Below, piece after piece: positions 1-42,142 of a stretch of 42,142 bases of DNA. Position 1 is the stretch's first letter; each line of letters begins with the position of its first letter. Source of the stretch: Phycisphaerae bacterium. GTDB lineage: Bacteria > Planctomycetota > Phycisphaerae > Phycisphaerales > SM1A02. Under the pieces are notes generated by a model. That model did not search any database and had not been told where the DNA came from. It saw nothing but the letters and a program-made list of their open reading frames with translations. The DNA lies in assembly GCA_016873335.1 (NCBI GenBank), contig VGXN01000010.1, forward strand, positions 1 to 42,142. Direction: 5' to 3'. Position numbers and translations under genes: made by a program.

Positions 1-2
1 GC

Positions 3-278
3 GAGCGGCAGCAAGCGCGTTTGACGCAACCTGCGATCGAGACACTCGCCATCATCGCCTATCGCCAGCCGATTCAGCGTTCGGAGATCGAGGCAATCCG
101 CGGTGTCGCATGTGGTGAGGTGCTGCGCGGACTACTCGAGCGACGCTTGGTGCGGATCGCCGGACGCGCCGAAGAGCTCGGTCGTCCGATGCTGTACGGC
201 ACGACGAACGAGTTCCTGAAGGTGTTCGGACTCGGCAGCCTTGCGGATCTGCCGCAGTCTCGCGAACTCAAGGTCTGA
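3..278 (+). CDS. scpB: Segregation and condensation protein B, C-terminal part (5' end outside window)
   Basis: The reading frame is open from the first bases of the window (codons from position 3) and ends at TGA 276-278, so only the last 91 residues are present. The segment ETLAIIAYRQPIQRSEIEAI, followed by a short helix and RRLVRIAGRAEELGRPMLYGTT, is the hallmark of the second winged-helix domain of ScpB. ScpB partners ScpA and SMC in chromosome segregation. The family usually ends soon after the GRP-LYGTT motif and an F-LGSLxDLP segment, and so does this one, so the 3' end looks intact. A TTG at 21 is in frame but is internal, because the homologous domain continues upstream of it. The upstream partner, normally scpA, would lie outside the window. 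Confidence 0.9.
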   Translation, partial: ERQQARLTQPAIETLAIIAYRQPIQRSEIEAIRGVACGEVLRGLLERRLVRIAGRAEELGRPMLYGTTNEFLKVFGLGSLADLPQSRELKV

Positions 279-303
279 ACTTCACATCTCGGGAGTAGCG
301 GGC

Positions 304-340
304 AAAGAAAACCCCCCGACTGCTTTGTTGCGCCGGGGCT
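304..340 (-). terminator. Candidate intrinsic terminator for the 382-1104 gene
   Basis: Read on the minus strand, 41 bases past the stop codon at 382, a CCCCG...CGGGG stem with a loop of about 15 bases is followed directly by GGTTTTCTTT. The stem is short and the loop long, so this is a moderate call. Position and T-run fit termination of the PEP-CTERM-like gene pair before it meets scpB, which converges from the other side. Confidence 0.4.
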
Positions 341-381
341 GCACACGAAATCTGTTTGTGGTTGTTGGTTGCCGACCAGGC

Positions 382-1104
382 TCAGCGCCGTCGGCGCCGT
401 CGTCCAAACGCGCCCGCCAAAGCGATCAGTGCCACCGCCCCAGGCGCTGGAACTGCTTGGAAGGCAAAGGTGCTTGTGAAACTCGCCTCACCACCAGCTG
501 ACAGGCGCACTGAGAAGCGGAGTGACACGGAGCCGGTCACGGATACTTCGTAAAAAGGGTTATCGAAACCGAAATCACCCAAGGACATGACCTGGAATGG
601 TTGTGCAACGAACAGGGCGTTGTTCAACTCCGACCGAACCACATTGTTGTCGGCACGTGCCTCCCAGAGCGGTCCAACGCTCGTCAGGCTGCCGAGGCCG
701 AATGAGGTGTTCAGGAACTGACCGCCCACGGAGCCACTGACTGTCAGCGGTCCTGCGGCAGAGCCCATCATTCCGATCGTGATTGAGTAGTCCTGCGCAG
801 ACGCACTTTCGTTTCGCACGACAAAGTTGCCGTTGGTGAATCCGCTGTTGGTGGCAGGATTCCAGCCTTGCGTGTTGTTCGTCCAACTGACCGATGCGCC
901 ACCCGTGCTCCACCCACCAGTTGCAGACCACAGGGTGTTTGAGATGGGGGTTACCGTGTTGGTTGGGGTAGCGTTGCCTGCGGTGGAAACGATCACAATC
1001 GTGAAGCCTCCGGGATCAAATGCGCCAAGTGCGGGTCCGCACACCAACAACCCGGCGAGGAGGCTTGCTTTGGTCACGAGCGCTGTCGGTGGACTTGGGG
1101 TCAT
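382..1104 (-). CDS. PEP-CTERM-like secreted protein A
   Basis: A 240-residue protein. Residues about 8-28 form a signal peptide (hydrophobic ASLLAGLLVCGPALGAF). The mature part is rich in Ser, Thr, Gly and Asn and looks like a beta-sandwich, with no cysteine-based or enzymatic motif. The C-terminus has VPAPG, a hydrophobic stretch ALIALAG, then six consecutive arginines. This is the layout of PEP-CTERM sorting signals, which are recognised by exosortase in exopolysaccharide-producing bacteria. It aligns end to end with its upstream neighbour (1137-1895), for example FVVRNESASAQDY against FTVTNETSASRDY and the final SAGGEASFTS against SAGDSVSFSS. The 32-base spacer between the two carries GGAAGGAAAAGG immediately before ATG, a purine-rich ribosome site. 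The function is unknown; cell-surface or matrix attachment is an inference. Confidence 0.75.
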   Translation of the reverse strand: MTPSPPTALVTKASLLAGLLVCGPALGAFDPGGFTIVIVSTAGNATPTNTVTPISNTLWSATGGWSTGGASVSWTNNTQGWNPATNSGFTNGNFVVRNESASAQDYSITIGMMGSAAGPLTVSGSVGGQFLNTSFGLGSLTSVGPLWEARADNNVVRSELNNALFVAQPFQVMSLGDFGFDNPFYEVSVTGSVSLRFSVRLSAGGEASFTSTFAFQAVPAPGAVALIALAGAFGRRRRRR

Positions 1105-1136
1105 CCTTTTCCTTCCAACTCCTTGATGTGGGTGCT

Positions 1137-1895
1137 CTAGGAGCGTTTCAATCCACTATCGGTTCGTGTGGCACCATCGGTGCCTCTTTTTCTTGATCCC
1201 AACCCCAGCAAACCGCACACAATCAACACAGATGGCGCGGGGATGGGATTCGCAACAAAGACGCTTGAGAATGAAACGGAATCGCCCGCACTCAGCGTGA
1301 ATGCGAATCGAATGCCGATCGTGGAGTTGATCGCGGGACCCGGCACCGGCTCTGGGAAGCCAAATGCCCCACCCGAAAACGATGTCGTTCCACTGGCAGA
1401 TGTCACTTGCTGGAACGCGTTTGCCATCAGGCCTTGGACAAACGAGTCGTCGGCAAGAGCCGAGTAAACGAAGCCGCCATTGGTCGAAGTCATCAGCGCA
1501 CTACCCGATCCGTTCGAGTCAGTGAGGGTTCCAGACACCTGCCCAGAGAGCAAGCTCGCTGCGAGTGGAGGGCTGATAGGCAGCGAAAAGTCGAGTACGT
1601 AGTCGCGCGATGCGCTCGTCTCGTTGGTCACCGTAAATGTCCCTGTGACAAATGGATCGGGATCAACCAGATAGATCCACGCGAGCCTCGTGCCGGTGTT
1701 CCCCTGGTAGCTGCCTTGGAACAGCCATTCCGTGGGCGCGGTCTGCACAACCGACCCGAAGTCGGCGGCGTACCCACCACCCGCTATGCCGTCTGCTGCG
1801 AGCGAGAACGAGAATGGAGGTGCCGATACAGTGCCGAGCGCACTCGATGCGAACAGCAGCGAAGCACTCGCTGAAATGGAACAAAAACACTTCAT
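1137..1895 (-). CDS. PEP-CTERM-like secreted protein B (tandem paralog of A)
   Basis: A 252-residue protein with a signal peptide at about 1-21 (CSISASASLLFASSALGT) and a Ser/Gly/Thr-rich mature domain. Near the C-terminus come IPAPS, the hydrophobic VLIVCGLLGLG and the basic SRKRG, so it has a PEP-CTERM-like tripartite tail. Here that tail is followed by an extra 15 or so polar residues. Sequence blocks shared with the downstream gene show the two arose by tandem duplication, although identity is now low. The 5' leaders are also alike: TTGGAAGGGAAAAGGGC before this ATG and TTGGAAGGAAAAGG before the other. This is the promoter-proximal member of the pair. The polar tail beyond the basic residues is atypical, because canonical signals end within a few residues of the arginines. 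Sorting may therefore differ or be lost. Confidence 0.7.
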   Translation of the reverse strand: MKCFCSISASASLLFASSALGTVSAPPFSFSLAADGIAGGGYAADFGSVVQTAPTEWLFQGSYQGNTGTRLAWIYLVDPDPFVTGTFTVTNETSASRDYVLDFSLPISPPLAASLLSGQVSGTLTDSNGSGSALMTSTNGGFVYSALADDSFVQGLMANAFQQVTSASGTTSFSGGAFGFPEPVPGPAINSTIGIRFAFTLSAGDSVSFSSVFVANPIPAPSVLIVCGLLGLGSRKRGTDGATRTDSGLKRS

Positions 1896-1987
1896 GCCCT
1901 TTTCCCTTCCAAAGATTCGCCTAGGACAGGCTTCCTGTTCCCAACCGCTCTACAAGTAACCCCAAAAGCCACAAATGCAAGTGCGAG

Positions 1988-3085
1988 TTACAAAAAACTC
2001 AAACAAGTACCTGTCAGGGTCGTTGGTCGTTCTGGGGGCGCTCCCCCGATGGTCGATGGGCTGGTTTCACGAATCCCAGCAGCTGAGGTGCGGCCAAATG
2101 CGGACAACGCGTCCGCCATTTCACGCAGCGACATCGCGATTCTGAACGATTCTCGAAGCAATTTCCCATTCGGGATGCTCTTTCCATACCACGCCATGCG
2201 GAGTTTCATCATGTGAAGCGCATGGCGCTCGGAGTAGTTATGCGACCGCAGCAGTTCAAGATGACGATGAATCATTGAAACTTTATCGGTCACGGATGGC
2301 TCGCGGAGCAGGGCCGGATCAGGCGTTGGCATTTGCAGCAGTTCCCATGCGAGGCGGAAGATCCACGGGGTACGCAGCGCGCCGCGACCGATCATCACGC
2401 CATGACACCCTGTCTCACGCAGCAGCGAGATGACATGCATCGGTTCAGTGATGTCGCCGTTGCCGATGACGGGAATGTTGCGGACGGCACTGACCACTTC
2501 TCCAATGCGCGCCCAGTCAGCCTTGCCGGAGAAGAACTGAACCGTCCACCGACCGTGCACCGTGACCGCCTGAATGCCGACGGACTCGAGATCGCGCGCG
2601 AGCCTGGGCGCAACGAAGTGTTCCGCATCCCAGCCAAGCCGCATCTTTGCCGTCACTGGAACGCGCCCGCCCGAGTGGCGTTCGACCGCCTTGACGATGC
2701 GCTCGGCGAGATTTGTGGTCGCACTGCAGTCGCGCAGCAGCAGTGATCCGCCGTGCTTCTTCGCGACCTTATCCACGGGGCAACCCATGTTGATGTCGAT
2801 CAGACGCGCGCCATGATCGACTGCCCAGCACGCGGCCTCGGGCAGCGGGTCATCGCCGTTGCCATAGAGTTGCATGCCGCAGGGATCGTCGGCAGGGCAG
2901 GTTGCTGCCAGTTCAAGGGTCTTCGCAGATCCGTTGAGAATCGCGCGTGAGTTCAGCAGATCAGTACTCGCGAGCCCAACGCCACCTTGCTCGCGGCAGA
3001 GCAGGCGAAACGGAAGGTCGCAGTGCCCCGCGATCGGCGCGAGCAGCAGCGGCGTCTTCAGCGTGAGAGGTCCAATGCGGAGCAC
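1988..3085 (-). CDS. dus: tRNA-dihydrouridine synthase (Dus family)
   Basis: A 365-residue FMN enzyme that reduces uridine to dihydrouridine in tRNA. The start reads IGPLTLKTPLLLAPIAGHCDLPFRLLC, the usual Dus beginning. INMGCPVDKV holds the conserved catalytic cysteine, followed by the KKHGGSLLL loop, then TAKMRLGW (conserved Lys and Arg), AVTVHGR, IPVIGNGDI and GVMIGRGAL (FMN phosphate-binding region), in the normal TIM-barrel order. The C-terminal helical tRNA-binding domain follows. The last 35 or so residues are a low-complexity Ser/Thr/Pro extension beyond the usual end. The start is GTG (3083-3085), only 27 bases from the divergent lipoprotein ATG at 3113, so promoter elements for one or both genes must lie inside the neighbouring frame. 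Dus is certain; the subfamily (DusB-like) is a guess. Confidence 0.92.
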   Translation of the reverse strand: MLRIGPLTLKTPLLLAPIAGHCDLPFRLLCREQGGVGLASTDLLNSRAILNGSAKTLELAATCPADDPCGMQLYGNGDDPLPEAACWAVDHGARLIDINMGCPVDKVAKKHGGSLLLRDCSATTNLAERIVKAVERHSGGRVPVTAKMRLGWDAEHFVAPRLARDLESVGIQAVTVHGRWTVQFFSGKADWARIGEVVSAVRNIPVIGNGDITEPMHVISLLRETGCHGVMIGRGALRTPWIFRLAWELLQMPTPDPALLREPSVTDKVSMIHRHLELLRSHNYSERHALHMMKLRMAWYGKSIPNGKLLRESFRIAMSLREMADALSAFGRTSAAGIRETSPSTIGGAPPERPTTLTGTCLSFL

Positions 3086-3112
3086 CGCAGCATTGTCCCC
3101 TACGATGCGCCA

Positions 3113-3622
3113 ATGCCAAGCGTCTTTCGTCTGGGAATCCTTGTCTGTGGCGTGATCGGACCACTGCTCGGCGGCTGCTCCAACGAATTCCTCAGCAGCT
3201 ATCAGGGAGATCGGTTTCCCGCGACGGAGAGTGTGCAGGTGGTCGCCGCGCAGCCGCAGGGCAGCGGACTGATCGGCACATCCTCCTTCTCTGCGGGCGC
3301 AGGCTTCGGTGAACCAGAGGCGATTGCCGCCGCATGTGCAGTTGGCGCAAACAGTGTGCAGTGGGGGAAGGGGCTCGACTACGGGCGACGTCCAGCGGGC
3401 GAGGGAACGGTGTCCTCTTCGCTCACGCCGATGCCACCAACTTCGTCGTGGTCACCCGCGCAGCCGGGAGGTCAACTCTATCGCTATGTCGCACGCTTCT
3501 ACCGCGCGGGCGTTCCCAATTCGCCCAACGCGATGCCGATTGCAGATGTGCCCAAGAATGGCGGCGCCAGCCAGCTCATTGAGGACTCGACGGCTGCGAC
3601 CAAGGAAGCATCGGGTCGCTGA
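3113..3622 (+). CDS. Predicted lipoprotein of unknown function
   Basis: A 169-residue product. The start at ATG 3113 gives a textbook lipoprotein signal: FRLGILVCGVIGPLLGGC, with lipobox LLGGC and the lipidated cysteine about 21 residues from the start. The open frame extends further upstream, but that part is the complement of dus and is charge-rich, so it is not a signal. The mature part has no motif I recognise. It contains a Gly/Ser/Pro-rich middle and a LYRYVARFYRAGVPN segment. Its 3' end overlaps the 3' end of the opposite-strand Fic-like gene by 47 bases, tail to tail. The N-terminal lipidation signal is convincing; everything else is unassigned. Confidence 0.65.
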   Translation: MPSVFRLGILVCGVIGPLLGGCSNEFLSSYQGDRFPATESVQVVAAQPQGSGLIGTSSFSAGAGFGEPEAIAAACAVGANSVQWGKGLDYGRRPAGEGTVSSSLTPMPPTSSWSPAQPGGQLYRYVARFYRAGVPNSPNAMPIADVPKNGGASQLIEDSTAATKEASGR

Positions 3623-4583
3623 GCGAATCGCAGGCGAAGACGCGGTCTCGCTTGCGTCCCGTGACTTCACGCAGCGAACCCTGCGATACGAACTTCTCGA
3701 TGATCGCCTGTGCGGCGCGGAATGTGATGTCGAGTGTGCGCGCCGCATCGCTGACGGTGATCTGTGGTCGTTCGACGAGTGTGTGCGCGAGCAGCAGACA
3801 GTGTCGCGGTGCGCGCATCGTTTCGGCGGCTCGGATGAGTTGCGCGCGCGCGCTGTCAAGCCGCAGCAGCAGGGCCTGCACTTGCTGAGCTTCGTCGGCG
3901 ACAAGCCTCAGCCAGAAACGATGCCACGCTGTGAAGCTCTCGCGATCGAGTGCGGCGCTCAGGAGTTTTCGATGCTCAGCGCGCGACTCGTCGCAGGTGG
4001 GAGTGCCTGCGACCATTGGGACCGCGGTCGCCGCCGCACCACTCACCATGCCTGCCGCATGTGCGTTCGCGACAGTGAGTGAAGACTCTCCAAAGGGCTG
4101 TAGGAGCGCGAACAGCCAGATCGTCCATGAGGCGCCGCACAGTCTGCGGTGCAGCAGCGTGCCGTCATCGAGGTGGTTGTGCTCGCTTTCGCGGAGTGTG
4201 CGCTCCCACTGCGGCATGATCGCGGCGAGCCATGCGGGAGGAGCTGGCACATGCGCGATGCCTGACTCACCACCTGCGGCAGCGCCGAGCCACGCCTGCG
4301 TCGTGCGAATGGGCGGATTCGGTCCGCGGAGCGAGTAGCGAAGCAGGAGTCTCGCCTTTGCGGCGGCGCGCCACTCCGCCGCATCGATCCACCCCGCGAG
4401 CCGTCCCACCGCAAGCATGGCGTGGGCAGTCTCATGGCAGGGATCGATCTGTGGCAGTTCCATGTGCGGTCGCAACGCCCATGTGGTGACTGGAAGTCGC
4501 CGCACAATCTCAAACGAGCCGAGATCGCTGACCGGTTGGCGATCCGTCGTGCGCGGCGCGATGTGATGGCGAGTGATGCTCAT
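3576..4583 (-). CDS. Fic-fold protein with degenerate catalytic motif and C-terminal winged helix
   Basis: A 335-residue protein with the overall layout of a Fic-family protein. TTQAWLGAAAGGESGIAHVPAP matches the usual QNWIGG-(x)n-A-FVPPPP block, and the LHRRLCGASWTIWLFALLQPF helix follows. Next is SAALDRESFTAWHRFWLRLV, matching the post-motif W..W..FFL helix. The C-terminal helix-turn-helix reads QITVSDAARTLDITFRAAQAI and then REVTGRKRDRVF, as in Fic proteins with an HTH tail. The AMP-transfer motif HPFx(D/E)GN(G/K)R is ruined. Here it reads QPFGESSLTVAN: the catalytic His is Gln and the GNGR loop is absent. The N-terminal SSxIEG inhibitory helix is also not visible. I infer a non-AMPylating DNA-binding relic or a repurposed regulator. 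It lies 24 bases downstream of the DUF3299-like gene, probably in the cysC transcript. Confidence 0.7.
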   Translation of the reverse strand: MSITRHHIAPRTTDRQPVSDLGSFEIVRRLPVTTWALRPHMELPQIDPCHETAHAMLAVGRLAGWIDAAEWRAAAKARLLLRYSLRGPNPPIRTTQAWLGAAAGGESGIAHVPAPPAWLAAIMPQWERTLRESEHNHLDDGTLLHRRLCGASWTIWLFALLQPFGESSLTVANAHAAGMVSGAAATAVPMVAGTPTCDESRAEHRKLLSAALDRESFTAWHRFWLRLVADEAQQVQALLLRLDSARAQLIRAAETMRAPRHCLLLAHTLVERPQITVSDAARTLDITFRAAQAIIEKFVSQGSLREVTGRKRDRVFACDSLSDPMLPWSQPSSPQ

Positions 4584-4607
4584 TGCAGGGAAGGGTGGGA
4601 AAGTACA

Positions 4608-5213
4608 TCAGCGGCCAAAGCCATCGACTGTCCCCTCTTCGATGCGGTAAAGCCCCAGCAGAAATCGCCCGACGCGGAATGGTTCGATGCGCAGTCTGCC
4701 TCGGATGGTGCCGTAGGAGATGAGGTGTCGCCCGCGGACTGGCACGGACTGGCTGAGTGTCACCTCGACACAGTCGAACGGCGTGGGCGGCGTTCCGATG
4801 CAACATCCGTCCCACCTGTTTCGCATCACCAGCAGTTCCGATGTCCGATCGACCGCCACGGGTGGCGCGAGATAGCCGCTGATCTCCACATGTGTTCCGT
4901 CATACCTCGCGATCCTGTCTGGAACTGTGATGGATCCATCCGGTTCATCGCCCCGCTCCGCCGCCATCAGCAGCGGCCAGTTCAGTCGGTAGGGATCGCG
5001 CTCGGATCCTGTGCCGCTCGGCTCGATTGCGCTCGTGTCCGATGTGTCGCGTGTGGGAGGAACCGTGGCTGCTGCCGGGGGCGGCGCGGTCGCTGCGTCC
5101 GCTGACGTCACGGCAACTTCGCGTGTCGGTGGGTCCGCGGCAGGACTTCGCAGGAACAGAAGTGCGGTCGCCGCAGCCACCAGGAGAAGAACGGGTACCC
5201 AGAATCGTCGCAC
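4608..5213 (-). CDS. Membrane-anchored DUF3299-like protein
   Basis: A 201-residue protein starting at GTG 5211-5213. Residues about 5-21 (WVPVLLLVAAATALLFL) are an N-terminal membrane anchor or uncleaved signal. A Pro/Ala/Thr-rich linker to about residue 70 follows. The globular domain contains GTHVEISGYLAPPV, LLVMRNRWDGCCIGTPPTPF and CVEVTL. The order 'pathway to a GYLAP segment, then a Cys-containing loop before PPxP' resembles DUF3299 proteins, an exported family of unknown function. The paired Cys plus the later FDC could bind metal or form disulfides, but this is not shown. It lies 9 bases after cysC and 24 before the Fic-like gene, on the same strand. I see no specific link to sulfate assimilation beyond position. 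Confidence 0.55.
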   Translation of the reverse strand: MRRFWVPVLLLVAAATALLFLRSPAADPPTREVAVTSADAATAPPPAAATVPPTRDTSDTSAIEPSGTGSERDPYRLNWPLLMAAERGDEPDGSITVPDRIARYDGTHVEISGYLAPPVAVDRTSELLVMRNRWDGCCIGTPPTPFDCVEVTLSQSVPVRGRHLISYGTIRGRLRIEPFRVGRFLLGLYRIEEGTVDGFGR

Positions 5214-5222
5214 GCCGCGTTC

Positions 5223-5822
5223 CTATGGCTTCAGGAGTGCGCGGATCGCATCGACACACTCGTGCACGCTCGCGCGATCCGTTCGCAGATGAAGCGCGGG
5301 CGCTGTCGGTGCCTCGTACGGCGCACTCACGCCCGTGAACGAAGGGAGATCGCCGCTGCGCGCTCGCGCGTAGTGCCCCTTGGGATCACGCGACTCCGCG
5401 ACCCGCACGGGTGCGTCGACGAACACTTCATGGAACGCCAGCGATGCCTTCATGTGGCGGCTGTGGACGAGCGCACGGTCTGCGGCAGTGGGACTCACCA
5501 TGCTCACGACCGCGGTGGAACCACTCTCGGCGATCAGCAGTGCAGCTTCGCCAGCGCGCCGCACCGCTTCGGCGCGACCTTCGTTGGAGAAATCGAGCCC
5601 TGCGTTCAAGCCATGACGAAGCGTGTCACCATCAAGCACAATGCATGGCGTGCCTGCAGCAAGCAGAGCATCTTCAAGTGCGCGCGCAATGGTCGTCTTG
5701 CCCGACGCGGGGATGCCCGTCAGCCAGACCGTGCAGCCCCGCCTCCCAAGCCGAGCAAAGCGATCGGCTGCGGTCAGTTGTGCGTGGGGTACCGCGTCAG
5801 GAGTTGGGCGAGGTGCGTTCAT
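5223..5822 (-). CDS. cysC: Adenylyl-sulfate (APS) kinase, stand-alone
   Basis: A 199-residue enzyme that phosphorylates APS to PAPS. The Walker A loop GIPASGKTT is at residues 36-44, and [16 protein letters not shown] (64 onward) is the APS/ADP-binding DGDxxRxGLxxxLGFS motif. The acceptor-type serine lies in [10 protein letters not shown] (near 110). [20 protein letters not shown] and the following APYEAP complete the lid and substrate motifs. Length and motif set are those of a full, active CysC. It is transcribed away from cysD and cysN, with a 68-base spacer holding a perfect inverted repeat. Because the CysC-like tail of CysN (6799-8631) has lost several of these motifs, this protein is probably the working APS kinase of the locus. 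Confidence 0.93.
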
Positions 5823-5858
5823 GTGTCGGTGCTTTCCGGCGTGCTGACGACGACCGAG

Positions 5859-5884
5859 GAAGCGTAGTCCAATCGCTACGCTTC
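5859..5884. promoter_or_regulatory. 9-bp inverted repeat in the cysC/cysD divergent spacer
   Basis: GAAGCGTAG, an 8-base loop, then CTACGCTTC: a perfect dyad lying 36 bases from the cysC start and 6 bases before the cysD ATG (5891). As DNA it could be an operator shared by both genes. As cysD mRNA it would form a hairpin next to the start codon, and no clear Shine-Dalgarno sequence is seen there. Which of these applies cannot be settled from sequence alone. Confidence 0.45.
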
Positions 5885-5890
5885 TCGCAG

Positions 5891-6799
5891 ATGCACGATC
5901 GGCGCTGGACCCACCTCGACGACCTCGAAGCGGAGGCGATCCACATCCTCCGTGAAGCGGCGGCGTGTTTCGAGCGCCCCGTCCTGATGTATTCGATCGG
6001 CAAGGATTCGACCGTGCTGCTGCATCTGGCGCTCAAGGCGTTCTGGCCCGCGAAGCCGCCGTTTCCGTTGCTTCACATTGACACGACTTGGAAGTTCCGC
6101 GAGATGATTTCGTTTCGCGATGAGACGGCCCGCAGGCACGGGCTCGATCTTCGTGTGCACACGAACGCGGAAGGGCTGCGGCAGGGCATTTCACCGATCA
6201 CGCACGGCAGCCGCGTGCACACCGATGTCATGAAGACGCAGGCGCTGCGTCAGGCGCTCGAAGCGGGGCGCTACGACGCGGCAATCGGCGGCGCACGGCG
6301 CGATGAGGAACGCAGTCGCGCGAAGGAGCGCATCTTCAGCTTTCGCGATCGCAACCATCGCTGGGATCCGAGGCGGCAGCGTCCCGAGTTGTGGAACATT
6401 CCCAACACGCGTGTGCATGAGGGTGAAAGCATGCGGGTGTTCCCGTTGTCGAACTGGACCGAACTCGACGTGTGGCTTTACATCCTGGAGCATCGACTGC
6501 CGGTCGTTCCGCTGTATCTGGCGAAGCCGCGTCCCGTCGTCGAGCGCGATGGGCTGCTGATCATGCGCGATGATGATCGGCTCGATCTGCGGGCGGGAGA
6601 GCGCGTGCAGGAACTGGTCGTTCGTTTCCGCACGCTCGGCTGTTATCCGCTGAGTGGCGCCGTGGAGAGCAGTGCGGACACGCTCGAGAAGGTGGTGGAG
6701 GAGATGTTGCGCGCGCGCACGAGCGAGCGGCAGGGACGGCTGATTGACCACGATCAATCGGGCAGCATGGAGGAAAAGAAGCGCGAGGGCTACTTCTGA
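5891..6799 (+). CDS. cysD: Sulfate adenylyltransferase small subunit
   Basis: A 302-residue subunit, exactly the length typical of CysD. It forms APS from ATP and sulfate together with the CysN GTPase. The PP-loop motif MYSIGKDST is at about residues 35-43. The family blocks [51 protein letters not shown] and [13 protein letters not shown] follow, then [10 protein letters not shown] near the C-terminus and EEKKREGYF at the end. The ATG at 5891 fits the normal start, with [17 protein letters not shown] directly behind it. The frame stays open upstream, but that part is the complement of cysC. The stop overlaps the ATG of cysN (ATGA at 6797-6801), so the two subunits are translationally coupled. 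Confidence 0.95.
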
Positions 6800-8631
6800 T
6801 GTCATCGATCTTGAACGATGACGAGACGCTCGGCGCATTCCTCGATCGATATCGGTCGATGGAATTGCTGCGCTTCCTGACGTGCGGCTCCGTCGATGAT
6901 GGCAAGAGCACGCTGATCGGGCGCTTGCTGCATGACACCGACCGCGTGTATGACGATCATCGCAAGGCGCTCGAGGAAGACAGCAAGATCCATGGCACGC
7001 AGGGAGACAACGTGGATCTGGCGTTGCTGGTGGACGGACTGAAGGCGGAACGCGAACAGGGCATCACGATCGATGTGGCGTGGCGTTACTTTTCGACGGC
7101 GCGGCGCAGCTTCATCATCGCGGATTGTCCAGGGCATGAGCAGTACACGCGCAACATGGCCACAGGGGCGAGCCACTGCCAGTTGGCGATCACGCTGATC
7201 GATGCGCGACACGGCATGACTCGGCAGACGCGGCGGCATGCGTTCATCGCGGCACTCCTTGGGCTGCCGCAGATGGTCGCTGCGGTCAACAAGATGGATC
7301 TGGTCGGTTGGGACGAATCGCGCTTCCGCGAGTTGGAGCGGGACTTTCTCGCGTGGTGTGCACGGCTTGGAACGCCAGAACCGACGGTGGTGCCGATCAG
7401 CGCGCTCCACGGGGACTGCATCGTGCATCCGAGCACCAATGCGCCTTGGTATCGCGGACCAACGATCCTGCAGTTGCTCGAGAGCGTTCCTGTGATGAAG
7501 CCGTCCGCCGATGCGCCGCTGCGGCTTCCTGTGCAGCATGTGATCCGCCCCTCCCCGGATTTCCGCGGCTTTGCAGGGCGTATCGAGTCGGGGAGTGTGG
7601 CGGTCGGCGACCGCGTGCAGGTGTTGCCGTCGGGTCGGCAGACACGCATTGCGCGCATTGCGCGCGACGACGCGGATGGCGGTGATCTGCAGTCGGTGGC
7701 TGCACCGAGCAGCGTGCTTGTGACGCTCGTCGATGAGGTGGACTGCAGCCGAGGCGATGTGATCGCATGTGTCGGTGGCGCGCAGCAACCCGTCGCAAGC
7801 ACTTCGATCGAGGCGGATCTGGTGTGGATGGACGAGACGCCGCTGCTTGCTGGCGCGTCGTTCCTGATCCGCATCGGCACGCGCACCGTGCCCGCAAGGG
7901 TCGTCCGCATTCGGCATGTCGTGGATGTGGACACGCTCGCGCAGCATGCGCGCGATTCGCTCGAGTGGAACGAGATCGGGCGCGTTGACATCGTCACCCA
8001 GCAGCCGATCGTCGTTGAGCCGTACCGTCAGATGCGTTCACTCGGTGCGCTCATCCTGATCGACCGCGTGACACATGCGACTGCCGCTGCGGGCATGGTG
8101 CGCAGCGGCGACCCGCATGAACCCAGTCCACGCCGCGCGCACTGGACGACAAGTCCGTCGCCGACCATCGAACCGCCCGCGGGTCGGAGCGCGAGCGAGT
8201 CCGTGGAACGCGCCGCACGGTGGCGGCAGCGACCCGCCGCAATCCTGCTGTTTGGTGCGCCCAAGTCTGGGAAAACGCGCCGTGCCTTCGCGCTCGAACG
8301 CCACCTGTGGCAGCAAGGGCACGCGGTCATCGTGCTCGATGGACAAGCGCTGCGGGGAGGACTCAGTCGAGATCTCACCTTCAGCGATGAGGACCGAAGC
8401 GAAAACCTTCGGCGCGCAGCAGAGGTTGCGCGGCTCCTGCTCGATCAGGGGATGGTCGTCATTCTCAGTATGGTCGCACCGCAGTCCGCAGCGCGCGATC
8501 TTGCGCGCGATCTGATCGGGCCCGATCGCTTCCTCGCCATCGATTGTGCGCAGGCGAGCGAAGACGACGCGGCACTGTTTGGCGATGTCGAAGCGTTCAT
8601 CCGCCCCGACCAAACACTTGGCGAAGGATGA
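6799..8631 (+). CDS. cysN: Sulfate adenylyltransferase GTPase subunit with decayed C-terminal CysC-like domain
   Basis: A 610-residue protein. The CysN part has all GTPase motifs: GSVDDGKST (30-38), the switch REQGITIDVAWRYF, DCPGHEQYTRNM and NKMDL, then EF-Tu-like beta-barrels up to about residue 445. A low-complexity linker leads to a second P-loop domain (about 480-610) clearly derived from APS kinase: GAPKSGKT (486-493), LDGQALRGGL and LTFSDEDRSENLRRAAEVA. In it the DGD motif has become DGQ. The domain stops about 20 residues after the SMVAP strand, so the RDPKGLY..FTG..YEAP lid seen in the separate CysC (5223-5822) is missing. I infer an intact GTPase driving APS synthesis and a non-catalytic APS-kinase tail. 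The last 35 bases overlap the 3' end of the convergent gene at 8597. Confidence 0.92.
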   Translation: MSSILNDDETLGAFLDRYRSMELLRFLTCGSVDDGKSTLIGRLLHDTDRVYDDHRKALEEDSKIHGTQGDNVDLALLVDGLKAEREQGITIDVAWRYFSTARRSFIIADCPGHEQYTRNMATGASHCQLAITLIDARHGMTRQTRRHAFIAALLGLPQMVAAVNKMDLVGWDESRFRELERDFLAWCARLGTPEPTVVPISALHGDCIVHPSTNAPWYRGPTILQLLESVPVMKPSADAPLRLPVQHVIRPSPDFRGFAGRIESGSVAVGDRVQVLPSGRQTRIARIARDDADGGDLQSVAAPSSVLVTLVDEVDCSRGDVIACVGGAQQPVASTSIEADLVWMDETPLLAGASFLIRIGTRTVPARVVRIRHVVDVDTLAQHARDSLEWNEIGRVDIVTQQPIVVEPYRQMRSLGALILIDRVTHATAAAGMVRSGDPHEPSPRRAHWTTSPSPTIEPPAGRSASESVERAARWRQRPAAILLFGAPKSGKTRRAFALERHLWQQGHAVIVLDGQALRGGLSRDLTFSDEDRSENLRRAAEVARLLLDQGMVVILSMVAPQSAARDLARDLIGPDRFLAIDCAQASEDDAALFGDVEAFIRPDQTLGEG

Positions 8632-9988
8632 ACGGCAGCACCTGATGTGCCGGCACTTCGAGATCGTCGGAGTCCGTGTCATCCACCATCAGGACGGGAC
8701 GAAGCGCGTGCGCGCCTTCGATGCGCCCGTGCGATCCGCGCACCAGTGACGCATCGAGCGGGATGACATCGAGGAGCGCGCGCTGCCCGAGCCGCCGCTG
8801 CAGCAGGCGCAGCGCGATTCGGGCCTTCGCAAATGTGAGTTGCGGATCGAGGAACAGTTCGCACGGGTCGTAGCCCGGCTTGCGGTGGATGTCGACGGTC
8901 CTCGCGTAGTCGGGTGCGAGCGCATCGTCGTTCCACCACGGATAGGCGAACCAACTGTCCTCTGCGGCGATGGCCACGAGATCTCCCGCGCGGCGGTGCG
9001 CGATGCCTGCCGCTTGCTTCGCGCCATCATCGAGAACCTCCGCCACGCCAGGCGTGGCACGCAGGAGTTCGGCCACTGCGCCCTTCTCATCGGCGCGCGC
9101 CACATGGATGTGCGCGACTTGATGATCGCAGACGGCGAACGCCCGCGACGCGCCGACATCGGCATGCTCGCGTCCGAGTTCGCTTCGCAGAGCGACAAAC
9201 CCTGCGCCGCGCAGCACGCGGTTCAGATGCACGGGGCGTTTCACGGATGCGATGCCGTACTCGCTCAACACCATCACTCGAATGCCGCGGTCATCGAAGA
9301 AGCGCAGCAGCACGCCGAATACTTCATCGATCTCGCGGAGGTCGGCACGCAGGTGCGGGTTCGCCGCATCACCGCCAAGTCGCTGCAGCGGGTAGTCCAA
9401 GTGGGGGAGGTAGACGAGCGTGATGGTCGGATCATGACGCGCGACGGTCAGCATGGTCGCGCGTGCGATCCACTGCGTCGATCGGATGTCTGCGGCCGGA
9501 CCCCAGAAGTGGAAGAGCGGGAACGCGCCGAGTTCGGATTGCAACTCATCACGCCATGCGGATGGAGTGGTCCAGATGTCCGGCACCTTTCGACCATCCG
9601 CACAGTAGACGGGGCGTGGGGTGACGGTGATATCCGCCCCAGAGTGCATCGCGTTCCACCAGAAGAGATTCGCCGTCGAAACCAACGGATCGCGGCGCCG
9701 TGCGATCTCCCAAAGCCTCGGTCGCTGCACGAGAGCGGCGGACTGCTTCCAGAAGTGCACCTCATTCAGATCGCGGTCGAACCATCCGTTGCCGACGATG
9801 CCATGTTCGCTTGGGCGCGTGCCTGTCAGGATGCTCGCTTGAACGGTGCTCGTGACCGCAGGCAGATCGGGCACCAACGATCGGATTCCACCGCAGCGGC
9901 GTGCGAAGGCGACAAGATTTGGAGTCGATGCACCAAGAAGGTGCGGCGTCAGACCGACCACATTGAGAATCGCAAGGCGCTGTGCCAC
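8597..9988 (-). CDS. eboF: EboF-like alkaline phosphatase superfamily protein (type I phosphodiesterase/nucleotide pyrophosphatase)
   Basis: A 463-residue protein starting at GTG 9986-9988. ILNVVGLTPHLLG opens the fold. The nucleophile threonine lies in PAVTSTVQASILTGT, followed by SEHGIVGNGW. Later candidate metal ligands are YLPHLDYPLQRLG, SEYGIASVKRPVHLN and CDHQVAHIHV. The order matches the nucleotide pyrophosphatase/phosphodiesterase branch. The first metal Asp seen in canonical members (LDG-type) is replaced by VVG, and the usual DHG is EYG, so metal coordination differs from the textbook enzyme. It lies 36 bases after the UbiA-type gene and is the last gene of this ebo arm, which is the main reason for the EboF label. 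No substrate can be inferred. No signal peptide is seen, so it is probably cytosolic. Confidence 0.75.
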   Translation of the reverse strand: MAQRLAILNVVGLTPHLLGASTPNLVAFARRCGGIRSLVPDLPAVTSTVQASILTGTRPSEHGIVGNGWFDRDLNEVHFWKQSAALVQRPRLWEIARRRDPLVSTANLFWWNAMHSGADITVTPRPVYCADGRKVPDIWTTPSAWRDELQSELGAFPLFHFWGPAADIRSTQWIARATMLTVARHDPTITLVYLPHLDYPLQRLGGDAANPHLRADLREIDEVFGVLLRFFDDRGIRVMVLSEYGIASVKRPVHLNRVLRGAGFVALRSELGREHADVGASRAFAVCDHQVAHIHVARADEKGAVAELLRATPGVAEVLDDGAKQAAGIAHRRAGDLVAIAAEDSWFAYPWWNDDALAPDYARTVDIHRKPGYDPCELFLDPQLTFAKARIALRLLQRRLGQRALLDVIPLDASLVRGSHGRIEGAHALRPVLMVDDTDSDDLEVPAHQVLPFILRQVFGRGG

Positions 9989-10024
9989 GGCTGTGAGAGG
10001 GTAGGGCAGACGATCGTGGCGTGG

Positions 10025-11380
10025 TCAGCTGCCTGCGGTCTTGCGCTGAAGCATGCGCGTCGCGAAGTAGAGCGCAGCGCACACGCCAACCAGCAGTGGC
10101 TGACCAAGCAGGGCGCACAGACACGCATCAAGCATCGCAAGCGCGGCGATGAGCGCCGCGATGCCCGCAGGTCGACGGGATGGGTGATTGAGTGCCGCAA
10201 CCAGTCCGCGCGTCGAGATCCAGACGAAGCAGAGTGCGGTCACACCAGCGAGCGCGACGACCATGAGCGCCAGGACACCGCCTGTGGCGATGAAGCCTGA
10301 GCGCATCAGTCCGAATGACTCACGCGCCGAAACTGCCAGCAGAAGCAGTGCGGGCAGCAGTCCCACCGCCGCGATGAACGGCAGCCGTGCGCGGAGTCGC
10401 TGAGGAATCGGGCGGCTACAAATGGGTGGATTCGCCGTGAGATCACAGCCGCATTCGGTGCATCGGTTGGCAGATACGTCGTACAACCGGTAATGGCAGC
10501 GCGAGCATCTTGCCTCGGTGAACTGGGTGTCTGCTTCGCGCCGTGCCACGATGGAGAGCATGAGCGTGTGAAGTGCGATCGCGAGCGGCGGAAGGATTAG
10601 GACTACGAGGACAGCGCTCGTGTTCATGGAGAGAAGTCTGGTATCGAGCGAGCCAGTCCGCGCAAGGAGTGCGAGGCAGACCGAAACGGGTACGAAAAAC
10701 CGGCACACCGCGAGCAGTATCACAGACCATGCAGTGCGCTTGTGAAGAAGGTTGTACGAGATTGCGGCGAGGGAAAGCAGCAGCACAGGCATGGTCGTTG
10801 CCCGCCAGCCAATTCGAATCTGTTGTGCGCGATCCTCCTCGAAGCTGGTGAGATCGAAAGGATCCGTCATCAGCATCACAGCGAGCCATGCTGCCGCTCC
10901 AAGGAGCGATACGGCGATCCACATCCGCCCAATGCGGTGAAGCATGATCGACTGGGATCGGCGAGCTTTGTCGAGGGTCCACACACCGATGAGTGCGGCA
11001 CAAGCCAATGGCACGAATCCAGTGGTCATGCCAATGCCAAACGACAGGCCGATGGTGAGGAGTGCGATAAAGGCCGTCCAAGCGGCAGGGAGACGGATTC
11101 GTCCACTTGCCACGGGACGAGTGGGGCGTTCGATGGCATCGATGTCGCGATCTACGATTGCGTTCAACACCATTCCTGCGAAGTACAGGGCGCACATCGC
11201 GCACACGACCTCGAAGAGCCCGTCAAAGACCAAGCCGGGGTAGGACAAGCTCGCACGAATGGCGGCGACCATCGCAATGCCGACCGCACAGTCCGCCAAC
11301 ACTGTCGGAGTGTTGGACGCGCGGAGCAGCGCCATCCACTCCCAGAAAACCCCGCTGGTCGCACTGCGGTCGTGGATCAT
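10025..11380 (-). CDS. eboC: EboC-like UbiA-family prenyltransferase with inserted zinc ribbon
   Basis: A 451-residue polytopic protein. Residues 73-95 hold NAIVDRDIDAIERPTRPVASG, the first Asp-rich prenyl-diphosphate motif plus the NRPxRPxxSG signature of UbiA enzymes. YNLLHKR (about 209-215) takes the place of the usual YD..K motif, with Asp changed to Asn. About eleven hydrophobic segments can be counted, and the length far exceeds the usual 290-300. Between two of them lies C292-x2-C295...C307-x2-C310, a zinc ribbon, in a loop after VARREAD. The ATG at 11380 overlaps the eboE stop as ATGA, matching the coupling seen one gene upstream. An ATG at 11416 is possible but would create a 40-base overlap. 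In cyanobacterial ebo clusters EboC is a UbiA-like membrane protein; the lipid made here is unknown. Confidence 0.8.
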   Translation of the reverse strand: MIHDRSATSGVFWEWMALLRASNTPTVLADCAVGIAMVAAIRASLSYPGLVFDGLFEVVCAMCALYFAGMVLNAIVDRDIDAIERPTRPVASGRIRLPAAWTAFIALLTIGLSFGIGMTTGFVPLACAALIGVWTLDKARRSQSIMLHRIGRMWIAVSLLGAAAWLAVMLMTDPFDLTSFEEDRAQQIRIGWRATTMPVLLLSLAAISYNLLHKRTAWSVILLAVCRFFVPVSVCLALLARTGSLDTRLLSMNTSAVLVVLILPPLAIALHTLMLSIVARREADTQFTEARCSRCHYRLYDVSANRCTECGCDLTANPPICSRPIPQRLRARLPFIAAVGLLPALLLLAVSARESFGLMRSGFIATGGVLALMVVALAGVTALCFVWISTRGLVAALNHPSRRPAGIAALIAALAMLDACLCALLGQPLLVGVCAALYFATRMLQRKTAGS

Positions 11381-12558
11381 GTGCGTAGAAGGGCGTTCAA
11401 CCGTTGCCGTGTCCATGCCAGTTCATCGGCAATGCCATGCGCCAAACTGTCGCGACGCAGATCAATCGGCAGCGCGTCCCATGCATAGGTTTCGACCTCA
11501 AAGAGTCGAACGCCATCGCTCGGCTCGATCGCCTCGAAGCAGGCTTCGATGTCGCGGCGAGTGGTGCTAAGCGGACCGACGAACTCCAGGTCGACTGGGA
11601 CATGGAAGTGGACGCGCCAAACCCCGTCTGGCGCGTCATCGAACGCGCTTCCGAGGTCTTCGAAGAAGTGCACTTTCGCAGCTCCATCGAGCACACATGT
11701 TTGGTGAAGGAAGCGCGGCTCATCGAAGTTGCGCAGCGCACGGAACGCGCGGTCAGACCCATCGCATGCCAGTGCGCTTGACACCTGCACCTTGCCGATT
11801 CGGATCCCGGCGCGCCGATAATTGGCAAGGGCATCCGCCTGTGACTCGAACATCACAGCGGCATGGCAGATGTCATGGCAGACGCGCACATGGCGCAGCG
11901 GATCGGGAAGGTCGGCGCTCGGTCTGATCGCCTGTGTGAAGAAGTCGACCACATCCCGCGACCTGTCGAGTACGCAGCCCGGCTCGGGCTCGATGTCGAG
12001 GTGGATGCAGAGCCCCGTGCGGTCTTCGATCGCCCGCAGATGACGCGCCACCTGATCGATGTGCCCAGCCACAAGTGCCGCATCCTGTCCGCAGCCATCA
12101 CGCGAGAACCCCTCGCGCCACGCGATCGGCAGCGTGGAGATCGACGCTTCGGCCAGCGGCGTTCCCCCCGAGGCGGTGACACCACCACCGCCGCAGAGCA
12201 CGGCGAGAATGTCCGCGAGCGCGATCGTGTACTGCGCGCGCCGTGGGTCGCGCCAATCCGGTTGGTAGACGGACTTCTTGACGGTCGCCGCGCGAAAGTC
12301 GCCGAACGGAAAGCCGTTGAGCGTGAAGACGGTCAGCGCCCGCTCCCCAAGCCAATCACGCAATCGCGCCGCACCATCGGCCGCGGCAAGAACTTCTTGG
12401 GCCGCCCGTGCGCTCAGCCACAGACCGATTGGCAGCGGGGCAGCCCCGCCGCGCAATCTGCGCACGGCGACCGCATGGCGTTCAAGCCCGTCGAGCGTCT
12501 GTGCAAGCGAAGGACCGCCATGCACATTCGTGCAGTAGCCGAGTGTCGGTGCCGTCAT
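11377..12558 (-). CDS. eboE: EboE-like TIM-barrel metabolite-traffic protein
   Basis: A 393-residue protein related to xylose isomerase-like sugar-phosphate isomerases. The N-terminus TLGYCTNVHGG is the CTN(I/V)HxG opening typical of EboE. FTLNGFPFGDFR, VYQPDWRDPRRAQYT, CIHLDIEPEPGC, VRVCHDICHAAVMFE and VHFHVPVDLEF follow along the barrel. The Glu, Asp and His residues at strand ends (HLDIEPE, CHDICH, HFHVP) are plausible metal ligands. The ATG at 12556-12558 overlaps the stop of the C26 amidotransferase gene (ATGA), and the stop overlaps eboC in the same way, so three genes are coupled. In cyanobacteria the ebo genes are tied to moving the scytonemin monomer to the periplasm. What metabolite this organism handles is unknown. 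Confidence 0.85.
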   Translation of the reverse strand: MTAPTLGYCTNVHGGPSLAQTLDGLERHAVAVRRLRGGAAPLPIGLWLSARAAQEVLAAADGAARLRDWLGERALTVFTLNGFPFGDFRAATVKKSVYQPDWRDPRRAQYTIALADILAVLCGGGGVTASGGTPLAEASISTLPIAWREGFSRDGCGQDAALVAGHIDQVARHLRAIEDRTGLCIHLDIEPEPGCVLDRSRDVVDFFTQAIRPSADLPDPLRHVRVCHDICHAAVMFESQADALANYRRAGIRIGKVQVSSALACDGSDRAFRALRNFDEPRFLHQTCVLDGAAKVHFFEDLGSAFDDAPDGVWRVHFHVPVDLEFVGPLSTTRRDIEACFEAIEPSDGVRLFEVETYAWDALPIDLRRDSLAHGIADELAWTRQRLNALLRT

Positions 12559-13241
12559 CGCGTGACCGAAGCGTTCGCGTGTTCGCGTGCCGCGTGCACC
12601 AGTTGCGCAACGATGGCATCGCCCATCGTGACATCCGCCGTGCGTTCGGGATGCCACTGCACGCCGACATAGAAGGGACGCTTGGGGGATCGGATCGCTT
12701 CGAGCACGCCATCATCACTCCACCCGATCGCATCGAATGGACCAGGTGCCGCGAGTGCCTGGTGATGCCAACTTGCGACGGGGCCGCTGCCGAGTGCACT
12801 TTCGACCGCGTGCACATGATCGAATCTGTGGCGATCGGCATCGGGCTTGACATCGTGCAAATGCTGGATGAGTGGACAGCCCGCGTGCACACCCATGAGT
12901 TGCATGCCCAGACAGATGCCAAGCACAGGCAGTTCCGGTTGCGCATCGAGCGCGCGCAGCAGCGCGAACTCCGCCGCTTGACGCGCGGGCTCCATCACCT
13001 GCGCCTCCGGGTGCAGTGCAACACCAAAGGGTCGCACATCGATGTCATTGCCGCCGGTGATCAGGATGCCATCGCAGCGCTGCAGCAGCGTCGCGCGGAT
13101 GTCGGCGATCGCGGGCAGAAGGATGGGAACGCCGCCCGTTCGGATGACCGCATCGACATAGGTCTGCTTCACTTCATGGCGCAGGCGTCCCTGCGGATCG
13201 CGCACAAGATTGGCGGTGATGCCGATGACAGGCGGGTGCAT
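12555..13241 (-). CDS. Class I glutamine amidotransferase-like peptidase C26 (gamma-glutamyl hydrolase type)
   Basis: A 228-residue protein starting at ATG 13239-13241 with HPPVIGITANLV. DGILITGGNDI gives the oxyanion strand, GICLGMQLMGVHAG the nucleophile Cys, and VQWHPE the catalytic His plus Glu: the full Cys-His-Glu triad of peptidase C26 (PuuD-like). The family hydrolyses gamma-glutamyl amide bonds, as in gamma-glutamyl-GABA. The gene's stop shares bases with the eboE start, so it is translated together with eboE. That makes it a candidate part of the ebo pathway rather than a bystander. No separate synthetase domain is present, so I favour hydrolase over biosynthetic amidotransferase. 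A further in-frame upstream stretch to 13304 exists but overlaps the SIMPL gene and lacks family similarity. Confidence 0.85.
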   Translation of the reverse strand: MHPPVIGITANLVRDPQGRLRHEVKQTYVDAVIRTGGVPILLPAIADIRATLLQRCDGILITGGNDIDVRPFGVALHPEAQVMEPARQAAEFALLRALDAQPELPVLGICLGMQLMGVHAGCPLIQHLHDVKPDADRHRFDHVHAVESALGSGPVASWHHQALAAPGPFDAIGWSDDGVLEAIRSPKRPFYVGVQWHPERTADVTMGDAIVAQLVHAAREHANASVTR

Positions 13242-13300
13242 CCGACCATTATGGTCGATTGTCGCCCTCCGCACCCGCCCGTCATCGAGTTGAGCGGGAA

Positions 13301-14101
13301 TCACTGGGCGATCGCGTAGCGGAGCGAGACGGTGGCCCGGACACTCTTTCGGATCGCGCTGGTATCGCTGTAGCCATAGTCACTGACATCCGTGGAACCC
13401 TCCGGCACAATCTGGAAGACGCCTTGCGAGGCATCGAGCAGGGCGCCGACCCCCTTGCTTGATCCTGCTGCCAACAATCTCGCCCGCTCAGATGCATTCT
13501 CGGTTGCCTCGCGGAGCAGTTGAAGCTTGAGCGTTTCGAGTGATGAGACCCAGAACGATGGCGATCGAGATTCGATCTCGATGCCGTCCTTGATGAGGTT
13601 CGTGCAGCCGCGGGACATTTCTGCGATGGCGTGCACGTTGTCGCTGAGGACGCGTACTCGTTGCTGCAGCACATACGACTCGACCGTGTTGGTGTCCTTG
13701 CCTTCGGCCGTCTTCGCGTGGATACGGGTTGTGTCGATCTCGGAGATCTCGATCGTGTCTTTCGCGAGCGCCGACGCAGTCAGCATCGTGGTCAGTGCAG
13801 CCGTGGAACGCTGCTGGATCTCAAATGCTTCCGTGAGCGTCGTGGCGCGAGCAACGATTGTGGCGCTCCACGAGGCACGGTCTGAAGTCACATTGCGGGT
13901 TGCGACACCACGCACATCGATCGGTGCTGCCGTGTCATTGAAGTGCGCGATTGCAGTGCCGAGCGACTGTGATGCGAGTACAAGTCCGACAGCGAGCGAT
14001 CCGCCGAGCAGGAACATGGCCCAGCCGATGCCATGCGACTTTGTTGGTGCGATCGATTCCTTTGTGGACGGCGAAGCGGGCGATGAAGGGAGCGATGTCA
14101 T
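13301..14101 (-). CDS. SIMPL (DUF541) domain protein, membrane-anchored
   Basis: A 266-residue protein. Residues about 26-46 (WAMFLLGGSLAVGLVLASQSL) form a single N-terminal membrane anchor. The rest fits the SIMPL/DUF541 fold: IDVRGVATRNVTSDRASWSATI at the start, the mid-domain YVLQQRVRVLSDNVHAI and a C-terminal IRKSVRATVSLRYAI strand. This places it in the periplasm. Proteins of this family are seen in many Gram-negative bacteria; their molecular role is mostly undefined. The start at ATG 14099-14101 removes a short upstream stretch with no similarity. It lies 59 bases upstream of the C26 hydrolase, on the same strand, and heads the second ebo arm. Whether it belongs functionally is open. 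Confidence 0.75.
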   Translation of the reverse strand: MTSLPSSPASPSTKESIAPTKSHGIGWAMFLLGGSLAVGLVLASQSLGTAIAHFNDTAAPIDVRGVATRNVTSDRASWSATIVARATTLTEAFEIQQRSTAALTTMLTASALAKDTIEISEIDTTRIHAKTAEGKDTNTVESYVLQQRVRVLSDNVHAIAEMSRGCTNLIKDGIEIESRSPSFWVSSLETLKLQLLREATENASERARLLAAGSSKGVGALLDASQGVFQIVPEGSTDVSDYGYSDTSAIRKSVRATVSLRYAIAQ

Positions 14102-14115
14102 GATGAGCCTCCGTG

Positions 14116-14134
14116 CTGCAGGATCATTCTGCAG
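14116..14134. promoter_or_regulatory. Dyad CTGCAGGA-TCA-TTCTGCAG in divergent spacer
   Basis: A 19-base near-perfect inverted repeat (8 pairs including one G-T, 3-base loop) in the 114-base spacer between the divergent SIMPL gene and the membrane-protein gene at 14216. Operator-like placement; no further support. Confidence 0.3.
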
Positions 14135-14215
14135 ATTGTGCGAATGGCGCGGGCTTCCGTGCACCGCGCTGGGAGGGTGAGGCTAGAAGCCGCTTCGCGC
14201 TTGTAAAGTGGATAT

Positions 14216-14656
14216 GTGCGGATTTTTCGCTTTTTCCTTGGCGTCGCTCTTGGCTACGCGGCGGTCGTGGTGACGGTGATGTTTCTCACGACGCTGGTGT
14301 CTCTCATACTCGGACCAAGGTTCTTGGACGCAGGTGGAACCGACGCGTGGTCGCTCGCGCAAGTCGCCGTGGTCCTCGCAATCGCAGCGGCGAGCGCATG
14401 GTGCGGCGGATTCGCAGCCGCATGGTGGGGCGGCGGTCGCGTGTGCGGATATGTGCTCGCCGCGCTCTTGCTTGTTGTCGGCGGGGTCGCACTGTTCGCG
14501 GGGCGCGTGAGCGGTGCGATGAGTGCTGCCCCGCTTTGGATCGCGGCAGCCGCACCGATTGTCGGCGCCATGTCGGCAATCATGGGAACGCACTCGCCGC
14601 GCGCCCTGCATCGACGAACCGCCAACGCGGATCACGCTCGAGTGGAGTCGCCATGA
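14216..14656 (+). CDS. Small four-helix membrane protein of unknown function
   Basis: A 146-residue protein starting at GTG 14216 (an ATG two bases upstream is out of frame). Four hydrophobic segments are visible at about 4-32, 47-68, 77-95 and 103-122, with Ala/Gly-rich helices and a short charged C-terminus. No catalytic residue pattern or known family was recognised. The stop overlaps the ATG of the following FAD oxidoreductase as ATGA (14653-14656), so the two are translationally coupled. It might act as a membrane partner for the oxidoreductase, but that is inference from position only. Confidence 0.6.
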   Translation: MRIFRFFLGVALGYAAVVVTVMFLTTLVSLILGPRFLDAGGTDAWSLAQVAVVLAIAAASAWCGGFAAAWWGGGRVCGYVLAALLLVVGGVALFAGRVSGAMSAAPLWIAAAAPIVGAMSAIMGTHSPRALHRRTANADHARVESP

Positions 14657-16221
14657 ACGCACAACCGCAAGCGGATGTGGTCATCGTCGGTGCCGGACAC
14701 AATGGGTTGGTGGCCGCAACGATGCTTGCGCGCGCAGGACTCGGCGTTCACGTGGTCGAAGAACGCGCAGTCATCGGCGGGGCAACGCGAACGGAGCGGC
14801 CCTTCCGAAAGGTCCCAGGGCTTGCGACATCGACCGCGTCCTATCTCCTCGGACTGATGCCTCCCGAGATCGAGCAGCGCACGGGAGTGAAACTGGAGGT
14901 CATCCGCCGCGACCCGCACTATTTCCTGCCAATGCTCGACGGTCGCTTTCTGCTCTTCGGCACGGATCACGATGCGATGCGCAGCCAGTTTCTTGCCATG
15001 TTCTCGGAAGCGGATTGGCGGGCGAACCGCGCGCTTGCGCAGGAGATCAGCCAACTGCGCGACGATCTGGCGCCAAGCTGGCTGGAAGAACCGCTCTCGG
15101 CGGAAGCGACCGCGGCTCGGTGGATCCGACCGTCGCTGCAGCAGGTGTTCTTGGACCTCGTGCACGGAAGGGTGGAGGACTATCTCGCACGCTTTGGCTT
15201 CCAGAGCCAGTTGCTGCTGGCGATGTATGCCGTCACCGATGGGTTCTCGGGTCTGTGCGGGAGTTTCGGTACCGCGGGCACGGGGATGAACTTCCTTGTT
15301 CACAACATGTGCCGATGGCCAGGCAGTGACGGCACATGGATGGTGGCGCGCGGCGGCATGGGAGCCATCTCGCAGGCGTTCGCAACCGCCGCGCGGTCGC
15401 ATGGTGCAGCGATCGAGAGCGGCACGGCAGTCGAACGCATCACCCTGCAGGGTGATCGTGTGGATGGCGTCGCGCTTGCGGATGGTCGGCACATTCGAGC
15501 GCGCTGCGTGATCAGTGGCGCAGATCCGTTTCGGTTGCGATCGCTCGTCGGCCGCGCTGCGCTGCCCGATTCGTTGAACGCGCGCATCGATGGATTCGAA
15601 CGACCCGGCACGACCATGAAGATCAACATGGCGCTGCGCGGCCTGCCCGTGTTCCGCTGCCTTCCGGAAGAACGCGGTCAGCACCGAGGAACCATGCATC
15701 TCCTGCCACAGGGCAGCGATCCCATCGCGGAGATTCGCGCTGGATTCGATCAGGCGATGCGCGGCGAACTGCCTGAGTTTCCGACCATCGAGTGGTACAT
15801 CCACACACAAGTGGATCCGTCGCTGCGCGATGCGGAGGGGCATCACAATGCCGCATTCTTCATCCAGTGGGTTCCCAATCGCCTGCGCAGCGGATCGTGG
15901 GAAGATCACGAGGATTCGTATGTGCGTCATCTGATTTCTGTCGCGGAGCGTTTCTGTCCAGGACTCTCTGCGCAGGTGGTGGATACGGCGGTGCTGACTC
16001 CGCCAAAGATTGAGCGGGAGATCGGCATCACCCATGGGCACATCCATCATGTTGACAACACCTTTGGATTCGATCGACGCATGCCCTACGCAGCCGGCGT
16101 ACAGGGGCTGTATGCGTGCAGCGCGGGGTGCCATCCTGCAGGGTCTGTGATCGGCGCGGCTGGGCACAACTGTGCCGTGCGCGTTCTGAAGGATCTCGGC
16201 CAACGGCGAATGAAGCAGTGA
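14653..16221 (+). CDS. FAD-dependent oxidoreductase of the phytoene desaturase/PYROXD2 family
   Basis: A 522-residue protein. The N-terminal dinucleotide-binding motif is VVIVGAGHNGLVAATMLARAG, followed by the VEERAVIGGATRTE second part. The substrate-side blocks are GTAGTGMNFLVHNMCRWPGSDGTWMVARGGMGAIS and ITHGHIHHVDNTFGFDR. The FAD-binding C-terminus is GVQGLYACSAGCHPAGSVIGAAGHNCA, where the CrtI family has GLY..GAGTHPGGGVPG. The layout is closest to PYROXD2-like proteins rather than to dedicated carotenoid desaturases. It is coupled to the small membrane protein and converges on eboB with 20 bases between stops. As an isoprenoid-type oxidoreductase beside a UbiA prenyltransferase it might act on the same lipid product, but that is inference. 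Confidence 0.85.
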   Translation: MNAQPQADVVIVGAGHNGLVAATMLARAGLGVHVVEERAVIGGATRTERPFRKVPGLATSTASYLLGLMPPEIEQRTGVKLEVIRRDPHYFLPMLDGRFLLFGTDHDAMRSQFLAMFSEADWRANRALAQEISQLRDDLAPSWLEEPLSAEATAARWIRPSLQQVFLDLVHGRVEDYLARFGFQSQLLLAMYAVTDGFSGLCGSFGTAGTGMNFLVHNMCRWPGSDGTWMVARGGMGAISQAFATAARSHGAAIESGTAVERITLQGDRVDGVALADGRHIRARCVISGADPFRLRSLVGRAALPDSLNARIDGFERPGTTMKINMALRGLPVFRCLPEERGQHRGTMHLLPQGSDPIAEIRAGFDQAMRGELPEFPTIEWYIHTQVDPSLRDAEGHHNAAFFIQWVPNRLRSGSWEDHEDSYVRHLISVAERFCPGLSAQVVDTAVLTPPKIEREIGITHGHIHHVDNTFGFDRRMPYAAGVQGLYACSAGCHPAGSVIGAAGHNCAVRVLKDLGQRRMKQ

Positions 16222-16241
16222 GGCCGGCGGTGAAGTCCTCG

Positions 16242-17042
16242 TCAGCGACCCGTCGAGAAACGACCTGACTGCGAGAGGAAACGGAGGGGGTTCTCGAACG
16301 AGACCTTGCGGATCGCATCTTCGAGATGCCCGCGCCCACGCATCTCCTGTTGGCACTTTGGAACGGCCAGCGGATCGCTCACACCCCAATCGGCCGCCGA
16401 GTTGATCCAAAGACGGTCGGTCCCATGCATTTCGAAGATGTCGACCGCGCGCTGAGGCGTGCACTTCGTGTCGGGGTACAGCGTCATGCCCGCCCAGAAA
16501 CCGCGCCGCAATACTTCGCCAACCGTGTGTTCCTCGACATGATCGATGAGCACCCGTCCTGGATCGATGCCATGTTCACGGATCGCATCCATGATGAGGC
16601 GCGTTCCCTTCAACTTGTCCTCGAGGTGCGGCGTGTGAACGAGGATCATCAGCTGGTGCTTCGCCGCGAGCGCGATGTGCTCATGCAAGACCGTCAGTTC
16701 GTTTCGCGAGTTCTTGTTCAGCCCGATCTCGCCTATGCCGAGCACATTTGGGCGATCGAGGAATGACGGAATCTCCGCGAGCACCTCGCGCGCGAGTCCG
16801 ATGTCTTCACTCTCCTTCGGGTTGATGCAGAGCCACGTGTGGTGACGGATGCCGAACTGCGCCGCCCGCCGCGGTTCAGTATCGGTGAGCAGGCGGAAGT
16901 AGTCCACGAACCCCTGCACGCTCGACCGGTCGTAGCCAGCCCAGAAGGCGGGCTCCGTGATGGCCACGCAACCCGCGAGCGCCATCTGGCGGTAGTCATC
17001 CGTGGTGCGCGAGACCATGTGGATGTGCGGGTCGATGTACAT
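16242..17042 (-). CDS. eboB: EboB-like TatD-family metal-dependent hydrolase
   Basis: A 266-residue amidohydrolase-fold protein. [24 protein letters not shown] gives the N-terminal HxH metal pair. [14 protein letters not shown] carries the bridging Glu, LVHTPHL and LIDHVEEHT supply two further His ligands, and [16 protein letters not shown] the final Asp. The order is that of TatD-like hydrolases. The TITEPAF-like segment [14 protein letters not shown] is typical of the ebo-linked branch rather than of DNase TatD. It starts 3 bases after the stop of the 102-residue small gene and ends 20 bases from the convergent oxidoreductase. The eboD-small-eboB arrangement places it in the ebo pathway. 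The substrate is unknown. Confidence 0.82.
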
Positions 17043-17045
17043 GAC

Positions 17046-17354
17046 TCAACGATCCGGAAGCGGGGCAGCCCCGATGGCGCCCTTCATCGGCGCGCGATCA
17101 ATCGGTTCGGTCGAGCGGTCGCTCCACAGTTCCAGCACCCGCCGCGCACGCTCAGGCTTGCCGTCGACGAGCAGGCGGATCGCCGCCAACATCGCACGCA
17201 TGCGGACATCGTCGCTGCGGTCGGCAGCCGGTTGACCTTCCGCCTGTGCTGCGCGGTCGTAACGATCCAGAAACGCCGCAAGATCAAGCACCTTCGCGCG
17301 GTGCTCGAGGAAGTAGCGGTCCGCGACTTCGCGTGCCTTGAGCGGGGTCGACAT
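17046..17354 (-). CDS. Small conserved-looking protein between eboD and eboB
   Basis: A 102-residue soluble protein starting at ATG 17352-17354, 10 bases after eboD and 3 bases before eboB, so clearly one transcript. The sequence begins STPLKAREVADRYFLEHRAK, continues with DLAAFLDRYDRA and an acidic stretch, then MRAMLAAIRLLVDGKPERARRVLELWSD. It ends with TEPIDRAPMKGAIGAAP. It is mostly alpha-helical and has no cysteine, signal or membrane segment. I recall similar unnamed planctomycete proteins but cannot name a family. It occupies the position where one might look for EboA. Canonical EboA is about twice as long and I see no clear match, so I do not assign it. It may be a lineage-specific ebo component or scaffold. 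Confidence 0.7.
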   Translation of the reverse strand: MSTPLKAREVADRYFLEHRAKVLDLAAFLDRYDRAAQAEGQPAADRSDDVRMRAMLAAIRLLVDGKPERARRVLELWSDRSTEPIDRAPMKGAIGAAPLPDR

Positions 17355-17364
17355 GCCACGCATC

Positions 17365-18498
17365 CTACGGAGCGAGCGAACGCACCGCAGCGCGGATGGC
17401 ATCCACATCCATCTCGTGCACATCCATCGGCGAACCGATCGCCGTGAGTTGCGTGATGGTCAGCCTTCCCCCAAGATGCTCACGGAACTCCTCAAGTCCA
17501 AGGAGCAGTGCATCGATGTCATCGAGCAGCGGGTGCCAGGTGGGCAGGTGCAGTGCGCGGAGGCATGCGCTCACGCGTGCCGCTTCGCCTTGGGCGAGCA
17601 GACCAACATGCCGTGCATAGGCGCAGTCGAGAGCGATGCCGATGGCGACCGCTTCGCCGTGGGGCAGCGTGAAGCCAGTCATCGACTCCAACTTGTGTGC
17701 CGACCAGTGCCCAAAGTCGAGCGGGCGCGCCTCGCGCAGTTCGAACGGATCGCCGCCGCGCGTGATGTGTTCGAGGTGCAATTGGGCGCAGCGAACGATG
17801 GTCGGCATGGAGGTACGGATGTCGCGCGCCGCAATCCGAGCGGCGTCGCGCTCAATCTGTGTCAGGAGCGCCGGGTCGCGTAGGCAGGCGATCTTGACCG
17901 CTTCACTGAAGCCGGCGCGGAAGTCGCGGCTGTCGAGTGTCGTCAGGTAGGTCTCGTCGCAAAGCACAGCCCACGGCACGGCAAACGCGCCGACATAGTT
18001 CTTCTTTCCGAAACGGTTGATGCCGTTCTTGACGCCCATCGCCGCATCGTCCATGGCGAGCGTGGTGGTTGGGATACGCACAAGCCGCACGCCGCGATGC
18101 GCGAGCGTCGTGCCAAGACCAACCGCATCAAGCATCGCGCCACCACCGATGGCGATCACGTAGCTCCTGCGATCGATGGCATGTCGCTCCGTCGCGGCAA
18201 TGACCTGATCGACAATGACAGAGTCGTTCTTTGCCGCTTCACCGCCCGAAACGATGTCGACACTGCAGAGATCGGGCAGCGTGTGCCCCGCGGATGCTTG
18301 CGCACTGAACCACGATTGCAGCGCCCGCGCGCCTTGCGGATTCGCCTTCTCCACTCCAGCATCGATGAATGCGATGGCTCGTCGCGAACCACTTCCTGCG
18401 AGCACATCCCGCAGCACGCCATTGGTCGGATCGAGCAGCGCCGCGGAGAAGATCACGCGGTGTTGAAGCGGCAACTGGAATGACTCATCGAACCGCAT
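17365..18498 (-). CDS. eboD: EboD-like 3-dehydroquinate synthase homolog (sugar phosphate cyclase superfamily)
   Basis: A 377-residue protein. The NAD-binding glycine motif lies in VIAIGGGAMLDAVGLGTTLAHRG. IPTTTLAMDDAAMGVKNGINRFGKKNYVGAF matches the [25 protein letters not shown] block of dehydroquinate synthases, with conserved Lys residues. The three metal ligands are present: Glu in GFSEAVKIA, His in FGHWSAHKLE and His in LPHGEAVAIG. The active-site core is thus intact, but VDSSVGGKT is altered to MDDAAMGVKN, so the substrate probably differs from DAHP. This variant is typical of EboD, which is encoded in ebo clusters next to a TatD hydrolase as here. It is the first gene of this arm. The upstream spacer to htrA carries two hairpins. 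Confidence 0.85.
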   Translation of the reverse strand: MRFDESFQLPLQHRVIFSAALLDPTNGVLRDVLAGSGSRRAIAFIDAGVEKANPQGARALQSWFSAQASAGHTLPDLCSVDIVSGGEAAKNDSVIVDQVIAATERHAIDRRSYVIAIGGGAMLDAVGLGTTLAHRGVRLVRIPTTTLAMDDAAMGVKNGINRFGKKNYVGAFAVPWAVLCDETYLTTLDSRDFRAGFSEAVKIACLRDPALLTQIERDAARIAARDIRTSMPTIVRCAQLHLEHITRGGDPFELREARPLDFGHWSAHKLESMTGFTLPHGEAVAIGIALDCAYARHVGLLAQGEAARVSACLRALHLPTWHPLLDDIDALLLGLEEFREHLGGRLTITQLTAIGSPMDVHEMDVDAIRAAVRSLAP

Positions 18499-18555
18499 CG
18501 AACCACGAAGGATAGGTCGGTGTGCGCACCTCCGTTGTCCGCGCCAAAGGAGAAG

Positions 18556-18583
18556 GCCACGGCAGAGGGCGTTCTGCCGTGGC
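18556..18583 (-). terminator. Hairpin 1 downstream of htrA
   Basis: A perfect 10-bp stem, GCCACGGCAG with an 8-base loop and CTGCCGTGGC, lies in the 149-base spacer between the htrA stop (18648) and the eboD start (18498). On the minus strand it is followed by TTCTCCTTT rather than a clean T-run, so it is a weak intrinsic terminator or an RNA stability element. Its distance from htrA makes it the second of two hairpins. Confidence 0.35.
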
Positions 18584-18611
18584 TGGTGCCCGCGAAAACG
18601 CTTCGCAGGTT

Positions 18612-18632
18612 CCCCGCTCTTCGAGAGCGGGG
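18612..18632 (-). terminator. Hairpin 2 just after htrA stop
   Basis: CCCCGCTCT, loop TCG, AGAGCGGGG: a 9-bp GC-rich perfect stem beginning 15 bases after the htrA stop codon. No T-run follows on either strand. It could end or stabilise the htrA message, or act as a Rho-assisted stop, before eboD. Confidence 0.35.
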
Positions 18633-18647
18633 GAAAGATGTCCGTTG

Positions 18648-20189
18648 TCAGGGCATCGGCTTCACCATCGTGAAGCGTGTGCTGCCCTCCCGTTCGACGA
18701 GAATCCGAACCATGCCACGCGCACCCGCGCGCTCGAGCATCGACTGCAACTGCGCAACGCTGCGCACCGCGGAGCCGTTCACTTCGCGGATCACATCGCC
18801 TGGCTGCAGCCCAGCCTGCGCAGCGGGACCGCCATCCAGCGTCGATGCAATGACCACACCGGGCTGCTGTGTCTGCAGCGCGGCAGCAGTCTCCGCATCA
18901 AGATCAAGCGCCTCGATGCCCAACTTCTCCGCGGCGGTCGAAATGTCCGCGGGTTCATCGGATGACTCCACGCGTCCCTGGCTGGGTCGCTCACCAAGCA
19001 CAGCCTGAACCTCCAGTCGTTCACCTGCGCGGAGGAGCGCGAGGGTGATGCGCGCCTGCGGTTCGCGGCTCGCGATCATTCGCATCATCGTCGATGGCGT
19101 CGCTGCGGGTGCGCCGTCGACGGCAGTGATGATGTCGCCACTCTCAATGCCCGCACGCGAGGCAGGAGTGCCGGGCAACACCGCTGCCACGAGCACGCCG
19201 CTGCTCGATGGATACCCGAAGCTTGCCGCGAGATCGCGGTCGAGTTCCTGCATCGACACGCCCAGCCAGCCGCGGCGGACTTGCGTGCCCGCGGCGATTG
19301 CGGATGCGACCCGCTGCACCACATGCGCGGGGATCGCAAAGCCGACACCCATGTTGCTGCCATCGCGTGATGCGATGCCACTGTTGATGCCCACAACCTT
19401 GCCGTCGAGGTTGACCAGCGGTCCGCCCGAGTTGCCAGGATTGATCGCAGCGTCCGTCTGGATGTACTCCTCAAGCGTCGACAGCCCAACACCGTCGCGC
19501 CCCTTCGCGCTCACGATGCCTGCGGTCACGGTCTGTCGAAGTCCAAACGGGCATCCGATGGCAAGAACCCAGTCGCCCGTGTCGATGGAGTCGCTCGTGT
19601 CGAACTGCGCGGCGGTCAGTGCGGTCTCGTCGACACGCACGACCGCGAGATCCGTCTCGTGATCGGTCCCCACAACGCGTGCAACGAGTTCGCGACCATC
19701 ATCGAGCCCTACCAGCACCTCGTCGGCGCCATCGATCACATGATGGTTGGTGACGATCAGTCCATCGGCGGTGTAGATGACGCCCGTTCCCTGCCCGCTG
19801 CGCGGTGCGCGCTGTGGAGCGAGGGGTGATGGCGTGCGAGGCTGCACGGTGCTGCGCCCGAAGTTCGGCGAGAAGGGGGGACGATCGATGCAAGTGATGG
19901 AAACCACGCTTGCTTGTGCGGTGCGAGCCACTTCGCGGAACGCACGCGAAAGATTCCGCGCGTGCTGCAGATCCCCGCGGATGCTGGTCGGTTCTGTGTC
20001 TGTGTCGGGATCGGCAGATGCTGCCGTGCGCGGTGATTGCGCGGTGCTGAAGAGGCAGGTGAGGAGAAGTGCGGGTGTGACTGAGCGTCGCCACGGTGTC
20101 TGGCCTCGTCCACGGAGAAGCCAGCTGATCGGGCCAGCATGAGCATTCCAAGCCTTTGTCCCAGTCGCTTTCCCGCCCTCGACTCCCAT
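18648..20189 (-). CDS. htrA: Membrane-anchored HtrA/DegP-type serine protease with two PDZ domains
   Basis: A 513-residue protein. The catalytic triad is complete: His150 in TNHHVID, Asp180 in HETDLAVV and Ser254 in NPGNSGGP. PDZ1 runs at about 300-390 (GWLGVSMQEL...IESGDIITAVDG) and PDZ2 over the last 95 or so residues (AAQAGLQPGDVIREVNG). A hydrophobic stretch at about 38-50 (TPALLLTCLFSTA) anchors it or acts as signal, giving a periplasmic protease for misfolded envelope proteins. The start was chosen at ATG 20187-20189 because AAAGGAG lies 6 bases before it. Another ATG 6 bases upstream would have no spacing to this ribosome site. The frame stays open beyond, into an unsupported basic stretch. 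It follows the TrmH-type gene after 64 bases on the same strand. Confidence 0.92.
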   Translation of the reverse strand: MGVEGGKATGTKAWNAHAGPISWLLRGRGQTPWRRSVTPALLLTCLFSTAQSPRTAASADPDTDTEPTSIRGDLQHARNLSRAFREVARTAQASVVSITCIDRPPFSPNFGRSTVQPRTPSPLAPQRAPRSGQGTGVIYTADGLIVTNHHVIDGADEVLVGLDDGRELVARVVGTDHETDLAVVRVDETALTAAQFDTSDSIDTGDWVLAIGCPFGLRQTVTAGIVSAKGRDGVGLSTLEEYIQTDAAINPGNSGGPLVNLDGKVVGINSGIASRDGSNMGVGFAIPAHVVQRVASAIAAGTQVRRGWLGVSMQELDRDLAASFGYPSSSGVLVAAVLPGTPASRAGIESGDIITAVDGAPAATPSTMMRMIASREPQARITLALLRAGERLEVQAVLGERPSQGRVESSDEPADISTAAEKLGIEALDLDAETAAALQTQQPGVVIASTLDGGPAAQAGLQPGDVIREVNGSAVRSVAQLQSMLERAGARGMVRILVEREGSTRFTMVKPMP

Positions 20190-20253
20190 ATCCATCTCCT
20201 TTCGACCCGAGCAGTACGCCGCAGCGCCGAGGAGGGTTCGGAGAAGTTGTCGA

Positions 20254-21120
20254 TCAATTCGAGGCGTTTCTCGACAGTCTGTGCAGGCAGATGCCCGCCG
20301 CAACGCCGGCGTTCAAGGAATCGACGCTCGAAGCGATGGGGATTCGGACGCTGGCGCACGCCACGCCGCGCACCGCGGCGGAAACGCCGGCGAACTCGGC
20401 ACCGATGACCAACACGGTTGGTGGCGGATCGCACTTCCGTCCTTCGTGGCTCCGCTGCGCACAGGCGTCATCGATGGAGATCGCGTGCGCGCCGGCATCG
20501 GCGGCAAGAATGCGAAGGGCAGGACGCGCCGCGCGCAGATCGCGCAGCGATGCGGCCAAGTCGTCGCACCATGCGAACGGCACGGTCAACGCATGCCCCA
20601 TCGACACGCGAAGCGCCTTTCGGTAGAGCGGATCATGGGAGTGGCGAGACAGGAGCACGCCATCCACGCCGAACGCCGCACAACTGCGGAAGATCGAGCC
20701 GACGTTGTCCATGTTGCTCACTTCGTCAAGCGCGACGAGCAGGGTTCCCATGCGGAAGGGATCACTCTGTGGGTGATGGCGCTCGACGGCACTTCGCACT
20801 CCGATGGCCAGTGCGCCGCGGTGCACATGGAATCCCGTCAGTGAGGCGAGCGTGGACTCCTCCGCGATGAAATGTGGGGTGGATGGGTTCGCGGACGCGG
20901 CGATCGTGGCTGCCGTGCGCGCGGCGAGGCGCGGTGAAGTGAGCACGCTGCGAGTGAGACCAGGAACGCGCAGCATGATGTCGATGATGGGAAGTGTCTC
21001 GCCGACAAGCAGGCCTTCCGCTCGGCGCGCTCCAGTGAGATCGCGGTCGCGCAGAAATCGGTAGTCGTCGAGCCGCGGATCGCTCGGATCAGCGATGTGT
21101 TCGGCTGTGCCGCTGGTCAT
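20254..21120 (-). CDS. SpoU/TrmH-family RNA 2'-O-ribose methyltransferase
   Basis: A 288-residue SPOUT enzyme. Motif 1 is SNMDNVGSIFRSCAAFG with the conserved Asn and Arg, motif 2 is VLVIGAEFAGVS (usually LVxGxExxGxS) and motif 3 is VRIPIASSVDSLNAGVAAGI, with the SLN signature that builds the SAM-binding knot. The N-terminal domain (about 1-110) resembles the substrate-binding domain of TrmH/RlmB-like enzymes: YRFLRDRDLTGARRAEGLLVGE. It transfers methyl from SAM to a ribose 2'-OH in tRNA or rRNA; the exact target is not predictable. Motif 2 deviates with an Ala-Glu-Phe in place of Ser-Glu-Gly. The gene begins 39 bases after the E2 stop on the same strand, so may share the transcript. Confidence 0.9.
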   Translation of the reverse strand: MTSGTAEHIADPSDPRLDDYRFLRDRDLTGARRAEGLLVGETLPIIDIMLRVPGLTRSVLTSPRLAARTAATIAASANPSTPHFIAEESTLASLTGFHVHRGALAIGVRSAVERHHPQSDPFRMGTLLVALDEVSNMDNVGSIFRSCAAFGVDGVLLSRHSHDPLYRKALRVSMGHALTVPFAWCDDLAASLRDLRAARPALRILAADAGAHAISIDDACAQRSHEGRKCDPPPTVLVIGAEFAGVSAAVRGVACASVRIPIASSVDSLNAGVAAGICLHRLSRNASN

Positions 21121-21159
21121 GTGTTTTCGTGGCGCCTCGTGCGGCGGGCGCGCGCCGCG

Positions 21160-22506
21160 TCAGGAGATGAACTCGTCCGGGTGCTCGAGCAGCCGCACGA
21201 GTTCGCCGAGAAAGCGAACCGCCATTGCGCCATCCACGACCCGGTGATCGCACGCGATGGAGAGCGGCAGCACAACGCCCGCATAGAACTTGCCATCATT
21301 GACAAGAACGCGCTCGCGCCCGCGCCCCACCGCGAGGATGCCGACCTCCGGATAGTTGATGATCGGCGTGGCGAAGAGACCGCCGTGCGATCCGACATTC
21401 GAGATCGTGAAGGTGCCGCCGAGCGACTCCTCGCGCGTGATGGAACGGTCGCGACAACGCGCGGCAAGATCGGAGATGCTGCGGCGGAGTTCCAGAAGCG
21501 ACTTGCGATCCGCATCCCGAATGACAGGAACCATGAGTCCGACATCGGTGTCGACGGCGAGTCCCATGTTGATCACGCCCTTCAGCAGGATCTCGCCGGC
21601 GGCATCATCGACATTCGCGTTCAGCGCAGGGAATGTCCGCAGCGCACGACAGGTCGCCATGATGACGAACGGAAGCAGCGACAACTTCTCGCCCGTGACC
21701 CGTGAATACTCACGCTTCTTCGCTTCGAGTGCTGTCACATCCGCCTCGTCGGTCGCGGTGAAGTGCACCGCCGTTTGCACAGAACGGGCAAGAGCCTCGG
21801 CAATCTTTCGCCGAACACCACGGAAGGGGATGCGCTGTGCGATGCCATCACGGTCAACCGGCGGCGCACCGGTCGGCACAGGTACGGCGCGCGCGGAGAC
21901 GGCGAGCGGCGCAGCGGCGTGTGTTCCACCCTTGGCGCTGCGCGCGAATCCCTCGACATCACTGGCTGTCACGCGACCGCCGCGCCCCGTCCCCTGCACA
22001 CGATTGATGTCGATCGCCAGTTCGCGTGCGATGCGGCGCACGGCGGGCGTGGCAAGCGACTTTCCGTTCTGCTGCGGGACGAGATGCTCGGCGCCCCGGC
22101 GCGCAAAGCGGCTCGATACATCGAGCGTTCCCTGCACGCTGCCGACCACCGTTCCCTGATCCTCACTGCTCGCGCCTGCGGCAGCCTGCGCCGACATGCA
22201 CGAGGGGGCTGCTGCTGTCGCGGCACTCGCTTGTGCCTTCGCGCCTGATGTGCCGTAGCGAACAAGCACGCTCGCCACCTTGATGATCTCGCCTTCCTTG
22301 CCGCAGAGTTCGCTGATCGTGCCTGCCCACGGGCTCGGTACTTCCACCAGCGCCTTGTCCGTCTGCATCTCGGCAATCGGCTGCGACTCCTTCACTTGGT
22401 CGCCCACATGCACGAGCCAGCGAATGAGTTCTGCCTCGACCAGGCCTTCACCGAGGTCGGGCAGCAGAAAGTGGCTCTTGTCTGCAGGTTGCTTGAGTCC
22501 AGCCAT
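21160..22506 (-). CDS. Dihydrolipoamide acyltransferase (E2) of a 2-oxoacid dehydrogenase complex
   Basis: A 448-residue E2 with one lipoyl domain (residues 12-85, lipoyl Lys51 in QTDKALVEVPSP). An Ala/Ser-rich linker follows, then a peripheral-subunit binding domain at about 151-187 (LATPAVRRIARELAID...GRGGRVTASDVEGF). The catalytic acyltransferase domain runs from about 215, with the active-site His421 in DHRVVDGAMAVRFL. It passes the acyl group from E1 to CoA. The complex could be pyruvate or branched-chain type; the neighbourhood (leucine dehydrogenase, acyl-CoA dehydrogenase, crotonases) favours branched-chain. The start at ATG 22504-22506 lies directly at residue one of a normal lipoyl domain. 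The 79-base leader is C-rich and has no Shine-Dalgarno sequence, which is odd in this operon. No E3 gene lies in the window. Confidence 0.93.
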   Translation of the reverse strand: MAGLKQPADKSHFLLPDLGEGLVEAELIRWLVHVGDQVKESQPIAEMQTDKALVEVPSPWAGTISELCGKEGEIIKVASVLVRYGTSGAKAQASAATAAAPSCMSAQAAAGASSEDQGTVVGSVQGTLDVSSRFARRGAEHLVPQQNGKSLATPAVRRIARELAIDINRVQGTGRGGRVTASDVEGFARSAKGGTHAAAPLAVSARAVPVPTGAPPVDRDGIAQRIPFRGVRRKIAEALARSVQTAVHFTATDEADVTALEAKKREYSRVTGEKLSLLPFVIMATCRALRTFPALNANVDDAAGEILLKGVINMGLAVDTDVGLMVPVIRDADRKSLLELRRSISDLAARCRDRSITREESLGGTFTISNVGSHGGLFATPIINYPEVGILAVGRGRERVLVNDGKFYAGVVLPLSIACDHRVVDGAMAVRFLGELVRLLEHPDEFIS

Positions 22507-22585
22507 GGGAAGGGTGGTGGAAGGTTGGTGGAGGGTGGGTGAAGGTCGAAGAAGTACGAAGGATAGAGGGATCTTGCGCGCGGCT
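22507..22585 (-). promoter_or_regulatory. Pyrimidine-rich SD-less leader between E1-beta and E2
   Basis: On the minus (coding) strand this spacer is a repetitive C/A/T tract with CCACC, CCTTCC and CACCC units running right up to the E2 ATG, and no GGAGG-like site is present. On the plus strand the same stretch has four GGG runs (22507-22509, 22512-22514, 22533-22535, 22537-22539) and several GG pairs. It is therefore a possible G-quadruplex former on the template strand. It is the only sizeable gap among the three E1/E2 genes. Confidence 0.4.
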
Positions 22586-23554
22586 TCAGAAGGTCAGCGC
22601 GTCCTCGATGGCACCGCCGATGCGCAAAGCGTCCGGCAGGTACGAGAGTTCGAGTTTGTAGTACGGCATGATCGTGTCGAAACCGCTGACACGCTGCACG
22701 GGCGCTTCAAGATGGAGGAAGCAGTGCTCCATGATCGTGGCGGCAACTTCCGCACCGAGACCGCATGTCCGAGGCGCTTCATGCACGATCACGCAACGAC
22801 CCGTCTTGCGGACGCTTTCGGTCACGGCGTCGATGTCCATCGGATAGATCGTGCGAAGGTCGATCAGTTCGATCGAACGGTTCGACTTCTCGATCGCCTG
22901 CATGCACTGGATCACGCTCGAACCCCAGCTGACGATCGTCAGGTCGGTGCCCTCACACACCGTGCGCGCCTTGCCGATCGGGATCGTGTACTCGTCCTCA
23001 GGCACCTCTTCGCGGAATGCGCGGTAGATGCGCTTGGGTTCGAAGTAGATCACGGGATCGGGATCACGAATGGAGCTGATGAGCAGGCCCTTCGCGTCGT
23101 AGGGCGAACTGGGCATGACGACCTTGATGCCAGGCTGATGCGCGTAGATCGCCTCGGGTGAATCGCTGTGCAGTTCGGGCGCGTGAATGCCGCCGCCGAC
23201 AGGCACGCGGATCGTCAACGGCACGGTGAACGCGCTGCGAGTGCGCGTTCTCATGCGCGCGGCGTGACTGCAGATCTGGTCGTACGCGGGTCCGAGGAAG
23301 CCTTCAAACTGGATCTCAGGGACTGGACGCAGACCACCCATCGCCAGACCGATCGAGGTTCCGATGATGCCGCTCTCGGCAAGCGGTGTGTCCACAACGC
23401 GGCGCGCACCAAAGCGCGCTTGAAGCCCTTCCGTGACACGGAACACGCCGCCATTGAGACCGACGTCTTCGCCGAGCAGCAGCACGCGCTCATCGCGCTC
23501 CATTTCCTGTATGAGCGCGAGGTTGATCGCCTGCACAAGGTTCAGGTTTGCCAT
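22586..23554 (-). CDS. 2-oxoacid dehydrogenase E1 component, beta subunit
   Basis: A 322-residue subunit of thiamine diphosphate-dependent E1. NLVQAINLALIQEMERDERVLLLGEDVGLNGGVF is the classic start, including the conserved Glu. RVVDTPLAESGIIGTSIGLAMGGLRPVPEIQF follows, then PVGGGIHAPELHSDSPEA, where the family has a conserved His-rich segment. The C-terminal transketolase-like domain has DLTIVSWGSS, VELIDLRTIYPMD and KTGRCVIVHEAPRT. It pairs with the alpha subunit encoded immediately upstream (3 bases between stop and start) to decarboxylate 2-oxoacids. The motif set is complete for a functional E1-beta. The distinction between pyruvate and branched-chain substrates cannot be made from the motifs seen. 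Confidence 0.94.
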   Translation of the reverse strand: MANLNLVQAINLALIQEMERDERVLLLGEDVGLNGGVFRVTEGLQARFGARRVVDTPLAESGIIGTSIGLAMGGLRPVPEIQFEGFLGPAYDQICSHAARMRTRTRSAFTVPLTIRVPVGGGIHAPELHSDSPEAIYAHQPGIKVVMPSSPYDAKGLLISSIRDPDPVIYFEPKRIYRAFREEVPEDEYTIPIGKARTVCEGTDLTIVSWGSSVIQCMQAIEKSNRSIELIDLRTIYPMDIDAVTESVRKTGRCVIVHEAPRTCGLGAEVAATIMEHCFLHLEAPVQRVSGFDTIMPYYKLELSYLPDALRIGGAIEDALTF

Positions 23555-23557
23555 GGG

Positions 23558-24664
23558 TCAGTGGCCCTCCGTGTGGACAGGCTGCTCACCAGCGAGGGAA
23601 TGCGTCTGCAGCGAATCGCGCTGGCGCACCAGATCGGGCGGAAGCTGGGCAAAGGTGTGATCGAAGACATCGCTTGTGGGTGGTGCGGCGATCTCTTCGG
23701 CGCGCGAGACGGCGGCGTTCACGCTGACTTCGATGCGCTGGCGCATCGCATCCTCCTTCGAGGAATCCCACAGCCTCTTGGTCTCGAGCAGTTTTCGAGT
23801 TCGGATGAGCGGATCGCGGAGTTTCCACAGATCGACTTCCGCCTGATCGCGGTAACGGCGCGCATCATCGGCTGTCGTGTGGTCGCCGAGTCGGTAGGTG
23901 ACCAGTTCAATGAAGGTGGGGCGTGATGATTCGCGTGCACGAGCGGCGGCGTTCTTGACCGCGTACACGCACGCGAAGATGTCGTTTCCATCGACCTGCA
24001 TGCATGGCATGCCGTAGGCGATGCCGCGCTGCGCGACCGTTGGTGCGCTGCACTGGATGCGCTGTGGAACGCTGATCGCCCACGAATTGCTCTGGCAGCA
24101 GAAGATCACAGGAATGTCGAGGTTCGCGGCGAAGTTCGCGGCCTCATGAAAGTCGCCCTCGCTCGATGCGCCATCGCCAAAGAATGTGCACGCGATGCGC
24201 GACTCGCCGCGGTACTTGCTCGCCCACGCGAGACCAGTGGCATGCAGCATCTGCGTGCCGATCGGCACGGCGATCGGCGTCGCATAGTGCGCGGCGGGCA
24301 TTGCGTTGCCGCGCTCGTCGCCCATCCAGTGCAGGAGGATCGACTCCATCGGAACGCCGCGCCAGAACAGTCCACAGTTCTCGCGGTAGCAGGTGACGAG
24401 CCAATCATCGCTGCGCAGTGCATAGGCGGCGCCGAGGCTCGCGGCTTCCTGCCCCATGTTCTGCGGATAGGTGCCCATCCGACCCGAGCGCTGCAACTTG
24501 AACGCGACCTCATCGAGGTAGCGACATGAGGACATCGCCTCGTACAGGCGCACGAGATCATCGTCGGGGATCAGCCCCGCGCCGAGCTTCTCATCGAACT
24601 CGCAGTGCTCATCGAGGATCGAGATGCGCTCGATTTCCGCCTTGAAAACCGTCTGAATGGGCAT
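23558..24664 (-). CDS. 2-oxoacid dehydrogenase E1 component, alpha subunit
   Basis: A 368-residue subunit. The ThDP-binding motif GDGASSEGDFHEAANFAANLDIPVIFCCQSN starts at about residue 163 (GDG...N). LQRSGRMGTYPQNMGQEAASLGAAYAL is the N-terminal segment shared with Bacillus-type PdhA and branched-chain E1-alpha. GIPGIQVDG is represented here as GMPCMQVDGNDIFA, and YRLGDHTTADDARRYR gives the phosphorylation-loop region. The start at ATG 24664 is preferred: the upstream frame is complement of the gamma-glutamyltransferase gene and lacks family similarity. It lies 23 bases after that gene. With E1-beta and E2 it forms the first steps of a 2-oxoacid dehydrogenase complex in the cytosol. Confidence 0.93.
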   Translation of the reverse strand: MPIQTVFKAEIERISILDEHCEFDEKLGAGLIPDDDLVRLYEAMSSCRYLDEVAFKLQRSGRMGTYPQNMGQEAASLGAAYALRSDDWLVTCYRENCGLFWRGVPMESILLHWMGDERGNAMPAAHYATPIAVPIGTQMLHATGLAWASKYRGESRIACTFFGDGASSEGDFHEAANFAANLDIPVIFCCQSNSWAISVPQRIQCSAPTVAQRGIAYGMPCMQVDGNDIFACVYAVKNAAARARESSRPTFIELVTYRLGDHTTADDARRYRDQAEVDLWKLRDPLIRTRKLLETKRLWDSSKEDAMRQRIEVSVNAAVSRAEEIAAPPTSDVFDHTFAQLPPDLVRQRDSLQTHSLAGEQPVHTEGH

Positions 24665-24687
24665 GGTGAAAGTGTAGCGCGGCGTGT

Positions 24688-26334
24688 TCAGCGCGCGCAC
24701 ACACATCCGTCTGCACGAAGATCGCTCGCCCCGGCGAAGCCATCCGCGACAACCAGAATCGCCTGACCGCGACCGAAGGCGACGCTGCGTTCGCCAGCGA
24801 TGGTGATGCGGTGTCCGCGCTCGCGCAACGATTGGATGGTCGCCTCGGGCCAATGCGGTTCCATTTGCACGTCGAGTCCGCGCATCCACTGCCAGCGCGG
24901 CGCATCGAGTGCGGTCTGTGGGTTTTGCTTGTGGTCCGCCATGCGCGTCAGCACCTGGACATGTCCCTGTGGCTGCATGAAGCCGCCCATCACACCGAAC
25001 GCCATCGCGGGCACGTCACCATCGGGACCGCTGCGCGTGATGAATCCGGGCATGATCGTGTGGTACGGACGCTTCGATGGTGCGGCCTCGTTGGGATGAC
25101 CAGCCAAAAGTGTGAAGCATGCGCCGCGGTTCTGCATCGCGATGCCCGTTTCAGGAATGACCACACCGGACCCGAACCCCGTGTAGTTGCTCTGGATGAG
25201 CGACACCATCTGACCGCGCGAATCCGCCGCGCAGAGGTAGACCGTTCCGCCTGGCCGCGGCGCATCGGCACAGAAGTCCTGCGCGCGGCTGGGCGAGATG
25301 CGTGCCGCAAGTTCACGCAGCCGATCCGGGGCGAGCAATGTTGCCGCGTCCGTTCGCATGAAACGCGGGTCGGCGACATGCGCGTGCGCATCGGCGAATC
25401 CAAGCTTCACAGCCTCAAGTGATGCGTGAACGTTGTCCGCACAGTCAGGATCCGCGGCGGCGAGATCGAGGTGAGCGAGGATGCCGACTGCGATGAGCGC
25501 GGCGATCCCCTGGTTGTTGCCGCCGATCTCGTGGAGGCGGAGCCCTCGGTAGGGGATGGAGATGGTCTCCCCCCACTCGGTGGTGTGTGCAGCGAGATCG
25601 CTCGAACGCAGGAAGCCGCCCGCGCCCGACGACGCGCGGTCGATCCGTGCCGCGAGATCTCCGCGGTAGAAGTCCGCTCCACGTGAGGCAGCGATCGCTT
25701 CGAGCGTTCGCGCATGATCGGGCAGTCGCACACGCTGCCCCGCGAACGGCGGAGCATCGTTCACGAGGAACGTCGATCGCCATGCATCCATGTTGGCGCG
25801 CTTGGCGTAGGCGGTGGCTGCGCGTGACCAGAGGTGTGCCGTCAATGGCGCCACATGGAATCCCTCGCGTGCGATTTCACTTGCCGGGCGGAGCAGTTCG
25901 GCGAAGGCAAGCCGTCCAAAGCGGGCATGCAAGTCCGCCCACAGCGCGATCTGCCCGGGAACCGTGATAGGCCGCCATCCTTCGGTTGGCATCCGATCAC
26001 CCGTGATGGATGCGCGCGCGAACAAGGCTGGCGAACGCCCGCTGCCGTTCACGGCATGAAGTCGTGAACCATCCCACACGATCGCGAACGCATCGCCACC
26101 AAGGCCGTTGGTGGTCGGTTCTGTCACGGTGAGTGTTGCTGCTGCTGCGACCGCCGCATCGACGGCTGAACCGCCCGCGCGGAGTACGGCGAGCCCCGCT
26201 TCGGAAGCGAGTGGTTGGCTCGTCGCAACCATCTCGCGACCGAACACCAGTTGTCGCTGCGATGGATAGGTGAGCACACCAGAGCAGTCGATGCGCGCGC
26301 CGATGATCGCATCAGATCGCATCGATTCGTTCAT
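24688..26334 (-). CDS. Gamma-glutamyltransferase family protein (Ntn hydrolase)
   Basis: A 548-residue protein. MVATSQPLASEAGLAVLRAGGSAVDAAVAA is the usual large-subunit opening. GLGGDAFAIVWD, WRPITVPGQIALW and FADAHAHVADPRF follow. The small subunit would begin at Thr364 in PGGTVYLCAADSRGQMVSLIQSNY, where the family has (G/D)T(T/V)xxxVxDxxGNxVSxxxS. The motif MPGFITRSGPDGDVPAMAFGVMGG lies further on. It resembles the YwrD-like branch, and no signal peptide is visible, so it may be cytosolic, unlike periplasmic Ggt. It hydrolyses or transfers gamma-glutamyl groups, for example from glutathione. Its ATG overlaps the stop of the DUF4230-like gene as ATGA. Its position inside an otherwise branched-chain catabolic run is unexplained. 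Confidence 0.9.
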   Translation of the reverse strand: MNESMRSDAIIGARIDCSGVLTYPSQRQLVFGREMVATSQPLASEAGLAVLRAGGSAVDAAVAAAATLTVTEPTTNGLGGDAFAIVWDGSRLHAVNGSGRSPALFARASITGDRMPTEGWRPITVPGQIALWADLHARFGRLAFAELLRPASEIAREGFHVAPLTAHLWSRAATAYAKRANMDAWRSTFLVNDAPPFAGQRVRLPDHARTLEAIAASRGADFYRGDLAARIDRASSGAGGFLRSSDLAAHTTEWGETISIPYRGLRLHEIGGNNQGIAALIAVGILAHLDLAAADPDCADNVHASLEAVKLGFADAHAHVADPRFMRTDAATLLAPDRLRELAARISPSRAQDFCADAPRPGGTVYLCAADSRGQMVSLIQSNYTGFGSGVVIPETGIAMQNRGACFTLLAGHPNEAAPSKRPYHTIMPGFITRSGPDGDVPAMAFGVMGGFMQPQGHVQVLTRMADHKQNPQTALDAPRWQWMRGLDVQMEPHWPEATIQSLRERGHRITIAGERSVAFGRGQAILVVADGFAGASDLRADGCVCAR

Positions 26335-27077
26335 GGCTTGGGCAGCGGAGCTTGATCGCCATCCACTTCATCGGAGAACTGAACGATCACATCCAACTCG
26401 GACCCGACGGTCTGCGAAAACAGACTGCTGAAGAAAGTGCGTGCGGTGTTCCGCGCTTCCAGGCGCACTTCGGCGAGCGCGGGACGCGATCCACCCGCCT
26501 CGATCACCGCCGCACGAATCAGCGCCTTTGCCCTGTCGATGTCGCCACCGCTCGGAATGATGTGTTCCATCCAGTCGTTATCGATGGTGACGCGAATCCG
26601 CGAGGGATCAGACTGCACTTCGACCACACGGTCATTCACCACAGGCGGAGGCACCGTGAGCAGAACGGTCTTCCCATCGAGCGCGCGAGCGCTCCAGCCA
26701 TCGCCCGCGGGGAGCAGATACTGCACGCGATTTCCAGAGACATCGAGTTCGACACGAACCGATCCGATGGGCACCTGAACGCCGAACGCGCCGATGGATG
26801 TCGTGCGGTCCGCGAGAACCCGCGCCTGCACTTCGCGCCAGCCGATGACGAGCCCGCCATCAGCGCGTAGATCACCGAGTGCGGTGACGAGCGACTGATG
26901 CACCGTGCTCTGAATCAGGTTGAATGTGAATGCGTCTCGAACGAGCGCGCGGAAGCGTTCCGCTGCACCGACGAGATCGCAGCGGACGGCAAAGATCACA
27001 ACAACGATCAGCAGCACCAGCGCGGTGACACCTCCACATCCGCAGCAGCCGCCGCCTCTTGTTCGAGCGGGCGTCAT
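26331..27077 (-). CDS. N-terminally anchored protein, possibly DUF4230-like
   Basis: A 248-residue protein. A Gly/Cys-rich start (GGGCCGCGG) precedes one hydrophobic segment at about 17-32 (VTALVLLIVVVIFAV). This is followed by an extracytoplasmic domain of about 215 residues. It contains FGVQVPIGSVRVELDVSGNRVQYLLPAG, a beta-rich core VLLTVPPPVVNDRVVEVQ, a helical ALIRAAVIEAG region and a C-terminal VGSELDVIVQFSDE. The strand pattern with 'PxPxxxxxxI....' is reminiscent of DUF4230, but I am not certain. It overlaps the gamma-glutamyltransferase start by four bases and follows the dehydrogenase by 12 bases. The function is unknown. Confidence 0.55.
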   Translation of the reverse strand: MTPARTRGGGCCGCGGVTALVLLIVVVIFAVRCDLVGAAERFRALVRDAFTFNLIQSTVHQSLVTALGDLRADGGLVIGWREVQARVLADRTTSIGAFGVQVPIGSVRVELDVSGNRVQYLLPAGDGWSARALDGKTVLLTVPPPVVNDRVVEVQSDPSRIRVTIDNDWMEHIIPSGGDIDRAKALIRAAVIEAGGSRPALAEVRLEARNTARTFFSSLFSQTVGSELDVIVQFSDEVDGDQAPLPKP

Positions 27078-27089
27078 GCCGCCGACCTC

Positions 27090-28172
27090 TCAGCGCGCTG
27101 CGCCGACCGTTGCCGCACTCTTGCTGTTGCGCGCAGCGTCAATCTTGCGGCGGGCATAGGCCACTGCAGCGTCGGAGGTGCTCTGCGCGTGCGCGGACTC
27201 ATGGAGCACGGTGAGCGTGGTGTCCTCGATGGCTGCAACCTTGCGGTCAATCTCCGCTTCCGTCAGACCGAGGTGAAGCCCGCCGAGGCGGATCACCCCA
27301 CCTGCGTTGGCGATGAAATCGGGCGAATACAGGATGCCGCGCTTCTTGAGGTGTGCGCCTTCCTGGTTTGGATTCAGCAGTTGATTGTTGGCTGTGCCGC
27401 AGACGATCTCGCAGTGCAAGTTGGCGACCATGGTGTGATCAAGCACACCACCCATCGCGCACGGCGCGAGGATGTCGAGCTTCTCGTGGAAGAGGTTGCG
27501 ATCATTGCCGAGCGCCACACAGCCGAGTTCCTCGACGGCGCGCTTCATGGTGGGGATATGAACGTCGGTCACCATGACTGCGGCACCGGCGGCGCGCAAC
27601 AGCTTCGCAAGCTTGTAGCCCGTCGCGCCGCATCCCTGCACACCGACCGAGAGATTCGAGAAGTCAACCTTCCGCCCGAGGTGGCGCAGACATGCCTTCA
27701 TCGAGTTGAAGCAACCAAGCGCTGTCCACGGCGATGGATCGCCGCCGTGTGAGACGGCCTCACCGCCCATGATGTGGCGTGACTCTTGTGCCATCCAGTC
27801 GCAGAACTGCGGACTTACGCCGACATCTTCCGCAGCGATGTAGGCGCCGTTGAAACTCTCGACGAAGCGACCCATCGCCCGTCCCTGAGCTTCCGTCGGC
27901 TGGTCGCCCTGCTTCTTCAGCAGGATCACGCTCTTGCCGCCGCCGAGTGCGAGATCCGCGGCGGCGTTCTTGAACGTCATGCCTTCGGAGAGACGCAGCA
28001 CATCGAAGATCGCATCGTTGTCATTCGAGTAGAAGAAGCGGCGCGTTCCGCCGAGCGCGTTCCCCAGCACCGTCGAGTGGATGGCGATGATGGCGCGCAG
28101 TCCCGTGGCCGGGTCATTGCAGATGGCGACGCGCTCATGACCGTGCTGAACCATGCTCTCAAGAATGTGCAT
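27090..28172 (-). CDS. Leucine dehydrogenase-type Glu/Leu/Phe/Val dehydrogenase
   Basis: A 360-residue NAD-dependent oxidative deaminase. The start IAIHSTVLGNALGGTRRFFY and the catalytic region LSEGMTFKNAAADLALGGGKSVI include Lys68 (substrate carboxylate) and Lys80 (general base). YIAAEDVGVSPQFCDWMA follows. The Rossmann fold carries VGVQGCGATGYKLAKLL, and APCAMGGVLD and ANNQLLNP complete the nucleotide site. This is the leucine/valine/phenylalanine dehydrogenase branch rather than hexameric GDH. The ATG at 28170-28172 is preferred over an upstream in-frame TTG because GGAG lies 6 bases before it. The product, a 2-oxo acid, would feed the E1/E2 enzyme downstream. The 159-base gap upstream contains an inverted repeat. 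Confidence 0.92.
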   Translation of the reverse strand: MHILESMVQHGHERVAICNDPATGLRAIIAIHSTVLGNALGGTRRFFYSNDNDAIFDVLRLSEGMTFKNAAADLALGGGKSVILLKKQGDQPTEAQGRAMGRFVESFNGAYIAAEDVGVSPQFCDWMAQESRHIMGGEAVSHGGDPSPWTALGCFNSMKACLRHLGRKVDFSNLSVGVQGCGATGYKLAKLLRAAGAAVMVTDVHIPTMKRAVEELGCVALGNDRNLFHEKLDILAPCAMGGVLDHTMVANLHCEIVCGTANNQLLNPNQEGAHLKKRGILYSPDFIANAGGVIRLGGLHLGLTEAEIDRKVAAIEDTTLTVLHESAHAQSTSDAAVAYARRKIDAARNSKSAATVGAAR

Positions 28173-28277
28173 GCGGGACTCCAAATAGGGGGGTGAAATG
28201 GGAATTCGAGATCAGGTGAAACCGTGCGGCACTTTGGCCACGGAGGGTGGAGGCTAGCGGTAGACCTCGGTCTGCTC

Positions 28278-28327
28278 CAAGTCTCGAGTGCATGCTTCTT
28301 GCCAACCGTTTGCGGTGAAGAGACTTG
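28278..28327 (-). repeat. Inverted repeat after the acyl-CoA dehydrogenase stop
   Basis: CAAGTCTC (28278-28285) and GAGACTTG (28320-28327) are perfect 8-base complements separated by 34 bases. They begin 4 bases past the acyl-CoA dehydrogenase stop at 28332. There is no T-run. It could form an RNA stem that attenuates transcription into the leucine dehydrogenase gene, or be chance. Confidence 0.25.
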
Positions 28328-28331
28328 TGGA

Positions 28332-30278
28332 TCACACCTTGCTGCCGTGGAACGCCGTTCCGCTGCCGAACTGCTTGATGCCATCGGTGGGCACGGGTCG
28401 ACCTGTGCCGCGCGCGGCCATGACAGGCGTGCGCTCGGGGATCGAGTAATCCGCGTTGCCGAGGAGGTCGGCGCGATCGAGGACGGAATCCGCGCAACTG
28501 CGGGCGATTCCATCATGGTTCCAGCGCAGTGAGCGCGTCTCGTCATCAATGCGCGCATTGGCGATGGCGCAGACTTCGTCAACGACCTTCAGTTCGTGAA
28601 CGAGGTCTGCACCCTGCAGTCCCGCGCGAATGTTCGCATCGCATCGGCTGAGCGTGCAGGTCATCGCATGGATCCAGAGCGCGCAGTTGGACAGGCGCGC
28701 CTGAATGAACTGGTTGTTGATGAGCGACTCCTGATGCTCAAGATTCATCATCTTGGTGTTGTAAGAGTGGTCTCGAATACGGAACATCAGTTCCTGCGCG
28801 TGTCGCTGAAGTTTCGGGTGCAACTTGGTGAACTTGGGCACCGAGCGCCGCATGGACATGAAGAGTTCGCCGCCAAGTCGCACCGCAGCGCCAAGCCGAC
28901 GGATCGGGTTCTTCTTGATGTCGAGCATCCATTCGCCAAGTTGCTTCGATCCCCACGCCCACAGGAAGGTGTGCATGACTTCGTTCGCACCTTCCACGAT
29001 GGTGTTGATGCGTGAATCGCGCCAGATTCGCTCGACGTGGTTTTCCGTCATGTACGACTCGCCGCCCATGATCTGGAGTGCGTCGTTCACGGTCTGGTAG
29101 CCGTACTCGCTGCAGAACACCTTGCATATCGCAGTCTCGAGCATGATGTCGCTGTCGCCGCGGTCGAGGAAGCCCGTGGTCATGTAGAGCATTGCGTCCA
29201 TCGCATAGACGTAGGCAGCGCAGCGAGCGAGTCGTTCCTTCACGAGATCGAATTCGCCGAGCGAACGGTCGAACTGATGGCGGTACTTCGCCCACTTCGT
29301 CGCTTGCTCGAAGGCATATCGCGCGCCGCCAAGCATGCCTGCGGAGAGCGTGCAGCGTCCGTAGTTGAGACAGGTGAGCGCGACATTCAGCCCACGCCCT
29401 TCCTTGTGGAGGAGGTTTTCGCGCGGCACGCGGACATTCGTGAACTTGATGCGCGCCTGCCACGTGCCACGGATGCCGCACTTGGACCGGTTGCGGCTGA
29501 AGATGTCGACCCCCTCCATGTCGGGCGTGCAGATCAGCGCCGTGACCACCTCCTGGGTCTTGCCGGTCTTGGGGTCGGTGACACGCTGCTTCGCCATCAC
29601 CGTGAAGAGTCCGCTGAGTGCGCCGGATGTCGCCCACTTCTTCTCGCCGTTGAGCACAAACTGCTGACCATCTTCGCTGACTTCACAGTGCGTTTCCTGT
29701 CCACCCGCATCACACCCGACGTTTGGCTCGCTGAGGCAGAACGCGCTGAGCGTGTCCTTTGCCAAGCGCGGCAAGAAGCGCTGCTTCTGCTCGGGTGTGC
29801 CGAACAGCATGAGCGCCTTGCAGCCGATGGACTGGTGCGCGGAGACCAGCACGGCAGTCGATCCGCATGTGCGTCCGATGCGTTCGAGTGCGCGGTTGTA
29901 GCTGGTGATGCCGAAGCCGCCGCCACCGAACTCGCGGCCGATCGTCATGCCGAGAACGCCGAGGTCGAACAGTTTCTGCACGACCCATTCAGGAATGTTC
30001 TGCTCCTGATCGATCAGATGGGTCGGGTGTTCGGTGCGCAGGTACTGGTCGAGACGCGCAAGCAATTCGTTGCAGCGTTCCGTCTCATCGCGTGCGATGG
30101 TCGGGTAGGGCAGCACCGCGTCCTCACGGAAGTTGCCCCAGAAATAGTTCTTCACGAGGCCCATCGTCTCGGGGTCTGGCCCAAGCATCTCCTGTGCCGC
30201 CTCGATCTGCTTGCGGTCTTTCGCGGAGATGTTCTTGAGGTCGCTTGAGAGTGACGATGGTCCTTGATGGGTGGTCAT
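28332..30278 (-). CDS. Acyl-CoA dehydrogenase (VLCAD/ACAD9-like, extended C-terminus)
   Basis: A 648-residue flavoenzyme. FGITSYNRALERIGRTCGSTAVLVSAHQSIG, then LSAFCLSEPNVGCDAGG (FAD-binding FCLTEP-like) and EKKWATSGALSGLFTV, mark the N-terminal and beta domains. The C-terminal helices carry QFDRSLGEFDLVKERLA and LQIMGGESYMTEN, then IVEGANEVMHTFL with the catalytic Glu. About 190 residues follow the usual end, as in VLCAD and ACAD9-type enzymes, which have a second helical domain. It oxidises an acyl-CoA to trans-2-enoyl-CoA. A start at ATG 30276-30278 is chosen; the few upstream in-frame residues have no similarity. Next to leucine dehydrogenase and crotonases it may act on isovaleryl- or isobutyryl-CoA, but the sequence type suggests long chains. 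Confidence 0.92.
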   Translation of the reverse strand: MTTHQGPSSLSSDLKNISAKDRKQIEAAQEMLGPDPETMGLVKNYFWGNFREDAVLPYPTIARDETERCNELLARLDQYLRTEHPTHLIDQEQNIPEWVVQKLFDLGVLGMTIGREFGGGGFGITSYNRALERIGRTCGSTAVLVSAHQSIGCKALMLFGTPEQKQRFLPRLAKDTLSAFCLSEPNVGCDAGGQETHCEVSEDGQQFVLNGEKKWATSGALSGLFTVMAKQRVTDPKTGKTQEVVTALICTPDMEGVDIFSRNRSKCGIRGTWQARIKFTNVRVPRENLLHKEGRGLNVALTCLNYGRCTLSAGMLGGARYAFEQATKWAKYRHQFDRSLGEFDLVKERLARCAAYVYAMDAMLYMTTGFLDRGDSDIMLETAICKVFCSEYGYQTVNDALQIMGGESYMTENHVERIWRDSRINTIVEGANEVMHTFLWAWGSKQLGEWMLDIKKNPIRRLGAAVRLGGELFMSMRRSVPKFTKLHPKLQRHAQELMFRIRDHSYNTKMMNLEHQESLINNQFIQARLSNCALWIHAMTCTLSRCDANIRAGLQGADLVHELKVVDEVCAIANARIDDETRSLRWNHDGIARSCADSVLDRADLLGNADYSIPERTPVMAARGTGRPVPTDGIKQFGSGTAFHGSKV

Positions 30279-30444
30279 GGCTGTGGTCGAGGGGTGCGAG
30301 GTGGTGCAGGTGTCTGCGCGAACGCCCAACGATAGTCAAAAAGCGGCTGCGAATCGCGGAAGGGTTGGTGGAATCGCGGCAGGGTTCGGGGAATCGGTGC
30401 TACTGGGCCCGCAGACGGATCACCCAACGTCAGCGCAGAACGGT

Positions 30445-31311
30445 TCAGCCGCGCAGGAACTGTTCGAGTTTCCCCCTCGCAAACGGTGTATGGCGAAGGG
30501 CGATAAGTCGGGCGCGCTCCAGCGCAAGGGCGGCTGTCCAACCCGATGCGCAACCCGCTTCGACGCAGTCGAACACGGCAGTCGCGGCGTCGGAAGTGGG
30601 CACGGATCCGCGCGCCTGCGCAAGGGCCGCCCGGATGCGCGGGGCATCCGCTGGCGTGATCGCACGTGGATTTGGGAGCGGGCGCGTCCGCGGATGTGCG
30701 GCGAGCCACGCGCACGCGGAGGGCAGCGCATCGGCGATGGCGTTCACGGTGCAATCCAAAAGTCCGTGCGGTGCCTCGATCACCAAAGATGTCGTGCCGG
30801 TTGCCGTTGCAGCGATGGCCGTGGCAGGATCGATGCGCGCAGGGAGCATCTGGGTGCCGCCCCAGCCGGGGCAAATCCCCAGACCGCACTCGGGGAGTCC
30901 GATTCGCCACGGCTTGTCTGCGCTGTCGGGGAGGACGCCCAGCACGCCATCGCAGTGCATGGCAACTTCGAGTCCACCACCGAGCGCCGCCTTGTGGACG
31001 ATGGCGATCGACGGGCAGCGCATGGAGTGCAACTTGGCGAATGCCGCCGTGCCCGCCTGCAGGTAGGCATCGAGCGCGGGGTCATCGAGCGCATCAATCT
31101 CGGCGAGGTCGGCGCCCGCAATGAAGACGCGCTCGCTCGACGAACGCAGGATCAATCCCCGCGGTCCTGATGCGGCGACCGCATCGAGCGTCTGAGCCAT
31201 CTGTGCGATGAGCCAACTGTCGAGAACGACGACGCCGCCACGAGGTTTCGCTGGATTGGGCGTGAGCGTGACGATGGCGATGCCGTCGGTCGTAGTTTCG
31301 GTGGGAAGCAT
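30445..31311 (-). CDS. Enoyl-CoA hydratase/isomerase family protein
   Basis: A 288-residue crotonase. The oxyanion-hole segments are FIAGADLAEIDAL and AALGGGLEVAMHCD, and both acid residues expected for hydratase chemistry are present: Glu in GGLEV and Glu in LPECGLGICPGWGGTQML. The N-terminal domain is normal, but the C-terminal third beyond GTQML has diverged from simple hydratases into an Ala/Thr-rich stretch. It reads like an N-terminal FadJ/FadB-type hydratase without the dehydrogenase half. It ends 166 bases before the acyl-CoA dehydrogenase start; that spacer shows nothing I recognise. It is preceded by the LiuC-like gene with 30 bases between them. Confidence 0.87.
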   Translation of the reverse strand: MLPTETTTDGIAIVTLTPNPAKPRGGVVVLDSWLIAQMAQTLDAVAASGPRGLILRSSSERVFIAGADLAEIDALDDPALDAYLQAGTAAFAKLHSMRCPSIAIVHKAALGGGLEVAMHCDGVLGVLPDSADKPWRIGLPECGLGICPGWGGTQMLPARIDPATAIAATATGTTSLVIEAPHGLLDCTVNAIADALPSACAWLAAHPRTRPLPNPRAITPADAPRIRAALAQARGSVPTSDAATAVFDCVEAGCASGWTAALALERARLIALRHTPFARGKLEQFLRG

Positions 31312-31341
31312 CGGGGGAGTTCGTTGTGCGGAGGCTCGGGG

Positions 31342-32139
31342 TCAGCGAGGCGGATGCGCCGCAGGACCGCCCTGCGGCTTCGGCGCGTAGAGGCGCGTCA
31401 GCGAGGCCTGCGCTTCGGGCCCCGCGATGACTCGTGCCGACAGTTCCGCCGCCTCAGCCGCGATCTTCTCATCGAGCGATCCGTCGAGTTCATTCAGCAT
31501 TCGCTTGGTGCACGCGAGCGCATTCGCGCCGCCCGTCGCGAGCCGAGCGGCAAGGGTCGCAACCTCGGCATCGAGATCGGCGGCGGGAACGCAGCGCGTC
31601 ACGAGTCCGCGCGCGGCAGCTTCTTCGCCGCCCATCGTTCCACCCGCGAGCAGCATGGCGCGCGCAGGTCCCGCACCGATGCGCCGCACAAGCCACGGCG
31701 CAACGACGGCAGGGCAGACACCGAGGTCGACCTCCGGGTAACCGAGCTTCGCTTCGGGGTGCGTGATCGCGAAATCGCAGACCACCGCGAGTCCGCAGCC
31801 GCCGCCGATCGCGGCGCCTTGCACACGCGCGATGGTCGGCACGGGAAGTTGCCGAAGCGCCAGAAGCGCAGATGAAAGTCCGCGCAGCATGTCGCCCATG
31901 CGAACAGCATCATGCAGAACGCCCTTGAGATCCATGCCTGCGCAGAAGCACTTGCCTTCACCCGCGAGCACGATCGATCGGATGGCGCTCCGCTTGCTGT
32001 TGCACTCTGCAGCGGCAGCATCGATGCACCGTCGCAGCGCAGCGATGGTGTCGCAGTCGAGCGCATTCCGTGCTTCGGCTCGGCGCAGCAGAATCGTTGC
32101 GCAGCCATCTGCAATCGTGAGGGAAGCGCGCTCGGTCAT
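31342..32139 (-). CDS. Methylglutaconyl-CoA hydratase-like crotonase
   Basis: A 265-residue crotonase. FCAGMDLKGVL and GAAIGGGCGLAVVCDFAI contribute the oxyanion hole. YPEVDLGVCPAVVAPWLVRRIG is the region that in methylglutaconyl-CoA hydratases reads EVRLGLIPAxISPYV. The first hydratase Glu (GGGxE) is Gly here, as in the methylglutaconyl-CoA hydratase and LiuC branch, while the second Glu (PEV) is kept. That subfamily acts in the leucine degradation pathway after methylcrotonyl-CoA carboxylase, whose genes are not in the window. The ATG at 32137-32139 is chosen because the longer frame upstream is the complement of the neighbouring crotonase gene. A good clue that this run degrades leucine. 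Confidence 0.82.
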   Translation of the reverse strand: MTERASLTIADGCATILLRRAEARNALDCDTIAALRRCIDAAAAECNSKRSAIRSIVLAGEGKCFCAGMDLKGVLHDAVRMGDMLRGLSSALLALRQLPVPTIARVQGAAIGGGCGLAVVCDFAITHPEAKLGYPEVDLGVCPAVVAPWLVRRIGAGPARAMLLAGGTMGGEEAAARGLVTRCVPAADLDAEVATLAARLATGGANALACTKRMLNELDGSLDEKIAAEAAELSARVIAGPEAQASLTRLYAPKPQGGPAAHPPR

Positions 32140-32197
32140 GGTGCGTTCAAGGGTAGTGGAGCGCTTCGGCCTCGCGGACGCCGCGAAGCGCAGCGGA

Positions 32198-32995
32198 TCA
32201 CGCACGCGAACGCCGCTGCTGCCAGAACGACTCCAGCATGCTGCGCGACTCGGCGGTGCGACACACATCGATCGTGGCTTGAACTGCGCGGGTTGCGGCC
32301 GCGCCGAGAAATCCCGCCGCGTCCGTGCCGTCCACTTGGTTGAGCCACGCCTTCGTGGTGCGCAGGGCGTGCGGACCCTTCGCACAGAGCGACTCTGCCA
32401 AGGCGGCAACAGCAGCGTGGAGCGTGCGTTCATCCGCATGCACCGACTGCACCATGCCAAGCGATTCCGCCTGCCGCGCAGTAATGATCTCACCCGAGAG
32501 CGCGATGCGACGAGCGGCGCCGAGACCTGCCGTGGCAAGCAGAACGGGAACATTCACCGCGGGCGACACACCGATGCGGTGAACGGGGTAGCCAAAGGTC
32601 GCATCCGCCGAGGCGTGCACGATGTCGCAGGACATCACGAGCGCGCATCCGCCCGCGAGTGCGGCTCCCTGCACCCGTGCGACGACGACCGCTGGAAGCG
32701 CACGGATCCGCGCCGTGAGCCGCCCGAGCCGATCCACGAAGGTCGGCAGGAGTGCAGCGTCTTGCACACACGCTTCGAGATCGAAGCCGGCACAGAATGC
32801 GCTGCCAGTTGCGCCAAGAACGATGACCGAGGGAGGGTCGCTGACTTCAGGCGCAGTCGCCAAATCCAGTGCCCGCTCCAGCTGATCGAAGAGCGCCGTG
32901 CCGAGTGCGTTTCGGCGGCGGGGATCGTTCAACGTGATGGTCAGCAGCCGACCTGCCCGTTGCGAGATGATCAGTGGTTGCTCGTTGGTCGTCAT
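32198..32995 (-). CDS. Crotonase-family protein with both catalytic Glu positions replaced
   Basis: A 265-residue crotonase-fold protein. FCAGFDLEACVQD and GAALAGGCALVMSCDIVHA give the CoA-binding and oxyanion framework. At the first acid position the sequence is GGCAL in place of GGxEL. At the second it is FGYPVHRIGVSP where hydratases have PEV, so both usual acids are absent. It could be a ligase-type, isomerase-type or inactive family member. The start at ATG 32993-32995 is preferred; another ATG at 33016 is in frame but neither has a visible ribosome site. It is the first gene of the minus-strand catabolic run, divergent from the histidine phosphatase gene with 57 bases between. Confidence 0.83.
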   Translation of the reverse strand: MTTNEQPLIISQRAGRLLTITLNDPRRRNALGTALFDQLERALDLATAPEVSDPPSVIVLGATGSAFCAGFDLEACVQDAALLPTFVDRLGRLTARIRALPAVVVARVQGAALAGGCALVMSCDIVHASADATFGYPVHRIGVSPAVNVPVLLATAGLGAARRIALSGEIITARQAESLGMVQSVHADERTLHAAVAALAESLCAKGPHALRTTKAWLNQVDGTDAAGFLGAAATRAVQATIDVCRTAESRSMLESFWQQRRSRA

Positions 32996-33052
32996 GCGAT
33001 CGGAGGCGGGAGGCATCCGATGACGGCGCAGGGTAATGTTCGCAGTGAACCA

Positions 33053-33646
33053 ATGTCCTCACGAGCGAAGCAAATTTGGTTGGTCCGACATGCCGAGACC
33101 GAGTGGAGTGCCAACGGGCGCCATACCGGGCGGAGTGACATTCCACTGACACCGTCGGGCATTGCGCGGGCGAAGGGTCTTGCGCCCGCGTTGGCTGCGG
33201 AGCGCTTTGACTTGGTGTTGTCGAGCCCGCGCAGCCGCGCACTCGAGACGGCTCGCAACGCGGGGTTCCGCAGCACGGTCGAGGTGGAGGAGGCGCTCGC
33301 GGAGTGGGATTACGGTGACTACGAGGGGCTGACTTCAGTGGAGATCGCGGCGCGCAGTCCGGGGTGGGATCTCTGGTGCGCAGGCTGCCCAGGCGGCGAG
33401 GAGATCGATGCGGTCGCCGCTCGTGCCCAACGCGTGATCAAGCGCTGCCTTGCATCACCCGGGAACGCACTGCTGTTCTCTCATGGGCACTTCACGCGAA
33501 TGCTCGCCGCGGTGTGGCTGGAGTTGACGCCGACACGCGGGCGCAGTTTCGGATTGAAGGCGGGGTCGATCAGCGTGCTCGGATTCGAGCATGAAAACCG
33601 TGTGATATGGCAGTGGGACCGTGTCGACGCGTTCGAGGGGCATTGA
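33053..33646 (+). CDS. Histidine phosphatase family protein (phosphoglycerate mutase-like)
   Basis: A 197-residue protein. The phosphorylated-His motif is WLVRHAETEWS, followed by GRHTGRSDIPLTPSG. LVLSSPRSRALETA contributes the second Arg, VEEALAEWDYGDYEGLTSVEI the acidic residue, and LLFSHGHFTRML the second His. All active-site elements are present. The family includes phosphoglycerate mutases, alpha-ribazole and sugar phosphatases; the substrate is not predictable. The ATG at 33053 puts the start 9 residues before the RHAE motif; a longer start at 33020 is possible. It heads the plus-strand run and is only 2 bases from mgtE, so co-transcribed. Confidence 0.9.
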   Translation: MSSRAKQIWLVRHAETEWSANGRHTGRSDIPLTPSGIARAKGLAPALAAERFDLVLSSPRSRALETARNAGFRSTVEVEEALAEWDYGDYEGLTSVEIAARSPGWDLWCAGCPGGEEIDAVAARAQRVIKRCLASPGNALLFSHGHFTRMLAAVWLELTPTRGRSFGLKAGSISVLGFEHENRVIWQWDRVDAFEGH

Positions 33647-33648
33647 CC

Positions 33649-35064
33649 ATGTCACCCGAAGAGAAACACGGCGACGACGGCATCGTCGACCCGACCATGG
33701 AGAGCGCGGAGGATGTGCGGGTCGATGACCTGATCGAATCGGATGCGCCAGTCGAGCAGATCGCCGAGGCTGTTGAGGCGCAAGAGGCCGCGGACGCTGC
33801 AGACACGCTGGAGACCCTGCCGAAGGATGAGGCATCCGATGTCGTCAGCGAGATGGATGTGGATGCGGCAGCCGACGCGCTGAGTCACATGGTCACGCCG
33901 CTTGCAGTCAGCGTTCTCGAGGACCTGATCGACGATGACCCCACCTATGCAGGGCGTGTGCTCGCGGAGATGGCGCCCGATGATGCGACGGACCTTTTGC
34001 AGGCGATGCCCAAGGCGGACCGCGACCGTTTGCTGTCTCTGATGGGACGCGATACCGCATCACGCATTCGTGAGTTGATGGTCTATCCGAAGGAGACTGC
34101 CGGCGGCATGATGACGACGCAGTACCTCTCGGTGCGCGAGCAGGAAACCGTCAGCGAGGCGATCGAGCACATCCGCCGCGGGGAGCCCGTCGAAAGCGCA
34201 CAGCAGGCATTCGTGACGGATCGAAAGGGTCGGCTCCTGGGCACGATTGGTTTGCAGCGGCTGTTGGTCTCGCGCAGTCAAGAGCGAATCGGCGAGATCT
34301 GCGAGCGCCGCGTGGATGCGGTGCTGCCCGACATGGACCGTGAAGTGGTCGCGCGCGAGTTCGAACGGTACGACTATCTGGAACTGCCGGTGGTGGACTC
34401 GTCACAGCGCCTGCTCGGCATCGTGACGGTGGACGACGTGATCGACATCATCCGTGCCGAGGGGACGGAGGACGCGCAGCGCATGGTGGGTGCGGGCAGG
34501 GAGGAGGGCGTCTACTCCACGGTGCGCCAGAAACTCCGTGGGCGCTTTCCGTGGATGCTCGTGAATCTGTTCACGAGTGCGCTCGCCGCGATCGTCGTGT
34601 TTCAGTTCGAGGGAGTGATCGCCGAGATTGCGCTGCTCGCGGTCCTCATGCCGATCATCGCCAATCAGTCGGGCAACGCCGGTCAGCAGTCGCTCGCCGT
34701 CACACTGCGCGGCATTGTGCTCGATGAGATTTCGAGCACGCGTGCGTTCACGCATGTGAGGCGTGAACTGACTGCGGGTCTGCTCAATGGCGTGTTCTGC
34801 GGACTGCTCGTGGGTGGTGCGGTCGCCGCGATCCGACTGGCAACGGGGTCTTCGTGGCATCTGGGCGCGGTGATTGCGGCAAGCATGAGTGTGACGCTCA
34901 TGATCGGCTGTGCGACAGGAAGCGCGATGCCGATCATCGTCCGGCGACTCGGATTCGACCCAGCCACCGCATCGACCATCTTCCTGACGATGGTCACCGA
35001 CAGCGTGAGTTTCCTCGTGTTTCTCGGTCTTGCGAGCCTCTTCAGCGCATGGATCATGCCGTGA
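33649..35064 (+). CDS. mgtE: Mg2+ channel/transporter MgtE
   Basis: A 471-residue protein with full MgtE architecture. It has an acidic N-terminal MgtE_N domain (about 20-140, with EMAPDDATDLLQAMPKADR) and then two CBS domains (MVYPKETAGGMMTTQYLSV at about 143, and IVTVDDVIDIIRAEG near 270). Five membrane helices form the pore from about 310. The selectivity region AVLMPIIANQSGNAGQQSLAVTLRG and the later GCATGSAMPIIVRRLGFDPA...VTDSVSF with a conserved Asp are present. In this family the cytosolic N and CBS domains gate the channel by binding Mg2+. The start ATG follows the phosphatase stop by 2 bases; the 3' end overlaps tspO by 16 bases. No leader riboswitch is possible within that spacing. 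Confidence 0.95.
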   Translation: MSPEEKHGDDGIVDPTMESAEDVRVDDLIESDAPVEQIAEAVEAQEAADAADTLETLPKDEASDVVSEMDVDAAADALSHMVTPLAVSVLEDLIDDDPTYAGRVLAEMAPDDATDLLQAMPKADRDRLLSLMGRDTASRIRELMVYPKETAGGMMTTQYLSVREQETVSEAIEHIRRGEPVESAQQAFVTDRKGRLLGTIGLQRLLVSRSQERIGEICERRVDAVLPDMDREVVAREFERYDYLELPVVDSSQRLLGIVTVDDVIDIIRAEGTEDAQRMVGAGREEGVYSTVRQKLRGRFPWMLVNLFTSALAAIVVFQFEGVIAEIALLAVLMPIIANQSGNAGQQSLAVTLRGIVLDEISSTRAFTHVRRELTAGLLNGVFCGLLVGGAVAAIRLATGSSWHLGAVIAASMSVTLMIGCATGSAMPIIVRRLGFDPATASTIFLTMVTDSVSFLVFLGLASLFSAWIMP

Positions 35065-35471
35065 CGCCCGGCGCGTGGTTCGACACGCTGGTGAAGCCCT
35101 CGTGGAATCCGCCCTCGTGGGTCTTCGGACCAGTCTGGACGATCCTCTACATCATGATCGCCATTGCTGCGGTTCGACTGCTGCAGGATGCGGGATGGAC
35201 ACGCGGACGGTGGGCGATCATCCTGTTCGCGCTTCAGTTGGCGCTCAACCTTCTTTGGCCATGGATCTTCTTCTCACGGCAGGCCATCGGGTGGGCATTC
35301 GTGGACATTGTGCTGTTGTGGGCAGTCCTGGGCGTCACCATCGTGCTCTGCTGGCGCGTGTCGTTTGGAAGCGCACTGCTGCTGTTGCCTTACTTCGCGT
35401 GGGTGTCGTTCGCATCAGTTCTGAACGGCACCTTTTGGTGGTTGAACCGAGGGGGCTCGGCGGGAACATAA
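35049..35471 (+). CDS. tspO: TspO/MBR family tryptophan-rich membrane protein
   Basis: A 140-residue five-helix membrane protein. WFDTLVKPSWNPPSWVFGPVWTILYIMIAIAA is the family opening (KPxWxPPxWxFGPVWTxLY). ALNLLWPWIFFSRQAIGWAFVDI (canonically NxxWSxxFF) and LLPYFAWVSFASVLNGTFWWLN (canonically YLxWxxFAxxLNxxxWxLN) complete the signature. TspO-family proteins bind porphyrins and other hydrophobic ligands. Here the gene begins within the end of mgtE, overlapping by 16 bases in another frame, so it is translationally coupled. A link with Mg2+ and tetrapyrrole metabolism can be imagined but is inference. Confidence 0.93.
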   Translation: MDHAVTPGAWFDTLVKPSWNPPSWVFGPVWTILYIMIAIAAVRLLQDAGWTRGRWAIILFALQLALNLLWPWIFFSRQAIGWAFVDIVLLWAVLGVTIVLCWRVSFGSALLLLPYFAWVSFASVLNGTFWWLNRGGSAGT

Positions 35472-35493
35472 TCTCCAACTCCAGAGCGCCTCG

Positions 35494-36048
35494 ATGTCCG
35501 GACCATCCGAGCAACCACCGCTTCCAACGAACGCTGCCACCGTGCAGGGCGCGGCACATTCGCGCATCCACCTCGCACTTGATGGGCGGCAACTTGGATC
35601 GTTCGACATTGCCCAAGTGAACGCCAAACTGCGCACAGGTGAACTGCCCGCGCTTGGCACCTTGGCTTGGTATCCAGGGCAGCGAGAATGGATGGCGCTC
35701 GACCGCATCCCTGGAGTGCATGTGCCTCTGACGCCGCCGCAGTTCGGTGAGCCTTCGATGCAGAGCAGTGTGCCGATCGCCACGGGCGATGCGACAGGGG
35801 GAATCATTCCATACAAGAATCCTCCGGCGCTGATCGGCTACTACGTTGGCATCGCGAGTTTGATTCCCGTTGTGGGATTGGTGGCGGGTCCAATCGCAGT
35901 CGTGCTTGGCATCATGGGTCTGATTCGGCGTGCGAAACAGCCGGCGATTCGCGGTGCAGCGCACGCTTGGGTCGCGATGATTGTCGGCGGCGGATCGTTC
36001 ATCGTGCAACTCACCTTCACCATTTTGTGGCTTGTAGCTGTTCGGTAG
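35494..36048 (+). CDS. GYF_2 and DUF4190-like membrane protein
   Basis: A 184-residue protein. Residues about 24-75 make a GYF_2 domain: IHLALDGRQLGSFDIAQVNAKL, ending with LAWYPGQREWMALDRIPGV. A Pro/Ser linker follows, then two transmembrane segments. The first (IGYYVGIASLIPVVGLVAGPIAVVLGIMGLIRRAKQ) and the AWVAMIVGGGSFIVQLTFTILWLV helix, with a short GAAHA loop, are typical of DUF4190. Many Planctomycetes fuse a GYF_2 module to such a membrane unit. GYF domains bind proline-rich peptides; the very next gene encodes a protein with a long Ala-Gln-Pro tract, which could be a ligand. Only 10 bases separate it from that gene. Confidence 0.8.
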   Translation: MSGPSEQPPLPTNAATVQGAAHSRIHLALDGRQLGSFDIAQVNAKLRTGELPALGTLAWYPGQREWMALDRIPGVHVPLTPPQFGEPSMQSSVPIATGDATGGIIPYKNPPALIGYYVGIASLIPVVGLVAGPIAVVLGIMGLIRRAKQPAIRGAAHAWVAMIVGGGSFIVQLTFTILWLVAVR

Positions 36049-36058
36049 CCTGCCCCGC

Positions 36059-36874
36059 ATGCGTGTGGCGCACCACTTCGTGACGCGAGAATCCGCGCGG
36101 GCGATCGCGATTCTGACGCTGCTGTGCATCGGAGCTGCTGCTGCCCGACCGCAGGGGAGCACTGCACCCGCGCAGCCCGCATCTGCGCAGCCAGCGCCAG
36201 CACAGCCAGCGCCAGCACAGCCAGCGCTAGCACAGCCGGCGCCCGCGCAGCCGGCGCCCGCGGCGAAGTCAGGCGCGACCATTCGCGGCACATTGCCGAT
36301 CGTTCCACGCAAGCGACCGCAGGTGAAGGAGTATGGCGCACAGCCAGCGATCAAAGTGGAAGCACCCGATGCATCGATGAGCGTCGTGTGGATCGGATCG
36401 GGCTTCGCGCCGATCGATGGCAGCAGCGTGCCTGTGCAGTCGATCACGCAGTCTGGCTATCAGTTCCGACCTGAGGTCACGGTGATCCAGTCTGGCACGC
36501 GGGTTGCGTTCCCCAACAGCGATGAGAACTATCACAGCGTGTTCAGCCTCTCGGAGAACCAGCAGTTCGATGTTGGGCGCTATGTGAAGGGGGAAGAGCC
36601 CGAGCCGAAGGCATTCGTGACACCAGGCGTGGTGGATCTGTTCTGCGACGTGCACGACCACATGCGTGGACACATCATTGTGACGGATACGCCGTGGTTC
36701 GCACGCAGCGATTCGGCAGGCAAGTTCGAGATTGCGGGGATCGCACCGGGCAAGCACGCGGTGCGCATCTGGGTTGGTCCGCGGCGCAAACTGATCGAGA
36801 AGGAAGTGGAAGTGCAGGAGGGGCAGGTCCTCGAAGTGGACTGGTCGTCCACCGACGGATCGCCGAGCAAGTGA
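36059..36874 (+). CDS. Secreted cupredoxin-like protein with AQPAP repeat linker
   Basis: A 271-residue protein. Residues about 13-29 (ARAIAILTLLCIGAAAA) form a signal peptide. After it comes a Pro/Ala/Gln-rich tract of six near-identical AQPAP units (about 37-66). The C-terminal domain resembles plastocyanin/methylamine-utilisation proteins. VAFPNSDENYHSVFSLS holds the first His, and VDLFCDVHDHMRGHIIV supplies Cys, His and Met, the four typical type 1 copper ligands (H...C..H..M). A carboxypeptidase regulatory-like strand region (SDSAGKFEIAGIAPGKHAVRIWV) then follows. The copper site looks intact, so a periplasmic electron-transfer or copper-binding role is likely. The last base pairs overlap the start of the cyclase gene (GTGA). 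Confidence 0.82.
   Translation: MRVAHHFVTRESARAIAILTLLCIGAAAARPQGSTAPAQPASAQPAPAQPAPAQPALAQPAPAQPAPAAKSGATIRGTLPIVPRKRPQVKEYGAQPAIKVEAPDASMSVVWIGSGFAPIDGSSVPVQSITQSGYQFRPEVTVIQSGTRVAFPNSDENYHSVFSLSENQQFDVGRYVKGEEPEPKAFVTPGVVDLFCDVHDHMRGHIIVTDTPWFARSDSAGKFEIAGIAPGKHAVRIWVGPRRKLIEKEVEVQEGQVLEVDWSSTDGSPSK
36171..36261 (+). repeat. 15-bp tandem repeat encoding AQPAP
   Basis: Six copies of a unit close to GCGCAGCCAGCGCCA, with synonymous and one non-synonymous change (AQPAL). It lies inside the cupredoxin-like gene and gives a flexible Pro-rich linker after the signal peptide. Near-identical adjacent copies (GCCAGCACAGCCA) suggest recent slippage, so length is probably polymorphic between strains. 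Confidence 0.75.
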
Positions 36875-38577
36875 CTTTCGCTGCAAAGCTCTCCCTCGCG
36901 ATCACGCTCGTGGTCGTGGTCGCGCTGAGTGTGGCGGCAGCCGTGGGCGGACCTGCCGCACGTGCGTCGTATGTGATGGCGCTTGAGAACACGCTCGCGG
37001 CGCAGGTGGACGGCGCGATGTCCGCGCAGCGACTGCGCGTGGATGCCGTACGGGACGAGGTGGAACGCCTCGCGCGCTCGCCCCGCGTTGTTGCCGCGAT
37101 GAGTTCCACGGATGGTTCGGTGGTCGCGAAGACAGCCGAGGATGAACTCCGTTTCGCTCTGCAAACTGGCGGCGGTGGATCCACATTCGTGTTTCTTGAT
37201 CTTGATGGTGGTGTCGTCGCGCTTCGGCGGGGTGCCGAAGATGCGACCCGACCGATCGCGGCCGCACTCGGTCCGCTCGTTCGTGGGCGCGATGCGACGG
37301 CGCTGCTCTATCTCGCGGTGGACGGTCGTGTCACCGAAGCGGTGGTTGCGCCTGTGGTGGACATCGGTGTCGACGAACAGCTTGGGTTTCTTGCGCTGTG
37401 CGTTCCATTTGTTGCGCCCAAGCCGCTTGAGTTGCCGGACAGGTCAGTACTCCGCGTCGGGCTCCGAGTTGGGGATCAGGTGTTCGGCGGTGAGATGCCC
37501 GATGCCATGCGCAGCGCGGCAGCAGCCGCGTTCAACTCCGGAGGCATCGCTGGTGGCAGCACGGACATCGCGTTTGTCGTGGCGGGCGAGCCGATGATCG
37601 CGTACGCACAGACCATCGCCGAACGGCCGCTCGCGCAGTATGTCGCGGTGGCAAGCCTCGCAGGCACGACACGCGCAGTGCAGTCGCTGATGGTTCGCCT
37701 GCTGCTTGCGGGTGCCGTTGCACTCGGTGCAGGTCTCGCTATCGCCGCGTGGATTGCGCGGAGCCTCTCGCGACCTGTTGCAGACATGAGCAGTGCAGCG
37801 CGTGCGATTGAAAAGGGTGACTACACGGTGCGCGTTCCCGTGCGCGATCGCGGTGAACTCGGGCAGCTCGCGACTCGATTCAATGAGATGGGCGCCGGGC
37901 TTGCGCTGCGCGATCAGTACCGCCGTGTGCTTGATGTGGTCACCGATCCGGAGGTCGCCGAGGAATTGCTTGCTGGAAAGCTCGACCTCGGCGGCAGCAG
38001 CAAGGAGGTGGGCGTGCTCTTCTGCGACATTCGTGGCTTCACACCGCTCACGGAGCACATGGATCCACCGCAAGTCATCACGATGCTGAATGAGCACATG
38101 ACGCTGCTCACAAAGGTCGCCTATGACCACGGAGGTGTGGTGGACAAGTTTGTGGGCGACCTCATCATGGTCACATTCGGTGCGCCCAAGAGTGCGGCAG
38201 ACGATGCACGACGTCTTGCACGCTGCGCACTCGCGATGGTGCACGCGCGCGCGAAGGCGAACGAGGGCTCCACACGACCGATTCGCATCGGGATCGGCTG
38301 TGCGTTCGGCACGGTTGTGGCAGGCTGCATGGGCAGCACGCAGCGGCTCGATTACACGGTGCTTGGTGCGCGCGTCAATCTGGCCGCACGCCTCTGTTCC
38401 AAGGCACCGGCCATGTCCGTTTACATTGATGCGGGCGTGATGGACCGAATCGAGTCAGCATCGGTGCAGGAACTGCCGCCACTTGATGCGAAGGGGTTCT
38501 CGGAGCCCATTCGCGCGTTCGAACTGATGGCGATCGGCGATCTGCAGGCACGACCAGCAGCGAAGGACAACACATGA
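36871..38577 (+). CDS. Membrane-bound class III adenylate/guanylate cyclase with HAMP domain
   Basis: A 568-residue receptor-type cyclase starting at GTG 36871. A transmembrane segment at about 6-28 precedes a periplasmic sensor of about 240 residues, and a second membrane segment runs at about 275-297. A HAMP domain (RSLSRPVADMSSAARAIEKGDYTVRV...FNEM) links to the cyclase catalytic domain. Metal-binding Asp386 (FCDIRGFT) and Asp430 (FVGDLIMV) are present, with base-recognition Lys426 and Thr496 (DYTVLG). The transition-state pair is Asn503 and Arg507 (RVNLAARL). All catalytic residues are therefore kept, and the Lys/Thr pair favours ATP. It would convert periplasmic signals to cAMP. Its start overlaps the cupredoxin stop, and its stop overlaps the barrel gene (ATGA). 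Three genes are thus translated as one unit. Confidence 0.93.
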   Translation: MTFAAKLSLAITLVVVVALSVAAAVGGPAARASYVMALENTLAAQVDGAMSAQRLRVDAVRDEVERLARSPRVVAAMSSTDGSVVAKTAEDELRFALQTGGGGSTFVFLDLDGGVVALRRGAEDATRPIAAALGPLVRGRDATALLYLAVDGRVTEAVVAPVVDIGVDEQLGFLALCVPFVAPKPLELPDRSVLRVGLRVGDQVFGGEMPDAMRSAAAAAFNSGGIAGGSTDIAFVVAGEPMIAYAQTIAERPLAQYVAVASLAGTTRAVQSLMVRLLLAGAVALGAGLAIAAWIARSLSRPVADMSSAARAIEKGDYTVRVPVRDRGELGQLATRFNEMGAGLALRDQYRRVLDVVTDPEVAEELLAGKLDLGGSSKEVGVLFCDIRGFTPLTEHMDPPQVITMLNEHMTLLTKVAYDHGGVVDKFVGDLIMVTFGAPKSAADDARRLARCALAMVHARAKANEGSTRPIRIGIGCAFGTVVAGCMGSTQRLDYTVLGARVNLAARLCSKAPAMSVYIDAGVMDRIESASVQELPPLDAKGFSEPIRAFELMAIGDLQARPAAKDNT

Positions 38578-39821
38578 GCAGTGGCAGATTCGACACGTCC
38601 CTGATGGTCATGCTGTGCGTGTGTGCGGGGTGGCTCGCACCTGCTGCCGTGCGCGCCGGCGATCCGCTTGACGACATCGTCGATCAGATACGCGACTTCA
38701 CATCTTTCCAGAACGAGAAGGGTGATGTATCGCTTGACTTCGACTTCTACGCGACAGTCGACAACTGGGTGATCTCGCAGCCACCGCCTGGCATCATGGT
38801 GACAGGGCAGAACTATCTGAACTCACCGCGGCTGAGCATGCTCGGCACGCTGCAGGTTCAGGAGTGGCTCTCCATCTTTGCGCTCGGCGATGTGGACCGC
38901 GGGTTCGATCCGACCGATGGCTCCATTCAGATTCGCCCGGACGTGTACTACGCGAAGATCAGTCCGTTTGGTGGCGTACTGCAGGGCAAGTTCGGTGCCA
39001 TTCCGACCAGTTACGGCCAGTGGGTGAATCGCCACTTCAGTTGGCAGAACCCGCTGGTGAACGCACCGCTTGCATACGAGTGGTTCATGGGAGTTCGCGG
39101 CGATACGGCGACCATCACGCCCAAGACGGCGACGGCGAATCGAAGCACATGGCTCCCGATCATCTGGGGACCGAGTTACACCAGTGGCGGCCAGTTCAAC
39201 GGAACGATTGACCGTTTCGACTGGGCGTTCGAGTTCAAGAATGATGCGCTCAGTTCCGCCGTGCCGTATTGGCAGCTGTGGGAGAACCCACTCAATGGCA
39301 GCGCGTTGACATACACGGGTCGGCTCGGCTGGCGCCCGACAACCGAGTGGAACATCGGCGCGAGTGGCAGCACGGGTTCGTATGTCGTTCCGAACTCTTT
39401 CCCGGGGTGGCAGAACTATCTGCAGAACAATGTGGGCGTGGATGTTTCTTGGGCCCACGGCGATCTGGAGTTGTGGGGCGAAGCGAACTGGTCAAGCTTC
39501 GATATCCGATCGAGCCCACTGTCGCAGGCTGGAACGGTCGGCGTGGTGAGTTACTTCATGGAAACGCGCTGGCGCTTTGATGCGCAGTGGTGGCTTGCGG
39601 GGCGCTGGAACCAGCAGCTCTATGGCGACACACCAGGAAGCAATGACTCCTGGGACAACGATGTCTGGCGCATCGATGCGTGCATGGGTTGGCGCGTCAA
39701 CCGAACGCTGACCGTGAAGACGCAGTTCAGTTACACGGACGAGTCCGGACCGCCGCCGACCGGTCAACCGAACAAGCAGGGACAGTATGTCTTCGATCTG
39801 CAGCTGGTGTTCGCGTTCTGA
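38574..39821 (+). CDS. Outer-membrane beta-barrel protein
   Basis: A 415-residue protein. A signal peptide (about 8-28, LMVMLCVCAGWLAPAAVRA) is followed by a region of alternating hydrophobic/polar strands rich in Trp, Tyr and Gly, such as FDFYATVDNWVISQ, LSIFALGDVDRGF, YTGRLGWRPTTEWNIGAS, DVSWAHGDLELWGEANWSSF and FDAQWWLAGRWNQQLYG. The last strand, QYVFDLQLVFAF, ends in Phe, the usual C-terminal BAM signal of outer-membrane barrels. I count at least eight to twelve strands, so a porin-like barrel is likely. Its ATG shares bases with the cyclase stop. The function is unknown; it may be the outer-membrane partner of the cupredoxin/cyclase unit. The gene ends 6 bases before the convergent gcvP stop. 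Confidence 0.8.
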   Translation: MSSGRFDTSLMVMLCVCAGWLAPAAVRAGDPLDDIVDQIRDFTSFQNEKGDVSLDFDFYATVDNWVISQPPPGIMVTGQNYLNSPRLSMLGTLQVQEWLSIFALGDVDRGFDPTDGSIQIRPDVYYAKISPFGGVLQGKFGAIPTSYGQWVNRHFSWQNPLVNAPLAYEWFMGVRGDTATITPKTATANRSTWLPIIWGPSYTSGGQFNGTIDRFDWAFEFKNDALSSAVPYWQLWENPLNGSALTYTGRLGWRPTTEWNIGASGSTGSYVVPNSFPGWQNYLQNNVGVDVSWAHGDLELWGEANWSSFDIRSSPLSQAGTVGVVSYFMETRWRFDAQWWLAGRWNQQLYGDTPGSNDSWDNDVWRIDACMGWRVNRTLTVKTQFSYTDESGPPPTGQPNKQGQYVFDLQLVFAF

Positions 39822-39827
39822 TCGCGT

Positions 39828-42142
39828 TCAGCGGTGAGCATCCATCCCATCGCAGGTGCAGACAAGATTGCGGTCACCGTAGGGATTGTCGACGCGCCCG
39901 ACCGAGGGCCAGAACTTCGACTCGCGCAGCCACGGGGCGGGATAGGCGGCCTGCTCTCGCGAGTAGGCGTGCGTCCATGTGTCCGCGCTCACCGCCGCAG
40001 CCGTATGAGGTGCATTTCGGAGCGGGTTGTCGTTGCGGTCCGATCGACCTTCTTCGATCGCCTTGATCTCGCCGCGAATGGCGATCAGCGCATCGCAGAA
40101 TCGATCCAGTTCTGCGCGCGACTCGGACTCGGTCGGCTCGATCATCAACGTGCCCGGCACTGGCCAACTCATGGTGGGCGCGTGGAAGCCAAAGTCCATC
40201 AGGCGCTTCGCAACATCATCGATGCGGATACCCGCCGACTTCTCGAACGGCCTGCAGTCCACGATGAATTCATGCGCGCATCGACCCTGTGCGTTCGTGT
40301 AGAGGATCGTGTAGTGCGGCGCGAGCCGAGCGGCCATGTAGTTGGCATTCAGGATGGCCACTTCGGTGGCGCGGCGCAGTCCGCGTGCGCCCATCATCGC
40401 GATGTACATCCACGAGATCACGAGAATCGATGCGCTGCCATACGGCGCAGCAGAGATCGCCCCGATCGCATGCCGACCCGCCGACTCAGGACGCAGGACC
40501 GGGTGGCTCGGGAGGAAGTCGCGCAGGTGCTCAGCGACACCGATCGGACCCATGCCAGGCCCACCGCCGCCATGCGGAATGCAGAAGGTCTTGTGCAGAT
40601 TCAGGTGGCAGACATCTGCGCCGATATGACCTGGGCTCGTGAGCCCAACCTGCGCGTTCATGTTGGCGCCATCCATATAGACCTGTCCGCCGTGCTTGTG
40701 CACGATGGCGCAGACCTTGCGGATGCCTTCCTCGAACACGCCGTGCGTGGAGGGGTAGGTGATCATGCACGCTGCGAGTGCCGAGGAATGTGCGGCAGCT
40801 TTCGCTTCGAGATCCTCCACATCGATGTTGCCTTCCGCATCGCATCCGACAGGCACGACCTTCATGCCCGCAACGACGGCGGACGCCGGATTTGTTCCGT
40901 GTGCGGAGACGGGGATGAGGCACACATTGCGGTGCGCTTCGCCACGGTGTTCGTGGTAGGCGCGGATGACGAGCAGCCCCGCGTACTCGCCCTGCGATCC
41001 CGCATTGGGCTGCAGGCTGATCGCCGCGTAGCCAGTGATTTCGCAGAGCCACGACTCGAGCGAGCGGAAGAGTTCTGCGTAGCCACGCCACTGTTCAGCG
41101 GGCGCGAAGGGATGCAGTTGCCCGAACTCCGGCCATGTGACGGGCACCATCTCGCTGGTGGCGTTCAACTTCATCGTGCATGACCCAAGCGTGATCATCG
41201 AGTGCACGAGGCTCAGGTCCTTGGAGACGAGGCGGTGGATGTACCGCAGCAGTTCATGTTCGCCGTGGTGGGAGTGGAACACGGGGTTCGTCATGAACGC
41301 CGTGGATCGCATGAAGACAGGTGGGATGCAGGATGCGCCCGCAGTCACCGTCGGAACATTCTTCGTCTGCGCGTTCGCGAAGAGCCGCAGGAGGCCGTTC
41401 ACATCCGCCTGAGAAGTGGCTTCGTCGAGCGTGATGCCGATGGAGCCATCCGCGTAGTGACGCAAGTTCATCCCAGCGGTGGCTGCCGCCGCATGCACAT
41501 CGGAAGCGCTTCGTCCGGCGCCGAGCCGCACGCGCAGCGTGTCAAAGAAGGCTCCGCGGCCGACGTCGTGGCCGAGCGCTGCCAGTCCTCGCGCGAGTCC
41601 AGCCGTGAGCGCATGAATGCGCTCTGCGATGCGGCGAAGGCCATCGGGACCGTGGTACACGCCGTACATGCTCGCCATCACAGCGAGCAACACTTGCGCC
41701 GTGCAGATGTTGCTCGTCGCGCGGTCGCGCTTGATGTGCTGCTCGCGGGTCTGGATTGCCATGCGGAGGGCGCGGTTGCCGTGCACGTCGCGCGAGACAC
41801 CGATGATGCGTCCGGGCAGCTTTCGCACATGTGCTTCGCCGGTCGCGATGAACGCGGCGTGTGGACCACCAAAGCCCATCGGCACGCCAAAGCGCTGCGC
41901 ACTTCCAACGGCAATGTCCGCGCCCCAGGACGCGGGTGGTGCGAGCAATGTCAGCGCGAGGGGATCGCACGCAGCCACGAGGAGCGCTCCAACATCATGC
42001 ATCCTTGTCGCGAAATCGCGGTAACACTCGATGCGCCCATCCGTGGTCGGGTACTGCACGAGCGCGCCGCAGAAGTCCTTGGTCGGCGTGAAGGTCGATG
42101 GATTTCCAACCTCGATCCGCATACCAAGCCACTTGGCGCGAG
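39828..42142 (-). CDS. gcvP: Glycine decarboxylase (P protein), C-terminal part (5' end outside window)
   Basis: The frame is open to the right window edge, so the N-terminal 170-200 residues are missing. About 771 codons are present. Blocks of the single-chain P protein follow in order: [34 protein letters not shown] and [21 protein letters not shown] in the first half. [32 protein letters not shown] and [14 protein letters not shown] come in the second half, then [20 protein letters not shown] with the pyridoxal-phosphate lysine (HK) and the [10 protein letters not shown] segment. The enzyme decarboxylates glycine and hands the aminomethyl group to lipoylated GcvH. Homologs are 950 residues or so, so this is a full-length single-chain form rather than split gcvPA/gcvPB. 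The ATG at 42120-42122 is internal, not the start. Confidence 0.95.

Follow-up and report, generated by a model that had tools for sequence, protein, structure and literature searches.

The window (the whole stretch of DNA that was analysed, 42,142 nucleotides) contains ten neighboring genes, all with intact open reading frames, which include a complete eboG-type set of ebo genes in the order D-G-B-E-C-F, the same order as in Deinococcus. Ebo genes are a widespread but poorly understood set tied to the passage of a small molecule across the inner membrane. Starting from the eboD end, the genes are:

17365..18498, minus strand: eboD, sugar-phosphate-cyclase (3-dehydroquinate-synthase-like) enzyme, 377 aa, PRK06203
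17046..17363, minus strand: eboG, small helical protein in place of eboA, 105 aa (102 aa if the start is at 17354)
16242..17042, minus strand: eboB, TatD-like metal-dependent hydrolase, 266 aa, PF01026
14653..16221, plus strand: CrtO/CrtI/PYROXD2-like FAD oxidoreductase, on the opposite strand and convergent with eboB, a genus-level insert
14216..14656, plus strand: small predicted membrane protein (four helices by the count of the preliminary description), with an ATGA overlap with the flavoprotein
13301..14164, minus strand: SIMPL/DUF541 protein, PF04402 (2.4e-18), likely true start near 14101
12555..13304, minus strand: C26 (gamma-glutamyl hydrolase type) amidotransferase, PF07722 (1.6e-38), likely true start near 13241
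11377..12558, minus strand: eboE, TIM-barrel metabolite-traffic protein, NF035939, start taken from the ATGA overlap
10025..11416, minus strand: eboC, UbiA-type prenyltransferase, PF01040, probable start 11380
8597..9988, minus strand: eboF, protein of the phosphodiesterase fold that lacks the canonical metal-ligand residues, PF01663 (7.7e-53)

Several gene boundaries were read directly from the DNA. The eboE start at 12558 overlaps the amidotransferase stop as ATGA, eboC probably starts at 11380 in the same kind of overlap with eboE, and the flavoprotein starts at 14653, again as ATGA with the membrane-protein gene; the stop codon of eboD occupies 17367-17365, and eboG starts at either 17363 or 17354. 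All genes named in the preliminary description were present on the strands and in the order it gave, as judged from profile searches and the DNA itself, and its identification of an ebo locus was borne out: profile searches placed none of the proteins in an unrelated family. That the same genes are kept in the same order in relatives takes the observation beyond chance.

The individual assignments differ in how they were reached. EboE scored 388 bits against NF035939 (curated cut-off 250), and its only match among solved structures was irrelevant (E 1.3). EboB matched TatD (PF01026, 8.5e-08) and is 63% identical to the Gemmatirosa and 59% to the Deinococcus EboB; the residues of its TatD-like metal-ligand motif are invariant in the 10 EboB sequences aligned. 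EboD gave 463 bits against PRK06203 (cut-off 333), a model to which NCBI gives the name 3-dehydroquinate synthase, and its best match among solved structures was 4p53, annotated "Cyclase" (E 1.4e-38). By score it belongs to the sugar-phosphate-cyclase superfamily but is distinct from AroB, reaching only 185 bits against the aroB cut-off of 305. EboC matched UbiA (PF01040) at 1.1e-11, above the cut-off of that family, and retains the NxxxDxxxD motif, but it matched the EboC-specific model only partially, at 63 bits versus a cut-off of 250, and its orthology thus rests on its place in the operon. It also carries a four-cysteine, zinc-ribbon-like insert at residues 304-322. The ten best PDB matches by E-value to its AlphaFold model were all UbiA enzymes, none of them at E < 0.001, with a best TM-score by target length of 0.62 among the UbiA matches; digeranylgeranylglyceryl phosphate synthase and archaeal UbiA were nearest (the EboC structure set comprised 35 of the sequences made up by the window and the 38 listed).

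The preliminary description noted that the locus has no eboA. This was correct to the extent that no EboA was found in the window's own assembly (90% complete), where the model was silent, yet the same model matched all three positive-control plasmids. Nothing is missing from the set, however. Judged from its sequence, the small protein that separates EboD from EboB is EboG, which is known to replace EboA: it shares 36% and 39% identity with its counterparts at this position on two plasmids of Deinococcus (NZ_CP140100.1 and NZ_CP097151.1). The Deinococcus gene was equated with the published EboG by its operon place and the text of PMC5133447, not by an accession list, and among the matches listed "EboG" as an ebo gene name was found only in that paper. 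EboG fills the slot of EboA, and the missing eboA is therefore a variant signature rather than a gap. An EboG homologue was found in 48 of 61 genomes, the window's own genome included. The window EboG has no match in Pfam or NCBIfam, nor has the Deinococcus EboG in NCBIfam, and such genes are consequently annotated as hypothetical. No fold relative emerged from Foldseek (best E 4.1); the EboG sequence profile had a single match among solved structures, at E 0.027, and a best, weak Pfam match of 0.0057 with 63 members, the structure set being 63 of the 79 listed sequences. A remote kinship of EboG with EboA was considered, but hhalign, with only three EboA sequences, gave a probability of 0.1% over 12 columns, which is no evidence for it.

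The Deinococcus eboG-type operons on the same two plasmids match the window in all six ebo genes and in their order, but they are uninterrupted, whereas in the window the operon is split. The Deinococcus operons contain no annotated gene for an amidotransferase, a SIMPL protein or a flavoprotein, and their EboC, at 292-297 aa, falls outside the group that shares the four-cysteine insert of the window EboC. The ABCDEF-type operons of Cyanobacteria, Bacteroidetes and eustigmatophyte plastids, as described in PMC5133447 and PMC6282210, have homologues of B, C, D, E and F in common with the window, but have EboA where the window has EboG, an EboB of a separate lineage, and a different gene order. 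We conclude, with a probability of about 70%, that this is an ebo operon of the eboG type in a Planctomycetota genome, probably of the Phycisphaerales, that its ancestral order was D-G-B-E-C-F, and that genes added later have separated eboB from eboE. The two arms of the preliminary description lie where it put them, but they are one operon that has been divided: the ebo genes are on the same strand, yet do not form a single operon here as the plus-strand pair interrupts them, and relatives have the uninterrupted form, which was found in 18 of 80 named loci. The oddity of the locus is mostly a rearrangement of a known gene set, not a new system. Interrupted and split ebo clusters are already within the range reported in PMC5133447. 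The same 2016 study found no ebo clustering in three Planctomycetota species; clustered ebo operons do exist in many Planctomycetota, and those around the window are of the little-studied EboG kind. Among the matches listed in a literature search on ebo in Planctomycetes beyond that study, nothing was relevant by title, and the text of one lead gave no match.

The genes in the gap between eboB and eboE arrived late. Within 149 loci (the window, 60 regions of relatives, eight plasmid regions and the 80 named loci, several of which are on the same contigs as the relatives' regions, so that the counts are not independent), the SIMPL gene was found in 16 and the membrane-protein frame, which has no Pfam or NCBIfam match, in 12. 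Together with the flavoprotein gene, these were observed next to ebo only in the window's genus, and the earlier idea that the added genes form one functional unit with ebo was not upheld for these three. Whether the added genes are conserved beside ebo was a check that the preliminary description proposed, and beyond the genus this holds for only one of them: the amidotransferase gene lies near eboE in several genera. It is a lineage accessory that part of the family has retained. The flavoprotein, at E 1e-60 or better, was found in 14 of 19 genus members but in none of the 18 family genomes from outside the genus. In one congener (G005) its gene shares a contig with ebo but is roughly 100 kb away; for this gene, that is in part the unlinked placement which the preliminary description had named as refuting its reading. 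The flavoprotein pair is probably a neighbor of ebo and not part of it. In other genus members the same gap holds cytochrome c genes, a weak match to DUF7133 and DUF3500 genes, and it looks like a spot tolerant of insertion.

One could alternatively regard the flavoprotein, membrane, SIMPL and amidotransferase genes as tailoring or export parts of the same pathway, acting on a lineage-specific metabolite. The compact packing with ATGA overlaps and the persistence of the amidotransferase across genera would fit, as would homologous same-strand genes in the same gap of eight relatives' loci, one of which, when profiled, was an MFS transporter with a plausible export role. We consider this unlikely because the flavoprotein is on the opposite strand and has the distribution given above, and because other genes, the cytochrome c and DUF genes, occupy the gap elsewhere in the genus.

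In the EboB tree, a 100/98 branch sets off an eboG-type side that includes the window, and EboA and EboG each accompany their own EboB lineage, although six rows that carry neither label are scattered among the rest and four label changes are needed for EboG and two for EboA. All 14 loci picked for having EboA carry it upstream of EboB in the same orientation, at a distance of 1.1 kb in one of them, and in six loci picked for EboG, EboB adjoins in four and is lacking in two. Among 294 Planctomycetota, EboG and EboA are nearly exclusive, EboG being found in 41, EboA in 76 and both in one, with the caveat that the exclusivity statistics ignore relatedness; the sole overlap involves a 22.9-bit match within a 2371-aa frame. 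Neither was found in 112 of the 218 EboE-matching genomes of the phylum sample, but 42 of those 218 EboE matches were below the cut-off and at most 17 EboG, 13 EboA and six EboE candidates were scored per genome, which makes absences soft. Most EboG matches outside the order span only about the first 80 model positions. For 10 genomes with partial or low-scoring EboG matches, EboB was within 300 bp in five, within 1 kb in six and elsewhere in four, and in two of these four the EboG match adjoins other genes. In many Planctomycetota loci the G-B pair is all that lies near EboB, and B and G may therefore function without E, C and F near by.

EboF belongs to the type I phosphodiesterase family (PF01663), sharing with Xanthomonas NPP (2gsn) its fold family and the position of the threonine nucleophile. 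At the columns that we take to be the metal-ligand positions of this enzyme, EboF differs: in 60 of 60 distinct sequences three of them are D to V/A, D to E and H to Y, and in 59 of 60 the fourth is H to Q. On this presumed assignment, all 60 distinct EboF sequences compared appear to be without the canonical metal-ligand residues, and EboF lacks the two-metal ligand set of a catalytic nucleotide pyrophosphatase/phosphodiesterase. It is conceivable, if doubtful, that EboA and EboG are unrelated proteins with the same job, dedicated partner subunits of the two EboB lineages that are swapped only with their EboB; that EboF is family-wide a phosphodiesterase fold that gave up two-metal chemistry to become a binding or single-metal component; and that ebo is an assembled membrane machine around a prenylated cyclitol carrier instead of a linear enzyme pathway. 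The lineage pairing and the missing EboF ligands offer concrete tests of how ebo works.

The following mechanism is tentative, and we hold it as a whole at somewhat less than even odds. EboD would cyclise a sugar phosphate, for which sedoheptulose 7-phosphate is the likeliest candidate, to give a cyclitol, and membrane-bound EboC would prenylate it; EboB paired with EboG, together with EboE, may trim or isomerise the head group, while EboF, without a normal metal site, might bind or process a phosphate-bearing intermediate. The prenylated cyclitol could be a carrier, or part of one, by which a small molecule gets to the periplasm. This last step is suggested by the ebo deletions in Nostoc, which imply it for the scytonemin monomer (PMC6282210); for Nostoc punctiforme, ebo has been reported to help deliver a metabolite to the periplasm (PMC6282210), and each of the five genes deleted (A, B, C, E and F) was required for scytonemin (PMC5133447, PMC6282210). 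Analogy with Streptomyces supports a prenylated cyclitol as the product. Ebo-like clusters with an SCO3242-type prenyltransferase have EboA, a TatD hydrolase, EboE, an EboF-type protein and a UbiA-type prenyltransferase together, but differ in having an inositol-3-phosphate synthase and a second isomerase/epimerase; no eboD is annotated in the stretches shown of the four clusters inspected, and in all four the inositol-3-phosphate synthase stands in its place.

Prenylation of aromatic or quinoline compounds, with an EboC/Ubi-297-type product in place of cyclitol chemistry or export, seems improbable. The EboC protein Ubi-297 attaches a farnesyl group to 8-hydroxyquinoline-2-carboxylic acid and to quinaldic acid in vitro, and in vitro EboC acceptors have so far been aromatic and not cyclitols (PMC9235831), and EboD, with its dehydroquinate synthase name, could feed aromatic synthesis. 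However, the acceptors tried had been selected as a panel, the window EboC has diverged a long way, and the Streptomyces replacement of eboD would be left unexplained. In addition, 15 of the 19 genus members own a separate aroB-like gene elsewhere, and EboD as an ordinary AroB is for that reason unsupported in the genus. The window's own assembly yielded no aroB-like gene besides EboD, and G003, G006 and G014 yielded EboD-type matches only; in these four incomplete assemblies EboD may be the dehydroquinate synthase.

Decay of the window's ebo set towards loss, for which the broken synteny, the lower identity of EboC to the more distant genus members (37-45%, versus 60-64% for EboE) and the lack of EboE from the search results in four of 19 genus members might be cited, is very improbable given that all ten frames are open, that EboB is 84-98% identical within the genus (except one 49-residue end piece at 79%), that the EboB, EboC and EboD motifs are kept, and that draft assemblies may account for some absences.

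As to expression, we infer from the arrangement that the left arm (D-G-B) would be transcribed as one unit and the right arm (SIMPL-amidotransferase-E-C-F) as a second, the flavoprotein pair presumably diverging from SIMPL and converging with eboB. A promoter scan returned two sites versus 1.4 expected, and terminator-like sites numbered four versus 5.4 expected. One of the four, a minus-strand stem of 11 pairs (18583-18556), lies between an HtrA-like gene and eboD.

The preliminary description named the genes correctly, and by gene families and order the locus is of a known kind, ebo. Its genes are laid out as follows.

18498-17365, minus strand: eboD, first in transcription order
17363-17046, minus strand: eboG, the small gene between eboD and eboB
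17042-16242, minus strand: eboB, the last gene before the plus-strand pair
14653-16221, plus strand: flavoprotein gene, paired with the membrane protein gene
14216-14656, plus strand: membrane protein gene, paired with the flavoprotein gene
ending at 8597, minus strand: SIMPL, C26 amidotransferase, eboE, eboC and eboF genes, in transcription order, beyond the plus-strand pair

Spacing within the arms is tight in the window sequence, with one base between eboD and eboG and three between eboG and eboB; ATGA overlaps join the amidotransferase gene to eboE, eboE to eboC (whose start was set at 11380 by choice, from this overlap), and the membrane protein gene to the flavoprotein gene. The flavoprotein gene and eboB are convergent, their ends 20 bases apart. 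Window positions 5411-8631 carry two plus-strand genes, one with a PAPS reductase domain and one for a CysN/APS kinase fusion, and the end of this stretch runs 35 bases into the end of eboF. Upstream of eboD (18648-24889) lie genes for an HtrA-like protease, a SpoU methylase, and the E2 and E1 of a 2-oxoacid dehydrogenase, and these first four neighbours adjoin eboD in many same-genus regions. The locus adds modest novelty in the form of an eboG-type operon from Planctomycetota and its splitting, a four-cysteine EboC, partner pairing and EboF ligand loss, of which the last two are broader patterns that sharpen the question of the ebo mechanism.

Passages of PMC5133447 describe ebo operons of another type, Deinococcus among the examples, that lack EboA and have in its stead EboG, a short protein with poor conservation. 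When the window EboB was used in tblastn, a Gemmatirosa plasmid matched at 63% and two Deinococcus plasmids at 59%, and the other 48 records at 41-50%. Both Deinococcus loci have the order eboD, hypothetical protein, eboB, eboE, eboC, eboF; the window's small protein is 36% and 39% identical to the two hypothetical proteins, and 28 columns are invariant across the three. Judged by this alignment, it is EboG, the Deinococcus gene being equated with published EboG from its place and the PMC5133447 passages. The small protein first noticed beside eboD and eboB is itself a member of the eboG-type set. The reported lack of eboA held, as the EboA model was silent in the window's own assembly (90% complete) and positive in 3/3 control plasmids. 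Window EboG matched no Pfam or NCBIfam family, and Deinococcus EboG no NCBIfam family. The AlphaFold model of EboG has three helices (pLDDT 85.8, pTM 0.72) with no fold match among PDB structures, and comparison detected no kinship between EboG and EboA.

EboB lay within 300 bases of EboG, on the same strand, in 126 of the 127 loci with an EboG match, a set partly picked by EboG or EboB; a scan selected by EboB alone found EboG in 75/80 loci, many of which have only the EboG-EboB pair among the nearby genes. In a scan that scored at most 17 EboG and 13 EboA candidates per genome, 41 of 294 Planctomycetota genomes gave EboG and 76 gave EboA (74 above the cut-off); by the listed genomes the two occur together in one, where 10.6 would be expected with relatedness ignored; the EboG match in that genome scores 22.9 bits and lies inside a 2371-residue frame. 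In the fetched EboA loci, EboA preceded a same-strand EboB in 14/14 cases, at a distance of 1.1 kb in one. A tree of 57 EboB sequences placed 17/17 EboA-type and 34/34 EboG-type rows on opposite sides of a 100/98 branch, with the six unlabelled rows falling on both sides. Rows of one sampled family, f73, also occur on both sides; another, f32, has only EboA-type rows in the tree, yet EboB adjoins a short EboG in some f32 genomes. Most simply, these results can be read as EboA and EboG each moving together with their own EboB, a pattern that extends the bipartition reported for EboB in a passage of the 2016 paper (PMC5133447). Short EboG-like genes, either paralogues or displaced EboG, also occur away from EboB in complete f32 genomes (L223:6913-7371 and L224:7315-7566), one of them next to a gene judged by eye to be hisF-like.

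EboG was present in 48 and EboE in 42 (41 above the cut-off) of 61 genomes, comprising the window's own and 60 relatives. Regions fetched from the relatives were searched with the window proteins and with profiles. An uninterrupted D-G-B-E-C-F order was found in 13/60 relatives' regions and in 18 of 80 named loci, the best 80 of 574 from the EboB scan; many of the remaining loci end at contig edges, have inserts or show a partial set. The compact operon is therefore likely the ancestral state, and the two arms, as originally described, are its halves, divided at the eboB-eboE gap. Three same-genus regions (L061, L064 and L065) have the exact window arrangement. Two adjacent EboC matches in a congener (L062:16945-19631, also L148) perhaps reflect a tandem eboC duplication. 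In a Gemmatirosa kalamazoonensis plasmid the gene order is G-B-F-C, eboE lies on the opposite strand, and the fetched stretch gave no EboD match.

The content of the eboB-eboE gap varies among relatives. Homologous genes occupy it in eight loci, where the one profiled (in L071) is an MFS transporter; another locus (L138) has a metallo-beta-lactamase/rhodanese gene, and in other genus members there are genes for cytochrome c and DUF3500 proteins and a weak DUF7133 match. The check first suggested, whether the extra genes stay beside ebo in relatives, came out positive for the amidotransferase, which lies near eboE in several genera (copies of at least 55% within 1 kb in five other genera); the SIMPL, membrane protein and flavoprotein genes were found beside ebo only within the window's genus. 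SIMPL profile matches were confined to 16 of 149 loci, namely the window, 11 same-genus regions and four named loci whose contigs equal same-genus ones in length. The flavoprotein was found at E 1e-60 or better in 14/19 genus members and 0/18 other family genomes, with a 37% relative in one order-level genome. In one congener (G005) the flavoprotein gene shares a contig with ebo at a distance of ~100 kb, and in two (G001 and G015) it is on a different contig, a placement that does not settle linkage. In further genomes, amidotransferase copies at 39-50% lie at a distance from eboE or on separate contigs, so recruitment of the gene from a common family is probable.

The best solved-structure match of EboD was 4p53 ('Cyclase', E 1.4e-38), which we take to be the valiolone synthase ValA. 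Because the NCBI model matching EboD is named 3-dehydroquinate synthase, aroB was sought in the genus; a separate aroB-like gene occurs in 15/19 members, and EboD is thus in general an extra enzyme there. The search returned EboD-type matches only in the window's own assembly, to which this statement does not extend, and in G003, G006 and G014; either these four assemblies are incomplete or EboD has a double duty. Each of the four Streptomyces plasmid clusters inspected (L127, L239, L240 and L241) encodes EboA, EboE, a TatD hydrolase and an EboF-type protein together with a UbiA-type prenyltransferase and inositol-3-phosphate synthase; the displayed stretches contain no gene annotated as eboD. 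This replacement of one cyclitol-making enzyme by another supports the prenylated cyclitol proposed in PMC5133447. In L127 and L239, a gene annotated as ScyD/ScyE family lies just upstream of the cluster. The results cover gene families, gene order and sequence motifs. In a possible mechanism, EboD would make a cyclitol, which EboC would prenylate in the membrane and EboB-EboG, EboE and EboF would process; by analogy with the Nostoc scytonemin work (PMC6282210), the product may help to carry a metabolite into the periplasm.

Window EboC has a four-cysteine, zinc-ribbon-like insert at residues 304-322 (window positions 10451-10507), a pattern recurring in 23 of 81 EboC sequences, among which several loci repeat a genome (L066, L072, L074, L142 and L148 have it). 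The ten best matches of its AlphaFold model (pLDDT 84, pTM 0.83) were UbiA enzymes, led by digeranylgeranylglyceryl phosphate synthase, none at E <0.001. For EboF, metal-ligand columns were placed by alignment with Xanthomonas NPP, in which D54, D257 and H258 are presumably ligands. All 60 distinct EboF sequences, including those of Deinococcus, Gemmatirosa, Azospirillum, Aureibacter, Streptomyces and a haloarchaeon, have V or A, E, and Y at these positions, and 59 have Q at H214. The passages on EboF in the two main ebo papers call it a hydrolase or pyrophosphatase homologue and leave the replacement unmentioned. At the position of the threonine nucleophile, T occurs in 60/60 EboF sequences.
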